NCBI RefSeq assembly: GCF_001984055.1 | Contig: NZ_LYVO01000033.1 | Coordinates: 1 to 64,000, forward strand | Direction: 5' to 3' | Length of the DNA: 64,000 nucleotides | From: Variovorax sp. KK3 | Lineage (GTDB): Bacteria; Pseudomonadota; Gammaproteobacteria; Burkholderiales; Burkholderiaceae_C | Shown here: one piece after another, positions 1-64,000 of the stretch | How positions within the stretch are numbered: position 1 is the stretch's first letter | Layout: each line of letters starts with the position of its first letter | Made by a program: the position numbers and the translations under genes | Notes under the pieces: generated by a model | What the model saw: the letters and a program-made list of their open reading frames with translations, nothing else | Database searches by the model: none | Told to the model about the DNA's origin: nothing

Positions 1-78
1 GGGCAATAAGGAGGCACGGGCGCTCGCGCGCAACCGGGCATTTTAGCCCGCGGTGTCCTGCCGCCCAGGTTGCGCGAG

Positions 79-726
79 CTAGGTTGCGATGCCGGTTCGC
101 GCCAGCAGGTCGCCGACCAATTCGAGGCGCATCAAGGGGCTGTCCAACTCCATCAAGCGCTGCTTGAGCGGCGGCGGCACAGGCAGCAACTCGCACCAGC
201 GATTGGCGACCCAGCCGCAATCGTCGAAGCGGTAAGGGGGCTGGATGGGCAGGCGAACCTGCTCGCTGTCCTCCATGCGGCGACGCTCTTCGAGCGTGTT
301 GACCAGTCGGCGCAAGGCGACGGCCGTGGGCTCGAGATCCTCGGGCACGGCCACGTCGATGTCGTCGGGCAGCATCTCGACCTGCGCGAGCCACAGGCCG
401 TTCTTCTGCAGTTCGCTGGAATGCAGTCGGAAGCGCTGCGTGCCCTCGCATTCGATCTGCATCAGCCCGGCCTGGGGCACCTCGAAAGTGCGGATCGCGG
501 CCAGCGTGCCGACCCCGGCGAATCGCTCGGCATCGGCGCCGGCGCGCCGGACTTCGCCGCCCTGCGTGAGGCTGACAACCCCGAAGGGCAGTGCTGCCTT
601 GTGGCATTTGCCGATCAGGTCCAGGTAACGCACTTCGAAGATGCGCAACGGCAGGAAGCCGCCGGGAAACAGCACCGTGCCGAGGGGGAACAAGGGCAGC
701 GGTTGAGTGAGGGGTTGAGTCGTCAT
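79..726 (-). CDS. LON peptidase substrate-binding (N-terminal) domain protein
   Basis: This 215-residue protein is a stand-alone LON substrate-binding domain. The N-terminus contains the hallmark PLFPLGTVLFPGGFLPLRIFE stretch shortened here to its core FPLGTVLFPGG, followed by a mixed beta domain and a helical end. It lacks the AAA+ and Ser-Lys protease parts of Lon, so it is not a protease itself. Small bacterial proteins of this kind are common and their role is poorly defined. The start was set at position 726 (MTTQPLTQ); an in-frame ATG at 750 would add eight residues that do not look conserved. The gene is divergent from the YggT gene, with about 50 bases between the starts. Family is confident, cellular role unknown. 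Confidence 0.85.
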   Translation of the reverse strand: MTTQPLTQPLPLFPLGTVLFPGGFLPLRIFEVRYLDLIGKCHKAALPFGVVSLTQGGEVRRAGADAERFAGVGTLAAIRTFEVPQAGLMQIECEGTQRFRLHSSELQKNGLWLAQVEMLPDDIDVAVPEDLEPTAVALRRLVNTLEERRRMEDSEQVRLPIQPPYRFDDCGWVANRWCELLPVPPPLKQRLMELDSPLMRLELVGDLLARTGIAT

Positions 727-776
727 CGTGAGACCTGGCGTGGCTATCATCGCATTCCGTTCACGACAGCGCCCTC

Positions 777-1337
777 ATGCTCTACCAGATCCCTTCGTTT
801 CTGCTCGACGTGATCGTCGGCCTTCTCGGCGGCGCCTGCCTGCTGCGTCTGTACATGCAGTACCACCGTGTGCCCTTCGGAAATCCGCTGGGTCGCTTCG
901 TGTTCGCCGTCACCGACTGGATCGTGCTGCCGCTGCGGCGCATCGTGCCCTCCGTCAAGCGCTGGGACCTGGCCAGTGCCATCGCTGCCTGGCTGCTGGT
1001 GATGTTCAAGTTTCTGCTGCTGTGGACGCTGATGGGTGCGCTCGGGCGCTGGGCCATCTTGCCGCTGGTGTCGCTGATCGGGCTCATGCAGCTCGCGGTG
1101 TCGGGCCTCACCGCTTTGCTGATCGTCTACGCCATTCTTTCGTGGGTGCCGAGCGCATCGTCGATGCTGCAGGACCTGATCGCCCGGCTGGCCGAGCCAT
1201 TGGTGCGCCCGTTGCGCCGCTTCATCCCGCTGGTGGGCGGCGTCGACCTGTCGGCGCTGGCGGCCATCGTGTTGCTCCAAGTCGGCGCCATCGTGCTCGG
1301 CAACCTGATGGGCGCGGCCTTCGGCATGGGCCGCTAG
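777..1337 (+). CDS. YggT family integral membrane protein
   Basis: This 186-residue, very hydrophobic protein has the two-fold YggT architecture. Each half is a membrane helix pair with a conserved basic loop: an N-terminal helix followed by RLYMQ and PLRRIVP, and a second copy with SWVPS and PLRRFIP. Four or more transmembrane segments are visible, at roughly residues 5-25, 60-85, 95-125 and 155-180. YggT proteins are inner-membrane proteins linked in some bacteria to osmotic tolerance or cell division, but their biochemistry is unresolved. The gene is convergent with accD, whose stop lies 25 bases away. Family assignment is strong, function is not. Confidence 0.88.
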   Translation: MLYQIPSFLLDVIVGLLGGACLLRLYMQYHRVPFGNPLGRFVFAVTDWIVLPLRRIVPSVKRWDLASAIAAWLLVMFKFLLLWTLMGALGRWAILPLVSLIGLMQLAVSGLTALLIVYAILSWVPSASSMLQDLIARLAEPLVRPLRRFIPLVGGVDLSALAAIVLLQVGAIVLGNLMGAAFGMGR

Positions 1338-1362
1338 GCCCGGCGGCCGCGCCAGGTCTTTT

Positions 1363-2235
1363 TCAGATCACCGCGTCGGCCGGCTGGCGCAGCAGCATCG
1401 CCAGGGTGTTGGCCACGGTCTTGCGCAGCTCGCGCCGGTCGCAGATGAAATCGATCGCGCCCTTGGTCTGCAGGAACTCGGCCCGCTGAAAGCCCTCGGG
1501 CAAGGTCACGCGCACGGTGGATTCGATGACGCGCGGGCCGGCAAAGCCGATCAGCGCTTTCGGTTCCGCGATCACCACGTCGCCGACGAAGGCGAACCCG
1601 GCGCTCACGCCGCCCATGGTCGGGTCGGTCAGCACGCTGATGTAGGGCAGGCCCTTCTTGGCCAGTCGGGTGAGCGAGGCGTTGGTCTTGGCCATCTGCA
1701 TCAGAGACAGCAGACCTTCCTGCATGCGGGCGCCGCCGGTGGCGGTGAAGCAGATGAAGGGCACCTTCTGCTCGATGGCGGTCTCGACGCCGCGCACGAA
1801 GCGCTCGCCGACCACGCTGCCCATGCTGCCGCCCATGAAGTCGAATTCGAAGCAGGCGACCACCACGTTGATGCTGTGGACGGAGCCGCCCATCACGACC
1901 AGCGCATCGGTTTCGCCGGTGTTCTCGAGCGCTTCCTTGAGCCGCTCGGGGTACTTGCGGCTGTCCTTGAACTTCAGGGCGTCGACCGGCAGGACTTCCT
2001 GGCCCACTTCGTAGCGGCCCTCGGCGTCGAGGAAGGCGTCGAGCCGGGCACGCGCGCCGATGCGGTGGTGGTGGCTGCAACTCGGGCACACGTTCTGGTT
2101 GTGCTCGAGGTCCGTCTTGTAGAGCACGGTGTCGCAGCTCGGGCACTTGATCCAGAGGCCTTCGGGCATCTGGCGGCGCTCGCTGGGGTCGCTGGGGGCA
2201 ATCTTGGGCGGAAGCAGTTTTTCGAGCCAGCTCAT
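1363..2235 (-). CDS. accD: Acetyl-CoA carboxylase carboxyltransferase subunit beta
   Basis: AccD is the beta half of the carboxyltransferase that moves the carboxyl group from biotin to acetyl-CoA, giving malonyl-CoA for fatty acid synthesis. The 290-residue protein begins [12 protein letters not shown]. It has the N-terminal four-cysteine zinc ribbon (CPSCDTVLY and CPSCSHH) followed by a crotonase-like domain with [12 protein letters not shown] and [12 protein letters not shown]. The start at 2235 is preceded by a GGAG motif; the open frame continues upstream only through intergenic repeat sequence. It is the last gene of the truA-trpF-trpB-trpA-accD string, about 100 bases after trpA, with a repetitive palindromic element in that gap. 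Length and motifs match the family. Confidence 0.97.
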
Positions 2236-2282
2236 GGAATCTCCAATTCGACGTTCTCGCGAAGGATGCCTTCGAGACAATT

Positions 2283-2325
2283 AGCTCCCCTCGCCCGCGG
2301 GCGGGAGAGGGGCTGGGGTGAGGGC
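2283..2325. repeat. REP-like palindromic element between trpA and accD
   Basis: A GC-rich imperfect palindrome sits in the trpA-accD gap. Its arms are CTCCCCTCGCCCGC and GCGGGAGAGGGG, extended by GCTGGGGTGAGGG. Read on the minus strand it starts CTCACCCCAGCCCCTCTCCC, a form I recognise as a widespread proteobacterial repetitive extragenic palindrome. It would form a strong hairpin in the trpA-accD transcript and could attenuate transcription or protect mRNA ends. Family identification is from memory, not from a search. Confidence 0.7.
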
Positions 2326-2336
2326 GATACGACCGA

Positions 2337-3178
2337 TTATCGGCCAGCCGCGTTCTTGGCCGTGGCGGCCGGCAGGGCATCGAGCGCCTGCCGGATCTCG
2401 GCCAGGAACTCCCGCACCAGCGGCACCACCTGCTCGCGCGGCTGACCGTCGATCAGCTGGATGATGCGCGTGCCGATCACCACCGCGTCGGCGGTCGATC
2501 CCACGGCCTGGGCCGTGCGTGCATCGCGGATGCCGAAGCCCACGCCCACGGGCAACTGCACGTGCTCGCGGATCTTGGGGATCATGCGGCCCACGGCTTC
2601 GGTGTCGAGGTGGCCCGCGCCGGTCACGCCTTTGAGGGAAACATAGTAGACGTAGCCTGCCGCGATACGCCCCACCTGTGCCATGCGTTCCGCAGTGCTG
2701 GTCGGCGCGAGCAGGAAGATCAGGTCGATGCCATGCGCCTGCAATGCCGCCGCGAAGTCTTCGCATTCCTCGGGCGGATAGTCGACCACGAGCACGCCGT
2801 CGACACCGGCCGCGGCCGCGTCGCGGATGAAGCTGCCCTTGCCGTGCACGCCGTCGTAGCGCTCGACCGGATTGGCGTAGCCCATGAGGACCACCGGCGT
2901 GGCATCGTCCTCCTGCCGAAACGTGCTTACCATGGCCAGCACCTGCTTCATGCCGACGCCGAACGCCAGCGCAGCCTCGCCGGCTGCTTGGATCACCGGT
3001 CCGTCGGCCATGGGGTCGGAGAACGGCACGCCGAGTTCGATCACGTCGGCACCGGCCTCGACCATGCCGTGCATCAGCTCGGGCGTGATGTCGGCGTAGG
3101 GAAAGCCGGCGGTGACGTAGGGGATGAGCGCCCTGCGGCCATGCGCGCGAAGGCGCTCGAAGGTGGCGGCGATACGGC

Positions 3179-3182
<4 letters not shown>
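2337..3182 (-). CDS. trpA: Tryptophan synthase alpha chain
   Basis: TrpA cleaves indole-3-glycerol phosphate to indole and glyceraldehyde 3-phosphate; indole is channelled to TrpB in the alpha2-beta2 complex. The 281-residue TIM-barrel protein carries the family signature [18 protein letters not shown], with the catalytic glutamate in that block and the catalytic aspartate in [16 protein letters not shown] forms the phosphate-binding loop. The start at 3182 (MSRIAATF) overlaps the trpB stop by four bases (ATGA), which indicates translational coupling. The C-terminus is slightly longer than usual and ends in an alanine-rich tail. Confidence 0.97.
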
Positions 3183-4456
<1,274 letters not shown>

Positions 4457-4505
4457 GGTGTCGATCGGTAAGCGGCCGCGCCGGACGATCGAACCGGGCG
4501 ACGCG

Positions 4506-5183
4506 CTAGGCCTCTGCATCGGCCGCTCGTACGGCGGCCACGAATTCGCGGATCTTCACGGCGTCCTTGATGCCCTTGGAGGCCTCGACGCCGGAGCTCA
4601 CGTCAACGGCCAGCGACTTTGCGGCCGTGCGCAACCGGCGAATGCCATCGCCCACGTTTGCAGGTGCGAGCCCACCACTCAAGACGAGGTGAGCGTCGAC
4701 GGCGGTTGGAAGAAGTGACCAATTGAATGCCTTGCCGCTACCGCCATAGCCGTCGACATGGGCGTCGAGCAGGATGGCCTGGGCGCGGGAGTAATCGGAG
4801 GCGTATTTTACGAGGTCGAAGTCCGCTGCGGTGGCATCCAGCGGAATGCGGGCTGCCCGCATGTATCGGTGGGCGCCTTGCCCGCTGGCTTCCCAGCAGT
4901 GCGCCGGCGACTCATCACCATGGAACTGGGCCATGCCGCCGGGCACGCCGCGCAGCGCAGCCTGTACAACCGCCGCCGGCTCGTTGACGAACAGCAGCAC
5001 CGGTGTGACGAAGGGGGGCAGGCGCTCCGCCAACTGCCGCGCGCGTTCGGCGCTCACTGCGCGCGGGCTGGGCGGATACAGCACGAAGCCCACGGCATCG
5101 GCCCCGGCGAGCACTGCGGCGTCCACATCCTGCTCGCGCGTCAGTCCGCAAATCTTGATGCGCGTCCGGGCAGCGTGAGTCAT
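4506..5183 (-). CDS. trpF: N-(5'-phosphoribosyl)anthranilate isomerase
   Basis: TrpF performs the Amadori rearrangement of phosphoribosylanthranilate to CdRP, the third step of tryptophan synthesis. The 225-residue TIM-barrel protein opens with [12 protein letters not shown], which contains the catalytic cysteine. It has QFHGDES near the middle and [10 protein letters not shown] plus DVSSGVE for phosphate binding near the C-terminus. The start codon at 5183 overlaps the truA stop by four bases (ATGA). The stand-alone trpF beside trpBA and truA is the standard betaproteobacterial arrangement. Confidence 0.97.
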
Positions 5184-5992
5184 GGCGGGCCATCATACGC
5201 AGCACCCTCGGCGTGCAATGTGGCCTCGGGCGGAAGCCCCCAGCCGGCGTCGTACAGCGGACCCACGAAATAAAGCCCATTCGGCGAGAAGGTCGGCGCC
5301 GCGACGAGGCGGCTGCGCGCTTCCAGCACTTCGAGCATCCATTCGGGCGAGGCTTTGCCGTGGCCGATGCGAACCAGGCAACCCATGATGTTGCGGATCA
5401 TGTGGTGCAGGAAAGCGTCGGCCTCGAATTCGAAGTGCCAGCGGCAGCGATCGGACTCGCCGCGGCGGGTGATCTCGATGCGGCGGACTTCCTTCACCGG
5501 CGAGAGCGCTTGGCACGCCGATGCGCGGAAAGAGCTGAAATCGTGCCGGCCTACGAGCAGCGCTGCCGCAGCCTTCATGGCGTCACCATCGAGCGGATAC
5601 ATCGACCAGCCGACGCGGCCGGCGTCCAGGCTCGGTCGCACCGGCGACTGCGAGAGCACGTAAAGGTAGCGCCGCGTCAGCGCGCTGGCCCGGCAATGAA
5701 ACGAATCGGGGACCGGCTGCGCCCATTGCACGGCGATGTCGTTGGGCAGGTAGCGGTTGGTGCCGCGCATCCAGGAGAAAGCGGTTCGGTCGACCGTGGT
5801 GTCGAAATGCACCACCTGCATCAGCGCGTGGACGCCGGTGTCGGTGCGGCCTGCGCACAGCGTGGAAATGGGCTGGGCGGCGAACCGTTCGAGCGCATGC
5901 TCCAACTTGTCCTGCACCGTTCGGCCCGAGGACTGGCTCTGCCACCCTTCGTAGGCCTGGCCGTTGTAGCGGATGCCGAGGGCCAGCCTCAC
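5180..5992 (-). CDS. truA: tRNA pseudouridine synthase A
   Basis: TruA converts uridines 38-40 of the tRNA anticodon arm to pseudouridine. The protein is 270 residues if it starts at the GTG at 5992 (VRLALGIRYNG). The catalytic aspartate lies in CAGRTDTGVHA, and RYLYVL and FLHHMIRNIMG are also conserved. No ATG start is available in frame after the fimV stop; the upstream ATG at 6115 would overlap the fimV coding end and adds Arg-rich, unconserved residues. The GTG start lacks a clear Shine-Dalgarno sequence. It lies 25 bases after fimV and overlaps trpF by four bases. Confidence 0.95.
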   Translation of the reverse strand: MRLALGIRYNGQAYEGWQSQSSGRTVQDKLEHALERFAAQPISTLCAGRTDTGVHALMQVVHFDTTVDRTAFSWMRGTNRYLPNDIAVQWAQPVPDSFHCRASALTRRYLYVLSQSPVRPSLDAGRVGWSMYPLDGDAMKAAAALLVGRHDFSSFRASACQALSPVKEVRRIEITRRGESDRCRWHFEFEADAFLHHMIRNIMGCLVRIGHGKASPEWMLEVLEARSRLVAAPTFSPNGLYFVGPLYDAGWGLPPEATLHAEGAAYDGPP

Positions 5993-6017
5993 CGGAACAT
6001 CGGCGCCAGCATGGTGA

Positions 6018-8750
6018 TCAGCGCAGCTCGCCGAGCAATTGCTTGGCTTCCGCCTTGATCTCGCCCGAGCCTTCCGCGGCCACTTCTTCGACCAGCGAGC
6101 GAGCGCCTTCGACATCGCCCAGCGCCTTCAGTTCGCGCGCCAGCGACAACTTGATGGCGTGTGGGTTCTCGCCGTGTTCGGGCAGCGATTCCAGGCGGGC
6201 GCGCTCGGTGTCGGCGGGGGCACGCAGGCCCGCCATGCCGCTCATGTCGAACTCGATGAAACCGGAATCGTTGGGCAGACCGGCGCGCACCGTGACCGGC
6301 TGCGTCATGTCGTCGTCCCTGGACAGCGGGGCGCGCACGGTGGTGGCGTCGAGCGCAGCCGGCGCGGTGTCGAAGTCGTTGTTCAGATCCAGGCGCGGTG
6401 CCGCCGTAGGACCGGAATGGCTGCCGTTCTTGACACCCGATGCGGCGGCCTGGTGGGCATTCAGCGACGGCACCTGGATCTGCGTGGGCGGCAAGGTCGC
6501 GCCGACCGCAGCCGGTGGCTTCGCCGGGACCGGGGGCTTGGTCAGGTCCAGGTCGAAATCCAGCGGTGCGACCGACGGCACGAAGGCCGGCGGCGGCGCC
6601 GGTGCAGGCGCCGGCGCAGGCGCCGGCGCAGTGATCTCGAAGGGAACCGGTGCGGTGTCGACCTGCGCGGAGGCTGAGGCGCTGGCTGCGGCAAGGGTGC
6701 CGGCGAATGCGGCTTCTTCTGCTGCCGTCACGTTGCTCCGGCTGCCCGATTCATACAGCGGATTGCCCGGGTCGAGTTCCTTGCCCATTTCGGCGACCCG
6801 GCCCCAGTCGCTGCCGGTACCGCCGGTCAGCTTGTGGACGTCCGTGGCCAACGCTTCGAAGGCGCGCAGATCGCGTCGCTTGGCGTGGATCTCGAGCAGC
6901 TTGAGGTGGATGGCCGTGCGCTCCGGATTGACGCGCAGCGCTTCGCGAAGAATCTCTTCGGCCTGAAGGTCGCGGCCATAGGCGAGGTAGACGTCGGCCT
7001 CGGCCACCGGGTCGACGTCGCCCGCGTCGAGCTGGCTCGGCGAATAGGACAAGGACGAAACGATGGAATTGCCGCGGTTCTTGGTGTCCACCGACTCGCC
7101 GCCGCTGGCGCCGAAGAAGGAATCCTTGGGAATGCGGCTTTCGAGGAACACGCTTTCGCCCGCATCCTTCTGCTTGCGGCCGAGCACGCGGTAGAGCAAG
7201 AAGCCGATCAGCAAGGCGATCAGCGCGGCGGCACCGAGCACCAGCGGGTTGTCGAGCAGTTCGTCGAACAAACCACGTTCGGGCGGCGCGGCAGCGGGCG
7301 CAGGTGCTTTGGCCGCAATTGCAGGTGCACCGGGCGTGGCCGGTGCAGCCGTCGGAGCGGGCGTAGACGCCGGCGCCGTTGCCGACGGCGCAGTTGCTGG
7401 CGCTGCGGTTGCCGGCGCCGCGGTGGCCGGTGTCGTCGCAGCCGGCACGGCGGGAGGCGCAGCCGAAGGTGGAGCGCCTGCAGGGGCAGGCGAGCCCGCT
7501 GCTGGAGCAGTGGCTGCAGGTGCAGCCGCCGCGGGCGTGGTTGCCGCCGGTGCCGGCGCGCCGGCCGGCGGTGTACCGGTGGCGCTTTGCAGTCTGTTCA
7601 GCTCCTCGATGTTCTTCGACAGTTCGGCGACGCGGGTGCTGTCGTTTTGCGCCTGGCGATTGCGGGCTGCCTGCTCTTCACCCTGCCGGGCGGCGCCGCC
7701 TTGCGTAACGCGGAGGCGGTCGGAAGTCGCGTTGGCCGCATTGCGGTCTTCGACGTTGGCTTGCAGCCTGCCCTTGGCCTGCCGGTCGGCCTCGGCGACT
7801 TGCGAGGTCGGCGCGTTCTCGGCCAGGCGGCGGCGGTAGCTGCCGAAGTCGCGGCTCTGCGCGACGACGGTGCGGCGGGCCTCGTCCGTCGGGACGGTGG
7901 TGGCCTGGGCGGCACTCGGCACTTCGAGCACCGAACCGGCCTTGATGCGGTTGACGTTGCCGTTGATGAAGGCGTTGGGATTAGCGCGCAGCAGCGCCAC
8001 CAGCATCTGATCGAGAGAGACGTCGGCCGGCTTGTTGGCGGCGGCGATGCGGCCCGCCGTATCGCCCGGCTGAACGGTGACCTGCTGGCCGCCACCCCCC
8101 GCGGGTGCCGGTGCGACGCGGGCTGCTGCTGGTGCTGGCGGCGCGACGGGCGGCGCCACGGCGACGGCGGGCGCTTGGCGGCGTTGCGGCGCCGCAGCGA
8201 TTTCGGGGGCGACACGCTGGACTGGCGGCGGACTGAGTTGGGGTGCGATCGGCGCGATCGGCGGGGCGGCCTGCGCTGTCCGGGCGCGGGGAGGATCGAG
8301 CAGCACCGTGTAGTCGCGCACCACGCGACCGGCGTTCCAGTTGGCCTCGATCAACAGGTCGATGAAGGGCTCGCTCAGCAGGCGATTGCTGGTGAGCCGC
8401 ACCACGTAGCGCCCGTCGGCGCGGCGCTGCAGGCTGGTCCGCACATCGCCGAGCACCGAGTTGTAGGGCACGCCAGCGGCATTGAATGCCTCTGAAGAAG
8501 CGATGCTGACACGGAGGCCGTCGGCTTCACCTGGCGCGATTTCCGATACGTCGATCTCGGCCCGCAAGGGCTCGCCCAGAGCCGACTGCACGTTGAGCCG
8601 ACCGAGCGTGAGCGCCGAAGCGTCGATGCTGACAAGCCCCAATCCCAAGGCGACCGCCGTGCTGAGAACAGAGAGCCTGCCGAGGGCTGGCAGGCGCAGG
8701 GACGGACAGGTGGCCGGGAGTCGGGCCTCTGGCAACGGGTGTCGTGTCAT
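6018..8750 (-). CDS. fimV: FimV/HubP-family polar landmark protein
   Basis: FimV proteins are inner-membrane, peptidoglycan-binding polar hubs that organise type IV pili, type II secretion or chromosome origins. This 910-residue example has a long Sec-type signal (about residues 1-46, ending IDASA) and the FimV N-terminal domain starting LTLGRLNVQSALGEPL. A LysM domain follows at about 223-279. Residues about 393-491 are an Ala/Pro/Thr-rich low-complexity linker, and one membrane helix sits at about 502-524. The cytoplasmic part has TPR-like helices and the conserved FimV C-terminal domain (SLARELKALGDVEGARSLVEEV shortened to ELKALGDVEGARSL). The start at 8750 was chosen because the signal region begins there. 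It is followed by truA, as in many Burkholderiales. Confidence 0.93.
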   Translation of the reverse strand: MTRHPLPEARLPATCPSLRLPALGRLSVLSTAVALGLGLVSIDASALTLGRLNVQSALGEPLRAEIDVSEIAPGEADGLRVSIASSEAFNAAGVPYNSVLGDVRTSLQRRADGRYVVRLTSNRLLSEPFIDLLIEANWNAGRVVRDYTVLLDPPRARTAQAAPPIAPIAPQLSPPPVQRVAPEIAAAPQRRQAPAVAVAPPVAPPAPAAARVAPAPAGGGGQQVTVQPGDTAGRIAAANKPADVSLDQMLVALLRANPNAFINGNVNRIKAGSVLEVPSAAQATTVPTDEARRTVVAQSRDFGSYRRRLAENAPTSQVAEADRQAKGRLQANVEDRNAANATSDRLRVTQGGAARQGEEQAARNRQAQNDSTRVAELSKNIEELNRLQSATGTPPAGAPAPAATTPAAAAPAATAPAAGSPAPAGAPPSAAPPAVPAATTPATAAPATAAPATAPSATAPASTPAPTAAPATPGAPAIAAKAPAPAAAPPERGLFDELLDNPLVLGAAALIALLIGFLLYRVLGRKQKDAGESVFLESRIPKDSFFGASGGESVDTKNRGNSIVSSLSYSPSQLDAGDVDPVAEADVYLAYGRDLQAEEILREALRVNPERTAIHLKLLEIHAKRRDLRAFEALATDVHKLTGGTGSDWGRVAEMGKELDPGNPLYESGSRSNVTAAEEAAFAGTLAAASASASAQVDTAPVPFEITAPAPAPAPAPAPPPAFVPSVAPLDFDLDLTKPPVPAKPPAAVGATLPPTQIQVPSLNAHQAAASGVKNGSHSGPTAAPRLDLNNDFDTAPAALDATTVRAPLSRDDDMTQPVTVRAGLPNDSGFIEFDMSGMAGLRAPADTERARLESLPEHGENPHAIKLSLARELKALGDVEGARSLVEEVAAEGSGEIKAEAKQLLGELR
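6598..6633. repeat. 12-bp tandem repeat inside fimV
   Basis: Three consecutive 12-base units (GCCGGYGCAGGC, the last slightly degenerate) encode an Ala-Pro run in the cytoplasmic part of FimV. Such simple in-frame repeats can expand or contract without breaking the frame. I see no sign of phase variation because the unit is a multiple of three. Confidence 0.75.
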
Positions 8751-8865
8751 GCTGGTAGGGGCAAATCTCGCCCGAAAGTGTAAGAGGACGTTAACATCAT
8801 CATCCCGCACTGACAAGGCGACAAGCCTTATCTACCCAGTACGCACCAACTTCGGCGCCCATTCT

Positions 8866-8904
8866 GCGTTGCAGTACCGCAACGCGAGACGCCTTTCGGG
8901 CGTC
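8866..8904 (-). terminator. Two adjacent hairpins downstream of asd
   Basis: Just after the asd stop on the minus strand are two hairpins. One has GACGCC/GGCGTC arms and a five-base loop (8888-8904); the other has GCGTTGC/GCAACGC arms and a six-base loop (8866-8885). Neither is followed by a convincing U tract, so they may be a weak or factor-assisted terminator isolating asd from fimV. Confidence 0.4.
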
Positions 8905-8915
8905 CCGAAGCTGCT

Positions 8916-10058
8916 TCAAGCCTCGAGCAGGATGCGCAGCATGCGGCGCAGAGGCTCGGCCGCACCCCAGAGCAACTGGTCGCCGATCGTGAATGCACCC
9001 AGGTATTCGGGCCCCATCGCGAGCTTGCGCAGGCGGCCCACGGGGATGTTCATGGTGCCCGTCACCGTGACCGGCGTCAGGTCGCGCATCGTGGCTTCGC
9101 GGTTGTTCGGCACCACCTTGACCCAGGCGTTGTCTTCGGCGATCAACGCCTCGACGTCGGCCAGCGGCACGTCCTTCTTGAGCTTGAAGGTCAGGGCCTG
9201 GCTGTGGCAGCGCATGGCTCCGACCCGCACGCAGAAGCCATCGACCGGCGTGGCAGCAGTGCCGAACCCCGCGCCCTGGCCGAGGATCTTGTTGGTCTCG
9301 GCACCGGCCTTCCACTCTTCCTTGCTGACGCCTTCGCCCAGGTCCTTGTCGATCCAGGGGATCAGGCTGCCGCCCAGCGGCACGCCGAAGTTGGCCGTTT
9401 CGGAAGCGCTCAGCGCCTGCTGGCGCGACAGCACCTTGCGGTCGATTTCAAGAATGGCGGACTTCGGGTCGTCCAGCAGGGCGCGAACCTCGCCGTTGAG
9501 CGTGCCGAACTGGGTGAGCAGCTCGCGCATGTGCTGCGCGCCGCCGCCCGAGGCGGCCTGGTAGGTCATGCTGGTCATCCACTCGACCAGTCCGGCCTTG
9601 TAGAGGGCGCCCACGCCCATCAGCATGCAGCTCACCGTGCAATTGCCGCCGATCCAGTTCTTGCCGCCCTTGGACAGGGCGTTTTGAATCACCGGCAGGT
9701 TGACCGGGTCGAGCACGATGATCGCGTCGTCGTTCATGCGCAGCGTGGAAGCCGCGTCGATCCAGTGGCCGTTCCAGCCGGCAGCGCGAAGCTTGGGGAA
9801 CACCGCGCTCGTGTAGTCGCCGCCCTGGGCGGTGACGACGATGTCGCACTTCTTGAGCGCCTCGATGTCGTGCGCGTCCTTCAACGTGGTCTCGTTCTTC
9901 GCCATGGCCGGGGCCTTGCCGCCAGCGTTGGAGGTGGAGAAGAACAGTGGCTCGATCAGCTGGAAGTCGCCTTCGGCCTGCATGCGGTCCATGAGGACCG
10001 AGCCGACCATGCCGCGCCAGCCGACGAGACCGACCAAAGGTTGAGTTGCGTTCGCCAT
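8916..10058 (-). CDS. asd: Aspartate-semialdehyde dehydrogenase
   Basis: Asd reduces aspartyl phosphate to aspartate semialdehyde with NADPH, the branch point to lysine, diaminopimelate, threonine and methionine. The 380-residue protein has the NADP loop [12 protein letters not shown] at the N-terminus. The catalytic cysteine is Cys140 in [12 protein letters not shown], and [13 protein letters not shown] is in the C-terminal domain. The sequence is of the gammaproteobacterial (E. coli-like) Asd type by its motif spacing. It lies about 90 bases downstream of leuB on the same strand and probably belongs to the leu-asd transcription unit. Confidence 0.97.
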
Positions 10059-10151
10059 TTCAGTGTGCCCTTGTGAAGAAAGAAGAAAGTCGTTTTCTCT
10101 TTGCGCCCGGCTCGTCGGAGCCGGGGAAGGGCATGACGAAGCGGGCTGCGG

Positions 10152-11240
10152 TTAGCCGGTAATCGTCTTTTTGGTGATGGCTGCCACCACGGCGTCGCCC
10201 ATCTCGCGCGTGCCGACCTTGGTCGTTCCATCCGACCAGATGTCCGCCGTCCGCAGGCCCTGCGCCAACACGTGCTTGACCGCCGACTCGATACGGTCGG
10301 CAGCTTCGGGTTGGTTGAGGGAGAAGCGGAGCATCATGGCAGCGGACAGGATTGTAGCCAAAGGATTGGCAACCCCTTTGCCCGCAATGTCGGGAGCGCT
10401 GCCGTGGCTGGGCTCGTACAGGCCCTGGTTGCTGGCATTGAGCGAGGCCGAGGGCAGCATGCCGATCGATCCGGTGAGCATGGCTGCCTCGTCGGACAGG
10501 ATGTCGCCGAACATGTTGCCCGTGACCACCACGTCGAACTTTTTCGGCGCCTTGACCAATTGCATCGCAGCGTTGTCCACGTACATGTGGTCGAGTTCCA
10601 CGTCGGGGTATTGCTGGCTGACCTCGGTCACCACGTCCTTCCAGAGCTGGAAGGTCTCGAGCACGTTGGCCTTGTCGACGCTGGTGACACGCTTGCTGCG
10701 CTTGCGTGCCGCCTGGAACGCCACATGCGCGATGCGCTCGATCTCGGGACGCGAGTAGCGCATGGTGTCGAAGGCTTCTTCGGCGCCGGGAAAGTGGCCG
10801 TCCGGCGCGCTGCGGCGGCCGCGCGGCTGGCCGAAATAGATGTCGCCGGTCAGCTCGCGAATGATCAGGATGTCCAGCCCGGCGATCAGCTCGGGCTTGA
10901 GGCTCGAGGCGTCGACCAGTTGTTCGTAGCAGATTGCCGGACGGAAATTCGCGAACAGGCCCAGGTTCTTGCGCAGGCCGAGGATGGCCTGCTCCGGACG
11001 CAGCGAGCGCTCGAGCCGGTCGTATTTCCAGTCGCCCACCGCGCCGAACAGCACGGCGTCGGCCTCCTTGGCCAGCTTGAGCGTCGACTCGGGCAAAGGA
11101 TGGCCGTGCGCCTCGTAGGCCGCACCGCCCACGAGTGCCGATTCCATCTCGAAGCTGAGATCCAGCGTGTCGAGCACGCGGATGGCTTCGGCCACGATTT
11201 CGGTGCCGATACCGTCACCGGGAAGAACTGCGATTTTCAT
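10152..11240 (-). CDS. leuB: 3-isopropylmalate dehydrogenase
   Basis: LeuB oxidises and decarboxylates 3-isopropylmalate to 2-oxoisocaproate using NAD. The 362-residue protein starts [12 protein letters not shown] and contains the substrate-binding [16 protein letters not shown] region. Family metal-binding aspartates lie in [10 protein letters not shown] and [10 protein letters not shown], with [14 protein letters not shown] near the C-terminus. The start at 11240 is the family start; the longer frame adds 12 unconserved residues. It follows leuD by 28 bases. Confidence 0.98.
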
Positions 11241-11268
11241 GAGGTCCTGCTGAAAAAGATGATGGTGT

Positions 11269-11919
11269 TCAGGCAACCAACTGGTGGGTCAACCAGGGCT
11301 TGCGGGCCAGCCGCTCGGCCTCGAAGGCCTGAATCTTGTCCTTGTGCCGCAGCGTGAGCCCGATGTCGTCGAGCCCGTTGATCAGGCAGTACTTGCGAAA
11401 GGGCTGCACGTCGAAGGCCAACTCGCTGCCGTCGGGCTTGACGATGACCTGGCGCTCCAGGTCCACCGTCAGACTGTAGCCCGGGAAAGCGAAGGTCTCG
11501 TCGAACAGCTGCGCCACCTGGGCCTCGGGCAGCACGATCGGCAGCAGCCCGTTCTTGAAGCTGTTGTTGAAGAAGATGTCCGCATAGCTCGGCGCGATGA
11601 TGGCGCGAAAGCCGTACTGGTCGAGCGCCCACGGCGCATGTTCGCGCGAGGAGCCGCAGCCGAAGTTCTGGCGTGCCAGCAGGACGGAGGCGCCGGCGTA
11701 GCGCGGCTGGTTGAGCACGAAGTCGGGGTTCGGCTTGCGCGATGCCGGGTCCTGGCCGGGTTCGCCCGGGTCCAGGTAGCGCCAGGCATCGAACAGGTTG
11801 GGGCCGAAGCCGGTCTTGCGGATCGACTTCAGGAACTGCTTCGGAATGATCGCGTCGGTGTCGACGTTCTCGCGGTCCATGGGTGCCACGAGGCCCTTGT
11901 GCACGGTGAATTTCTGCAT
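11269..11919 (-). CDS. leuD: 3-isopropylmalate dehydratase small subunit
   Basis: LeuD is the small (swivelling) subunit of isopropylmalate isomerase. It works with LeuC to interconvert 2- and 3-isopropylmalate. The 216-residue protein starts [29 protein letters not shown] (core: [12 protein letters not shown]). It contains the signature [15 protein letters not shown], which positions substrate against the LeuC cluster. The start at 11919 is internal to a longer open frame whose upstream part is out-of-frame leuC. It lies 20 bases after leuC and 28 before leuB. Confidence 0.98.
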
Positions 11920-11939
11920 GGTGATGGTTCCTTCTTGCC

Positions 11940-13361
11940 TCAGGCGAACTGGCGAACGTCGACGAAATGGCCATGCACGGCGGCGGCCGCCGCCATGGCG
12001 GGGCTCACGAGGTGCGTGCGGCCGCCGGCACCCTGCCGGCCCTCGAAGTTGCGGTTGCTGGTGGAAGCGCAGCGCTCGCCAGGCTCCAGGCGATCGGCAT
12101 TCATCGCCAGGCACATCGAGCAGCCGGGTTCGCGCCATTCGAAGCCGGCCGCCTTGAAGATCTGGTCCAGGCCCTCGCGCTCGGCCTGCTCCTTCACCAC
12201 GCCCGATCCCGGCACCACCATGGCCAGCTTGACGTTCTTGGCCACCTTCTGGCCGAGCTTCTTGACCACGGCGGCCGCCTCGCGCATGTCCTCGATGCGG
12301 CTGTTGGTGCAGGAGCCGATGAACACCTTGTCGATGAAGATGTCGTTCATGGGCTTGTTCGGCTCCAGGCCCATGTAGCTCAAAGCGCGCTCGATGGCGC
12401 CGCGCTTGTTGGCGTCTTTTTCCTTGTCCGGGTCGGGCACGCGGCCATCGACCGGCACCACCATCTCGGGGGACGTGCCCCAGGTGACTTGCGGCCTGAT
12501 CTGGTTGGCGTCGAGTTCGACCACCGTGTCAAAGTGCGCGCCCGGGTCGGAATGCAGCGTCTTCCAGTATTCGACGGCCTGATCCCACTCTACGCCCGTG
12601 GGCGCCATGGGCCGGCCCTTCACGTAGGCGAGCGTCTTGTCGTCCACGGCCACCATGCCGGCGCGCGCACCGGCCTCGATCGCCATGTTGCACACGGTCA
12701 TGCGGCCTTCCATCGTGAGGTCGCGGATGGCCGAGCCAGCGAACTCGATGGTGTAACCCGTGCCGCCGGCCGTGCCGATGCGGCCGATGATGGCCAGCAC
12801 GATGTCCTTCGCGGTGCAGCCGGGCGCGAGCTTGCCCTCGACCTTGACGAGCAGGTTTTTCGCCTTCTTGGCCAGCAGCGTCTGCGTGGCCATCACGTGC
12901 TCGACTTCGCTGGTGCCGATGCCGTGTGCCAGCGCGCCGAAGGCACCGTGCGTGGACGTGTGCGAATCGCCGCACACGACGGTCATGCCCGGCAGCGTGG
13001 CGCCCGATTCGGGCCCGATCACGTGAACGATGCCCTGGCGCTTGCTCAGAAACGGGAAGAAGGCTGCGGCGCCGAACTCCTTGATGTTGCTGTCCAGCGT
13101 GGTGATCTGCTCCTTGCTGATCGGGTCTTCGATGCCGTCGTAGCCGCGCTCCCAATGCGTGGTCGGCGTGTTGTGGTCCGCGGTGGCCACCACCGAGCTG
13201 ATGCGCCACAGCTTGCGCCCGGCTTCGCGCAGCCCTTCGAAGGCCTGCGGGCTGGTCACCTCGTGAACCAGGTGGCGGTCGATGTAGAGGATGGACGTAC
13301 CGTCTTCCTCGGTGTGGACGACGTGTTCGTCCCAGAGCTTGTCGTAGAGCGTGCGTGCCAT
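11940..13361 (-). CDS. leuC: 3-isopropylmalate dehydratase large subunit
   Basis: LeuC carries the [4Fe-4S] cluster of isopropylmalate isomerase. The 473-residue protein begins [15 protein letters not shown]. Cluster ligands are visible in [17 protein letters not shown] and in [10 protein letters not shown], and [19 protein letters not shown] is the aconitase-family motif near the N-terminal third. The start at 13361 matches the family. It heads the leuC-leuD-leuB-asd string; a LysR gene on the same strand ends 47 bases upstream, so that regulator may be co-transcribed or control this promoter. Confidence 0.98.
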
Positions 13362-13408
13362 GGTGATGGTCTCTTTCGTGGGGATGAAAATCGTGTGCCG
13401 GTCCGGAC

Positions 13409-14353
13409 TCAGGCGGCCAGCGGATCGGCCGCCGCGTCGGGCGCCTGCAGGTGCTTGACCAGCATGCGCGCCGCGACCGGCAGCGTGGAGAAATCGCGTG
13501 CCACCAGCCGGATCTGGCGCTCGGCCCAGGGGTCCTGCAAGGTCACGGTGCGCAGGCCACGGCCGATGCCGCCCTGCATCAGCTCGAAGGCCCGCAAGGG
13601 CATGACACCCACACCCAGACCGTTTTCGATCATGCGGCACATGGCGTCGAGCCCGGTGACGTGAATGCGCAGCTTGATGCTGCGGCCGGCTGCCTGCGCG
13701 GCCTGGTGCATGGCGACGTAGATCGAGCTGTTGGTGTGCAACCCGACGTGGTCGAAGGCCAGCGATTCCGCGAAGTCGACGGCACGCAGGTCCGCGAGCG
13801 GGTGGCCTTTCGGAACGATGAGCACGAGTCTGTCGTGCCGATAAAGCAGGCTCTGCAGTTCGTTCGCGCCCTCGGGCATGTGGCAGATGCCCAGGTCGGC
13901 GGCGCCTTCATGAACGGCCCGCACGACCTCGCTGCTCAGGTGCTCTTCGAGGTCGATCTTGATGGCGTCGTGCTCGCGCGTAAAGGCGCCCAGGTCCTCG
14001 GGCAGGAATTGGACGATTGCAGAAATGTTGGCGTGCACGCGCACATGGCCGCGCACGCCTTCGGCGTATTCGCTGAGTTCGCCCTGCATCTTCTCGAGGC
14101 TGTAGAGCACCGAGCGGGCATGGTGAAGAAGGCTCTCGCCGGCTGGCGTGAGGTCGACGCCCCGTGCATGACGATAGAGAAGGGGCGTGCCAAGCGTGGC
14201 TTCGAGGTCCGACAGGCGTTTGCTGATGGCCGACGCGGCGATGAACTCGCGCTCTGCGGCCCGACCGATGCTCCCCAGTTCGCAGACGGCTACGAACAAC
14301 TGCAGCGACGTGAGGTCGATGCGGCGAGCGAAGCTGCGTTCGGTGGAGATCAT
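13409..14353 (-). CDS. LysR-family transcriptional regulator upstream of leuC
   Basis: This 314-residue regulator has the LysR plan. A winged helix-turn-helix (about residues 8-66, [25 protein letters not shown] shortened to [17 protein letters not shown]) is followed by a two-lobed effector domain with [12 protein letters not shown] and [12 protein letters not shown]. The start at 14353 was taken as [16 protein letters not shown], since upstream residues are unlike the family. The gene precedes leuC on the same strand. Its position suggests control of the leucine genes or an unrelated downstream function; the ligand cannot be told from sequence. Confidence 0.85.
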
Positions 14354-14414
14354 GGTGGGGCGATGGCATCTCGTATGGAGATGGAGGCCCCTATTTTCTC
14401 CCCGTTTTATTTGT

Positions 14415-14469
14415 CTAGCCATCGCGTTGCGCGATGGCTAGCGTGCCCGCAGGCGATGTGCGCCTGCGG
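14415..14469 (-). terminator. Tandem perfect hairpins between entericidin gene and LysR gene
   Basis: Two perfect inverted repeats follow the small lipoprotein gene on the minus strand. The nearer one has CCGCAGGCG/CGCCTGCGG arms and a five-base loop (14447-14469). The farther one has 12-bp arms CTAGCCATCGCG/CGCGATGGCTAG and a three-base loop (14415-14441). There is no strong U tract after either, so termination is inferred from position and stem stability. Confidence 0.55.
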
Positions 14470-14477
14470 CCTTCGAC

Positions 14478-14618
14478 TTACTGGCGCTTCTTTCCGGCGT
14501 CTTCCATCTTTTCGCCCGCCTTCTGCACGTCCTGGCCAGCACCTCTCCAGGTGTTGCAGCCCGACAGAGGCACGGCGAGGGTGAATGCGACAGCGACGAG
14601 TGCAACAAGCTTCTTCAT
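14478..14618 (-). CDS. Entericidin A/B-family small lipoprotein
   Basis: A 46-residue protein: MKKLVALVAVAFTLAVPLSG, then the lipobox cysteine at residue 21, then a short polar tail NTWRGAGQDVQKAGEKMEDAGKKRQ (core GQDVQKAGEKMEDAGKK). The LSGC lipobox and GxGxDVxKxGE-type tail are typical of entericidins, small membrane lipoproteins; EcnA/EcnB act as an antidote/toxin pair in E. coli. A good AGGAG lies just upstream of the ATG. It is too short for a usual open-frame cutoff. It stands alone between gltA and the LysR gene, with hairpins after it. Confidence 0.9.
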   Translation of the reverse strand: MKKLVALVAVAFTLAVPLSGCNTWRGAGQDVQKAGEKMEDAGKKRQ

Positions 14619-14691
14619 GGTGTGGCTCCTTCGTTAAAAAGTGCTACGAACATTGCGCCTCGCGGAAAGCGCCGCGTGTCAGCCAAAACGC

Positions 14692-14715
14692 AAAAAAGCT
14701 GCCCGAGGGCAGCTT
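14692..14715 (-). terminator. Rho-independent terminator of the sdh-gltA operon
   Basis: On the minus strand, 23 bases after the gltA stop, a perfect AAGCTGCCC/GGGCAGCTT stem is followed at once by six T residues. This is a canonical intrinsic terminator ending the sdhCDAB-sdhE-gltA transcript before the entericidin gene. Confidence 0.92.
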
Positions 14716-14738
14716 CATGGGATGAGCGCCGGTGGCGA

Positions 14739-16049
<1,311 letters not shown>

Positions 16050-16073
16050 TGCGAGTGTCTTTCAAAAAAATGA

Positions 16074-16376
16074 TCAGGAATGGAGGGGATGCGCGCCCTC
16101 GGTACGCATCAGCTGCAACAGCTCAATCACTTCGGCGCCGGCCCATCCGGGCTCGGGCTCCTTTCGGCGAAGGAGGAGGTCGAGCAGATCGTTGTCCGAC
16201 AGGTCCATCAATGTCTCCAGTGCCTGCGCCTGCCCGCAGGTCAGACCTTCTTCATAGCGCGCGAAGAAGCGGGCGATGAAGAGGTCGTTTTCGAGCAAGC
16301 CGCGCCGGCAACGCCACTTGAGCTTGCTCAGCGCGCGTTCGCTGATGGGCTGGTCGAGGTCGGCTGCGGATTGCAT
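16074..16376 (-). CDS. sdhE: FAD assembly factor SdhE
   Basis: SdhE is a small chaperone needed for covalent attachment of FAD to SdhA. The 100-residue protein shows the diagnostic RGxxE motif at residues 25-29 (RGLLE) in the context KWRCRRGLLENDLFI. An acidic helical body and LMDLSDNDLLDLLL follow. It sits between sdhB (22 bases upstream) and gltA, the normal position in Proteobacteria. Confidence 0.95.
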   Translation of the reverse strand: MQSAADLDQPISERALSKLKWRCRRGLLENDLFIARFFARYEEGLTCGQAQALETLMDLSDNDLLDLLLRRKEPEPGWAGAEVIELLQLMRTEGAHPLHS

Positions 16377-16398
16377 GAGCGATGTGTGAACTTAAGGG

Positions 16399-17100
16399 CT
16401 AGATCGCGCGGCGAACCATCAGTTCCTTGATCTTGCCGATCGCCTTGGTGGGGTTCAGGCTCTTCGGGCACACGTCCACGCAATTCATGATCGTGTGGCA
16501 GCGGAACAGGCGGTACGGGTCTTCGAGGTTGTCCAGGCGTTCGGCGGTGGCTTCATCGCGGCTGTCGGCGATGAAGCGGTAGGCCTGCAGCAGGCCGGCC
16601 GGGCCGACGAACTTGTCGGGGTTCCACCAGAAGCTCGGGCAGCTGGTCGAGCAGCTCGCGCACAGGATGCACTCGTACAAGCCGTTGAGCTCGTCACGCT
16701 CCTCGGGCGACTGCAGGCGTTCCTTCTCGGGCGGCACCGTGTCGTTCTGCAGGTAGGGCTTGATCGAGTTGTACTGCTTGAAGAACTGCGTCATGTCCAC
16801 GATCAGGTCGCGGATCACGGGCAGGCCGGGCAGCGGCTTCAACACGATCGTGCCCTTGAGCGAGAGCATGTTGGTCAGGCAAGCCAGGCCGTTCTTGCCG
16901 TTGATGTTCATCGCGTCGGAGCCGCAGACGCCTTCGCGGCAGGAGCGGCGGAACGACAGCGTGGGGTCTTGCGCCTTGAGCTTCATGAGGGCGTCGAGCA
17001 GCATGCGCTCGTGGCCGTCGAGCTCGACTTCCACGGTTTGCATGTAGGGCTTGGCGTCCTTGTCCGGGTCGTAGCGGTAGATCTGGAATGTGCGCTTCAT
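16399..17100 (-). CDS. sdhB: Succinate dehydrogenase iron-sulfur subunit
   Basis: SdhB passes electrons from SdhA flavin to quinone through three Fe-S clusters. The 233-residue protein starts MKRTFQIYRYDPDKD. The [2Fe-2S] ligands are Cys54, Cys59, Asp62 and Cys74 (CREGVCGSD...GLAC); the Asp ligand matches E. coli SdhB. The [4Fe-4S] motif is CILCASCSTSCP and the [3Fe-4S] motif CHTIMNCVDVCPKSLNP. The start at 17100 is the family start within a longer frame. It is 20 bases after sdhA. Confidence 0.98.
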   Translation of the reverse strand: MKRTFQIYRYDPDKDAKPYMQTVEVELDGHERMLLDALMKLKAQDPTLSFRRSCREGVCGSDAMNINGKNGLACLTNMLSLKGTIVLKPLPGLPVIRDLIVDMTQFFKQYNSIKPYLQNDTVPPEKERLQSPEERDELNGLYECILCASCSTSCPSFWWNPDKFVGPAGLLQAYRFIADSRDEATAERLDNLEDPYRLFRCHTIMNCVDVCPKSLNPTKAIGKIKELMVRRAI

Positions 17101-17120
17101 CGTGAAAACCTGTGATGTTC

Positions 17121-18932
17121 TTAGAAGGTGCGGACCTTGGGAGGCACGGAGTCGACCGTCAGCGGCTTGAGCTTGACGGGCTTGTACGACAGGCGGTTGT
17201 CCGCGCTGTACCAGAGGGTGTGCTTCATCCAGTTCGCGTCGTCGCGGCCCAGCGGCGCGACCGGGTCGTCGGCCGGGCGTTCGTAGTCTTCCACCGTGTG
17301 TGCGCCGCGGCATTCGCGGCGAGCGGCGGCCGACACCATGGTGGCCTGCGCCACCTCGATCAGGTTGTCGACTTCGAGCGCCTCGATGCGCGCGGTGTTG
17401 AAGACGCGCGACTTGTCCTTGAGCGTCACGCCGGCGACGCGCCCGCGCACCTCGGCGATCTTCTGGACCCCTTCGTCCATCGATGCCTGCGTGCGGAACA
17501 CGGCGGCGTGCTTCTGCATGACGGCACGGATGTCGTTGGCCACGTCCTGCGCATACTCGCCAGAGGTCGATGCCTCGAGCTGGTTCAGGCGTGCCAGGGT
17601 GCGGTCGGCGGCATCGGCCGGCAGCGGCTTGTGCTCACGGTTCTTGTCGTTGAACTCGACGATGTGGTTGCCGGCTGCGCGGCCGAACACCAGCAGGTCG
17701 AGCAGCGAGTTGGTGCCCAGGCGGTTGGCGCCGTGCACGCTCACGCACGAGCATTCGCCCACGGCATAGAGACCGTTGACCACCGAGCTGTTGTCGTCGC
17801 CCTTCTGGATGACGACCTGGCCGTGGATGTTGGTCGGGATGCCGCCCATCTGGTAGTGGATGGTCGGCACCACCGGGATCGGCTCCTTGGTGATGTCGAC
17901 GTTGGCGAAGTTGACGCCGATCTCGTACACCGAGGGCAGACGCTTGTGGATGGTCTCGGCGCCCAGATGGTCCATCTTGAGCAGCACGTAGTCCTTGTTC
18001 GGGCCGCAGCCGCGGCCTTCCTTGATTTCCTGGTCCATCGAGCGCGAAACGAAGTCGCGCGGCGCCAGGTCTTTCAACGTCGGGGCGTAGCGTTCCATGA
18101 AGCGCTCGCCGTTGCTGTTGATCAAGATCGCGCCTTCGCCGCGGCAGCCTTCGGTCAGCAGCACGCCGGCGCCGGCCACGCCGGTCGGGTGGAACTGCCA
18201 GAACTCCATGTCCTGCAGCGGGATGCCCGAGCGCGCGGCCATGCCGAGGCCGTCGCCGGTGTTGATGAAGGCGTTGGTCGATGCACCGAAGATGCGGCCC
18301 GCCCCGCCGGTGGCCAGCAGCACGGTCTTGGCCTGCAGGATGTGCAGGTCGCCGGTTTCCATCTCGAGCGCCGTGACGCCGACCACGTCGCCGACGTCGT
18401 CGCGGATCAGGTCGAGTGCCATCCACTCGACGAAGAACTGCGTACGGGCCTCCACGTTCTTCTGATAGAGCGTGTGCAGCATCGCGTGGCCGGTGCGGTC
18501 GGCCGCGGCGCAGGCGCGCTGCACGGGCTTCTCGCCGTAGTTGGCCGTGTGGCCGCCGAAGGGGCGCTGGTAGATGGTGCCGTCCGGGTTGCGGTCGAAG
18601 GGCATGCCGAAGTGTTCGAGTTCGTACACGACCTTCGGTGCTTCGCGGCACATGAACTCGATCGCGTCCTGGTCGCCGAGCCAGTCGGAGCCCTTGATCG
18701 TGTCGTAGAAGTGGTAGTGCCAGTTGTCTTCGCTCATGTTGCCGAGCGAGGCGCCGACGCCGCCCTGGGCCGCCACGGTGTGCGAGCGGGTCGGGAAGAC
18801 CTTGGAGAGCACGGCCACGTTGAGGCCGGCCCGAGCGAGCTGAAGCGAAGCGCGCATGCCGGAGCCGCCGGCGCCGACGATGACGACGTCGAACTTGCGC
18901 TTGGTGATCTGTTCTTTGGTGTAGGCGGACAT
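17121..18932 (-). CDS. sdhA: Succinate dehydrogenase flavoprotein subunit
   Basis: SdhA oxidises succinate to fumarate in complex II. The 603-residue protein starts MSAYTKEQITKRKFD. It has the Rossmann GAGGSGMRASLQLA, and His51 in RSHTVAAQGGVGASLGN is the expected covalent FAD attachment site. HPTGVAGAG, RGEGA and the C-terminal RREC...HT...DD active-site region are present. The start at 18932 was chosen by homology; it lies five bases after sdhD. Confidence 0.98.
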   Translation of the reverse strand: MSAYTKEQITKRKFDVVIVGAGGSGMRASLQLARAGLNVAVLSKVFPTRSHTVAAQGGVGASLGNMSEDNWHYHFYDTIKGSDWLGDQDAIEFMCREAPKVVYELEHFGMPFDRNPDGTIYQRPFGGHTANYGEKPVQRACAAADRTGHAMLHTLYQKNVEARTQFFVEWMALDLIRDDVGDVVGVTALEMETGDLHILQAKTVLLATGGAGRIFGASTNAFINTGDGLGMAARSGIPLQDMEFWQFHPTGVAGAGVLLTEGCRGEGAILINSNGERFMERYAPTLKDLAPRDFVSRSMDQEIKEGRGCGPNKDYVLLKMDHLGAETIHKRLPSVYEIGVNFANVDITKEPIPVVPTIHYQMGGIPTNIHGQVVIQKGDDNSSVVNGLYAVGECSCVSVHGANRLGTNSLLDLLVFGRAAGNHIVEFNDKNREHKPLPADAADRTLARLNQLEASTSGEYAQDVANDIRAVMQKHAAVFRTQASMDEGVQKIAEVRGRVAGVTLKDKSRVFNTARIEALEVDNLIEVAQATMVSAAARRECRGAHTVEDYERPADDPVAPLGRDDANWMKHTLWYSADNRLSYKPVKLKPLTVDSVPPKVRTF

Positions 18933-18937
18933 GGCTA

Positions 18938-19303
18938 TCAAACTCTCCAGAGCACTTGGATGGCCCAACCCGCGCAACCGACAAGCCAGACGATGGTGAA
19001 AACCTGCAAAACCAGGCGAATGCCGACGGGCTGGACGTAGTCCATCCAGACGTCACGCATGCCCACCCAGACGTGATAGAGCAGCGAAGCGATCGTCGCG
19101 AAGGTCAGCACCTTCATCCACTGCGACGCGAAGATGCCGGCCCAGGCGTCGTAGCCGATGGGGCCGCGCGTGAAGAGCACCTGCGCCAGCAGGATGATGG
19201 TGAAGAGCGCCATCAGCGCGCCGGTGATGCGCTGGCTGAGCCAGTCGCGCAGACCGTAGTGCGCGCCGACGACGACGCGCTTGGAGCCGTAGTTCACAGA
19301 CAT
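18938..19303 (-). CDS. sdhD: Succinate dehydrogenase membrane anchor subunit
   Basis: SdhD is one of two heme b/quinone-binding membrane anchors of complex II. The 121-residue protein has a short cytoplasmic N-terminus (VVVGAHYGLRDWLSQRITG) and three transmembrane helices at about residues 25-45, 60-85 and 95-118. Helix II has LLYHVWVGMRDVWMDYV, which holds the expected heme histidine region. It lies ten bases after sdhC. Confidence 0.95.
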   Translation of the reverse strand: MSVNYGSKRVVVGAHYGLRDWLSQRITGALMALFTIILLAQVLFTRGPIGYDAWAGIFASQWMKVLTFATIASLLYHVWVGMRDVWMDYVQPVGIRLVLQVFTIVWLVGCAGWAIQVLWRV

Positions 19304-19313
19304 CTCGTGCTCC

Positions 19314-19760
19314 TCAGTACAGGCCGAACAACTTCGCGCCGAGGGCGAGGGTCAGCAGGATGCTGACGGCCAGCGTGGCGATGGCCGAGCTGTGACCGAA
19401 CTCCTTGCTCACCGCGGCGTGGCTGACGTCCATCCACAGATGGCGCAGGCCGGCGATGAAGTGGTGCAGGTAGGCCCAGATCAGCGCCAGTGCCACCAGC
19501 TTGAGAAACCAGCCCGGAACGAAACCAAGGCCGCTGTTGAAGGCGGCCTTGAAGCGGGCGTAGGAGTATTCGGAAGACACGGACGTATCGAACATCCAGA
19601 TCACGAAGGGCAGCAGCAGGAACATCAGCACGCCGCTCACGCGGTGCAGGATCGACACCAGGCCGGCGGGCGGCAGCCGGTAGGTTGTCAGGTCGGTGAA
19701 AGCGTTGATGTTGCGGAATTGGCGCCGCTGAGATCGGGGAGGTGTGGCCAGCTCTGTCAT
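19314..19760 (-). CDS. sdhC: Succinate dehydrogenase cytochrome b556 subunit
   Basis: SdhC is the larger heme b membrane anchor. The protein is 148 residues from the ATG at 19760 (MTELATPPRSQ). It has the signature YRLPPAGLVSILHRVSGVL (HRVSG motif) and three membrane helices; HHFIAGLRHLWMD carries the heme ligand region. An upstream in-frame start at 19862 would add 34 unconserved residues. It is the promoter-proximal gene of the sdh-gltA operon, with a 174-base leader separating it from the GntR gene upstream on the same strand. Confidence 0.96.
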   Translation of the reverse strand: MTELATPPRSQRRQFRNINAFTDLTTYRLPPAGLVSILHRVSGVLMFLLLPFVIWMFDTSVSSEYSYARFKAAFNSGLGFVPGWFLKLVALALIWAYLHHFIAGLRHLWMDVSHAAVSKEFGHSSAIATLAVSILLTLALGAKLFGLY

Positions 19761-19934
19761 GAGGACTTTCGGAATTATTCGGTTGGCGGCTTGTTCTTTG
19801 GCAGAAATGCAAACAACGCAAAATTCTATTGCAACGCACCATCGCGGCGCTGACGCGTGCATGTCATCGCACTGCCGTGGTCGGATGCTCGCCCTCGGGC
19901 GACGCTGCGGAAATGCACCTTCATCACACCTTTG

Positions 19935-20696
19935 TCAGCCCAGCTCGTTGCGATAGTGGTGCGCGTCGGTGCGGTAGAGCCCGCGGCGCAGTTCCATCGG
20001 CGTGTCGTGGTAGGTGTGGGCCAGGCGCTCCACGCTCAGGAGCGGCGTGGCGGTGCTCACCTGCAGCAGCCCGGCCTGCGCTGCGTCGGGCAGCACGGCG
20101 CGGATCTTCTCCTCGGCCCGCACCATGCGCACGCCGAACTCGGTTTCGAACATCGCGTACATCGGCCCGTGCCATTCGCGCAGGCGCTCGGCCGTCAGGC
20201 CCTTGAACGGCGCCCCGGGCAGCCAGAGGTCTTCGAGGATGGTGGGCACGCCGCCGTAGGCCAACACGCGCCGCACCTGCAACACGGCGTCGCCGGTGCG
20301 CAGCGCCAGCAGGCGGGCGATGTCGGCGGTGGCGCGCAGCCGCTTGCAGTCGACGATCTCGCGCTCGGCCGGGCCCTCGCTGTCGACGTCGCCGCTGTCG
20401 GGCACGAGTTTCAGGAAGCGGTATTGCACGTGCTGCTCGGCATGCGTCGCGACGAAGGTGCCCTTGCCCTGGCGCCGTACCACCAGGTTCTCGGCGGACA
20501 GTTCGTCGATCGCCTTGCGCACGGTGCCCTGGCTCACGCGAAAGCGGGCGGCCAGGTCGATCTCGCTCGGGATCGGCTCGCCGGGCTTCCACTCGCCGGC
20601 GTGCAGGCTCTGCAGGATCAAGGACTTGATCTGCTGGTAGAGCGGGCTGAACGAGGGCGTCGCCGACTCGGGGAGGGCGGTGGAGGAGGTGGTCAT
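19935..20696 (-). CDS. GntR/HutC-family transcriptional regulator of the TCA cluster
   Basis: This 253-residue regulator has an N-terminal winged helix with [14 protein letters not shown] and [23 protein letters not shown]. It ends in a UTRA effector domain containing [13 protein letters not shown] and [22 protein letters not shown]. The start at 20696 ([11 protein letters not shown]) gives the usual spacing; an alternative ATG at 20738 would overlap a 12-bp palindrome that looks like its operator. Placed between sdhCDAB-gltA and the divergent mdh-acnB genes, it most likely senses a TCA-cycle intermediate and controls one or both operons. The effector is unknown. Confidence 0.88.
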
Positions 20697-20737
20697 GGCA
20701 AGGTCGGCCGCGCTGCGAGAGTGCTTCCGGGGCGACA

Positions 20738-20749
20738 TCTTATATAAGA
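20738..20749. promoter_or_regulatory. Palindromic candidate operator in the GntR-mdh divergent region
   Basis: A perfect 12-bp palindrome TCTTATATAAGA lies 42 bases before the GntR start and about 150 before mdh. Its A/T-rich core stands out in otherwise GC-rich sequence and its short palindrome form suits a dimeric GntR/HutC regulator. Binding is inferred from position only. Confidence 0.6.
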
Positions 20750-20902
20750 CACAAGACCGGCGCCATCGAATGCGCAAATCGGCATAAAATCCGGGCCGGC
20801 CTTTGCGACCGGGCGAGATCGACACGGATACCGCCCGGCCCCCGACCTCCGCGGCCGAATCCGCGACCGCGCACCCGTATTCACCTTTCCTGGAGTTTTC
20901 CC

Positions 20903-21889
<987 letters not shown>

Positions 21890-21907
21890 GCCATCCGCGT
21901 CCCCGGC

Positions 21908-22684
21908 ATGCTCGACTGGAACCCCGCGCTCTACCGTCGCTACGAAGACGAGCGCACGCGCCCTGCACAGGAGCTGCTGGCGCGGGTTCCGCTGACCGAG
22001 GCCGCCCATGTGGTCGACCTCGGCTGCGGTCCCGGCAATTCCACCGAACTGCTGGTGCGCCGTTTTCCCGGCGCCGAAGTCACCGGCACCGACAACTCCG
22101 AGGCCATGCTGGTCAGCGCGCGCGAGCGGCTGCCGCAGGCCCGTTTCGAACTCAGCGACATCGCGGCCTGGCAGCCTGCGCAGGCGCCTTCGCTGATCTA
22201 TGCCAACGCCTCGCTGCAATGGGTGCCCGATCACGAGACGCTGATCCCGCGCCTGTTCGCCGCGCTGGCCCCTGGTGGCGTGCTCGCCATCCAGATGCCC
22301 GACAACCGCGCAGAGCCTACGCATCGGGTGATGCGCGAAGTGGCGGCCGAGGCCCCGTGGGCCGCGGCCATCGGCGACGCCGACAAGCTGCGCACCGAAC
22401 TGCTGCCGCTGGCCGGCTACTACGACCTGCTGGCCGCCGACGCGGCGCAGGTCGACGTCTGGCGCACGGCCTACCAGCACCCCATGGCCTCGGCTGCCGC
22501 CATCGTCGAATGGGTGCGCGGCACGGGGCTCAAGCCTTTCGTCGACCGCCTGCCGGCCGATCTGCAGGCGAGCTTCCTGGCCGAGTACGAGCGGCGCGTC
22601 GACGGCGCCTATCCGGCGCGCAGCGACGGCAAGCGGCTGCTGGCCTTTCCGCGCATGTTCATCGTCGCGCAGCGCAAACCTTGA
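21908..22684 (+). CDS. tam: Trans-aconitate 2-methyltransferase
   Basis: Tam methylates trans-aconitate with SAM; trans-aconitate forms spontaneously from cis-aconitate and inhibits aconitase. The 258-residue class I methyltransferase begins [20 protein letters not shown] (the typical Tam start). It has the SAM motif [15 protein letters not shown] and the family block [19 protein letters not shown]. It sits 18 bases after mdh and upstream of acnB. Co-location of an aconitase-protecting enzyme with aconitase genes supports the call. Confidence 0.95.
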
Positions 22685-22694
22685 ACGAATCGAC

Positions 22695-23693
22695 ATGAGC
22701 GAATCCGTGCATCCCCAGGACGTGCTGCTCGGCGCCCAGGCCGGCGCCGTGGTGCTGCCGGTCTGCGACCACTACAGCGGCGTCGAGGCGCGCATGCGCA
22801 AGAGCCTCGCGCTGCAGGCCGAGATGGCCCAGGAATTCGGCGCCTGCGTGTTCGACGTCACGCTCGACTGCGAGGACGGCGCCCCGGTCGGTGGCGAGGC
22901 CGACCATGCGGCGCTGGTGACCGAACTGGCCCTGGCGGCCGCCCCCGGCATGCGCGTCGGCGTGCGCGTCCACCCGGTCGACCATGCGGCCTTCGCCGGC
23001 GACGTGATGACAATCGCCGGCCGTGCCGGGCACCGCCTGAGCCACCTGATGGTGCCCAAGGTCGAGTCGGCCCGCGACGTGCACGAGGCCGTCGAGGCGC
23101 TCAACGCCGTCGGCGCCGAAGCCTTGCCGATCCACGTGCTGATCGAGTCGCCCTTCGCCGTTCACCAGGCCTTCGAGATCGCCGCCCATCCGCGCGTGCA
23201 GTCCCTGAGCTTCGGCCTGATGGACTTCGTGTCGGCCCACGGCGGCGCGATCCCCGCCGACGGCATGGGCGCCGCGGGCCAGTTCACGCATCCGCTGGTG
23301 GTGCGCGCCAAGCTCGACATCTCATCGGCCGCGCACGCGCACGGCAAGGTGCCGTCGCATTGCGTGGTGACCGAGTTCAACGACGTCGAGGCGATGCGCG
23401 GCGCAGCAGCGAAGGCGGCCAACGAATTCGGCTACACGCGCATGTGGAGCATCCATCCGAACCAGATCCGCCCCATTCTGGAGGCCTTCGCGCCCGACGA
23501 GCGGCAGATTCAAACCGCAACAAAAATCCTCGTGTCCGCGGTCGCGGCCAATTGGGCCCCGGTCAGTTTTGATGGCACATTGCACGACCGCGCAAGCTAC
23601 CGTCATTTCTGGCAGGTACTTTCGCGGGCACACGCCACCGGGCGCGCATTGCCGCCCGAAGCGCAGGCCTGGTTTGCGCCGGTGTCCTCCTGA
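22695..23693 (+). CDS. HpcH/HpaI aldolase / citrate lyase beta (CitE)-like protein
   Basis: The 332-residue protein belongs to the CitE-like TIM-barrel lyases that cleave malyl-CoA, citramalyl-CoA or related C-C bonds. It has an N-terminal Arg/Lys region [12 protein letters not shown], the metal-binding block [15 protein letters not shown], a middle glutamate in [11 protein letters not shown] and [14 protein letters not shown]. No CitF, CitD or CitG genes are nearby, so it is not part of a citrate lyase complex. Position among TCA genes suggests an acyl-CoA lyase such as malyl-CoA or citramalyl-CoA lyase, but substrate cannot be assigned. It starts ten bases after tam. Confidence 0.85.
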
Positions 23694-23720
23694 AACCGAA
23701 CTCCTCCAAAGGAAAGACCC

Positions 23721-24287
23721 ATGAAGAAAATCGCCATCGCTTTCGCCGTCGCCCTCGCACTGCCGCTCTCGGCCGTGGCCCAGGGTGCCGCCGACGCGGC
23801 CAAGCCGCCGCTCAAGGAGCGCGCCAAGGACGCGGCCAAGAAGACCACGCAGAAGGTGGTGCCCAAGCGCGTCATCAAGAAGATCGAGGAAGCCAAGCCG
23901 ATCAGCGAAGAATCGGACGTGGTGCTCACGCCCGAAGACCTGGCCGTGTCCAAGCGCGTGCTGACCGGCACGATCAAGTGCGAACTGGGCGCCAGCGTCG
24001 CGATCGAGAACAGCCAGAAGAAGGAAGGCTTCTTCGTGCTGACGCACGGCACGACCAAGTACTTCATGCACCCGGTCAACAGCCGCACCGGCGCGATCCG
24101 CCTCGAAGACCCCAAGGCCGAAGCCATGTGGCTGCAGCTGGGCAACAAGTCGATGCTGATGAGCCAGAAGCAGGGCCTGCGCCTGGCCGACGAATGCCAG
24201 GCGACCGAGCAGGCCATGATGGCCGAGGACATGAAGAAGAACCCGCCCAAGAGCCTGTTCGAAGGCGCCGACGGCGACAAGAAGTAA
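23721..24287 (+). CDS. Uncharacterised exported protein in the mdh-acnB unit
   Basis: This 188-residue protein has a clear Sec signal ([20 protein letters not shown], cleavage near residue 20). A lysine/alanine-rich linker with [19 protein letters not shown] follows to about residue 55, then a compact C-terminal domain. The domain has two cysteines (in [10 protein letters not shown] and ADECQATEQ) that could form a periplasmic disulfide, with beta-strand-like segments between. The overall pattern faintly recalls MliC-type lysozyme-inhibitor barrels, but I cannot confirm it. A good AAAGGAAAG precedes the start. It lies between the CitE-like gene and acnB. Function unknown. Confidence 0.85.
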
Positions 24288-24348
24288 GCCAAAGGCGCAG
24301 GCGGCCCGCCTTTTGCTAGGCCGCCACGGTTCCGATCCGGAGAGAAAA

Positions 24349-26940
24349 ATGTTGCAAGCCTACGTTGACCATGTCGCCGAGCGCGCCGCGCTCGGCATCC
24401 CGCCACTGCCCCTGTCGGCCAAGCAGACCAGCGAAGTCATCGACCTGATGAAGACCGCGACTGGCGAGAACGGCGAGTTCCTGCTGAACCTGCTCACGAA
24501 CCGCGTGCCGGCCGGCGTGGACGATGCGGCCAAGGTCAAGGCGAGCTACCTGGCGGCGGTGGCCCACGGCACCGAGAAGAGCCTGCTCCTCTCGCGCGCC
24601 CATGCCACCGAGCTGCTCGGCACCATGCTGGGCGGCTACAACATCAGCCCGCTGATCGACCTGCTCGACGACGCCGAGGTCGGCGCCGTCGCGGCCGAGG
24701 GTTTGAAGAAAACCCTGCTCATGTTCGACCAGTTCCACGACGTCAAGGACAAGGCCGACAAGGGCAACGCCAACGCCAAGGCCGTGCTGCAAAGCTGGGC
24801 CGATGCCGAATGGTTCACCAGCCGGCCTGAAGTGCCGCAGAGCCTGACCGTGACGGTCTTCAAGGTGCCTGGTGAAACCAACACCGACGACCTGTCCCCG
24901 GCGCCCGACGCCACCACGCGCCCCGACATTCCGATGCACGCGCTGGCGATGCTCAAGAACAAGCGCGAAGGCACGGCTTTCACGCCCGAAGAAGACGGCA
25001 AGCGCGGCCCGATCAAGTTCATCGAATCGCTCAAGGACAAGGGCCACCAGATCGCCTACGTCGGTGACGTGGTCGGTACCGGCTCGTCGCGCAAGAGCGC
25101 CACCAACTCGGTGCTCTGGTTCACGGGCCAGGACATCCCCTACATCCCCAACAAGCGCTTCGGCGGCGTGTGCCTGGGCAGCAAGATCGCGCCGATCTTC
25201 TACAACACCATGGAAGACGCCGGCGCGCTGCCCATCGAGCTGGACGTCAACCAGATGGAAACGGGCGACGTGATCGAGCTGCGCCCCTACGACGGCCAGG
25301 CGCTCAAGGACGGCAAGGTCATCGCCGAATTCAAGGTCAAGAGCGACGTGCTGTTCGACGAAGTGCGTGCCGGCGGCCGCATTCCGCTGATCATCGGCCG
25401 CGGCCTGACGGCCAAGGCGCGTGAGGCGCTGGGCCTGCCGGCGTCGACGCTGTTCCGCCTGCCGGTCAGCCCGGTCGACACCAAGAAGGGCTTCTCGCTG
25501 GCCCAGAAGATGGTCGGCCGCGCCTGCGGCCTGCCGGAAGGCCAGGGCGTGCGCCCCGGCACCTACTGCGAGCCCAAGATGACCTCCGTCGGCAGCCAGG
25601 ACACCACCGGTCCAATGACGCGCGACGAACTGAAGGACCTGGCCTGCCTGGGCTTCAGCGCCGACCTGGTGATGCAGTCCTTCTGCCACACGGCGGCCTA
25701 CCCGAAGAAGGTCGACGTGAAGATGCACCACGAGCTGCCGGACTTCATCTCCACCCGCGGCGGCGTGTCGCTGCGCCCTGGCGACGGCGTGATCCACAGC
25801 TGGCTCAACCGCCTGCTGACGCCCGACACCGTGGGCACCGGCGGCGACAGCCACACCCGTTTCCCGATCGGCATCAGCTTCCCGGCCGGCTCGGGCCTGG
25901 TGGCCTTCGCGGCCGCCACCGGCGTGATGCCGTTGGACATGCCCGAATCGGTGCTGGTGCGCTTCAAGGGCAAGATGCAGCCCGGCGTGACCCTGCGCGA
26001 CCTGGTCAACGCGATTCCGCTCTACGCGATCAAGCAAGGGCTGCTGACGGTCGAGAAAAAGGGCAAGAAGAACATCTTCTCCGGCCGCATCCTCGAGATC
26101 GAGGGCCTGCCCGAGCTCAAGGTCGAACAAGCCTTCGAACTCAGCGACGCCTCGGCCGAGCGCTCCGCCGCCGGCTGCACGGTGCACCTGAACAAGGAGC
26201 CGATCGCCGAGTACATCAACAGCAACATCACGCTGATGAAGTGGATGATCGCCGAGGGCTACGCCGACGCGCGCACGCTGCAACGCCGCATCGCCGCGCA
26301 GGAAGCCTGGCTCAAGAACCCGCAACTGCTGGAAGGCGACGCCGACGCCGACTATGCGGCGGTGATCGACATCGACCTGGCCGAGATCCACGAGCCCATC
26401 GTGGCCTGCCCGAACGACCCGGACGACGTGAAGACGCTGTCGGACGTGGCCGGCGCGCAGATCGACGAAGTGTTCATCGGCTCCTGCATGACCAACATCG
26501 GCCACTTCCGTGCGGCGTCGAAGCTGCTCGAAGGCAAGCGCGACATCCCGGTCAAGCTGTGGATCGCGCCGCCCACCAAGATGGACGCGCACCAGCTCAC
26601 CGAAGAAGGCCACTACGGCGTGTTCGGCAACGCCGGCGCGCGTACCGAGATGCCGGGCTGCTCGCTGTGCATGGGCAACCAGGCGCAGGTGCGCGAAGGC
26701 GCGACGGTCATGTCGACCAGCACGCGCAACTTCCCGAACCGGCTGGGCAAGAACACCAACGTGTACCTGGGCAGCGCCGAGCTGGCCGCCATCTGCTCGC
26801 GCCTGGGCCGCATTCCGACGAAGGAAGAGTACATGGCCAGTGTGGGCGTGCTCGAGGCCGCCAGCGACCAGATCTATCAGTACCTCAACTTCGACAAGAT
26901 CGAAGAGTTCACCGAGGTCGCGAACACGGTCACGGCCTGA
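24349..26940 (+). CDS. acnB: Bifunctional aconitate hydratase 2 / 2-methylisocitrate dehydratase
   Basis: AcnB isomerises citrate to isocitrate and can hydrate 2-methylaconitate. The 863-residue protein has the AcnB-specific order: an N-terminal HEAT-like domain, the swivelling domain ([22 protein letters not shown], core GTGSSRKS), then the three cluster domains. Fe-S ligand motifs are [12 protein letters not shown] and [10 protein letters not shown], with [13 protein letters not shown] earlier. The ATG at 24349 has a GGAGAG Shine-Dalgarno; the frame's first start is 12 codons upstream without one. It ends the mdh unit and is followed by an intrinsic terminator. Confidence 0.98.
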
Positions 26941-26956
26941 GCCTCACCGCGCATGA

Positions 26957-26987
26957 CGAAGCCCGCCTCAGGCGGGCTTTGTTTTTG
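26957..26987 (+). terminator. Intrinsic terminator after acnB
   Basis: A perfect AAGCCCGCC/GGCGGGCTT stem with a three-base loop is followed by TTGTTTTT. It lies about 20 bases after the acnB stop and ends the mdh-acnB transcript. Confidence 0.92.
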
Positions 26988-27038
26988 GCGCTGCCCGCTG
27001 CCCGAACCGGGCCGGAACCCAGCTGGACCGAGCCAGAA

Positions 27039-27539
27039 TCAGCTGACGCGCAGCTTCTCGTGCTCCGCCAACTGCTTGGGCGGGTTGCCGGTGACGGCCG
27101 ACGCGGCCATCTTGAGCAACTGCACCATCTTGCTGTCGGTCACATCCCAGTACTCGGCCTCGACGATCTGCACGCCGAGCAAGCCCAGGTTGGGGTCGGT
27201 CACGCCCTTGGGGAACCAGGCCTTGGCCATGGTGGTGAAGAGGCGTTCCTTGAGCGCCTGGTCTTCCACCAGCGCGGCGCGCCCGGCGACCGACACGTAG
27301 CTGTCGGCATCGGTATTGGCGTACGCGACGTTGACCACCGGGTCGGACGCGACGTGCCGGGCGACGTCGCCGTCCTTCGGCACGAAGAAGTACAGGGTCG
27401 CGCCTTCGTTCAGGTCCTTGCTCTGGGTGGTGAGCGGATGGCTGTGCAGTTGCCCGTCGCCATGGCGGTGGGTCAGCATGCCGTAGCGGGTGTCCTTGAT
27501 CAGGTCCCAGAGCTTGGCGTGTTGGTCGTTGGTGGGCAT
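27039..27539 (-). CDS. Pyridoxamine 5'-phosphate oxidase-family (general stress FMN-binding) protein
   Basis: The 166-residue protein has the split-barrel flavin-binding fold of general-stress-protein-26-like PPOX proteins. Visible blocks are MLTHRHGDGQLHSHPLTTQ, TLYFFVPKDGD, YVSVAGRAALVED and AKAWFPKG. Such proteins bind FMN or F420-like cofactors and are often stress-induced; true PdxH motifs are absent. The start at 27539 has GGAG six bases upstream; an ATG at 27545 lies directly on that motif. It runs convergent to acnB and shares strand with the XRE regulator upstream. Confidence 0.88.
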   Translation of the reverse strand: MPTNDQHAKLWDLIKDTRYGMLTHRHGDGQLHSHPLTTQSKDLNEGATLYFFVPKDGDVARHVASDPVVNVAYANTDADSYVSVAGRAALVEDQALKERLFTTMAKAWFPKGVTDPNLGLLGVQIVEAEYWDVTDSKMVQLLKMAASAVTGNPPKQLAEHEKLRVS

Positions 27540-27645
27540 GGGCATCTCCGTTGAGTTGAAAGGGATGCGTTCACGCTAAGACCCGTTGCACGCGCGCGCC
27601 GACGCGAATGATCGCGTCTGCATGTGGTCCGTGGCCGACCCGCCG

Positions 27646-28473
27646 TCAGCCTGATGCCTGCGCCGCCATCGCGGCAAGCACCGCCGCCGTATGCGCGTCG
27701 GCGGGGAAAAAGGACTCGACCGCCAGTTCCTGCAGCGTCACGTCGACCGGCGTGCCGAAGATGGTGGTGGTGCTGATGAAGCTCAGCACGCCTTGCGGCG
27801 ATGCGTACTGGAAGGGCACCGCCACGCCGGCCAGTTCATGGTGCATGGCCGGTGTGTCGTGGCTGACGCTCGGCGTCGGATAGGCTGCCAACTCGTCGTG
27901 CAGCGAGGCCAGCGTCGCATCGCCCGTGGCGGCGATCTGCTGCTGCAGGCGCTCCAGCAAGTGCGCGCGCCATTGCGGCAGGTTGGCGATGCGCGGCGCC
28001 AGGCCGTCCGGATGCAGGCTGAGCCGCAGCACGTTGACGGGCGGCGTGATCAGTTCGATGGATGCACCCTCCATCAGCAGCGGCACGAGGGCGTTGTGGG
28101 CGACCAGGTTCCAGTGCCGGTCGACCGCCAATGCCGGGAAGGGCTCGTGCCCCTTGAGCACCAGGTCTACCGCCTGGCGCGCGGGGGCCAGCGCCGGGTC
28201 GTCCAGCGAGCGCTGCCGGTACATCGGCGCATAGCCGGCCGCCACCAGCAGCGTGTTGCGCTCGCGCAGCGGCACGTCCAGCCGCTCGGCCAGGCGCAGC
28301 ACCATCTCGCGGCTGGGTTCGGCACGGCCCGTCTCCACGTAGCTCAAATGCCGGGTGGACACCTGCGCCTCGTGCGCCAGGTCGAGCTGGCTCAGGCGGC
28401 GGTGCTGGCGCCAGTGGCGCAGGTGGGCGCCGAAGGAATCGGCGGCGGTGGGCGGCGTCGGTTGCGAGGTCAT
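27646..28473 (-). CDS. XRE-family regulator with MmyB-like ligand domain
   Basis: The 275-residue protein has an N-terminal helix-turn-helix at about residues 15-75 ([20 protein letters not shown], then GRAEPSR). A MmyB-like ligand-binding domain follows, with [30 protein letters not shown] and [22 protein letters not shown]. These regulators usually control a neighbouring gene divergently and may bind fatty-acid-like ligands. A 21-bp palindrome sits 31 bases before the start and between it and the divergent membrane-protein gene. Confidence 0.92.
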
Positions 28474-28504
28474 GGCGCCATCCTAGTGAAGCGGCGCATG
28501 TTGC

Positions 28505-28525
28505 CGATGACCTGGCAGGTCATCG
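28505..28525. promoter_or_regulatory. 21-bp perfect palindrome, candidate operator of the XRE regulator
   Basis: Two 10-bp arms, CGATGACCTG and CAGGTCATCG, flank a single central base. The site lies 31 bases upstream of the XRE start and 78 bases upstream of the divergent membrane-protein start. Symmetry and position strongly suggest an operator for a dimeric regulator that controls both genes. Confidence 0.75.
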
Positions 28526-28603
28526 ACCGTCGGCGCCGTGGCCGGAATCATCGGGGCACAACGCAGCAGGAAGGGCCTGCAGCGATCACCCAGGAGCCTC
28601 GAA

Positions 28604-29020
28604 ATGTCCGTCTTCGCTTCCCCCCGATTCCTTCCCCGCGTGATGGGGGCCGATGCCTTGTCCTGTGCCGCCACGGGTTTGCTGCAGCTGGCGTTCACGG
28701 CTCCGCTGGCCCGGTTGACGGGCCTGCCGGCGCCGCTGCTGCTGGCCACGGGCGTCTTCCTCGTCGCCTATGCGACGGCAGCCGCATGGATGGCCCTGCG
28801 GGCCCAGCCGCCGCGCCGGCTCATCGGCCTGATCGCCGCGGGCAACCTGGGTTGGGCCGTCGGATGCATCGTGCTGCTCGCCGTGAGCGGTGGCGCGTTC
28901 AGCGTCTTCGGTTGGGCCTGGGTGCTGGCCCAGGCCGTGACCGTGGCACTGCTGGCCGAAATGCAGTGGCTGGGCCTGCGTCACACTCGGCCGGGCCGCA
29001 CGGGAATCTACGCCGCCTGA
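28604..29020 (+). CDS. Small four-helix membrane protein
   Basis: The 138-residue protein starts [17 protein letters not shown] after a CAGGAG Shine-Dalgarno. It is mostly four hydrophobic segments at about residues 15-35, 43-65, 72-95 and 98-120, with short basic loops such as [11 protein letters not shown] recognise no named family with certainty; similar small proteins of unknown function are common beside XRE regulators. It is divergent from the XRE gene and likely controlled by it. Function unknown. Confidence 0.8.
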
Positions 29021-29142
29021 GAGCGTGGGCGACGCGGCGCAGAGCCCGGAGGCGCCGTTGGGGGATGGCTTCCCGAGCGATCACCCCGTCATCGAACCCT
29101 GCTATCTTCGAGGCGCTTCCACGATCCCCCAAGGAGTTCCTC

Positions 29143-31911
<2,769 letters not shown>

Positions 31912-32040
31912 ATCTCCCCCAGGCTCCCCCACTTCGTGTGGTCCGCCAACCCCCTCACCGGGGGCAACACCAGCGGCCCGGCAAAGCCGGTTCCGCGGTG
32001 TTCCCCGCCTCGTGTGCGCGGGAGGTGGCCGTAGGACGAG
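31912..32040. repeat. Comamonadaceae-type intergenic repeat with nested hairpins
   Basis: The gap after acnA is filled by a patterned sequence: CCACTTCGTGTGG, CCCCCTCACCGGGGG (31950-31964), and AACACC...GGTGTT (31966-32002) enclosing CCGGC-AAA-GCCGG (31978-31990). I recognise this as an interspersed intergenic repeat common in Variovorax and relatives, recalled rather than searched. It may act as a transcription end for acnA and the convergent peptidase gene. Confidence 0.7.
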
Positions 32041-32066
32041 GCTCTAGTTGTTGTCGAGGCGCTGCG

Positions 32067-33521
32067 TCAGCTTCTCGAGTACCGGCCGGATGCCGTCGCC
32101 CAGCTGATCTGCGGGTTCGAGAAGCCGTCTTCCTTGCCGGCGTCGATCTCGCGCTGCTTGATGACCGGCACCGCGGCGGCGAAGGCGGCTTCGAAGGAAT
32201 GGCGCTTTCGCAGTTCTTCGTCGAAGAGCGCGCGGCCGAAGAAGGTCAGCTCGGAGCGGTGGCCGCAGCCGTAGGACGTGTGATCGGCATCGGCGGCCGT
32301 CATGATCAGGCTGTCGTCGGTGGCCAAGGGCTCGATCCATCCGCCCGAGTAGCAGGCCGAGATCGCGACCACCCGGTGGCGAATGCCAGCCGCGTCGAGC
32401 GCCTCGCGCAACTGCTGCGGCGTCAGCCATTGCACCGTGAGCGGCCAGTGCGACGACGCCAGCTTGAAGTCGCGCGCGCCGTGCGAGGTCATGTAGATCA
32501 CCAGCAGGTCTTCGTCGCGGTTCATGCGTTCGCCCATGGCCGCGATGGCGCGCTGCAGGTTCAGCGGCGTGGCCCACGGCAGTTCCTGCGCGGTGCTCAC
32601 GTGATTGAGCAGGCGCAGCACGCGGCCCTTGGCGTCGAAGCGCTCTTCGAGCACCTCGGTGACCATGCGGCTTTCGCGCAGGAAGACGTCTTCGGATGCA
32701 TAGGGTGCGAACACCAGGCCATAGACGTTGGCCTGGCCCTCGCGGCGCGGGGCGATGCCGTCGACGGCGCGCTGCCACACGGCCTGCTGGGCCTCGAACA
32801 GCTCCTGCGACAGGTACATGCGGGGCCGCTCGTCCTTCGAAGAAGCGCTGACTTCCTCCTGCCAATAGCGGTCCTGCACCTGCAGCGACTGCCAGATGTC
32901 CAGTGCGCTGAGCGCGAGCAGGCCCGGCACGAAGATCGCGAGCCGGCTGGCGTTCGGCGCGCAACGGGCCATGAGCCACACGGCGGCCATCACGCTGATG
33001 CCGAGCAGCGCGCCATACACCGTCCAGAAGCCCCTCGTCGTGGTCAGAGCGGCAGGCAGCCAGCCCCGGAAATAGGCGATCGACAGGCCGATCATGAGAA
33101 GCGTCCAGGGCAGGGCAGCCCAGGTGCCGAGCGCGAACCAGCGGCTCAGGCTGCTGCGCCGTGCGTCCGGCGCCGACCCCGAATTCGAGCCCGGCGTCAG
33201 CGTCCACCAGCCGAGCCACAGCATCAGGCAGACCGGCCACAGGCTCTCGAGCGCGGGGAGCGGATGGAAACGCGCCGGCCCGTCGATCTGGAGGCGCGCG
33301 AGTGCGATGAAGAGCAGGCTCGGAATGGCCACCAGCAGCATCAGCTGCCAGGGGCGCGGCGAGCCTTCGATGCGTGGCGCGAGCATCAGTGAGGCGCGCA
33401 GTCCCGCAGCCATCCAGCGGCCCAGCGGCGCGGCTGCGGGAGCACGCTTTCCTTCGGCGGCTGCACGGGCTTCCGCCGGCGCGCCGATGTCCTCGTCCTT
33501 ATCAGTTTGTGGATCGTTCAT
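32067..33521 (-). CDS. Membrane-anchored C13 (legumain/caspase-fold) peptidase, probably frameshifted near its end
   Basis: The 484-residue reading starts at 33521 (MNDPQTDKDE). It has about five membrane helices between residues 55 and 210, then a C13-type caspase-fold domain. The catalytic dyad is visible: His348 in YMTSHGARD and Cys390 in VVAISACYSGGW. The last part reads SNPQIS and then WATASGRYSRS, unlike the family. The neighbouring frame continues LGDGIRPVLEKLTQRLDNN to a stop at 32044, which looks like the native C-terminus. A one-base loss around 32098-32105 explains this. Function is unknown; family members are often membrane proteins without known substrates. Confidence 0.85.
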   Translation of the reverse strand: MNDPQTDKDEDIGAPAEARAAAEGKRAPAAAPLGRWMAAGLRASLMLAPRIEGSPRPWQLMLLVAIPSLLFIALARLQIDGPARFHPLPALESLWPVCLMLWLGWWTLTPGSNSGSAPDARRSSLSRWFALGTWAALPWTLLMIGLSIAYFRGWLPAALTTTRGFWTVYGALLGISVMAAVWLMARCAPNASRLAIFVPGLLALSALDIWQSLQVQDRYWQEEVSASSKDERPRMYLSQELFEAQQAVWQRAVDGIAPRREGQANVYGLVFAPYASEDVFLRESRMVTEVLEERFDAKGRVLRLLNHVSTAQELPWATPLNLQRAIAAMGERMNRDEDLLVIYMTSHGARDFKLASSHWPLTVQWLTPQQLREALDAAGIRHRVVAISACYSGGWIEPLATDDSLIMTAADADHTSYGCGHRSELTFFGRALFDEELRKRHSFEAAFAAAVPVIKQREIDAGKEDGFSNPQISWATASGRYSRS

Positions 33522-33583
33522 GCACCGATCATGCCTCTCGCGCGGGGGTACTCCGGCCGCCAATCGCCCGGCGCCGCCGATTT

Positions 33584-33598
33584 CGAGAATAATTCTCA
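33584..33598. promoter_or_regulatory. Fur box upstream of feoA
   Basis: The sequence CGAGAATAATTCTCA is a 7-1-7 inverted repeat (GAGAAT-A-ATTCTC core), close to the TGATAATnATTATCA Fur consensus. It is 24 bases before the feoA start. It implies iron-dependent repression by Fur. The peptidase gene starts 63 bases away on the other strand and could be affected too. Confidence 0.88.
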
Positions 33599-33621
33599 TT
33601 TTTGTCGAACGGGATTTGCGG

Positions 33622-33915
33622 GTGACCACAACGAACGGCGCGGCCACGGCGGCCGCCATCAGCCTCGATCAACTGCCCAGCCACGAATGGGCCACGGTGC
33701 TGGATGTCTCCAGGCCCGAAGAGGCCGAAGAACGCGACCTGGTGCTGCGCCTCACCGAAATCGGCTTCGTGCCCGGCGAGGTGGTGCGCATCGTCGCCAC
33801 CGGCGTGCCCGGCCGCGAGCCCCTGGCCGTTCGACTGGGCCACACCACTTTCGCGCTGCGGCGCCACGAAGCCGCGCTGGTGCGCGTGATGCCGGGAGCT
33901 GCAAAGCATGTCTGA
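33622..33915 (+). CDS. feoA: Ferrous iron transport protein A
   Basis: FeoA is a small SH3-like cytosolic partner of the FeoB iron channel. The protein is 97 residues from a GTG at 33622; no in-frame ATG lies near the family start. Motifs are LDQLPSHEWATV, LTEIGFVPGEVVRIVATG and LAVRLGHTTFALRRHEA, all typical of FeoA. The N-terminal 15 residues are Ala/Thr-rich and may be a start error. It overlaps feoB by eight bases and follows a Fur box. Confidence 0.92.
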   Translation: MTTTNGAATAAAISLDQLPSHEWATVLDVSRPEEAEERDLVLRLTEIGFVPGEVVRIVATGVPGREPLAVRLGHTTFALRRHEAALVRVMPGAAKHV

Positions 33916-35806
33916 GGCCACCGTCAGCTTCCAGCCCGGCGCCGCCGTGTCCTCGGCGCCGCCCGGGCGCATTGCCCTGCTGGGCAATCCCAATTGCGGC
34001 AAGACCGCGCTGTTCAACCTGCTCACGGGCAGCCGCCAGAAGGTGGCCAACTACGCCGGCGTAACCGTCGAGCGCAAGGAAGGCATGCTGCGCACGCCCG
34101 CCGGCCGTCGCGTGTTCGTGCTCGACCTGCCGGGCGCCTACAGCCTGAACGCGCTGTCGGCCGACGAGGCGGTGACGCGCGACGTCGTCACGGGCAAGAG
34201 CCAGGAGGCGCTGCCTGACCTGCTGGTGTGCGTGACCGACGCCACCAACCTGCGGCTCAACCTGCGCCTGGTGCTCGAAGCCCGGCGCCTGGGCCTGCCG
34301 ATGGTGGTGGCGCTCAACATGACCGACATGGCGAAGAAGCAGGGCATCGCGATCGACGTGCCGCTGCTGTCGCGCGAACTCGGCGTGCCCGTCATCGAAA
34401 CCGTGGGCGTGCATGCCGGCGGTGCCCAGAACCTGCTCGCTGCCCTCGATGCACCGGTGGCGGTGGCGCAGACCGTGCAGTGGCAAGCGCCCGACCTCGA
34501 CGACGTGCTCGCCACCCAGCGCGAGGTGCGCCGCATCCTGTCGGCCGTGGTGCGCGAGCCCGCCGGCAGCCTGGACTTCAGCGATCGCCTCGACCGCGTC
34601 GTCATGCATCCGCTGTGGGGCACGCTGGTGCTGGCCGTCACGCTGTTCCTGATGTTCCAGGCGGTGTTCAGCTGGGCCGCGCTGCCCATGGATGCCATCA
34701 AGGACGGCACCGCTGCCATTGGCGAACTGATCAAGCGAGTGGTGCCCGAGGGCATGCTGCAGAGCCTGCTGGTCGACGGCATCATCGCGGGCGTCGGCGG
34801 CGTCATCGTCTTCCTGCCGCAGATCCTGATCCTGTTCCTCTTCATCCTCGCGCTCGAAGATTCGGGCTACCTGCCGCGCGCTGCCTTCCTGCTCGACCGC
34901 GTGATGGGCACGGTGGGCTTGTCGGGCCGCTCCTTCATTCCGCTGCTGTCGAGTTTCGCCTGCGCCATTCCCGGCGTGATGGCCACGCGCACCATCAGCA
35001 ACTGGCGCGACCGCCTGACCACCATCATGATCGCGCCGCTGATGACCTGCTCGGCCCGTCTGCCCGTGTATGCGCTGCTGATCGCCGCGTTCATCCCGGC
35101 GACCACCGTGGGCGGCGTATTCAACCTGCAGGGCGTGGTGCTGTTCGCGCTGTACGTCTTCGGCATCGTCTCGGCCATGGCCGTGGCCTGGGTCATGAAG
35201 CGTTTCCGCGACACCAAACAGCGCTCGCCGTTGATGATGGAGTTGCCGGCCTACCGGTGGCCCAACCTGCGCAACCTGGCGCTGGGCTTGTACGAGCGGG
35301 CGTGGATCTTCATCCAGCGCGTGGGCACGATCATCCTGACGCTGACGATCCTGCTGTGGTTCCTGTCGACCTTCCCTTCGCCGCCCGACGGCGCGACCGG
35401 CCCGGCCATCCAGTACAGCCTGGCCGGCACCATCGGCCGCTGGCTCGAGCACATCTTCGCGCCCATCGGCTTCAACTGGCAGATCTCGATCGCGCTGGTG
35501 CCCGGCATGGCGGCACGCGAGGTGGCGGTGGGTGCACTCGGCACGGTGTATGCGCTGTCGGCCACCGGCGACGACGTGGCCGGCGCGCTGGAGCCGCTGA
35601 TCGCCGGCAGCTGGTCGCTGGCTACCGCGCTGTCGCTGCTGGTCTGGTATGTCTTCGCGCCGCAGTGCATTTCGACCCTGGCGGCGGTGAAGCGCGAAAC
35701 CGGCTCGTGGCGCTACGTGTGGATCATGGCCGGGTATTTGTTCGCGCTCGCCTACATTGCGTGCCTGGTGACTTATCGTGTGACCCTGGCACTCACAGGA
35801 GGATGA
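33908..35806 (+). CDS. feoB: Ferrous iron transporter FeoB
   Basis: FeoB is the GTPase-coupled Fe(II) importer of the inner membrane. The 632-residue protein has a G domain with GNPNCGKT (G1), VERKEG (G2 region), DLPGAYSL (G3) and NMTDMAKK (G4). A membrane core follows with the FeoB gate motifs VPEGMLQSLLVDGIIAG (core), SFACAIPGVMATRTI and PGMAAREVAVGALG. It is shorter than E. coli FeoB because of a compact middle region, as in other betaproteobacteria. The start overlaps feoA. Confidence 0.97.
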   Translation: MSEATVSFQPGAAVSSAPPGRIALLGNPNCGKTALFNLLTGSRQKVANYAGVTVERKEGMLRTPAGRRVFVLDLPGAYSLNALSADEAVTRDVVTGKSQEALPDLLVCVTDATNLRLNLRLVLEARRLGLPMVVALNMTDMAKKQGIAIDVPLLSRELGVPVIETVGVHAGGAQNLLAALDAPVAVAQTVQWQAPDLDDVLATQREVRRILSAVVREPAGSLDFSDRLDRVVMHPLWGTLVLAVTLFLMFQAVFSWAALPMDAIKDGTAAIGELIKRVVPEGMLQSLLVDGIIAGVGGVIVFLPQILILFLFILALEDSGYLPRAAFLLDRVMGTVGLSGRSFIPLLSSFACAIPGVMATRTISNWRDRLTTIMIAPLMTCSARLPVYALLIAAFIPATTVGGVFNLQGVVLFALYVFGIVSAMAVAWVMKRFRDTKQRSPLMMELPAYRWPNLRNLALGLYERAWIFIQRVGTIILTLTILLWFLSTFPSPPDGATGPAIQYSLAGTIGRWLEHIFAPIGFNWQISIALVPGMAAREVAVGALGTVYALSATGDDVAGALEPLIAGSWSLATALSLLVWYVFAPQCISTLAAVKRETGSWRYVWIMAGYLFALAYIACLVTYRVTLALTGG

Positions 35807-35807
35807 G

Positions 35808-36086
35808 ATGACTCAACAGATCATCGTCGGCTTGATCGTCGCCCTGGCCGCGATCTACGCGGTCTGGCGCTGGATGCCCGCCGGCTGGCGCCGCTCGGCC
35901 GCCGCGCGGCTGGCTTCGGGCTCGCAGCGCGCGGGCCTGGTCGATGCGCAGCGCGCGCAGCAACTCGCCAAGTCGCTGGCCAAGACGTCCGGCTGCGGCT
36001 CCTGCGACAGCTGCGGCAGCTGTGCGACCCCCGCCGCGCCGTCGACCGACAAGCGCCAACAAACGCCGGCCACGCACAAGCCTTGA
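35808..36086 (+). CDS. Cys-rich FeoC-like small membrane protein
   Basis: This 92-residue protein directly follows feoB, one base after its stop and with an AGGAGG Shine-Dalgarno inside feoB. It has one N-terminal membrane helix (residues 4-22). A basic helix follows, then a tight four-cysteine cluster GCGSCDSCGSC at about residues 63-73 and a Ser/Thr/Pro tail. Small proteins of this type after feoB appear in betaproteobacteria, and the Cys cluster may bind Fe(II) or a cluster. It is not the winged-helix FeoC of enterobacteria. Role inferred from position. Confidence 0.82.
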   Translation: MTQQIIVGLIVALAAIYAVWRWMPAGWRRSAAARLASGSQRAGLVDAQRAQQLAKSLAKTSGCGSCDSCGSCATPAAPSTDKRQQTPATHKP

Positions 36087-36091
36087 GCGGC

Positions 36092-37273
36092 ATGCCCGCC
36101 GCGCACATCCTGGTCGCAGGTGGCGGCATCGCGGGCCTGTCCAGCGCACTCGCGCTGGCCCGCCGCCGCCATCGGGTCGACCTGTTCGAACAGGCGCTTG
36201 CCTTCGCCGAAGTCGGCGCGGGCATCCAGCTGGGCCCCAACGTCGCACGCCGGCTGCAGGCGCTCGGCGTCTGGGAGCCGCTGATGCGCATCGCCGCCAA
36301 GCCCGAGGCGCTGGTCGTGCGCAGCGCGGTCCACGGCGGCGAGATCGCCCGGCTGCCCTTGGGCAATGCCATGTTGCGCAGCTACGGCGCGCCCTACCTT
36401 TGCGCCCACCGCGCCGACCTGCACGGGCTGCTTCTCGCGGCCGTGCGCGGCAGTGGTGCCGTCACACTGAACACCGGGGCACGCATCACCGATGCCGTCG
36501 CACGGGCCGGCGCCGTGTGCGTCGCGAGCACGGCGACCCACGCCTGGGAAGGCGACGCACTGATCGGTGCCGACGGTTTGTGGAGCGCCGTGCGCGCCCG
36601 CGTGGTCGGCGACGACCAGCCGCCGCGCGAGACCGGCCACACCGCCTGGCGTGCGCTGATCACGCAGTCCTCGCTGCCGGCCGCCTTGCGCAGCAACCAG
36701 GTCAGCGTCTGGCTGGGCCCCCGTCTGCACGCGGTGGCGTACCCGGTCCGTCGCGGCGAGGCGCTCAACGTGGTGGTGCTGGCCGAGGCCGCGCCCACAG
36801 GCGACGCGCGCGACTGGGACCAGGCCAGCAGCCTGGCCACCCTGCAGGCAGCGACCGGCCACACCGATGCCAGCGTGCAGGCATTGCTCGAAGCCATGCC
36901 CGCCTGGCGCGCCTGGACCTTGTGCGACCGGCCACCGCTCAGCGGCCCGGAGCAGATGGCCGGCGAACGCGTGGCCCTGGCCGGCGACGCGGCGCATCCC
37001 ATGCTCCCCTATCTGGCCCAGGGCGCGGGCATGGCGATCGAGGACGCAGTCGCGCTGGCCGAAGCGCTCGACGGCTGCGACGCGGAAGCCGTGCCGCAGC
37101 GGCTCGCGCTTTATGCGCGCGCTCGTTGGCAGCGCAATGCGCAGGTGCAGGCCAAGGCGCGCCGCAACGGCGAGATCTTCCACGCCACCGGACTGATGCG
37201 AATGGGGCGTGATGCGGCGATGCGAATGATGGGGTCTCGGCTGCTGGATCAGCCTTGGCTTTACGGTGCGTGA
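36092..37273 (+). CDS. FAD-dependent aromatic monooxygenase (salicylate hydroxylase-like)
   Basis: The 393-residue group A flavin monooxygenase has all three motifs: GGGIAGLSSALAL (Rossmann, residues about 9-21), the DG-type block LIGADGLWSAVRARV, and the GD motif LAGDAAHPMLPYLAQGAGMAIED. The last is typical of salicylate and 3-hydroxybenzoate 6-hydroxylases. Start: ATG at 36092; a TTG at 36083 would overlap the previous stop (TTGA). It follows the feo genes closely, but nothing links it to iron. The substrate is probably a hydroxybenzoate-like ring; unassigned. Confidence 0.85.
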   Translation: MPAAHILVAGGGIAGLSSALALARRRHRVDLFEQALAFAEVGAGIQLGPNVARRLQALGVWEPLMRIAAKPEALVVRSAVHGGEIARLPLGNAMLRSYGAPYLCAHRADLHGLLLAAVRGSGAVTLNTGARITDAVARAGAVCVASTATHAWEGDALIGADGLWSAVRARVVGDDQPPRETGHTAWRALITQSSLPAALRSNQVSVWLGPRLHAVAYPVRRGEALNVVVLAEAAPTGDARDWDQASSLATLQAATGHTDASVQALLEAMPAWRAWTLCDRPPLSGPEQMAGERVALAGDAAHPMLPYLAQGAGMAIEDAVALAEALDGCDAEAVPQRLALYARARWQRNAQVQAKARRNGEIFHATGLMRMGRDAAMRMMGSRLLDQPWLYGA

Positions 37274-37308
37274 CAGCGCTTTGGATTGAGGCCAGGCCTT
37301 CATCCGGG

Positions 37309-37629
37309 TCAGGCTGCAAAAATCTCCTGCAGCGTCTCCAGCGTCGAGAGCATCGTCTTGGCTGACACTGTGCCAAGTTTTTTCGCCAGGCGAACTTTGT
37401 CGACCGTGCGTACCTGATCCAGGAGTATCAACCCCTTCGTCCCACTGTGCGTCAATGCAATTCGAAATGGTGCCGGGAATCCTTTGGAAGTCATCGGGGC
37501 CACGATGACCGTGCGCAGATGGTCGTTCAACTCCGAAGGCGACACCACCACGCACGGGCGGGATTTCTTGATTTCACTGCCGACTGTCGGGTCCAGGTTG
37601 ACGAGCCAGATTTCCCCGCGTCTTACCAA
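37309..37629 (-). CDS. mazF: MazF/PemK-family endoribonuclease toxin
   Basis: The 106-residue toxin starts MVRRGEIWLVNLDPTVGSE and has SRPCVVVSPSELN and VIVAPMTSKGFP. These are the characteristic CcdB/PemK-fold blocks of an mRNA interferase that cleaves single-stranded RNA at short motifs. Its start overlaps the mazE stop by seven bases. It is complete and shows no frame damage, so it is likely active. Confidence 0.94.
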   Translation of the reverse strand: MVRRGEIWLVNLDPTVGSEIKKSRPCVVVSPSELNDHLRTVIVAPMTSKGFPAPFRIALTHSGTKGLILLDQVRTVDKVRLAKKLGTVSAKTMLSTLETLQEIFAA

Positions 37630-37877
37630 GACAACTCCGCATCTGCCTCGTTGCCGAACTCACCCATGACCAGCTCGTCGTCTCCCTTGCGAGCCAGGGT
37701 CTCGGCGGCCTCGGCCCACCCAGAACGCGGCGGCCGAGTCGCTTTTCGCAGGACGATGGCGCCATCCTCTACCGTCAAATCGGCAACTTCTGCGTCGCCG
37801 AATCCTGCCTGCGCCAAGATGGGCTTGGGCAGAACAATGCCCTTGCTGTTACCGAACGGTCTGATACTGACTTCCAT
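37623..37877 (-). CDS. mazE: MazE/AbrB-family antitoxin
   Basis: The 84-residue antitoxin starts MEVSIRPFGNSKGIVLPK, an AbrB/SpoVT-type swapped-hairpin DNA-binding N-terminus. Its acidic, likely disordered C-terminus (DDELVMGEFGNEADAELSW) should wrap the toxin. A good AGGAG lies upstream. Immediately upstream is a compact promoter with an 11-bp palindrome over the -10, consistent with autoregulation by MazE-MazF. Confidence 0.93.
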   Translation of the reverse strand: MEVSIRPFGNSKGIVLPKPILAQAGFGDAEVADLTVEDGAIVLRKATRPPRSGWAEAAETLARKGDDELVMGEFGNEADAELSW

Positions 37878-37892
37878 GATTCACTCCTGTGG

Positions 37893-37927
37893 TAACAATG
37901 TTATTACTGCGGAAGCGTCCAGGTCAA
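37893..37927 (-). promoter_or_regulatory. mazEF promoter with overlapping palindromic operator
   Basis: On the minus strand a TTGACC -35 (37922-37927), an 18-base spacer and a TAACAT -10 (37898-37903) precede mazE. The -10 lies inside the palindrome TAACA-A-TGTTA (37893-37903). A repressor bound there would block RNA polymerase, as is usual for type II toxin-antitoxin operons. Confidence 0.65.
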
Positions 37928-37958
37928 GCCATACCGGTGACTCGCGTGCTGATTGGCA

Positions 37959-39206
37959 TCAAAGCTCGAAGCTCTGCAAATGATCGACCCGCTCGGCCAG
38001 CCCCTCGGCCCCGAGGTAGTGACTGACCTTCCCCGTCCGCACATCCGCCAGCGCGCGTTCCAGATCGCCCAGCATGTCCTGCCGCGTCTTCTCGAAGGCC
38101 GTGGAGAGGTCGTGGTGGCGTTGCCGGTAGGCATCGGCGATCACGCGCGCGGCGGCGGGTGCGCCGCAGGCCACACACTCGGCGATGGCGGCCACGCTGG
38201 GCTCGGCGCCACGTTCGAGCAACTGCGTGGCCAGCACGGGGGAGATGGCGCTGTCGATGCCGTCCAGCGCGTCGGGCGACACCGGTGCGCCGGCTCCCAC
38301 CAGCGCTGCGGCGGCGTGGTGGGCGCCATGGGACAGGGCGAGGTCGGTGGCCACCGCACTGCCCTGCAGGGGGCCGTCGAGCGCGACGCCGGCGGCGGCC
38401 AGGCGCTGGATCAGCGCCGCATCGTCGGTCGCCACCGCATGGCGCAGCGCGATGCGCGAGAGCGCGCCGTCGCGGTCCAGCGTGCCCTCGGCCAGCGGGC
38501 TGCGCCAGTCGACCACCGCACGCCGGTAGAAAGCCACCAGCTTGTCCACCAGTTCGAGCGAGAGACCGTGGTCCTCGTGCCGCTCGTCCAGAAACTCGAG
38601 CAGCGACTGGCCGGTGAAGTAGTCGCCGGCCGGCTCGAGCGGGTCTTCGTCGAGGCGCAGCGCGGCGAAGGCTGCGGGGAGGTCGTGCGCGACGGTGGTC
38701 AGGCCGTCTTCGTGCATCGCATGGGCCCAGGCATCCGGCAGGCCCTGCTTCCAGGCCAGGACGTGGCCGTGGTCGGCGCCGGGCTCGACCACGGTGTAGA
38801 TGCGGTCGCTGTACTCGAAGCCGCCGAAGGGCAGGGCGGTCAGCAGGCCGTCCCAGGGTTCTCCGCGCGAGGCGGCCGCTTCGCGGGCGCTTTCCTGTTC
38901 GTGCGCGATCCAGCCCTGCAGGTCGTGGTAGCCATCGCTGCCGTTCCAGAACAGTTCGCCCCAGCTGACCGCCTCCTCGCTGCCGTTCATGCGCAGGTGC
39001 AGGTCGTAGTCGATGCGGCCGCCCGCAGTGCGTTGCCACAGCGCCGTCAGCTCCGGCGGAATCGGGCCCGCGCACAGGGCCTGCACGGCGGAGATCTGCT
39101 CGACCGTCATCGGCGGCTGGGCGTCGAAGATCACGCGGCCTGCGAAGAGCACGATGCCGTGCTCGCGCAAGGTGGCCAGTTCGTCATCGGCAAAGTGGTC
39201 GCTCAT
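37959..39206 (-). CDS. SUKH/SMI1-like protein with ankyrin-type C-terminal repeats
   Basis: The 415-residue protein starts MSDHFADDELATLREHG. Residues about 25-200 look like a SMI1/KNR4 (SUKH) domain: GPIPPELTALWQRTAGG is a typical SUKH opening, followed by YHDLQGWIAHEQES and PFGGFEYSDRIYTVV. Residues about 260-370 contain ankyrin-like helix pairs (ALRHAVATDDAALIQRLAAAG, core ATDDAALIQRLAAAG, and LALSHGAHHAAAALVGAG). SUKH and ankyrin proteins often act as immunity proteins of polymorphic toxin systems. No toxin gene with PAAR, Rhs or T6SS motifs is visible nearby. Assignment is by eye. Confidence 0.7.
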   Translation of the reverse strand: MSDHFADDELATLREHGIVLFAGRVIFDAQPPMTVEQISAVQALCAGPIPPELTALWQRTAGGRIDYDLHLRMNGSEEAVSWGELFWNGSDGYHDLQGWIAHEQESAREAAASRGEPWDGLLTALPFGGFEYSDRIYTVVEPGADHGHVLAWKQGLPDAWAHAMHEDGLTTVAHDLPAAFAALRLDEDPLEPAGDYFTGQSLLEFLDERHEDHGLSLELVDKLVAFYRRAVVDWRSPLAEGTLDRDGALSRIALRHAVATDDAALIQRLAAAGVALDGPLQGSAVATDLALSHGAHHAAAALVGAGAPVSPDALDGIDSAISPVLATQLLERGAEPSVAAIAECVACGAPAAARVIADAYRQRHHDLSTAFEKTRQDMLGDLERALADVRTGKVSHYLGAEGLAERVDHLQSFEL

Positions 39207-39307
39207 GTCGTCTCTCCTTGTCGTCGGCGTGCCCGGTGGCGCGGCGGCCGAAGGTCCGCGAGCCATGAGAGCCGGGCCGTGAAAGAGAGTATCAACTTCT
39301 GGGCGCT

Positions 39308-39350
39308 GCGCCACGCACCACCCCTCGGGGTGGATGCCCATGCGTGGCGC
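39308..39350 (-). terminator. Large nested stem-loop directly after the BisC-like gene
   Basis: A 10-bp outer stem GCGCCACGCA/TGCGTGGCGC (39308-39317 and 39341-39350) encloses an inner hairpin with arms CCACCCC/GGGGTGG (39318-39333). It begins one base after the stop codon of the molybdoenzyme gene. It most likely marks the 3' end of the operon; a U tract is lacking. Confidence 0.6.
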
Positions 39351-39351
39351 G

Positions 39352-41673
39352 TCAGCCGGCGTGTGCGGCGAACGCCGGTGGATCGAAGGCCGTGACCGCT
39401 GGCGGCAGATCGCATTTCTCGACCTGCACCAGCACCGTCTGCACCATGGTCGACTGCGCGAGCCTGGACGTGCCGCGGTCCAGCGTGACCACGTTGGGAT
39501 TGCCGTGCTTCTCGAGGCTGCCCGGCTCGCCGCCCTCGGCCGGGTCGTACCAGGCACCGGTGGCGATCTGGGCGACGCCGGGGCGCAAATGGTCCGAGAT
39601 CACCACGCCGGCCAGGAACGCGCCGCGGTCGTTGAAGACGCGTGCCACGTCGCCCGCTGCGAGGCCGCGCGATCGCGCCTCGTCGGGATGCAGCGTGAGC
39701 GCCTCGCGTCCGGCCACCTTGCACAGGCGGCTGGCCGGGGCGTGGTCGTGCTGGCTGTGGAGGCGTGGAGTCGGCTGGTTCGACATCAGGTGCAGCGGAA
39801 ATCGCGCGGCGTCGGCCGAACCCAGCCATTCGGCAGGCTCCAGCCATGACGGGTGCGGCGGGCAGTCCGCGTAACCGTAGCCTGCGATGGTGTTCGAGTA
39901 GATCTCGATGCGGCCCGACGGCGTGGCCAGCGCATGCGCGGCAGGGTCGTCGCGGAAGTCGCCCAGCAACGCCTTGGACCGGGCTGGCGGCGGAAATTCG
40001 TAGGAGCCCGCGTCCCAGAAATCCTGGAACGGCGGCGGCTCGAAGCCGAGCGCCTGCGCCCGTGCACGCGCACCTTCGTACATGTGCTTCAGCCACCCCA
40101 TCTCGTCCCGCCCCTCGGTGTAGGCGTGGCCGAAGCCCAGGCGCGCGGCCAGCTTCGCCATGATGTCGAAGTCGTTGCGTGCCTGGCCGACCGGCTCGAT
40201 CACCTGCTTCATCGCGATCCAGAAAGGCGTGTACTCCTGCGCGAGGATGTCGTTGCGCTCCATCGTGGTGGTGGCCGGCAGCACGATGTCGGCGTGCCTC
40301 GCAGGCGGGTTCCACCACGGCTCGTGGACGATGACCGTGTCCAGCCGCTGCCAGGCCTCGAGGAAGCGGTTGAGGTTGCCGTTGTGGTGAAACGGGTTGC
40401 CGCCGATCGAGTACAGAAGCTTCGTGTCGGGATAGGTGATGGTCTTGCCGTCGTACTCGATGCTTTCGCCGGGGTGCAGCAACATGTCGGCGACGCGCCC
40501 GACCGGCACGTAGGCCTTCACGGGATTGGGGCCGAGCGGCAGGGTCGGCCTCGGCAGGTCGTCATGGTGCGGCTGCGTGGTGCCGCTGATGGCACCGAAG
40601 CCCAGGCTGAAGCCGCGGCCCGGCAGGCCGATCTGGCCCAGCATCGCGGCGAGCGTGATGGTCATCCACACCGGCTGTTCGCCATGGTCCGCGCGCTGGA
40701 TCGACCAGCTCGTGGTGACGAGCGTGCGCGATGCGGCCATCGTGCGTGCGAGGCCCTCGATGACATCGGCAGGCACCTCGGTGATGCGGCTGGCCCATCG
40801 CGCATCTTTCGGTTGGCCGTCCTCGCGGCCCTTGAGGTAGGCCTGGAAGCGCTCGTAGCCTTCGCAGTGCGTCGCAAGGAATCCGCGGTCGCACAAGCCT
40901 TCGGTCTCCAGCGTGTGCGCCATGCCCAGCATGAGGGCGACGTCGGTGCCCGGCCGCAGCGCGATCCATTCCGCCTTCACCTCCGCGGGCAGGTCCTGGC
41001 GCGACGGGCCGATGTTGACGAAGCGGATGCCCGCCGCCGCGGCGCGCCGGAACCAGTCCGGGCTCTGGTGCGCCACCGCGCCGCCGGGGTCGATCTGGGT
41101 GTTCTTCAGCGACGCGCCACCGAACATCACGACCAGTTCGGCGGACGCCACCACCTCGGCCCAGGGCACCACCATCTCGGTGATGTCCGAGCGGCCCAGG
41201 ATGTAGGGCGTGATGTGCAGCGCTGCGCCGAAGCTGTGGTTGCCGCGCTTGTCGACGTAGCCGCCGTGCAGGCCCAGGAAGCGCTTCAGCACGCTGGGCG
41301 AATGGTGCAGACGTCCGGCACTGGCCCAGCCGTAGGAGCCGCCGTAGATCGCCTCGTTGCCGAACTGCGTCTTGACGCGCTGCAGCGCGCCGGCGACGAG
41401 GTCGATCGCTTCGTCCCAGCCCACCGGCACGAAGGGCTCGCCGCCGCGCTTCCTCGTCTTCTCGCCCTGCAGGTAGCCTGCGCGCACGTAAGGCTGCTCG
41501 ATGCGCAGCGGGCTTTGCACCGTGTCGGGCAGGCTGGCCATGTAGCTCGGCGGGTGCGGGTCGGCGCGGAAGGGCGTGGTGCGGACGATCTGGCCGCGCG
41601 GATCGACCTCCACGTTGTAGACGCCCCAGTGCGAGGCGGTCTGGACCGTGCGATGGCCGCGCGGCATGTTCAT
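39352..41673 (-). CDS. Molybdopterin oxidoreductase of the DMSO/biotin-sulfoxide reductase (BisC/TorA) family
   Basis: The 773-residue protein is a DMSO-reductase-family enzyme that binds bis-MGD molybdenum. Ser113 in YGGSYGWASAGRLHH matches the Mo-ligating serine of DMSO, TMAO and biotin sulfoxide reductases. HSFGAALHITPYILG and EPWWNPPARHADIVLPATT are also typical. There is no N-terminal CxxC Fe-S motif and no twin-arginine signal, so it resembles cytosolic BisC rather than periplasmic TorA. ATG at 41673 has AAGGA six bases upstream; ATG at 41679 overlaps the CoxG stop. It is the last gene of an operon with a xanthine-oxidase-type molybdoenzyme. Substrate unknown. Confidence 0.9.
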   Translation of the reverse strand: MNMPRGHRTVQTASHWGVYNVEVDPRGQIVRTTPFRADPHPPSYMASLPDTVQSPLRIEQPYVRAGYLQGEKTRKRGGEPFVPVGWDEAIDLVAGALQRVKTQFGNEAIYGGSYGWASAGRLHHSPSVLKRFLGLHGGYVDKRGNHSFGAALHITPYILGRSDITEMVVPWAEVVASAELVVMFGGASLKNTQIDPGGAVAHQSPDWFRRAAAAGIRFVNIGPSRQDLPAEVKAEWIALRPGTDVALMLGMAHTLETEGLCDRGFLATHCEGYERFQAYLKGREDGQPKDARWASRITEVPADVIEGLARTMAASRTLVTTSWSIQRADHGEQPVWMTITLAAMLGQIGLPGRGFSLGFGAISGTTQPHHDDLPRPTLPLGPNPVKAYVPVGRVADMLLHPGESIEYDGKTITYPDTKLLYSIGGNPFHHNGNLNRFLEAWQRLDTVIVHEPWWNPPARHADIVLPATTTMERNDILAQEYTPFWIAMKQVIEPVGQARNDFDIMAKLAARLGFGHAYTEGRDEMGWLKHMYEGARARAQALGFEPPPFQDFWDAGSYEFPPPARSKALLGDFRDDPAAHALATPSGRIEIYSNTIAGYGYADCPPHPSWLEPAEWLGSADAARFPLHLMSNQPTPRLHSQHDHAPASRLCKVAGREALTLHPDEARSRGLAAGDVARVFNDRGAFLAGVVISDHLRPGVAQIATGAWYDPAEGGEPGSLEKHGNPNVVTLDRGTSRLAQSTMVQTVLVQVEKCDLPPAVTAFDPPAFAAHAG

Positions 41674-41675
41674 CG

Positions 41676-42476
41676 TCATTCCTTCACGGTTGCCGGCCGC
41701 AGGCAGTCGCGCAACAGCGCGGCGCATTCGGCGGCCGCTTCCAAGGGCCAATGGACGGTGACGGCGGCGCCGTCACGCATCAGATCGATGCGGATGTGGC
41801 GTGGACTCGGCGGCGTATCGCGCTTCGAGAGCGCGCCCAGAAGGCGCGGCCACCAGCCGATGGGTGTCGGCCGGACAGCAACGGCCTCGTGCTCGACGAG
41901 TTGCTGCGCGACGCCCAGCACATGCGATGTCGATGCGGTGGGTGCAATGAGCTTGGTGGGCGCAGCAGGTTCGGCCACGGGCCGCGCCACGTCGGCATCG
42001 GACGACCCCGGCCCGCCCGGCCCATCCTGCTGTACCTCGATCCGCTTCGCCAGGTTCTGCCCGAACTCGTCCCACATGCGATCGGCCTTGGTCTTCATGA
42101 CGCTCAGGCCGAAGCTGCCCAGCCGGCCCAGCACGTCGACCTTGACCTTCATGCGCAGCGCGGTGCTGCCGTCGGGCTGCTCGTCCAGCACCATCTCGCT
42201 TTGCTGCTTGAGCGAACTCGCGACCGAGGCGTCTTCGCCCGTGCCTTCGCAGCGCAGGTAGTGCGGCGCGCGCTGCTCGAGGATGGTCGTCTTGAGCCTG
42301 AACTTCGCGCTGATGAAAGCGATCTTCACGGCCATCACGGCCTTGTACTCGGTGGGGCTCAGCACCTCGATCGACTGCATGCCGGGCACGCAGCCGCCCA
42401 TCACCTCGGGGTCGAGCAACAGGGCCCACACGCGCGCGGGCGGCGCGGCGATGGCCAGGGTCTTTTCAATTTCCAT
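41676..42476 (-). CDS. CoxG-like SRPBCC protein with C-terminal extension
   Basis: The 266-residue protein has a CoxG/SRPBCC domain at about residues 1-150. It starts MEIEKTLAIAAPPARVWALL, with LLDPEVMGGCVPGMQSIEVL (core PEVMGGCVPGMQ) and VDVLGRLGSFGLSVMKTKAD. CoxG proteins help assemble or membrane-attach CO-dehydrogenase-type molybdoenzymes. After a linker, the last 55 residues form a separate small unit (HIRIDLMRDGAAVTVHWPLE, core). The start overlaps the 2Fe-2S subunit by 11 bases. It supports the upstream molybdo-hydroxylase. Confidence 0.87.
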   Translation of the reverse strand: MEIEKTLAIAAPPARVWALLLDPEVMGGCVPGMQSIEVLSPTEYKAVMAVKIAFISAKFRLKTTILEQRAPHYLRCEGTGEDASVASSLKQQSEMVLDEQPDGSTALRMKVKVDVLGRLGSFGLSVMKTKADRMWDEFGQNLAKRIEVQQDGPGGPGSSDADVARPVAEPAAPTKLIAPTASTSHVLGVAQQLVEHEAVAVRPTPIGWWPRLLGALSKRDTPPSPRHIRIDLMRDGAAVTVHWPLEAAAECAALLRDCLRPATVKE

Positions 42477-42969
42477 GGGGCACCTTCTCTTGCACGTTCT
42501 TTTGCATCATTTCCGCGGCGTCCATCACGGACTCCACGATCTGGCTGTAGCCGGTGCAACGGCACAGGTTGCCGTTGAGGCCCTTGCGGACCTCGTGCTC
42601 CGTGGGGTGGGGGTTCTTCGCGAGCAAGGCGCACGAGGCCATGACGAAGCCCGGCGTGCAATACCCGCACTGCAGGCCGCCGCAGCGCATGAAGGCGTCC
42701 TGCACGGGGTGAAGCTCGTCGCCGCGGGCCAGGCCTTCGACGGTGGTGATGGCGCAGCCGTCGGCGTGCACCGCCAGCGACAGGCAGGACTTCACGACCT
42801 CGCCGTCGACCAGCACCGAGCAGGCGCCGCAGACGCCGGTCTCGCAGCCGCGCTTGGTGCCCGTGAGGTGCAGGTCGTCGCGCAGTAAGTCGGCGAGCAG
42901 GCGTCGCGCGGAAACCTGCGTCTCCTGCCGCTCTCCGTTGACGACCAATGCGATCGTGTGAAGGCTCAT
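42466..42969 (-). CDS. 2Fe-2S subunit of a xanthine-oxidase-family molybdoenzyme
   Basis: The 167-residue protein has both clusters of the family. The plant-type [2Fe-2S] uses Cys42, Cys47, Cys50 and Cys62 (GCETGVCGAC...SC). The helical C-terminal cluster uses Cys101 and Cys104 (CGGLQCGYCTPGF) plus Cys136 and Cys138 (NLCRCTGY). It transfers electrons from the Mo centre to the FAD subunit. The start overlaps the FAD-subunit stop by four bases (ATGA), so the three subunits are coupled. Confidence 0.96.
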   Translation of the reverse strand: MSLHTIALVVNGERQETQVSARRLLADLLRDDLHLTGTKRGCETGVCGACSVLVDGEVVKSCLSLAVHADGCAITTVEGLARGDELHPVQDAFMRCGGLQCGYCTPGFVMASCALLAKNPHPTEHEVRKGLNGNLCRCTGYSQIVESVMDAAEMMQKNVQEKVPHGN

Positions 42970-43838
42970 GTCTCTTCTCCAGTCAGGCCGAACAGGTCGG
43001 CGATGGTGCGGCGGCATGCGATGCGGACCATGTCGCGCCGGAAGTCGGCGGTGCCGCGGTTGTCCGAGATCGGGTCGATCTCGGCCGCGACGATGTCGGC
43101 GGCCTCCGCAGCCACCATCGGGTCGACGGTCCTGCCGCGCAGGAATTCCTCGGCACGGGCGAGGCGGCCCGGCACGGGTACCGAGGCGCCCACCACCAGC
43201 CGCGCCTCGCGGCACAGCGCGCCATCGCGCCGCACCACCAGCGACACGCTGGCGAGCGGCCGGTGCTCGGCAGCCGTGCGCAAGAAGCGCGTGTAGCGGC
43301 CGTCGGCGCCGGGCTGCGGCGGCGGCACGCGGATGGCGACCAGCAGTTCGTCGGGTTCGAGCGCGGTCACGTAGTAGTCGACGAGGAATTCCTCGATCGA
43401 CAGCGTGCGCTCGCCGCGCGCGCTGCCCAGCACCACCTGGGCGCCATGCGCCATCAGGCAGCCGGGCGGGTCGGTGGCCGGGTCGGCGTAGCAGAGGTTG
43501 CCGCCCAGCGTGCCCTGGTTGCGCACCTGCGGGTTGGCGACCTGCGCGGCCATGGCGGCAAGCGTCGGGTAGTGCTGCCGCACGACGTCGGCGCGCGCCA
43601 GCTCGGCGTGCCTGACCAGCGCGCCGATGCGCAGGCCCTGCTGCGGATCGAAATTGATGCCCCACATGCCATCGAGCCGCAGGGCCGACACCACGTGCGA
43701 GGGCGCCACCATGCGCTGCCGCATCGCCAGCAGCAAGGCCGTGCCGCCGGCCATTACGCGGCATTCGTCGCCCAGGTCGGCCAGCATGCGGCTGGCTTCC
43801 GCCACGGTACGCGGTTCGAGGAATTCGAAGTCATGCAT
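42966..43838 (-). CDS. FAD-binding medium subunit of the molybdoenzyme
   Basis: The 290-residue protein has the CoxM/XdhB FAD-binding fold. It starts MHDFEFLEPRTVAEASRML and has RVMAGGTALLLAMRQR (first FAD loop) and the second FAD loop NQGTLGGNLCYADPATD. It mediates electron exit from the enzyme. The start at 43838 overlaps the large-subunit stop by eight bases. Confidence 0.95.
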   Translation of the reverse strand: MHDFEFLEPRTVAEASRMLADLGDECRVMAGGTALLLAMRQRMVAPSHVVSALRLDGMWGINFDPQQGLRIGALVRHAELARADVVRQHYPTLAAMAAQVANPQVRNQGTLGGNLCYADPATDPPGCLMAHGAQVVLGSARGERTLSIEEFLVDYYVTALEPDELLVAIRVPPPQPGADGRYTRFLRTAAEHRPLASVSLVVRRDGALCREARLVVGASVPVPGRLARAEEFLRGRTVDPMVAAEAADIVAAEIDPISDNRGTADFRRDMVRIACRRTIADLFGLTGEET

Positions 43839-46122
43839 GGCGCGGCTCCTCGCGGCGGCGCAGCGCGGCCAGCACCTTCTCGGGCGTAATCGGCAGCTCG
43901 GTGATGCGCACGCCGACCGCGTCGAACACGGCGTTGGCGATGGCGCCCGGGCCGGGCAGGATGGCGGTTTCGCTCGCGCCCTTGGCGCCGTAGGGGCCGT
44001 TGGGGTCGTTCGATTCGACGATGCCGCTGCGCAGCATGGGCAGGGCGTCGGGCGAGGGCATCGTGTAGTCGGCGAAGTTGCCGTTGACGATGCGACCGTC
44101 TTCCACCTGCAGGCGCTCGTAGAGCGTCCAGCCGATGGCCTGGGCCGCCGCACCGTTGCTCTGGCCGTGCACAGCGAGCGGGTTGAGGGCCTTGCCGCAG
44201 TCGTCGGAGACGAAGCTGTCGACCAGCGTGACCTGGCCGGTCTCGGTGTCGACCTCGACCTCGACCGCCTGCGCCGCGAAGGAATAGGCCGGTGCGATGT
44301 TGCCCATGAGCGTGTTCTTGTCGAACATCTCGGTGCGCGCATCCCAGCTGCCGGTGACCTGGATGCCTTCGCCGCCGTGGCGCCAGAGGTGCGCGCGGGC
44401 CAGCTCGGCCAGCGTCAGGCTGCGTTCCGGCGCAGCGCGCAGGTGCACGCTGCCGCCCGCGCACTGCAACTCGGCAGCCGGTGCCTGCAGCATCGTGGCC
44501 GCCTGGTCCATCAGCTTGTCGCGCGCGGCCCGCGCCGCAACGATGGCCGCGTTGCCGGCCGCGATGGTGACGCGCGAGGCCAGCGAGCCGATGCAGAAGG
44601 GCGCGCTGTCGGTGTCGGGTGCGACGACGTGGACGTGCGCCAGCGGAATGTCGAGCTCGTGCGCCACCACCTGGGTCAGCATGGTCATCGCGCCCTGGCC
44701 CATGTCGGCCTCGCTGCAGTGCAGGACGACACGGCCGTCCTCGTTGACCTTCAGCATGACGGTGGAGCCGTCCCAGTCGCCGATGGTGCGGTTGCCGCTC
44801 ACGTGCATGGCCGCGGCCAGGCCCAGGCCGCGCCGCTTGGCGCCGTGGCCGGCGATGCGGCCGCGGCGGGTGTGCCAGCCGATGGCTTCGGTGCACTGCG
44901 CCAGGCACTCGGCCAGGCCCGTGCTGCCGATCTTCCAGCCATGCACCGAGGTCTCGCCGCGCTCCAGGGCATTGAGGCGATGCACGTCGAGCGGGTCGAG
45001 TCCCAGCTTGCGCGCCATGGTGTCGAGGTGGCTGTTCAGCGCGAACAGCATCTGCGTGCCGCCGAAGCCGCGAAAGGCGCCGTGCGGCGGCGTGTGCGTG
45101 TAGACCAGCGTGGCGTGCGAACGCACGTTGGGATTGCGGTGCATGTTGTCGCTGCGCATGGCGCTGACGTGCATCACCTCGGCCGAGAGCCCGCTGTAGG
45201 CGCCGCAGTCGGCGACGATGCGCACGTCCTTGGCGACGATGCGCCCGTCGCGGCTCATGCCCAGCTTGAGCGTGATGCGCTCGGGCACGCTGGTGCAGCA
45301 GGCCAGGAAGTCTTCGAGCCGGTTGTTGACAAGCCGCACCGGCTTGCCGGTGCGCAGCGCGAGCGCGCCGGCGATCAGGCTGTTGGCGTCTTCGATGATC
45401 TTGCCGCCGAAGCCGCCGCCGGTGGTCGACTGGATCACGCGGACGCGCGACACCGGCAGCTCCAGCACGGCGGCCAGGCGCGCGCGTGCCAGGAAGGCCG
45501 ATTGCGTGGAGGTCCACACCTGCAGGCGGCCGTCGGGGTCGACCATGGCCACAGAGGCCATCGGCTCCATGTAGCCCGGGTACTGCGAATGCGTGCTGTA
45601 CGTGGCCTCATGCACCAGGTGGGCTTGTGCGAAGGCCGTGTCGACGTCGCCACGCTCGAATCGAATCTCGTGCGACACGTTGTTCGCGCGGCCGGGATGC
45701 ACGGTCGGCGCCTCGGCATCGAGCGCTTCCTCGGGCGTGAAGAGGGCGGGCAGCTCTTCGTACTCGACCTCGATCAGGTCCAGCGCGTCGCGCGCGATGT
45801 CTTCGCTGGTCGCAGCGACGGCAGCCACTTCCTCGCCGGCGAAGCGCACCACGTCGCGGGCCAGCGTGAGCCGCTCCTTGTGGTGCACGCCCCAGGGCAC
45901 CTGCGGGCCGTCGGCGCCCGTCACGACCGCCTTGACGCCCGGCAGCGCCAGGGCCTGCGTGGTGTCGATGCGCACGATGCGCGCGTGCGGGTAGGGGCTG
46001 CGCAGCACCTTCCCGTGCAGCATGCCGGGCAGCTGGATGTCGCCCGCATACTGCGCGCGGCCCATCACCTTGGCGCGTGCGTTGACCTGGGGCACCGAGG
46101 TGCCCAGCGTGGATTCGCTCAT
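43831..46122 (-). CDS. Molybdopterin-binding large subunit (xanthine dehydrogenase / CoxL family)
   Basis: The 763-residue catalytic subunit binds molybdopterin cytosine dinucleotide. Family motifs are QSTTGGGFGGKIIEDAN, PPHGAFRGFGGTQ, GNRTIGDWDGS and the catalytic Glu718 in GAKGASETAILPGPG. The loop that in form-I CO dehydrogenase contains a Cys (AYRCSFR) here reads PHGAFRGFG, so it is not a CO dehydrogenase. It hydroxylates a heteroaromatic, aldehyde or acyl-CoA substrate that cannot be named from sequence. It starts ten bases after the Bug protein gene. MCD-maturation genes are not in the cluster. Confidence 0.94.
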   Translation of the reverse strand: MSESTLGTSVPQVNARAKVMGRAQYAGDIQLPGMLHGKVLRSPYPHARIVRIDTTQALALPGVKAVVTGADGPQVPWGVHHKERLTLARDVVRFAGEEVAAVAATSEDIARDALDLIEVEYEELPALFTPEEALDAEAPTVHPGRANNVSHEIRFERGDVDTAFAQAHLVHEATYSTHSQYPGYMEPMASVAMVDPDGRLQVWTSTQSAFLARARLAAVLELPVSRVRVIQSTTGGGFGGKIIEDANSLIAGALALRTGKPVRLVNNRLEDFLACCTSVPERITLKLGMSRDGRIVAKDVRIVADCGAYSGLSAEVMHVSAMRSDNMHRNPNVRSHATLVYTHTPPHGAFRGFGGTQMLFALNSHLDTMARKLGLDPLDVHRLNALERGETSVHGWKIGSTGLAECLAQCTEAIGWHTRRGRIAGHGAKRRGLGLAAAMHVSGNRTIGDWDGSTVMLKVNEDGRVVLHCSEADMGQGAMTMLTQVVAHELDIPLAHVHVVAPDTDSAPFCIGSLASRVTIAAGNAAIVAARAARDKLMDQAATMLQAPAAELQCAGGSVHLRAAPERSLTLAELARAHLWRHGGEGIQVTGSWDARTEMFDKNTLMGNIAPAYSFAAQAVEVEVDTETGQVTLVDSFVSDDCGKALNPLAVHGQSNGAAAQAIGWTLYERLQVEDGRIVNGNFADYTMPSPDALPMLRSGIVESNDPNGPYGAKGASETAILPGPGAIANAVFDAVGVRITELPITPEKVLAALRRREEPRHA

Positions 46123-46132
46123 GGGAGCCGCC

Positions 46133-47125
46133 TCAGTCGGCCGTGATGGCCAGGTCCTTGATCAGCTTGCCCATCGCCTGGTATTCGGTGGCGTTGGTCT
46201 TGGCCAGCACCTCGGGTGCGCCGCCGACCGGCAGGGCGCCGAAGGTCGCGAGCTTGGCCACCACCTCGGGCGACTTGACGATCTCGTTGAGGTGGCTGTT
46301 GAGCAGCCGCACCACGTCCGCCGGCGTGCCCTTGGGCGCGAAAAAGCCGTTCCACGCGCCGACCACCACGTCCTTGTAGCCCGCTTCCACCAGCGTGGGC
46401 ACGTTGGGCGCGAGCGGCGAGCGCTTGGCGTCGCCGATGGCCAGCGGCGTGAGCCGGGCCGTGCTGGTGTACTGGCTCACCACGCCGAGCGTGACCCACG
46501 CCGTGTCCACGTGGCCTGCCACCACGTCGTTGACCGAGGGCGCGACGCCGCGGTAGGGCACGTGCGTGATCTTCACGTTGGCGGCGCGGTTCAGCCATTC
46601 GCCGACGATGTGCATCGGCGAGCCCGCGCCGGGGCTCGCGTAGGTGAGCGACTTGCCCGACTTGGTCAGCGCGATCATCTCTGGCACCGACTTCACGCCG
46701 ACGCCGGGGTACGCGACCAGCACGAGGGGCTGCGTGGCGATCTGCACGATCGGCTCGAAGCCGTTGAGCACGTCGTAGCTGGCGGCCGGCGACAGGCGCA
46801 TCACCATGGGCGCGGTGGTGAACGGGTTCGGCGTGAACAGCAGCGTGTAGCCGTCGGGCGCCGCACGGCCGACGAAGCCGTTGCCGATCGTGCCGCCGGC
46901 GCCGGGCTTGTTGTCGACGATCACGGGCTGGTTCAGGCGCTGCGACAAGCGCTCGGCGAGCATGCGCGCGATCGAGTCGGTGTCGCTGCCGGGCGGGTAG
47001 GAGACGACGACGGAGATCGGCTTGGCCGGGTAGGCCGTCTGGGCTGCCGCCGGAAGGATGGCGGAGCAATAGCCGCAGGTGAGCGCGAGGGCACCGAGCG
47101 CAAGTTGACGACGAAGGGTGTTCAT
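46133..47125 (-). CDS. Bug-family (tripartite tricarboxylate transporter) solute-binding protein
   Basis: The 330-residue protein has a signal peptide (about residues 1-28, ending AAAQ). Bug-fold blocks follow: [54 protein letters not shown] and [20 protein letters not shown]. It binds a small, probably carboxylated, solute in the periplasm. No TctA/TctB permease is nearby, as is common for these orphans. GGGAG lies upstream. It is the first gene of the molybdoenzyme operon and likely binds its substrate or an inducer. Confidence 0.93.
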
Positions 47126-47173
47126 GTGGGTGGCTCCCGGGCTTGGCCCGCAGCAGGTGGTTGAAGAAGGCGT

Positions 47174-47191
47174 GCGAATTCTGGAATTCGC
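47174..47191. promoter_or_regulatory. 18-bp palindrome between IclR and the molybdoenzyme operon
   Basis: GCGAATTC-TG-GAATTCGC is a perfect palindrome with 8-bp arms, 49 bases before the Bug start and 32 before the IclR start. Such palindromes in divergent promoters are typical IclR operators. Confidence 0.75.
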
Positions 47192-47208
47192 GACCCCGCG
47201 CCGCCAGA

Positions 47209-47214
47209 CATAAT
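47209..47214 (+). promoter_or_regulatory. Candidate -10 element for a near-leaderless iclR-type mRNA
   Basis: CATAAT matches the -10 consensus at five of six positions and ends nine bases before the ATG at 47223. Transcription would start within about two bases of the ATG. No Shine-Dalgarno is visible. The expected -35 position falls inside the palindrome. Confidence 0.45.
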
Positions 47215-47222
47215 TTCACTCA

Positions 47223-48077
47223 ATGAACCAATCGAAGCGCGATGCATTCCGCGGCGCCGGCCCTGCGCCCGGCGTGAAGTCGATCACCGCCCTGCGGCGG
47301 GGGCTCGACGTGTTCTGGTCCATCCAGCAGTCGTCCGCGGCAACGCTGGCGGACCTGCACCGCCAGACCTCGCTGTCGAAGGCGACCTTGCTTCGCATCC
47401 TGAAGACGCTGCAGGAGGCCGGCTGGATCGCGCGCAACGAGGTCGAGAACCGCTACGTGCCGGCGGCGAGCCCCGGCGAGTCGGGGCTCGCGGTGGCATG
47501 GCGCACGCGCCTGTCGGCCCTGGCGACGCAGCCGCGGGAGCAGCTCCAGAAGGTCGTGCCCTGGCCCATCGACCTGGCGGTGCGCGACGGACTGGCGATG
47601 CTGATCCTCGACACCAACCGGCCGATCAACGGGCTCGCCGTCAACTACCGGGTGCTGGGCTTCCGCCCGCGGCTGCTGCTGTCGTCATTGGGCCGCTGCT
47701 ACCTGGCCTTCTGCCCCGATGACGAGCGCCGGCGGCTGCTCGACGCGCTGGCCCGCTCGCCTTACGAGGTCGACCGCGCGGCATTGAAATCGCACGGCGC
47801 CCGCGACTGGGCGAGCCGATATCGAGCGCAGGGCTATGCGTCGCGCGACCCGAGCCCGACCAGCATGGATTCGCCGGAGCGCTTCGGCGCGATCTCGGTG
47901 CCCATCGTTCTGGATGGCGCAGTGGTCGCCTGCATGAGCTGCGCGTGGCTGCCGGCCGTGGCCACCGAGCAGCAGATCGTGGAGCGCCATCTCGCGGACC
48001 TCAAGGTCGCAGCGCGTGCCGTGCAAGACCGGCTGTCGGCCGCGCGCTTTCCGGCCGCGGCGCCGGACGTGCAGTAG
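47223..48077 (+). CDS. IclR-family regulator of the molybdoenzyme operon
   Basis: The 284-residue protein has an IclR winged helix at about residues 18-75 (SITALRRGLDVFWSIQQSS, SLSKATLLRILKTLQEAGWI). The effector domain has DLAVRDGLAMLILDT, GRCYLAFCPDDERRR and FGAISVPIVLDGAVVACMS. It resembles MhpR-like regulators of aromatic catabolism in length and motif order. It is divergent from the Bug/molybdoenzyme operon across an 18-bp palindrome, and its 3' end overlaps the next gene by 77 bases. Confidence 0.93.
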   Translation: MNQSKRDAFRGAGPAPGVKSITALRRGLDVFWSIQQSSAATLADLHRQTSLSKATLLRILKTLQEAGWIARNEVENRYVPAASPGESGLAVAWRTRLSALATQPREQLQKVVPWPIDLAVRDGLAMLILDTNRPINGLAVNYRVLGFRPRLLLSSLGRCYLAFCPDDERRRLLDALARSPYEVDRAALKSHGARDWASRYRAQGYASRDPSPTSMDSPERFGAISVPIVLDGAVVACMSCAWLPAVATEQQIVERHLADLKVAARAVQDRLSAARFPAAAPDVQ

Positions 48078-48999
48078 CCGGCCCGGTCCCGAGCAGCAGT
48101 GCCTTCACCGCAGGGCGCTCGAACCAGGCCACCAGGTGGTCCAGCATCGCGCGGACCTGGGGCGCCATGTGTGCCCTCGTCGCATAGATGGCACACACGT
48201 CGAGGGCGGGCGGCTCGAAGTCCGGCAGCACCTGCACCAGTTGCCCGGCTTCGAGATGCTTGGCCACCGACAGGTAGGGTTGCATGGTGATGCCGCCATC
48301 GTCCAGAGCAGCCGCCAGCAGGAAGAGCGAATCGTCGGCGCACAGGTGGCTTCGGATCGGCACGTCGACGGCGGCCTCGTCCTGACGCGCGCGCAGCCTC
48401 CAGCTCGACAGGCCCAGCGGCGCATAGACGGCGCAGTCATGGTGCAGCAGATCCGCGGGCGCCCTCGGCATGCCCCGGCGCGCGAGGTAGTTCGGCGAGG
48501 CGCACAGCACCGACATGCACACCCCGAGTGGCCGGGCGACCAAACTGCCGTCGAGCCCCGAATGGATGCGAACGGCCAGATCGACGCGATCGTCCACCAG
48601 GTGCAGCGCGCGGTTGTCGACGGCAAGCGCCACACCCACGTCGGGATGATCCCGATGAAACGCGGACACGGCGGCCGCCAGCGTCGCCTGCCCCAGCGAA
48701 TGCGAACAGCTCATGCGGATCTGGCCTCGCAGCGGGTGGCTGTCGACGGGCCGCGACTGGGCCAGTTGGCGGGCGTGCGACAGCATGTCCCTGCATCGCC
48801 TCAACGCTTCCTCGCCACCCGGCGTGAGCGAGATGCTTCGTGTCGTCCTGTTCAACAGGCGCACGCCCACCCAGCATTCCATGTCGACGAGATGGCGCGA
48901 GACCATGGCGCGCGACATGCCCAGGGCGTCCGCGGCCGCGCTCAAGGACGAGCGCTCGGCGATCGCCACGAACACTTCGGAGGCGGTCAGGCGATCCAT
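48001..48999 (-). CDS. LysR-family regulator divergent from the SnoaL-like gene
   Basis: The 332-residue regulator has a typical N-terminus (MDRLTASEVFVAIAERSSLS, SMSRAMVSRHLVDME-like helix: LGMSRAMVSRHLVDMECWVG) and effector-domain blocks VDLAVRIHSGLDGSLVARPLG (core) and DDGGITMQPYLSVA. The last about 25 residues are Arg/Pro/Ala-rich and lie in the 77-base overlap with the convergent IclR gene. It is divergent from the SnoaL-like gene and probably controls it. Ligand unknown. Confidence 0.9.
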   Translation of the reverse strand: MDRLTASEVFVAIAERSSLSAAADALGMSRAMVSRHLVDMECWVGVRLLNRTTRSISLTPGGEEALRRCRDMLSHARQLAQSRPVDSHPLRGQIRMSCSHSLGQATLAAAVSAFHRDHPDVGVALAVDNRALHLVDDRVDLAVRIHSGLDGSLVARPLGVCMSVLCASPNYLARRGMPRAPADLLHHDCAVYAPLGLSSWRLRARQDEAAVDVPIRSHLCADDSLFLLAAALDDGGITMQPYLSVAKHLEAGQLVQVLPDFEPPALDVCAIYATRAHMAPQVRAMLDHLVAWFERPAVKALLLGTGPATARPAPRPESARPTAGLARHALRP

Positions 49000-49107
49000 T
49001 TGTCAACGATGCCGCGACACAGAATTGCACGCACGGGGCTCCTTCTTCGGCCGTGCTGCCTCTAGCATCGTCCGGCCGATCCTGGCGCTTTTCATTCCCG
49101 AACCTCC

Positions 49108-49575
49108 ATGCGTCACTCTTCAAAGATTTCCTGCTTGCTGGCCATTGGCGCCATCGCCGTCCAGATGTCGTTCGCTCCGGTCGCCTCTGCCGGCACGCCT
49201 GCCGAAGAGGCCAATCGCGCCGCGGTGCTCGATTTCTACGAAAAAGGCCTGAACCAGAAGAACGCGGATGCCGCGCTGGTTCACGTCGGCAACCGCTACG
49301 TTCAGCACAACCCCAATGCCGCGGACGGCCCCGAGGGCTTTCGCAAGTTCATCGCCTTCCTCGCCGAGAAGTTTCCGCAGTCGCGCAGCATCATCAAGCG
49401 CTCGTTCGTCGAGGGCGACTACGTGATCCTGCACGTCCACGCCCTGCGCGAACCCAACACGCGCGGCAACGCGATCATCGACATCTTCAAGCTCGAGAAC
49501 GGCAAGATCGTCGAGCATTGGGACGTCAACCAACCCGTGCCGGAGAAGGCCGCGAACGACAACGGCATGTTCTAG
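49108..49575 (+). CDS. Exported SnoaL-like protein
   Basis: The 155-residue protein has a signal peptide (about residues 1-28, ending ASAG). A SnoaL/NTF2-like fold follows with AVLDFYEKGLNQKNADAAL, VGNRYVQHNPNAADGPEGF and IDIFKLENGKIVEHWDVNQP. Family members are small alpha+beta-barrel hydrolases or aldol-condensing enzymes, but many are unassigned. The gene is divergent from a LysR regulator and its stop overlaps the convergent hydroxy-acid oxidase by four bases. Function unknown. Confidence 0.88.
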   Translation: MRHSSKISCLLAIGAIAVQMSFAPVASAGTPAEEANRAAVLDFYEKGLNQKNADAALVHVGNRYVQHNPNAADGPEGFRKFIAFLAEKFPQSRSIIKRSFVEGDYVILHVHALREPNTRGNAIIDIFKLENGKIVEHWDVNQPVPEKAANDNGMF

Positions 49576-50717
49576 GGTAGCCACTCGGCCGGCGCCAGGT
49601 GGTTCCGGCCGACGTCGCCCATGGCCGTCACGCCCAGCAGCGCCGCAGCGCGCTCGAGTTCCTGCCGCAGCATCGCCAGCACGGCGTCGACGCCTTGCTC
49701 TCCATCGGCGGCCAGCCCGTAGACCGGGGCGCGGCCCAGCAGCACCCCGTGGGCCCCGAGTGCCAGGGCCTTGAGCACGTCCGTGCCGCGCCTGAAGCCG
49801 CCATCGACGAGCACCGGCTTGCGGCCTTCGACCGCATCGATTACGCCGGGCAAGGCGCTGATCGACGAGGGCGCGCCGTCGAACTGGCGGCCGCCGTGGT
49901 TGGAGACGACGATCGCATCCACGCCCTGCGAAAGGGCGCGCTGGGCATCCTTGGGGTGAAGAATGCCCTTGAGCAGCAGCGGCCCGTCCCAGTGCTTTCG
50001 CACCCACTGCAGGCTGCTCCAGTCGAGCGTGCGGTCCATCTCGCGCGCCAGTAAGGCCGCCTGGGCCTGGGCATCGCCGGCCTTGCCTTCGGGCACGAGG
50101 TTGACGAACTGCGGTGAGCCCCCCCGGGCCAGCCGCGACAGCCAACCGGGCCGTCGCAGCACGTCGAGGGCGAGACTGGGCGTGACGCGAAAGGGCAGCC
50201 GGAAGGCGTTGCGTGCATCGCGCTCGCGCGCACCGCTGACCGGCACGTCGACCGTGAGCACCAGCGCGCCGAAGCGGGCCGCCTTGGCCCGCTTCAGCAG
50301 CCGCTCGGCGAACAAGCGGTCCGACAGCACGTAGAGCTGCAGCCATTGCAACGCCGGTGCGTCGGCCTCGTGCAAATCCTCGATCAGCGTGTTCGACGCC
50401 GTCGACAGGATGTGGGGAATGCGGGCGCGTGCCGCCGCCCGCGCCAGCATGGCGTCGCCGCGAGGGCGCACGAGGCCGCACAGGCCGATGGGAGCGACGG
50501 CGAAGGGTGCGCTCCAGCGTTCGCCGAAGAGTTCGACGGACAGGTCGATGTGCGCGTTGCCCGCCAGGCAATTGGGCATGAGGCGGACCTTCGCGAGATC
50601 CTGGATGTTCAGGCGCAGCGTCTGCTCGTCCTCCGCCCCGCCGCGAAGGTAGTCGAAGACGAACCTGGGGAGTGCGCAGTTCGCCTTCTTCTCGTAGTCG
50701 CTCGTGTTGATCAGCAT
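49572..50717 (-). CDS. FMN-dependent alpha-hydroxy-acid oxidase (probable (S)-mandelate dehydrogenase)
   Basis: The 381-residue TIM-barrel flavoprotein oxidises 2-hydroxy acids to 2-oxo acids. The catalytic residues are His274 and Arg277 in VVSNHGGRQFDGAPSS, with AVAPIGLCGLVRPRGD and LLKGILHPKDAQRAL typical of the lactate/mandelate group. Residues that separate lactate from mandelate dehydrogenase cannot be judged by eye. The benzoylformate decarboxylase two genes upstream on the same strand makes mandelate the most likely substrate. It starts 19 bases after the Bug gene. Confidence 0.9.
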   Translation of the reverse strand: MLINTSDYEKKANCALPRFVFDYLRGGAEDEQTLRLNIQDLAKVRLMPNCLAGNAHIDLSVELFGERWSAPFAVAPIGLCGLVRPRGDAMLARAAARARIPHILSTASNTLIEDLHEADAPALQWLQLYVLSDRLFAERLLKRAKAARFGALVLTVDVPVSGARERDARNAFRLPFRVTPSLALDVLRRPGWLSRLARGGSPQFVNLVPEGKAGDAQAQAALLAREMDRTLDWSSLQWVRKHWDGPLLLKGILHPKDAQRALSQGVDAIVVSNHGGRQFDGAPSSISALPGVIDAVEGRKPVLVDGGFRRGTDVLKALALGAHGVLLGRAPVYGLAADGEQGVDAVLAMLRQELERAAALLGVTAMGDVGRNHLAPAEWLP

Positions 50718-50736
50718 CGGGTCAGCATATCGGGCA

Positions 50737-51702
50737 TCAGTCGAGCTTGATGCCGACGTCCTGGATCACCTGGCGCCACTTCTCGCGCTCGCTCATCCAG
50801 AAGTCGAGCATCTGCGCCGGCGTGCCGGGCAGCGGCTCGAGCGCCAGCGCATCGAACCTCGACAGCACGGCCGGCGCCTTGAGCGCCGTCTGCAGAGCCT
50901 GGGCCCATTGCTGCACGGTTGCGGCGGACGTGCCCTTGGGCGCGACCAGGCCCTGCCACGCATAGGCTTCGTAGCCGGTGACGCCTTGCTCCGCGAGCGT
51001 CGGCACCTGGGGGTAGTTCTTCAGCCGCTCGCGGTTGGCCACTGCGATCACCTTGACCTTGCCGGCCGCGATGTGCTGCACCACGCTGCCGCTGTCGATC
51101 AGCATGAAGGGCACCTGGCCGCCGATGACGTCGATGATGGCGGCGGCGCCGCCCTTGTACGGCACGTGCGTCACCTTGAGGCCGCTGCGCTGCGCCAGCA
51201 ACTCGGTGGCCAGGTGGTGCGGCGTGCCCAGGCCCGGCGTGGCATAGCTGACCGGGTTGCCCTGCGCCTTGGCCCACGCCTGGAACTCGCGGAAGTTGTT
51301 CACCGGCACGTTGTTGTTGACGACCAGGAACAGCGGAAAGCGCGCCAGCAGCCCGACCGGCACGAAGTCGCGCTCGGCGTTGTAGTTGAGCTTGGCGAAG
51401 AGCGAGGGGTTGGCCGCCAGCGTCGCGAAGTCCGCGGTGAACATCACGTTGTTGATGTCGCGCGTGTGGGCCACGTACTCGGCCGCGATGTTGGTGCCCG
51501 CGCCGGGCTTGTTGTTGACGATGATCGTGCGGTTCAGTGTCTTGCCCATCGCTTCGGCCACGGTGCGGGCCACGGCGTCGGAGCCGCCCCCCGCGACGAA
51601 GCCAACGACCCACTCGATGGGCTTGTCCTGCTGGGCGTTGGCCACTGCGAAGGCGGGCAGCAGCGCCATCGCGAGGGATGCTTGTAGAAGTCTTCTTCTC
51701 AT
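50737..51702 (-). CDS. Bug-family solute-binding protein of the mandelate-like operon
   Basis: The 321-residue protein starts at 51702 (MRRRLLQASLAMALLPAFAV) after an AGGAG. It has a signal ending near residue 24 (ANAQ) and Bug blocks IEWVVGFVAGGGSDAVAR, NNKPGAGTNIAAEYVA, KVTHVPYKGGAAAIIDVI and AYAWQGLVAPKGTSA. The first in-frame start adds 20 residues without a signal pattern. Lying between the decarboxylase and the hydroxy-acid oxidase, it likely captures an aromatic hydroxy acid in the periplasm. No permease is present. Confidence 0.92.
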   Translation of the reverse strand: MRRRLLQASLAMALLPAFAVANAQQDKPIEWVVGFVAGGGSDAVARTVAEAMGKTLNRTIIVNNKPGAGTNIAAEYVAHTRDINNVMFTADFATLAANPSLFAKLNYNAERDFVPVGLLARFPLFLVVNNNVPVNNFREFQAWAKAQGNPVSYATPGLGTPHHLATELLAQRSGLKVTHVPYKGGAAAIIDVIGGQVPFMLIDSGSVVQHIAAGKVKVIAVANRERLKNYPQVPTLAEQGVTGYEAYAWQGLVAPKGTSAATVQQWAQALQTALKAPAVLSRFDALALEPLPGTPAQMLDFWMSEREKWRQVIQDVGIKLD

Positions 51703-51758
51703 CGTCGTCTCCTGGTGTTGAATGGATTCGGATATGTCGGTGCGCCTGGGCTTGCGCT

Positions 51759-53330
51759 TCACTGCACGTCGAGCTCCAGCAGATTGGTCGTGTTCGATGC
51801 CAGCGCTTTCTCGAAGGCCGCATGCAGATCGGCGGCCGCGCCGACCTTGCGCGCGGGGCAGCCCATGCCGATCGCCAGCGAGCAGAAGTCGAGGTCCGGC
51901 AGGTCGGTGCCTTGCACCGCGTCACCGGCCGCGAAGCCGAACACGGGCGCGAAGTCCTGCAGCGCCGCGTAGCGCCGGTTGTTGAGGATGACGAAGGTGA
52001 TGGGCAGGCCGAGCTGCTTCGCGCTCCAGATGGCCTGGATCGAATACAAGCTGGAGCCGTCGCCCATCAGGCAGACGACGCGCCGACCCGGCTTGCCCAG
52101 CGCGACGCCGACGGCAGCCGGCATGCCGTAGCCGAGGCCGCCGCTGTCCATCGTGTAGAAGGTTTCGCTTTGCGTGAAGGGAAGGTAGGCCTGCATGACC
52201 GGCCGCGCGCTCGGGGCTTCTTCGACCACGATGTCGTCGGGGCGCTTCACTTCGCCGAGCGCTTGCAGCGCATACGCCACCGACATGACGGTCGATGGCT
52301 CGGCCCGCTGCGGTGCGCGGCGCTTCCCCGGCGCTTCGCGCGCATTGGTGGGGCGATGAGTCGCCAACTCGCGCACGCTCAGGCGGATGCTGCCGACGCC
52401 AGAGGTTCCGACCGGCGTCCATGCCGCGGTCTCGGGGTTGTCGGTGATCTGGTAGAGCGCCGCGCCGTCCGGCACGTGCGGGCCGTCGCCTTCCACGTGG
52501 TACGTGAATGCGGGCGCACCGATGGCCAGGATGACGTCGTGGCCGCTCAACAGTGCGACGATGTTTTCCCTGTGCGCGGGCAGGAAGCCTGCGAAGAGGC
52601 GGTGGTCTTCGGGAAAGCTGCAGCGACCGGACATGGGCGCGGCCCAGACGCGCGCGTTGTGCAACTCCGCCAATCGGATGACGTCGTCCCATGCGCCGTC
52701 GCGGTCCACTGCGCCGCCCACCACCAAGGCCGGGCGCTGCGAGGCATCGAGCGCATGGGCGATCTTCTCGAGCGTGTCGGGCTGCACGCGCAATTCGGTG
52801 CTCACGTCGCGGGCCGGCACGTATTCGGCCGGCCTGTCCCAGTCGTCGACGGGAATCGACACGAACACGGGGCCACGCGGCGGAAGCATCGCCAAGTAGT
52901 AGGCGCGCGCGATGGCGGGCGGCACGTCCTCCGCGCGGGCGGGCTCGACGCTCCACTTCACGTAGGGCTTGGGCAGCTCGACTGCCTGGTTCGATGCGAG
53001 GAAGGGGCTGAAGGGCAGGATGGACCGCGCCTGCTGGCCGGCCGTGATCACCATCGGCGTCTGGTTCTTGTGGGCCGTGAAGATGTTGCCCATGGCATTG
53101 CCGACGCCGGCTGCCGAATGCAGGTTGACGAAAGACGCGCGGCGCGTGGCCTGGGCATAGCCGTCGGCCATGCCGACGACGGTCGCTTCCTGAAGCCCCA
53201 GGACGTACCTGAAGTCGGACGGGAAGTTGCGAAAGAGCGGCAACTCCGTCGAGCCCGGGTTGGCGAACACCGACGTCATTCCGAACCTGCGCATCAAGTC
53301 CAGGACCGAGTCCCGCACCGTGGTCTGCAT
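51759..53330 (-). CDS. mdlC: Benzoylformate decarboxylase (ThDP-dependent)
   Basis: The 523-residue ThDP enzyme decarboxylates benzoylformate to benzaldehyde and CO2. It matches the active site of Pseudomonas putida BFD: Ser27 in NPGSTELPLF, Glu48 in GLQEAT, His71 in NLHSAAG and His278 in GAPAFTYH. The cofactor motif is GDGSSLYSIQAIWSA ending at ILNN. These residues favour benzoylformate over acetolactate or oxalyl-CoA relatives. A GGAGG precedes the start. It is the first gene of the minus-strand operon and divergent from a LysR gene. Confidence 0.88.
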   Translation of the reverse strand: MQTTVRDSVLDLMRRFGMTSVFANPGSTELPLFRNFPSDFRYVLGLQEATVVGMADGYAQATRRASFVNLHSAAGVGNAMGNIFTAHKNQTPMVITAGQQARSILPFSPFLASNQAVELPKPYVKWSVEPARAEDVPPAIARAYYLAMLPPRGPVFVSIPVDDWDRPAEYVPARDVSTELRVQPDTLEKIAHALDASQRPALVVGGAVDRDGAWDDVIRLAELHNARVWAAPMSGRCSFPEDHRLFAGFLPAHRENIVALLSGHDVILAIGAPAFTYHVEGDGPHVPDGAALYQITDNPETAAWTPVGTSGVGSIRLSVRELATHRPTNAREAPGKRRAPQRAEPSTVMSVAYALQALGEVKRPDDIVVEEAPSARPVMQAYLPFTQSETFYTMDSGGLGYGMPAAVGVALGKPGRRVVCLMGDGSSLYSIQAIWSAKQLGLPITFVILNNRRYAALQDFAPVFGFAAGDAVQGTDLPDLDFCSLAIGMGCPARKVGAAADLHAAFEKALASNTTNLLELDVQ

Positions 53331-53417
53331 GAAGTGCCTCCGTTGTTGGAGCGGAGTATTCCGGGCGCGGCCTGCCTTGAATATTGCTTTATCGCGAGAA
53401 AGTCATAACCTCCGGGC

Positions 53418-54329
53418 ATGACTTTCGAGATGCAGCAGATCATCGCCTTCAATGCGATCGTGTCCTCGGGCAGCCTGGGCCGCGCGGCGAATGCGTTGAA
53501 CATCACGCAGCCGGCCTTGAGCCGGACGATCCGCCGGCTCGAAGAGCAGGTCGGGGCGCCGCTGTTCGAGCGGCACTCCAAGGGCATGCAGCTGACGGAC
53601 GTGGGCCAGGCGCTGATGCCGCATGCGTCGATGCTGCAGCGCGAATCGGAACAGGCCCGCGAAGAGATCCAGGCCATGCTGGGCCTGGCACGGGGAACGA
53701 TCCGCGTCGGCGCCGTCGCGAGCATCGCATGCCATGTGCTGCCGCTGGCCATCGGCTCGGTGACGAGCAAGTGGCCCAGGCTCAAGGTGCAGATCATCGA
53801 AGGCGTCTGGGACCGGCTGGCCAACGCGCTGGTGTCGCGCGAGATCGATCTCGCACTCGCGGTCGAGGCCGATGCCGGTGAGGACATCGAGCCCGTCAAG
53901 GACTGCCGCTGGTTCGACAGCAGCACGGTCGTCGCGAGCCGGCGGCATCCGTTGCGCAAGCGGCGCAAGCTCACGCTGGCGGACACGCTCGGCGAGCGCT
54001 GGGCGCTCATGCCCAAGGGCACCGAGCCCTACGAGCACTTGAAGCGGATGTTGAGCCGGCAGGGCCTGCCGATGCCCAACATCGTGGTCGAGACGCGGTC
54101 TGTCACCAGCCTGAAGAGCCTGATCTCGCACTCGGGCTTCATCGGCTGGATGCCCGAGCCGATGTTCGACGCCGACCTCAAGGCGGGCATGATCGACTCG
54201 TTGAATATCGCGGGCGCCGACGACAAGCGGACGCTCACCGCGTTCCGCCGGCGCGGCGGCATCCTGCCTGCGCCCGCGGTCAAGCTGCTGGACGAGTTGC
54301 GTGCGATGACTTCGGCGCGGTCGAAGTAA
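53418..54329 (+). CDS. LysR-family regulator of the mandelate-like operon
   Basis: The 303-residue protein has a LysR N-terminus (MQQIIAFNAIVSSGSLGRAA, NITQPALSRTIRRLEEQVG) and effector-domain blocks TIRVGAVASIACHVLP, EIDLALAVEADAGE and ISHSGFIGWMPEPMFD. It is divergent from mdlC with 87 bases between starts. That gap contains an A/T-rich patch (TTGAATATTGCTTTATCG) with CTTT...AAAG symmetry that could be its site. Control of mdlC-Bug-oxidase by an aromatic inducer is inferred. Confidence 0.9.
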   Translation: MTFEMQQIIAFNAIVSSGSLGRAANALNITQPALSRTIRRLEEQVGAPLFERHSKGMQLTDVGQALMPHASMLQRESEQAREEIQAMLGLARGTIRVGAVASIACHVLPLAIGSVTSKWPRLKVQIIEGVWDRLANALVSREIDLALAVEADAGEDIEPVKDCRWFDSSTVVASRRHPLRKRRKLTLADTLGERWALMPKGTEPYEHLKRMLSRQGLPMPNIVVETRSVTSLKSLISHSGFIGWMPEPMFDADLKAGMIDSLNIAGADDKRTLTAFRRRGGILPAPAVKLLDELRAMTSARSK

Positions 54330-54356
54330 CCGGGGCGTCGGCCGGCTCGCTGTGCG

Positions 54357-55226
54357 TCAGAGGTCCGTGCGCAGCTTCCAGATCTCGGGGAACAGCACCA
54401 CGTCGAGCATCTTGCGCAGGTAGCTCACGCCGCCCGTGCCGCCGGTGCCGCGCTTGAAGCCGATCACGCGCTCCACCGTGGTGACGTGGCGGAAGCGCCA
54501 GAGGCGGAAGGCGTCTTCGAGATCCGTCAGCTCCTCGCCGAGCTGGTACAGGTCCCAGTGGTTCTTGGGGTCGCGGTAGACCACGAGCCAGGCTTGCTCG
54601 ACGCCGTCGCTGGGCTCGTAGGGCCGGGTCCAGTCGCGCTCGACGTGGTCGGCCGGAACGTCGAGGCCCCGCCGCGCGAGCAGGCGCAATGCCTCGTCGT
54701 AGAGCGAAGGTGCGCGCCAGGCTGCTTCGACCTCGGCCAGCAGCTCGGGGCGGTGCGAATGCGGCTTGAGCATGGCCGCGTTCTTGTTGCCGAGCGCGAA
54801 TTCGATGCAGCGGTATTGCCAGCTCTGGAAGCCGCTGGAACTGCCCAGGTAGGGCCGCATGGCGCTGTACTCGGGGGGCGTCATGGTGGCCAGCACGTCC
54901 CACGCGTGCACCAGCTGCTCCATGATGCGCGACACCCGCGCCAGCATCTTGAAGGCGCTGGCGAGTTCGTCCTCGGCGATGTTGCGGATGGCCGCGCGCA
55001 GCTCGTGCAGCATGAGCTTCATCCACAGCTCGCTGGTCTGGTGCTGCACGATGAACAGCAGCTCGTCGTGCGCCGGCGAGCGCGGGTGCTGGGCGTTGAG
55101 GATGGCGTCGAGGCCCAGGTAGTCGCTGTAGCTCATCGAGGCGCTGAAGTCGAGCTTCGCGCCTTCGTCGTGGACGATGCGTTCGGTGGGCGAAGAAGCC
55201 GCTTCGGGCGGGCGTGTGGTGCTCAT
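54357..55226 (-). CDS. kynA: Tryptophan 2,3-dioxygenase
   Basis: KynA opens the indole ring of tryptophan with O2 to N-formylkynurenine using heme. The 289-residue protein has [20 protein letters not shown] (distal region, core QTSELWMKL) and [18 protein letters not shown]. The proximal-heme signature is [18 protein letters not shown] followed by GVSYL. Its length is typical. It follows kynU by ten bases and is convergent with the LysR gene. Confidence 0.97.
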
Positions 55227-55236
55227 GGTCCTGCCC

Positions 55237-56520
55237 TCAGGTCACGGCGAGCCTCTGGTTGAACTCGGGGCGCTTCCACTCGTCGAGCTCGACCACCTGC
55301 ACCAGGTGCTCCACGGCATTCCAGACATCGACGAAGCCCAGGTATAGCGGCGTGAAGCCGAAGCGCAGGATGTCGGGCATCTGGCTGTCGCCGGCGCGGT
55401 AGTCGCCGATGACGCCGCGCGCGATCAGCGCCTGCACGATGGCATAGGCGCCGGGGCCGTTGTCGGCGAGCGCCAGGCAGACCTGCGAGCCGCGCTGCAC
55501 ATGCGCGCGCGGCGTGATCAGCGCGAAGCGGCCGGGGCAGCGTTCTTCCACCAGCGTGATGAAGGCATCGGTCAGCGCCAGCGACTTGGTGCGCAGCGCG
55601 GCCATGCTGCCGCGGCCGGCGTCGTGGGCCTCGGCCGCGAGCACGCTGTCGAGCCCGCATTCGAGCGCCGACAGCGAAATGATCGGCTGCGTGCCGCACA
55701 GGTAGCGCGCCACGCCCTGGGCCGGGCGGTAGTGCGGCGAGAACTCGAAGGGCGCCGCGTGGCCGAACCAGCCCGACAGCGGCTGCTCGAAGCGGCTCGC
55801 ATGGCGCGCATGCACCCAGACGAAGGCCGGCGCGCCGGGGCCGCCGTTGAGGTACTTGTAGCCGCAGCCGATCGCGAAGTCGGCATCGCAGTCGTTGAGC
55901 GCCACCGGCACGGCGCCAGCGCTGTGCGCAAGGTCCCATACCGCGAGCGCGCCGGCGGCATGGGCGGCGGCGGTGAGCGCCTTCATGTCGTGCATGGCAC
56001 CGGTGCGGTAGTTGACGTGGGTCAGCATCAGCACGGCGAATTCATCGTTCATCGCCGCGGGCAACTCGCTCGCGTCGTCCACGAGTTTCAGCGTGAAGCC
56101 GCGCTCGCGGCACAGCGATTCGGCGATGTAGAGGTCGGTGGGGAAGTTGCTGCGTTCGCTGACGACGACCTTTCGGCCGCTGTTCTTCATCTGGGTCAGC
56201 GCGGCGAACAGCACCTTGTAGAGATTGACGGAGGTGCCGTCGGTACACACCACTTCGCCGGGCGCGGCGCCGATCAGGCGCGCGAGCTTGTCGCCCAGGC
56301 GCTGGGGCAGGTCGATCCAGCGGGCGCTGTTCCAGGAGCGGATCAGGCCCTCGCCCCATTCCTGGCTCACGACCTCGGCGATGCGCGCGGGGGCCGCGCG
56401 GGGCAGCACGCCCAGCGAATTGCCGTCGAGGTAGATCACGCCCTCGGGCAGGATGAAATGGCCGCGCAGGGCGGCGAGCGGGTCTTCGGCGTCGAGGCGC
56501 CGGCAGTCGTCGAGGTTCAT
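55237..56520 (-). CDS. kynU: Kynureninase
   Basis: KynU cleaves kynurenine to anthranilate and alanine with PLP. The 427-residue protein starts [20 protein letters not shown]. The PLP lysine is in [27 protein letters not shown] and [17 protein letters not shown] (with the PLP-stabilising Asp) are also conserved. The start at 56520 overlaps the kynB stop by four bases (ATGA). The long open frame that continues upstream is kynB out of frame. Confidence 0.97.
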
Positions 56521-57161
56521 GGTCTTCGAGTGGGGAGTTCGCGCAGCACGGCGCGCACGGGGGAGGCATCGGCCGTCACCAGCTTGAGCGGCAGCGCGAT
56601 CAGTTCGTAGTCGCCTTCGGGCACGTCGTCGAGCACCAGGTTCTCGAGCACGCGCAGGCCGAGGCGGCGGATGACCTGGTGGCTGTCGAGCGTCTTGCTG
56701 TCGGCCGGGTCGATGCTGGCGGTGTCGATGCCGATCAACGTGACGCCGAGTCCGGCCAGACGTTCGATGGTGGACGGCGCGTAGGCGGCGAGGGCGCCGT
56801 CCCAGCGGTCGACGGGCGCCTGGCGATAGGTGCGCACGAGCACGCGCGGCGGCAGGTCTCCGGCGGCGTGCGCGATGTGGGCCCATTCGACCAGCGGCCC
56901 GACGTCGATCGCATGGATCACGCGGCAGGGGCCGAGGTAGGGCGCCAGGTCCACCGCGCCGATGGTCTGGCCTGCAGGGTCGTAGTGCAGGGGCGCGTCG
57001 GCGTGCGCGCCGACGTGCGGCGAGAGCGTGATTTCGCTGACGTTGACCGGGCAGCCCGGCGCGATGGTCGCGGCCCAGCGCTGGCGATAGGGCGTGTCGC
57101 CGGGAAACACCGGCGCGCCTTCGAGCACGGGCGGCGAGATATCCCAGATGCGTTGGTTCAT
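56517..57161 (-). CDS. kynB: Kynurenine formamidase
   Basis: KynB hydrolyses N-formylkynurenine to kynurenine. The 214-residue cyclase-fold protein starts [20 protein letters not shown]. It has the metal-binding [12 protein letters not shown] (HxGxHxDxPxH) and [19 protein letters not shown]. It is the first gene of kynB-kynU-kynA, which converts tryptophan to anthranilate. A short inverted repeat 42 bases upstream of the start may bind a regulator such as an Lrp/AsnC KynR protein; none is encoded in the window. Confidence 0.97.
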
Positions 57162-57203
57162 GGCGCGAAGGTAGCGCCGCGCGAGGAGTCGTGGTGTCGG
57201 TTA

Positions 57204-57221
57204 TTTCCAACAGGGTGGAAA
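57204..57221. promoter_or_regulatory. Inverted repeat upstream of kynB
   Basis: TTTCCA and TGGAAA arms are separated by six bases, 42 bases before the kynB start in the argF-kynB gap. The spacing suits a dimeric regulator. Kyn operons of betaproteobacteria are known to respond to kynurenine through KynR; linking this site to KynR is inference. Confidence 0.5.
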
Positions 57222-57260
57222 CAAGCCGCAGGGCCGCGGCTCGGGGTTCGACGTCGGGAT

Positions 57261-58193
57261 TCAGTCCGGCTGGCGGCCTAGCAGCAGGTACTCCATCAGC
57301 GCCTTTTGCGCATGCATGCGGTTTTCGGCCTCGTCCCACACCACCGATTGCGGGCCGTCGATGACTTCGGCCTGCACTTCCTCGCCGCGGTGCGCGGGCA
57401 GGCAGTGCATGAAGAGGGCGTCGGGCTGGGCCGCGCGCATCATGTCTTCGTCCACGCACCAGTCGGCGAAGGCGGCGCGGCGGGCCTCGTTCTCAGCCTC
57501 GTAGCCCATGCTGGTCCACACGTCGGTGGTCACCAGGTCGGCGCCGCGGCAGGCTTCCATCGGGTCCTTGAACACGCGGTAGCTGTCGGCCGAGCGGATG
57601 CCGGCGATCGACTGGTCGACCTCGTAGCCGCTGGGCGTGCTCACGTGCACCTTGAAGCCGAGGATCTCGCTGGCCTGCAGCCAGGTGTTGGCCATGTTGT
57701 TGCCGTCGCCCACCCAGGCCACCGTGCGGCCCTTGATCGAGCCGCGGTGCTCGATGTACGTGAAGATGTCGGCCAGGATCTGGCAGGGGTGGAACTCGTT
57801 GGTCAACCCGTTGATGACCGGCACGCGCGAATGCGCCGCGAAAGATTCGATCTTGGTCTGCTCGTAGGTGCGGATCATCACCAGGTCGACCATGCGGCTG
57901 ATGACCTTGGCGCTGTCTTCGATGGGCTCGGCGCGGCCGAGCTGGCTGTCGCCGGTGGTCAGGTGCACCACGCTGCCGCCGAGCTGGTACATGCCGGCCT
58001 CGAAGCTCACGCGGGTGCGTGTGGACGCCTTCTCGAAGATCATGGCCAGCGTGCGGTCGGTGAGCGGCTGGTGCCGTTCATAGGCCTTGAACTTCTTCTT
58101 GATGAGTGCGGCGCGCTCGAAGAGGTAGCCGTAGTCGTCGGCCGTGAAGTCGGAAAACTGCAGGTAGTGGCGAAGGGCCGGTCCGTTGCTCAT
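57261..58193 (-). CDS. argF: Ornithine carbamoyltransferase
   Basis: ArgF makes citrulline from ornithine and carbamoyl phosphate. The 310-residue protein has the carbamoyl-phosphate motif [12 protein letters not shown], the [15 protein letters not shown] block and [11 protein letters not shown] for ornithine. The start at 58193 overlaps the argD stop by four bases (ATGA), so the two arginine genes are coupled. The start was fixed by family alignment; the longer frame upstream is argD out of frame. Confidence 0.97.
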
Positions 58194-59395
58194 GGCGTCG
58201 GCTCCGCGAGGAAGGCCTTCACGATCGGCACGAGGATCGCGATGATCTCGTCGGCTTCGGCCACGCTGAGGATCAGCGGCGGCACCAGGCGGATCACGCT
58301 GTCGGCCGTGACGCTGAGCAGCAGGCCGGCGTCGCAGGCGCGGTTGAGGATCACGCCGCAGGGGCGGTCGAGCTCGATGCCGAGCATGAGGCCCTGGCCG
58401 CGGATGTCCTTCACGCCGGGCAGGGTGCCCAACTCGCGCTGGAGGGCGCTCTTGAGGTGCTCGCCCACGTTGGCCGCGTTCTCGAGCAGCTTGTGCTCTT
58501 CCATGATGCGGATGGTCTCGATGCCGGCCCGCATGGCGAGCGGGTTGCCGCCGAAGGTGGTGCCGTGGTTGCCGGGGCCGAAGATGTTGGCGGCACGCGG
58601 GCCGGCCACCACCGCGCCGATCGGCACGCCCGAGCCCAGGCCCTTGGCGAGCGGCATCACGTCGGGCTTGATGCCGGCCCATTGGTGCGCGAACCACTTG
58701 CCGGTGCGGCCCATGCCGCACTGCACCTCGTCGATCATCATCAGCCAGTCGCGCTCGTCGCAGAGCTGGCGCACCTGGCGCAGGTATTCAAGGCGCATCG
58801 GGTGGATGCCGCCTTCGCCCTGGATGGTCTCGAAGAACACGGCGACCACGTTGGGGTTGCCATCGGTGGCCTTCTTGAGGGCCTCGATGTCGTTGAGCGG
58901 CACCCGGATGAAGCCCTCGACCAGCGGGCCGAAGCCCTTCTGCACCTTGGGATTGCCGGTGGCCGACAGGGTGGCGATGCTGCGGCCGTGGAAGGCGGCT
59001 TCGTACACCACGATCTCGGGGCGCTCGATGCCCTTGTCATGGCCGAACTTGCGTGCCAGCTTGAGCGCAGCCTCGTTGGCCTCGAGGCCGGTGCAGCAGA
59101 AGAAGGCGTTGGTGAGGCCCGACAGCTCGGTCAGCTTGGTCGCCAGTTTTTCCTGGCCGGGCACGTGGTAGTAGTTGGAGCTGTGGATCAGCTTGCTGAT
59201 CTGATCCTGCAGGGCAGGCACCAGCTCGGGATGGTTGTGGCCCAGCGTGTTGACCGCGATGCCGCCGAGCCCGTCCAGGTAGGCTCGGCCCTCGGTGTCC
59301 CAGACTCGGCAGCCCTGGCCGTGCGACAGCGCGATCGGCAGGCGGCCATAGGTATTCATGACATGGGGCGACGAGGGGGCGGCATTGGCGCTCAT
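58190..59395 (-). CDS. argD: Acetylornithine aminotransferase
   Basis: ArgD transaminates N-acetylglutamate semialdehyde to N-acetylornithine, and often acts on succinyldiaminopimelate for lysine. The 401-residue class III PLP enzyme has FFCCTGLEANEAALKLAR, DEVQCGMGRTGKWFAHQW and the PLP lysine in MPLAKGLGSGVPIGA. The start at 59395 has CGGAG eight bases upstream and fits the family; the first in-frame start is 82 codons earlier in non-conserved sequence. Confidence 0.95.
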   Translation of the reverse strand: MSANAAPSSPHVMNTYGRLPIALSHGQGCRVWDTEGRAYLDGLGGIAVNTLGHNHPELVPALQDQISKLIHSSNYYHVPGQEKLATKLTELSGLTNAFFCCTGLEANEAALKLARKFGHDKGIERPEIVVYEAAFHGRSIATLSATGNPKVQKGFGPLVEGFIRVPLNDIEALKKATDGNPNVVAVFFETIQGEGGIHPMRLEYLRQVRQLCDERDWLMMIDEVQCGMGRTGKWFAHQWAGIKPDVMPLAKGLGSGVPIGAVVAGPRAANIFGPGNHGTTFGGNPLAMRAGIETIRIMEEHKLLENAANVGEHLKSALQRELGTLPGVKDIRGQGLMLGIELDRPCGVILNRACDAGLLLSVTADSVIRLVPPLILSVAEADEIIAILVPIVKAFLAEPTP

Positions 59396-59594
59396 GGGAT
59401 CTCCGGTACAGGGGAAGAGGGATTCTAGGGGTGGGTTTTGACAGCGTCGTTGAGGATTGCGCATCACAGCAATGTCCCGCTCCCACGTCGTGAGAGGGGC
59501 GGTGGATAGAATCCTTTGTGCAGCGCAGCACGTGGCTGCATCATCACTGCGTCCCCCCGCGTCATCCGGCTTATCCGGTGTTTCCCCGCGATCC

Positions 59595-59927
59595 ATGGTC
59601 TCTCCCTCCGCCAAAGAAGTCTTCATCCAGGGCATCACCAAAGATGGCCGGACCTTTCGCCCGAGCGACTGGGCGGAGCGGCTGGCTGGCGTGATGTGCT
59701 CGTTTCGTCCCGGCGGCCCGCAGCCGGGCAGCCATCTGAGCTATTCGCCGTGGTGCGTGCCGACGGTCGTCAACGGCATCAAGTGCGTGGTGGTGAGTCG
59801 CGAATTGCGCGACGCCGAGGTGATGGCCTGGGACTTCGTCATGAACTTCGCCCGCGACAACGACCTGCAGGTGGCCGAGGCCTGCCTGGTGCCCGACGTT
59901 CCGCCGCCAGCCGGGCTTCGCCAATAG
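59595..59927 (+). CDS. DUF3579 family protein
   Basis: The 110-residue protein starts MVSPSAKEVFIQGITKDGRT and has FRPSDWAERLAGVMCSFRP, YSPWCVPTVVNGIKCVVVS and MAWDFVMNFARDNDLQV. This is the conserved betaproteobacterial family DUF3579, of unknown role. Upstream in-frame codons to 59457 are not conserved. It lies between argD and rpsT and ends before a bidirectional terminator. Confidence 0.9.
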   Translation: MVSPSAKEVFIQGITKDGRTFRPSDWAERLAGVMCSFRPGGPQPGSHLSYSPWCVPTVVNGIKCVVVSRELRDAEVMAWDFVMNFARDNDLQVAEACLVPDVPPPAGLRQ

Positions 59928-59952
59928 GCCGCTGTCCGAACCCTTGCGCCCA

Positions 59953-59980
59953 TGAAAAAACCGCCCGAAGGCGGTTTTTC
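59953..59980. terminator. Bidirectional terminator between the DUF3579 gene and rpsT
   Basis: A stem AAAAACCGCC/GGCGGTTTTT with a four-base loop has A residues on one side and T residues on the other. It can end transcription from both convergent genes. Confidence 0.92.
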
Positions 59981-60049
59981 ACTTTGCTGCAGCGCACCCC
60001 GATCAAACGGCGGACTGGCGGGTGGCCGGTCCGGGCTTGCCTGATGACG

Positions 60050-60361
60050 TCAGGCGGCGGCCTTCTCGGCGAGAGCCAGGCCCTTGACCTTGGCTGCCAG
60101 GCGGCTCTTGTCGCGAGACGCCTTGTTCTTGTGGAAGATGCCCTTGTCGGCGACGCTGTCGACGATGCTCTGGGCCTTGGCGAACAGTTCAGCCGCCTTG
60201 GTCTTGTCGCCGGCCACGACGGCCTTCTCGACGTTCTTCACCGCGGTGCGGTATTTGGAGCGCAGCGAGGTGTTCGCTGCATTGAGTTTGGTGTCCTGGC
60301 GGACGCGTTTGCGGCCCGACGCGAGGCGTGGGTTCTTCTTTTTGGGCTTGGTGGATGCCAT
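60050..60361 (-). CDS. rpsT: 30S ribosomal protein S20
   Basis: S20 binds 16S rRNA early in 30S assembly. The 103-residue protein starts [19 protein letters not shown] and has [17 protein letters not shown] and [20 protein letters not shown]. It is slightly longer than the E. coli protein through an Ala-rich end. AAGGA lies upstream. It is divergent from murJ, the usual betaproteobacterial pairing. Confidence 0.98.
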
Positions 60362-60479
60362 GGCTGGTGTTCCTTACAGTGTCTGGAGATGATGCAGCAA
60401 AGCCCTCGATTATAGCCAGGCCCGGCTGGGCGGGCGCCAGGCCCCGGACGACGATGCCCCGGCACATACACTTCCGGCC

Positions 60480-62045
60480 GTGTCGCTCTTCAAATCCGCC
60501 TCCACCGTCTCGCTTCTGACGCTCGCTTCCCGCATCACCGGGCTCATCCGCGACGTGCTCATGACCTCGGTGTTCGGCGTCAGCGCCATGACCGACGCCT
60601 TCTACGTCGCGTTCCGCATTCCCAATCTTTTCAGGCGGGTGTTCGGCGAGGGCGCCTTCAGCCAGGCCTTCGTGCCCGTGCTGGCCGCCGCCAAGACCGA
60701 GCGCGGCGATGCCGGCGCCAAGGCGCTGGTCGACCATGTGGGGACGCTGCTGACCTGGCTCCTGGTGCTGTTCTGCATCGCGGGCGTGGTGGGTGCGCCG
60801 CTCATGGTCTGGGCCATGGCCAGCGGCTTGCAGAAGAACCCCGAGAGCTTCGATGCGGCCGTGCTCATGACGCGCTGGATGTTTCCGTACATCGGCTTCA
60901 TGTCGCTGGTGGCGCTGGCCGGCGGCATTCTCAACACCTGGCGCAAGTTCGCGGTGCCCGCGGCCGCGCCCGTGTTGCTCAACCTCGCGCTGATCCTGTC
61001 GATCGCCGTGGGCGCGCCCTGGTTCAAGCGCATCGGCATCGAGCCCATCTATGCCCAGTGCGCCGGCGTGATGCTCGGCGGCCTGCTGCAGCTGGCATTG
61101 CAGATTCCCGCCCTGCGCGCGCTGGGCATGATGCCGCGCATCGGCCTGCGCTGGGCGGCCATCCGCACGGCCTGGGCCGATGCGGACACGCGCCGCATCG
61201 CGCGCCTGATGCTGCCGGCGCTCATCGGTGTGAGCGTGGCGCAGATTTCGCTCTTGATCAACACGCAGATCGCCTCGCACCTCGCGACCGGCAGCGTGAG
61301 CTGGATCACCAACGCCGACCGGTTGATGGAGTTTCCGACCGCACTGCTCGGCGTGGCGCTGGGCGTGGTGCTGATGCCGCAGCTCGCCGGCGCGCGAGCC
61401 GCCAAGGACGATGCGCGCTACTCCGCCATGCTCGATTGGGGGCTGCGCCTGGTCGTGCTGCTGTCGGTGCCTTGCGCGCTGGCGCTGCTGATCTTTTCGC
61501 GTCCGCTGGTCGCGGTGCTGTTCCACAACGGCGCCTTCAACGAATTCCACGTTCAGCGCACCAGTCTGGCGTTGATGGGCTACGGCGTGGGGCTGGTCGG
61601 GTTGGTGGCGGTCAAGGTGCTGGCGCCGGGCTACTACGCCAAGCACGACACGCGCACGCCGATGCTGATCGCCGTGGCCGTGCTCGTGCTCACGCAGTTG
61701 CTGAACATCGTTCTCGTGCCGGTGCTGCAGCATGCGGCGCTCACGCTGACGATCGCGATCGGCGCGATGGTCAACGCGCTGTGGCTGCTGATCGGCCTGC
61801 TTCGCCGCGGCAGCTACACGCCCGAGCCGGGCTGGGGCCGCTTCCTGCTGCAGGTGCTGGCGGCCACGGCCGTGCTGGGCGCGCTGCTTTTCTGGGGCGA
61901 TCGGCACTTCGACTGGATCGCCCTGCAGGCGCAGCGCATGCTGCGCATCGGCCTTCTGGCTGCATTGGTGACGGGCGCAGGGCTGCTCTACTTCGCGGTG
62001 CTGGCATTGACGGGCGTCAAGCTCCGCAGCTTCGTCCGCCACTGA
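60480..62045 (+). CDS. murJ: Lipid II flippase MurJ
   Basis: MurJ flips lipid II across the inner membrane for peptidoglycan synthesis. The 521-residue protein starts at a GTG (60480) with SLFKSASTVSLLTLASRITG, the standard family N-terminus. It has about 14 hydrophobic helices and conserved FRIPNLFRRVFGEGAFSQAF (core NLFRRVFGEGAFSQAF) and GSVSWITNADRLMEFP. The GTG fits the family start exactly. It is divergent from rpsT. Confidence 0.96.
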   Translation: MSLFKSASTVSLLTLASRITGLIRDVLMTSVFGVSAMTDAFYVAFRIPNLFRRVFGEGAFSQAFVPVLAAAKTERGDAGAKALVDHVGTLLTWLLVLFCIAGVVGAPLMVWAMASGLQKNPESFDAAVLMTRWMFPYIGFMSLVALAGGILNTWRKFAVPAAAPVLLNLALILSIAVGAPWFKRIGIEPIYAQCAGVMLGGLLQLALQIPALRALGMMPRIGLRWAAIRTAWADADTRRIARLMLPALIGVSVAQISLLINTQIASHLATGSVSWITNADRLMEFPTALLGVALGVVLMPQLAGARAAKDDARYSAMLDWGLRLVVLLSVPCALALLIFSRPLVAVLFHNGAFNEFHVQRTSLALMGYGVGLVGLVAVKVLAPGYYAKHDTRTPMLIAVAVLVLTQLLNIVLVPVLQHAALTLTIAIGAMVNALWLLIGLLRRGSYTPEPGWGRFLLQVLAATAVLGALLFWGDRHFDWIALQAQRMLRIGLLAALVTGAGLLYFAVLALTGVKLRSFVRH

Positions 62046-62101
62046 TTCCAAGCGTGCTTGCCCTGCCTTGACGCTCGGCGTGGCCTCCTCTACAAAGACA
62101 C

Positions 62102-62953
62102 ATGACGTTCAGCTTCCAGGCGCCCACTGCGCTCGAGTACTTTCAATCGCTCGTGCGCAGCGACGACCATTTCCCCCTGCTCGAAGCCGCCGCCAGCCTG
62201 GCGCAGGACGAATACCCCGAGCTCGATGTCCAGCAGGTGCTGGGCGATGTGGACCAACTGCTCGCCCGCCTCAAGCGCCGCCTGCCGGCCGATGCCGCTC
62301 CGCTGCAGCGGCTGCGCGCGCTCAACCAGTTCTTCTTTCACGACCTGAGCTTCGGCGGCAACGTCAACGACTACTACGACCCGGACAACAGCTATCTCAA
62401 CGCCGTGCTGCGCACGCGCCGCGGCATCCCGATCTCGCTGGCCGTGCTGTGGATGGAGCTGGCCCATGGTTTGGGCCTGCAGGCGCGCGGCGTGGGCTTT
62501 CCGGGGCACTTCATGCTCAAGGTCACGCTGCCGAAGGGCCAGGTGGTGATCGACCCGTTCACCGGCAAGTCGCTGTCGCGCGAAGAACTGAGTGAACGGC
62601 TCGAGCCGTACAAGCGCAGCAGCGGCCTGGTGGGCGACTTCGACGTGCCGCTGGGCCTGTACCTTCAACCGGCGTCGCCGCGCGAGATCATCGGCCGCAT
62701 GCTGCGCAACCTGAAGGAAATCCACCGCGCGCAAGAGGACTGGCAGCGCGCCATCGTCGTGCAGGACCGCCTGGTCGCGCTTCTGCCCGAAGCCTGGGGC
62801 GAGCATCGCGATCGCGGCCTGGCCCATGCGGAGCAAGGCAATACCGCGCTCGCCATGCGCGATCTCGAAACCTACCTCGCGCACGCGGAAGACGCACTCG
62901 ACCTCGACGCCATCACCGAGCGCGTCGCCGCCTTGCGGCGGGCGGAGAGCTGA
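62102..62953 (+). CDS. SirB1-family / transglutaminase-like protein with TPR-like C-terminus
   Basis: The 283-residue protein has an N-terminal helical part and a transglutaminase-like core: RALNQFFFHDLSFGGNVNDYY (core), RRGIPISLAVLWMELAHGLGL (core GIPISLAVLW) and GVGFPGHFMLKV. The C-terminal 90 residues contain helical pairs like TPR repeats. SirB1 family function is unresolved. It lies 56 bases after murJ and its stop overlaps the next start by one base. Confidence 0.9.
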   Translation: MTFSFQAPTALEYFQSLVRSDDHFPLLEAAASLAQDEYPELDVQQVLGDVDQLLARLKRRLPADAAPLQRLRALNQFFFHDLSFGGNVNDYYDPDNSYLNAVLRTRRGIPISLAVLWMELAHGLGLQARGVGFPGHFMLKVTLPKGQVVIDPFTGKSLSREELSERLEPYKRSSGLVGDFDVPLGLYLQPASPREIIGRMLRNLKEIHRAQEDWQRAIVVQDRLVALLPEAWGEHRDRGLAHAEQGNTALAMRDLETYLAHAEDALDLDAITERVAALRRAES

Positions 62954-63381
62954 TGACGCAGGACAGCAGCAGCAAGGCCGCACCTGCCGACCTGGGCACG
63001 CAGCACGAGTTCCACGGCATCCAGCCGGTGCTGCCGGTGGCCGATGCGGCCCGCGCTGCGCGCTATTTCTGCGAGGTGCTGGGCTTCGAGCTCGACTTCA
63101 TCGCCGGCGAGCCTCCGAGCTATGCGCGGGTGAAGAAGGGCGACCGCACCTACGGCGACCCGGTCTACATCCGGCTGTGGCAATGCGGCCGGCGCGAGGC
63201 CGAGCCCTGGCGCGGCGAGATCGTGATCCACGTCGGCCAAGACGTCGACGGCCTGCACGAGGCGTACGTGAAGCGCGGCGTTCGCGTGATCGAGCCGCCG
63301 ACCTCGCAACCCTGGGGCCTGCGCGAATTCGCGATTCGCGAGCCCGACGGGCACGTGTTGCGCTTCTGCGGCTACCTCTGA
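62953..63381 (+). CDS. VOC/glyoxalase-fold protein
   Basis: The 142-residue protein has the paired beta-alpha-beta-beta-beta modules of the VOC superfamily. Blocks are GIQPVLPVADAARAARYFCE, LGFELDFIAG, WRGEIVIHVGQDVDGLHEAY and FAIREPDGHVLRFCGYL. It resembles bleomycin-resistance/glyoxalase proteins; metal ligands are not obvious. The ATG overlaps the SirB1-like stop (TGATG), implying co-translation. Confidence 0.88.
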   Translation: MTQDSSSKAAPADLGTQHEFHGIQPVLPVADAARAARYFCEVLGFELDFIAGEPPSYARVKKGDRTYGDPVYIRLWQCGRREAEPWRGEIVIHVGQDVDGLHEAYVKRGVRVIEPPTSQPWGLREFAIREPDGHVLRFCGYL

Positions 63382-63388
63382 GAAGCCG

Positions 63389-64000
63389 TCACGAACCCGG
63401 TGAGCCCGGCGAACCTGCCAGCCCGAACTGCCGCCACGCACGGCGCAGTTGCGTATCCGAACCGAAGCCCGACAACTCGGCGGCCCGCGTCACGCTGGCG
63501 CCTGATTGCAGCGCGAGTTGGGCCGTCGCGAGCCGAAGGCGACGCAGGTAGGCGAGCGGCGCGGTGCCGGCATGCTCGACGAACAGGCGCGTCAGGTGGC
63601 GCGGCGAGGTGTGGGCGATCTCGGCCATGCGCGGCACGTTCCAATCGTCCTGCGGCGTTTCGCTCACCGCGTCCTGCACGCGGTGCAATGCCGGGTGCAG
63701 GTGGTTGCGGTAGGCCAGGAAAGGCGAAAGCTCCGGGTCCTGCGGACCGCGGCGCAACGCCACCACCATGGTTTGGGCAACCTTCGCCGCCAGCGCCTCG
63801 CCACAGGTCTCGGCAATGCGATGCAGCATCAAGTCGATGCCCGTGGTCACGCCGGCGCTGCTGTAGAGCGGCGGGTCGATGACGAACACGCGGTTGGTGA
63901 CGACGTCGCAGCGCGGCTCCACTTGCCTCAATTCGTCCAGATGATGGTGATGCGTGGTGGCGCGCCGCCCGGCCAGCGCGCCGGCATGCGCGGCGAGCAG
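63389..64000 (-). CDS. GlxA-family AraC/DJ-1 transcriptional regulator (5' end outside window)
   Basis: At least 203 residues are encoded and the frame is still open at position 64000, so the start lies beyond the window. The beginning of the visible part, LLAAHAGALAGRRATTHHHH, is the end of a DJ-1/PfpI-like domain, as in GlxA-type regulators. It is followed by a linker and an AraC helix-turn-helix pair with VPRMAEIAHTSPRHLTRLFVEH and AAELSGFGSDTQLRRAWRQFG. A TTG at 63931 is not the real start. It is convergent with the VOC gene, eight bases away. Confidence 0.92.
   Translation of the reverse strand: MLAAHAGALAGRRATTHHHHLDELRQVEPRCDVVTNRVFVIDPPLYSSAGVTTGIDLMLHRIAETCGEALAAKVAQTMVVALRRGPQDPELSPFLAYRNHLHPALHRVQDAVSETPQDDWNVPRMAEIAHTSPRHLTRLFVEHAGTAPLAYLRRLRLATAQLALQSGASVTRAAELSGFGSDTQLRRAWRQFGLAGSPGSPGS

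Follow-up and report, generated by a model that had tools for sequence, protein, structure and literature searches.

Gene content of the unit

The window analysed here, a 64,000-nucleotide stretch of DNA from Variovorax sp. KK3, carries on its minus strand a six-gene unit (positions 39352–47125) coding for a Bug binding protein, the large, FAD, and 2Fe-2S subunits of a xanthine oxidase (XO)-family enzyme (below, the trio), a CoxG-like protein, and a BisC-like protein. The Bug and large-subunit genes are separated by 10 bp, while the remaining neighbours overlap by 8 bp (large/FAD), 4 bp (FAD/2Fe-2S), 11 bp (2Fe-2S/CoxG), and 4 bp (CoxG/BisC). Starts and stops, with overlaps of 4–11 bp or the 10-bp gap, thus confirmed an earlier sequence-only reading of a single tightly packed unit with a divergent IclR gene. 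The product of every gene of the unit, and IclR itself, contains at least one Pfam domain scoring over the curated cut-off, and the domains bore out the proposal that two molybdoenzyme classes are encoded together with a Bug and a CoxG-like protein. A simple scan of positions 38900–47400 returned no promoter-like sites (shuffles, mean 0.3) and two terminator-like sites (shuffles, mean 2.6); being near the shuffle level, it speaks neither for nor against a single transcript.

The first gene of the unit (46133–47125, minus strand) codes for a Bug/TctC-type binding protein of 330 amino acids (Pfam TctC, 214 bits, cut-off 27) whose N-terminus appears signal-like by eye; none of the six genes codes for TctA or TctB. 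The Mo-binding large subunit (43831–46122, minus strand; 763 amino acids) contains MoCoBD_1, MoCoBD_2, and Ald_Xan_dh_C domains, the FAD-binding medium subunit (42966–43838, minus strand; 290 amino acids) contains FAD_binding_5 and CO_deh_flav_C, and the 2Fe-2S subunit (42466–42969, minus strand) contains Fer2 and Fer2_2, with C-x4-C-x2-C and C-x2-C...C-x-C motifs. By domains and Cys motifs, the trio therefore carries the Mo-binding, FAD, and two-[2Fe-2S] modules by which an XO-family molybdenum hydroxylase is recognised. The loop PHGAFRGFG was found in the large subunit as first read, starting at residue 346. E718, the Glu of a GAKGASE segment, aligns with the same region of 4-hydroxybenzoyl-CoA reductase (HBCR) alpha (1rm6), and we take it to be the conserved active-site Glu that the XO family has in its GAKG.SE region.

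The CoxG-like protein (41676–42476, minus strand; 266 amino acids) scores 73 bits with Pfam COXG (cut-off 22.2) and matches the CoxG-family chain 8uds_D weakly (E 0.00095). Its C-terminal block is conserved: W243, P244, and C251 did not vary in any of the 15 relatives that were aligned.

The last gene (39352–41679, minus strand) codes for a BisC/DorA/TorA-type molybdoenzyme homologue of 775 amino acids with Molybdopterin, Molydop_binding, and Molybdopterin_N domains. It scores 924 bits with NCBIfam bisC_fam, below the cut-off of 1017.55, and is for this reason named a BisC homologue rather than BisC (the gene and its relatives are called BisC below for brevity). S149, Y116, and W118 align with Ser147, Tyr114, and Trp116 of DMSO reductase 1eu1. 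Ser147 is presumably the Mo ligand and, with Tyr114 and Trp116, characteristic of that enzyme, and we assume the same roles for the aligned residues; the Ser ligand suggested for the second molybdoenzyme was thus upheld by alignment. The N-terminal 80 residues are free of Cys, and no Tat-type signal could be seen by eye. The protein belongs to the same family as the S- and N-oxide reductases BisC, DorA, and TorA, is apparently cytoplasmic like BisC, and differs from them in scoring below the bisC_fam cut-off and in being linked to a catabolic trio. Mean pN/pS over five genomes was 0.18 for BisC and 0.17 for the large subunit; BisC is under purifying selection. The BisC gene of strain WDL1 is split by an assembly N-run, not a frameshift, and that of dw_308 has a frame break, possibly a sequencing error.

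Divergent from the unit lies an IclR-family regulator gene (47223–48077, plus strand; HTH_IclR and IclR_C over cut-off). Orthologues that are 85–86% identical occupy the same place in six loci (L031, L032, L033, L156, L157, and L209). A candidate operator, TTCATTGAGTGAA (47215–47227), matches TTCA(T/C)TG(A/G)GTGAA in 7/7 aligned IclR–Bug intergenic regions; it overlaps the IclR start codon, and its conservation may be partly coding. Among 42 related loci (see below), seven have an IclR orthologue and 29 a MarR-like gene. IclR is thus clade-specific, and the IclR control proposed initially may apply to the window's nearest relatives but does not extend beyond them.

Further from the unit, at 49.6–53.3 kb, the window contains genes for an FMN-dependent dehydrogenase (Pfam), a second Bug protein (by eye), and a benzoylformate decarboxylase-like protein. 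A mandelate-pathway link was considered and rejected. Genomes G008, G005, and WDL1 lack these genes beside IclR, which in them directly adjoins a tryptophan dioxygenase gene, and the 49.6–53.3 kb genes were therefore taken as unrelated neighbours.

Distribution and history in relatives

The comparison set consisted of 42 distinct loci with a related large subunit, 38 of them long enough for BisC to be judged; duplicates were removed ahead of tree building. The Bug–trio–CoxG arrangement was intact at 35 of the 42 loci and is a conserved core. BisC is an accessory of this unit: it was present at 12 of the 42 loci, all of them from Variovorax and 11 with BisC directly 3' of coxG, and was absent from the fetched stretch at 26 of the 38 judgeable ones. 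When 101 genomes of the genus were searched, the large subunit was found in 27 and operon-type BisC in 11, a co-occurrence with a hypergeometric probability of 8e-8 (relatedness ignored). In 11 of these 11 genomes BisC lay directly 3' of coxG, and no operon-type BisC was found outside this slot in any of the 101. The six-gene order expected to recur in relatives was therefore kept as far as the Bug–trio–CoxG part and the position of BisC are concerned, but not in the presence of BisC. A BisC gene usually separate from the trio had been named as an outcome that would count against a joint function; the 26 of 38 judgeable large-subunit loci without BisC come close to that outcome, whereas all 11 operon-type BisCs found in the 101 genus genomes are linked.

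Outside Variovorax, related BisCs sit in mixed neighbourhoods, and no close trio was found in the fetched flanks of 11 of 12 other-genus BisC loci (59–71% identity). Four of four Pigmentiphaga-like genomes with a sister BisC also have the trio (large-subunit orthologues, 75–77%) on other contigs, while Burkholderia sp. IMCC1007, whose BisC falls in the sister clade, gave no large-subunit match at 1e-100. The Pigmentiphaga-like BisC loci have GlcD-type and decarboxylase-like neighbours (by eye), which were not used as evidence. At certain distant loci, L048, L049, L052, L059, and L064 among them, a 29–36% identical large subunit lies within 10 kb of BisC. Since these five genomes carry 36–42 MoCoBD_1 matches each in 4.2–4.9 Mb, such nearness is weak evidence and was set aside. 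In L151 the unit has close by an NTP_transf_3 gene whose MocA match stays under the cut-off, and homologues of this gene are near the unit in L152, L153, and L154; this bears only indirectly on the putative MCD cofactor of the XO-family enzyme.

The operonic BisCs formed two clades, each nearer to unlinked BisCs of other genera, and a single operonic clade was rejected (p-AU 2.95e-6; 30 of 131 extracted BisC rows, with groups named post hoc after a FastTree run). The BisC trees were built from these relatives and exclude characterised BisC, TorZ, and DorA proteins. Both clades occupy the same slot 3' of coxG, and either two recruitments of BisC or its export from the unit would fit the BisC tree. 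In the large-subunit tree (38 rows, with the four Pigmentiphaga-like loci left out), a single clade including L209 was not rejected (p-AU 0.131), so that this tree alone does not require two gains of BisC. Genome G003 falls inside the first of the BisC-bearing clades in that tree, though its unit comes without a close BisC, and it appears to have lost the gene. At three loci (L034, L035, and L041) a Bug gene lies directly upstream of BisC with no linked trio; these Bugs grouped with 32 trio-operon Bugs and with none of the other 63 (98 rows, quick method; SH-aLRT 90, below the 95 mark). The trio–BisC join seems to have been made repeatedly among relatives, and this suggests a single ring compound as the substrate of both enzymes.

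Possible roles of the two molybdoenzymes

To describe the surroundings of the trio, we used a set of ten catabolic genes taken from three XO-linked stretches (L217, L229, and L232), so that the query genes derive from some of the loci counted. At least one gene of the set lay beside the trio at 15 of the 42 loci, and two or more at 14, in at least four groups (f1, f3, f32, and Caballeronia); Rieske, TPP, or VOC-type genes were near the trio at 15 of the 42. A place for the trio in a ring-compound pathway is thus supported, and, because of the Rieske, TPP, or VOC-type neighbours, hydroxylation of a heteroaromatic ring is its most likely reaction. In the window, Rieske and TPP genes are unlinked to the operon, their homologues being located on another contig (G000:C82). 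TPP and Rieske homologues were found in 15 of 15 Variovorax genomes queried; the TPP homologue is also present in genomes without the trio, so its presence alone is not discriminating. Lumichrome catabolism in Nocardioides is described as using xanthine-oxidase, TPP, Rieske, and extradiol steps (PMC12746152), and its lum cluster combines an XO-type hydroxylase with such enzymes on an N-heteroaromatic compound. At least one kind of lum-type gene (TPP, Rieske, or extradiol-type beside the XO gene) was found in 15 of the 42 relatives. The lum cluster is described with a single-chain LumJ, a two-subunit LumK/LumL, and a P450; unlike it, the unit studied here has a three-subunit enzyme with CoxG, BisC in some lineages, and a different accessory set that is unlinked in the window.

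The reading we tentatively prefer, though at somewhat less than an even chance, is a substrate-inducible catabolic operon whose core hydroxylates an aromatic acid and whose BisC reduces the N- or S-oxide form of that acid or of a pathway intermediate. The aromatic acid captured by the Bug–trio–CoxG core would most likely be N-heteroaromatic, and the trio would hydroxylate its ring with oxygen from water. Electrons would leave Mo by way of two [2Fe-2S] clusters and FAD and reach a quinone that is presented by CoxG, which in CO dehydrogenase is described as the quinone-binding link (PMC13240472, citing Kropp 2025). In the Variovorax strains that have it, BisC, a putative cytoplasmic bis-MGD enzyme added at the 3' end, would reduce the N-oxide (or S-oxide) of the same compound or intermediate and so let it enter the hydroxylation route; E. 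coli DmsABC is reported to reduce pyrimidine N-oxide and nicotinamide N-oxide (PMC12096835). Later breakdown in related genomes appears to be carried out by an adjoining cluster of Rieske oxygenase, TPP enzyme, VOC protein, aldehyde dehydrogenase, and aspartate dehydrogenase.

It is plausible that one compound passes through both enzymes in turn. The fixed slot of BisC, the two clades that share it, and the Pigmentiphaga-like genomes that hold both genes unlinked favour a shared substrate, while the 26 of 38 judgeable loci without BisC and the apparent loss in G003 argue against it, as do the frame break in dw_308, the lack of a large-subunit match in IMCC1007, the TPP homologues of genomes without the trio, and the unlinked Rieske and TPP genes of the window. 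The lack of a close BisC in G003 would fit a passenger BisC that shares the trio promoter and has a general role in methionine or biotin sulfoxide repair or in relief from oxidative by-products. The BisC of E. coli and Salmonella is reported to reduce both sulfoxides (PMC7759655), related BisCs have mixed neighbourhoods, and, apart from this BisC, the window's genome gave only distant DMSOR-type matches (best of five others, 7.5e-25), so that this BisC may be the cell's sole enzyme of its kind. Two lineages in one slot, the lack of operon-type BisC elsewhere in the 101 genomes, and joint presence with the trio in all four Pigmentiphaga-like genomes would be unexpected for a repair enzyme, and we consider a passenger role unlikely, if a serious alternative.

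It is improbable that the trio is a reductive enzyme that removes hydroxyl groups from phenols or rings, as HBCR and the urolithin C dehydroxylase Ucdh do, with BisC as a second dehydroxylase or reductase of the pathway. Among solved and curated proteins, HBCR comes closest to the large subunit, its alpha subunit being the best match in both PDB (1rm6, 468 bits) and NCBIfam, and the three-subunit plan is common to both. However, all three subunits fall far under the curated HBCR equivalog cut-offs (alpha, 659 against 994.55 bits; beta, 115 against 404.55; gamma, 172 against 257.8). HBCR beta bears a 4Fe-4S insert; the FAD subunit aligns with the beta model only in two separate pieces, the better at residues 2–117, and has five scattered Cys. 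The CoxG-like partner, which also sets the operon apart from HBCR, and the oxygenase neighbours in relatives indicate oxidative use. Both molybdoenzyme families do serve one route in gut polyphenol dehydroxylation, where Eadh and Ucdh are described as reductive enzymes encoded in different species and not as products of one operon (PMC12771579).

Slightly less probable still is a BisC acting as a hydroxylase or transhydroxylase, which would make the route two successive hydroxylations. Ser-coordinating family members are described as including resorcinol hydroxylase and pyrogallol transhydroxylase (PMC10100899). Pyrogallol hydroxytransferase was, however, a weaker PDB match of BisC (142 bits) than DMSO reductase 1eu1 (678 bits) and TMAO reductase (619 bits), and the Tyr and Trp of DMSO reductase are kept. 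That the trio and CoxG form an aerobic CO dehydrogenase for energy scavenging, which their subunit plan and CoxG-type partner resemble, can practically be dismissed, since the large subunit has PHGAFRGFG where CoxL (8uem) has its own active-site loop, which is diagnostic for CO dehydrogenase, and scores 376 and 336 bits against cut-offs of 950 and 991 for the two CO dehydrogenase large-subunit models.

Neither a description of such an operon nor its substrate was found in the literature, among the matches listed and at the level of titles and abstract starts, with few subscription papers; this is weak evidence of absence. A stronger form of the preferred reading, that Variovorax put the pair together on two or more occasions, with BisC coming from different donors, for growth on a class of N-oxides by a seemingly undescribed route, is doubtful. 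To our knowledge, little is known of the genes behind bacterial routes for heteroaromatic N- and S-oxides. A unit that joins a putative hydroxylase to a putative oxide reductase, seemingly assembled more than once, indicates a concrete substrate class. The operon also supplies a catabolic context for a clade of BisC-like proteins and, with a CoxG-type partner outside CO dehydrogenase, offers a testable case for quinone coupling.

The Gene Unit and Its Flanks

Six genes lie on the minus strand at 39352–47125; one junction is a 10-bp gap, and the others overlap by 8, 4, 11, and 4 bp. Based on Pfam and NCBIfam assignments, they code for a TctC/Bug binding protein, three subunits of a xanthine-oxidase-family enzyme (large, FAD, and 2Fe-2S; the trio), a CoxG-domain protein, and a DMSO-reductase-family protein of the BisC/DorA/TorA kind. 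An IclR gene is divergent from the unit, its start being 97 bp from that of Bug; a candidate palindrome, a putative operator, overlaps the IclR start codon. The large subunit contains the loop PHGAFRGFG and Glu718, and S149, Y116, and W118 of the BisC homologue occupy the positions of DMSO reductase Ser147, Tyr114, and Trp116. The sequence-only reading had described the unit accurately.

After BisC, a minus-strand gene (37959–39209, start provisional) codes for a ~416-aa protein with no Pfam match; homologues of 81–82% occupy the same place in Variovorax strain WDL1 and in genomes G008 and G005. A PemK/MazF-type toxin gene (37309–37877, minus strand; Pfam, 112 bits) is overlapped by a small gene with a weak, below cut-off MazE match. 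A block at 48001–54329 contains LysR, SnoaL-like, FMN-dependent dehydrogenase, and benzoylformate decarboxylase-like genes, as well as a Bug and a second LysR gene, both recognized by eye, and separates IclR from a tryptophan dioxygenase gene. Because the latter two genes adjoin in G008, G005, and WDL1, the block looks like an insertion.

The Core and BisC in Relatives

In partly overlapping genome samples, 8 of 399 at family level and 27 of 101 at genus level carry the large subunit (E ≤ 1e-190); at order level, 6 of 399, the window's own included, have it at ≥66% identity. A looser limit of 1e-170 yielded nine more matches in the order genomes, at 42–45%. Pooling these and further searches gave a comparison set of 42 distinct loci, each having a large-subunit gene product at least 60% identical to the window's; genome G863, whose large subunit is partial and at a contig end, is outside the set. 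The Bug-large-FAD-2Fe-2S-CoxG core was whole and in order at 35 of the 42 loci. Among the other seven, the core is incomplete through contig ends in L039, L174, and L176, a CoxG match is absent from L220, the trio is without an adjoining Bug gene in L153 and L111, and Bug is separated from the rest in L175. An IclR orthologue is present in 7/42 loci, all of them from near relatives of the window, and a MarR-like gene in 29/42.

Operon-type BisC (≥65% identity) was present in 11/101 genus genomes, in every case directly 3′ of coxG and on the same strand. In ten of them, coxG and bisC overlap by 4 bp or are separated by at most 23 bp; in strain dw_308, the gap is larger and bisC carries a frame break. 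In L039, a Burkholderiaceae MAG, BisC lies ~5 kb downstream of coxG, with transporter genes between. Mean pN/pS for the window versus four relatives was 0.18 for BisC and 0.17 for the large subunit; BisC is under purifying selection much as the large subunit is. Within the 42-locus set, BisC was present at 12 loci and absent from the fetched stretch at 26, while four (L153, L155, L174, and L176) end too early to judge. Overall, five genes recur together as a hydroxylase operon, to which some Variovorax have added an oxide-reductase homologue; the six genes are not a fixed system.

Catabolic Neighbors and a Possible Role

Ten catabolic query genes were drawn from loci L217, L229, and L232, a match being ≥50% identity within the fetched stretch. 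At least one was found near the core in 15/42 loci, and at least two in 14 of these. Neighbors recognized by Pfam or NCBIfam were a Rieske oxygenase (Rieske, VanA_C), a reductase (Fer2, NAD_binding_1), a VOC protein (Glyoxalase), RidA (Ribonuc_L-PSP), aspartate dehydrogenase, FAD monooxygenase, class II aldolase, an MFS transporter, and a TPP enzyme (PRK07064, above cut-off in L111 and L176); aldehyde dehydrogenase was recognized by eye. A Rieske, TPP, or VOC-type gene was present in all 15 loci, which cover groups f1, f3, f32, and Caballeronia NK8. The NK8 plasmid annotation places Rieske, TPP, VOC, trio, and SRPBCC genes in one run. TPP and Rieske homologues were found in 15/15 Variovorax genomes queried, in the window's genome on contig C82, apart from the operon; the TPP homologue also occurs in trio-less genomes.

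Loci L229–L233 share a conserved Variovorax cluster of TPP enzyme, aspartate dehydrogenase, aldehyde dehydrogenase, VOC, cupin, and SDR genes, with Rieske and RidA in part of the loci; a literature search matched no described pathway to it. In L229 (strain ISL-79), positions 3–1697 are part of a second, distant trio (33–44%) on the same contig, at least ~20 kb upstream of the operon.

In the described lumichrome pathway (PMC12746152), an N-heteroaromatic is handled by xanthine-oxidase, TPP, Rieske, and extradiol enzymes. From these neighbors and this parallel, we infer that the core would hydroxylate the ring of a heteroaromatic. By analogy with CO dehydrogenase (PMC13240472, PMC4240915), electrons would exit the hydroxylase via CoxG to quinone. 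In the proposed scheme, an IclR- or MarR-type regulator would sense the compound, Bug would capture an acid in the periplasm, and BisC would reduce the compound's N- or S-oxide form, supplying the step in which the hydroxylase would oxidize its ring; we infer the order of steps, reaction direction, and substrate. The more distantly related E. coli DmsABC can reduce the N-oxides of pyrimidine and nicotinamide (PMC12096835), so heteroaromatic N-oxides are realistic substrates.

Origin of the Operonic BisC Genes

The operonic BisCs formed two clades, each fully supported, in a 30-row tree. The window's group was sister to BisCs without a linked trio from Pigmentiphaga-like genomes and Burkholderia sp. 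IMCC1007 (98/98); the second group's sisters came from Burkholderia BCC0506, B. cenocepacia, and Pseudomonas poae (100/99). A single operonic clade was rejected (p-AU 2.95e-6), with constraint groups chosen once a preliminary tree had been inspected.

Three Pigmentiphaga-like loci that lack a linked trio, L034, L035, and L041, have a Bug gene directly upstream of BisC. A tree of 98 rows, built by a quick method and giving long-branch warnings, places these Bugs with the 32 from trio operons at an SH-aLRT of 90, short of the 95 mark. All four Pigmentiphaga-like genomes queried, which are closely related and not four independent cases, carry a large subunit of 75–77% on another contig, with Bug, FAD, 2Fe-2S, and CoxG genes and no BisC there. 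At 1e-100, no large-subunit match was obtained in the genomes of IMCC1007, BCC0506, and P. poae, or in the one B. cenocepacia record searched.

In L038 and L112, Burkholderia BisC has meta-cleavage-type genes around it, among them a DmpG-type aldolase and one with the FAA_hydrolase fold. L038 also has, by Pfam, an N-acetyltransferase and a permease of cytosine/purine type, with homologues in L112. Five MAGs (L048, L049, L052, L059, and L064), four from Binatia and one with Deltaproteobacteria in its title, have a different trio (33–35% large subunit) on the opposite strand near a 54–55% BisC; large subunits of this kind are very numerous in those genomes.

The large-subunit tree alone is compatible with one BisC gain (p-AU 0.131, L209 included). 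L209 is nested in its first clade, and the genome, G003, has no close BisC, its best match being 45% and on another contig; this would most simply reflect loss. Because the BisC tree splits and the large-subunit tree does not demand two gains, either BisC would have entered one slot twice, or it would have spread outward from that slot. The interest of the operon lies in this apparent repeated joining of BisC.
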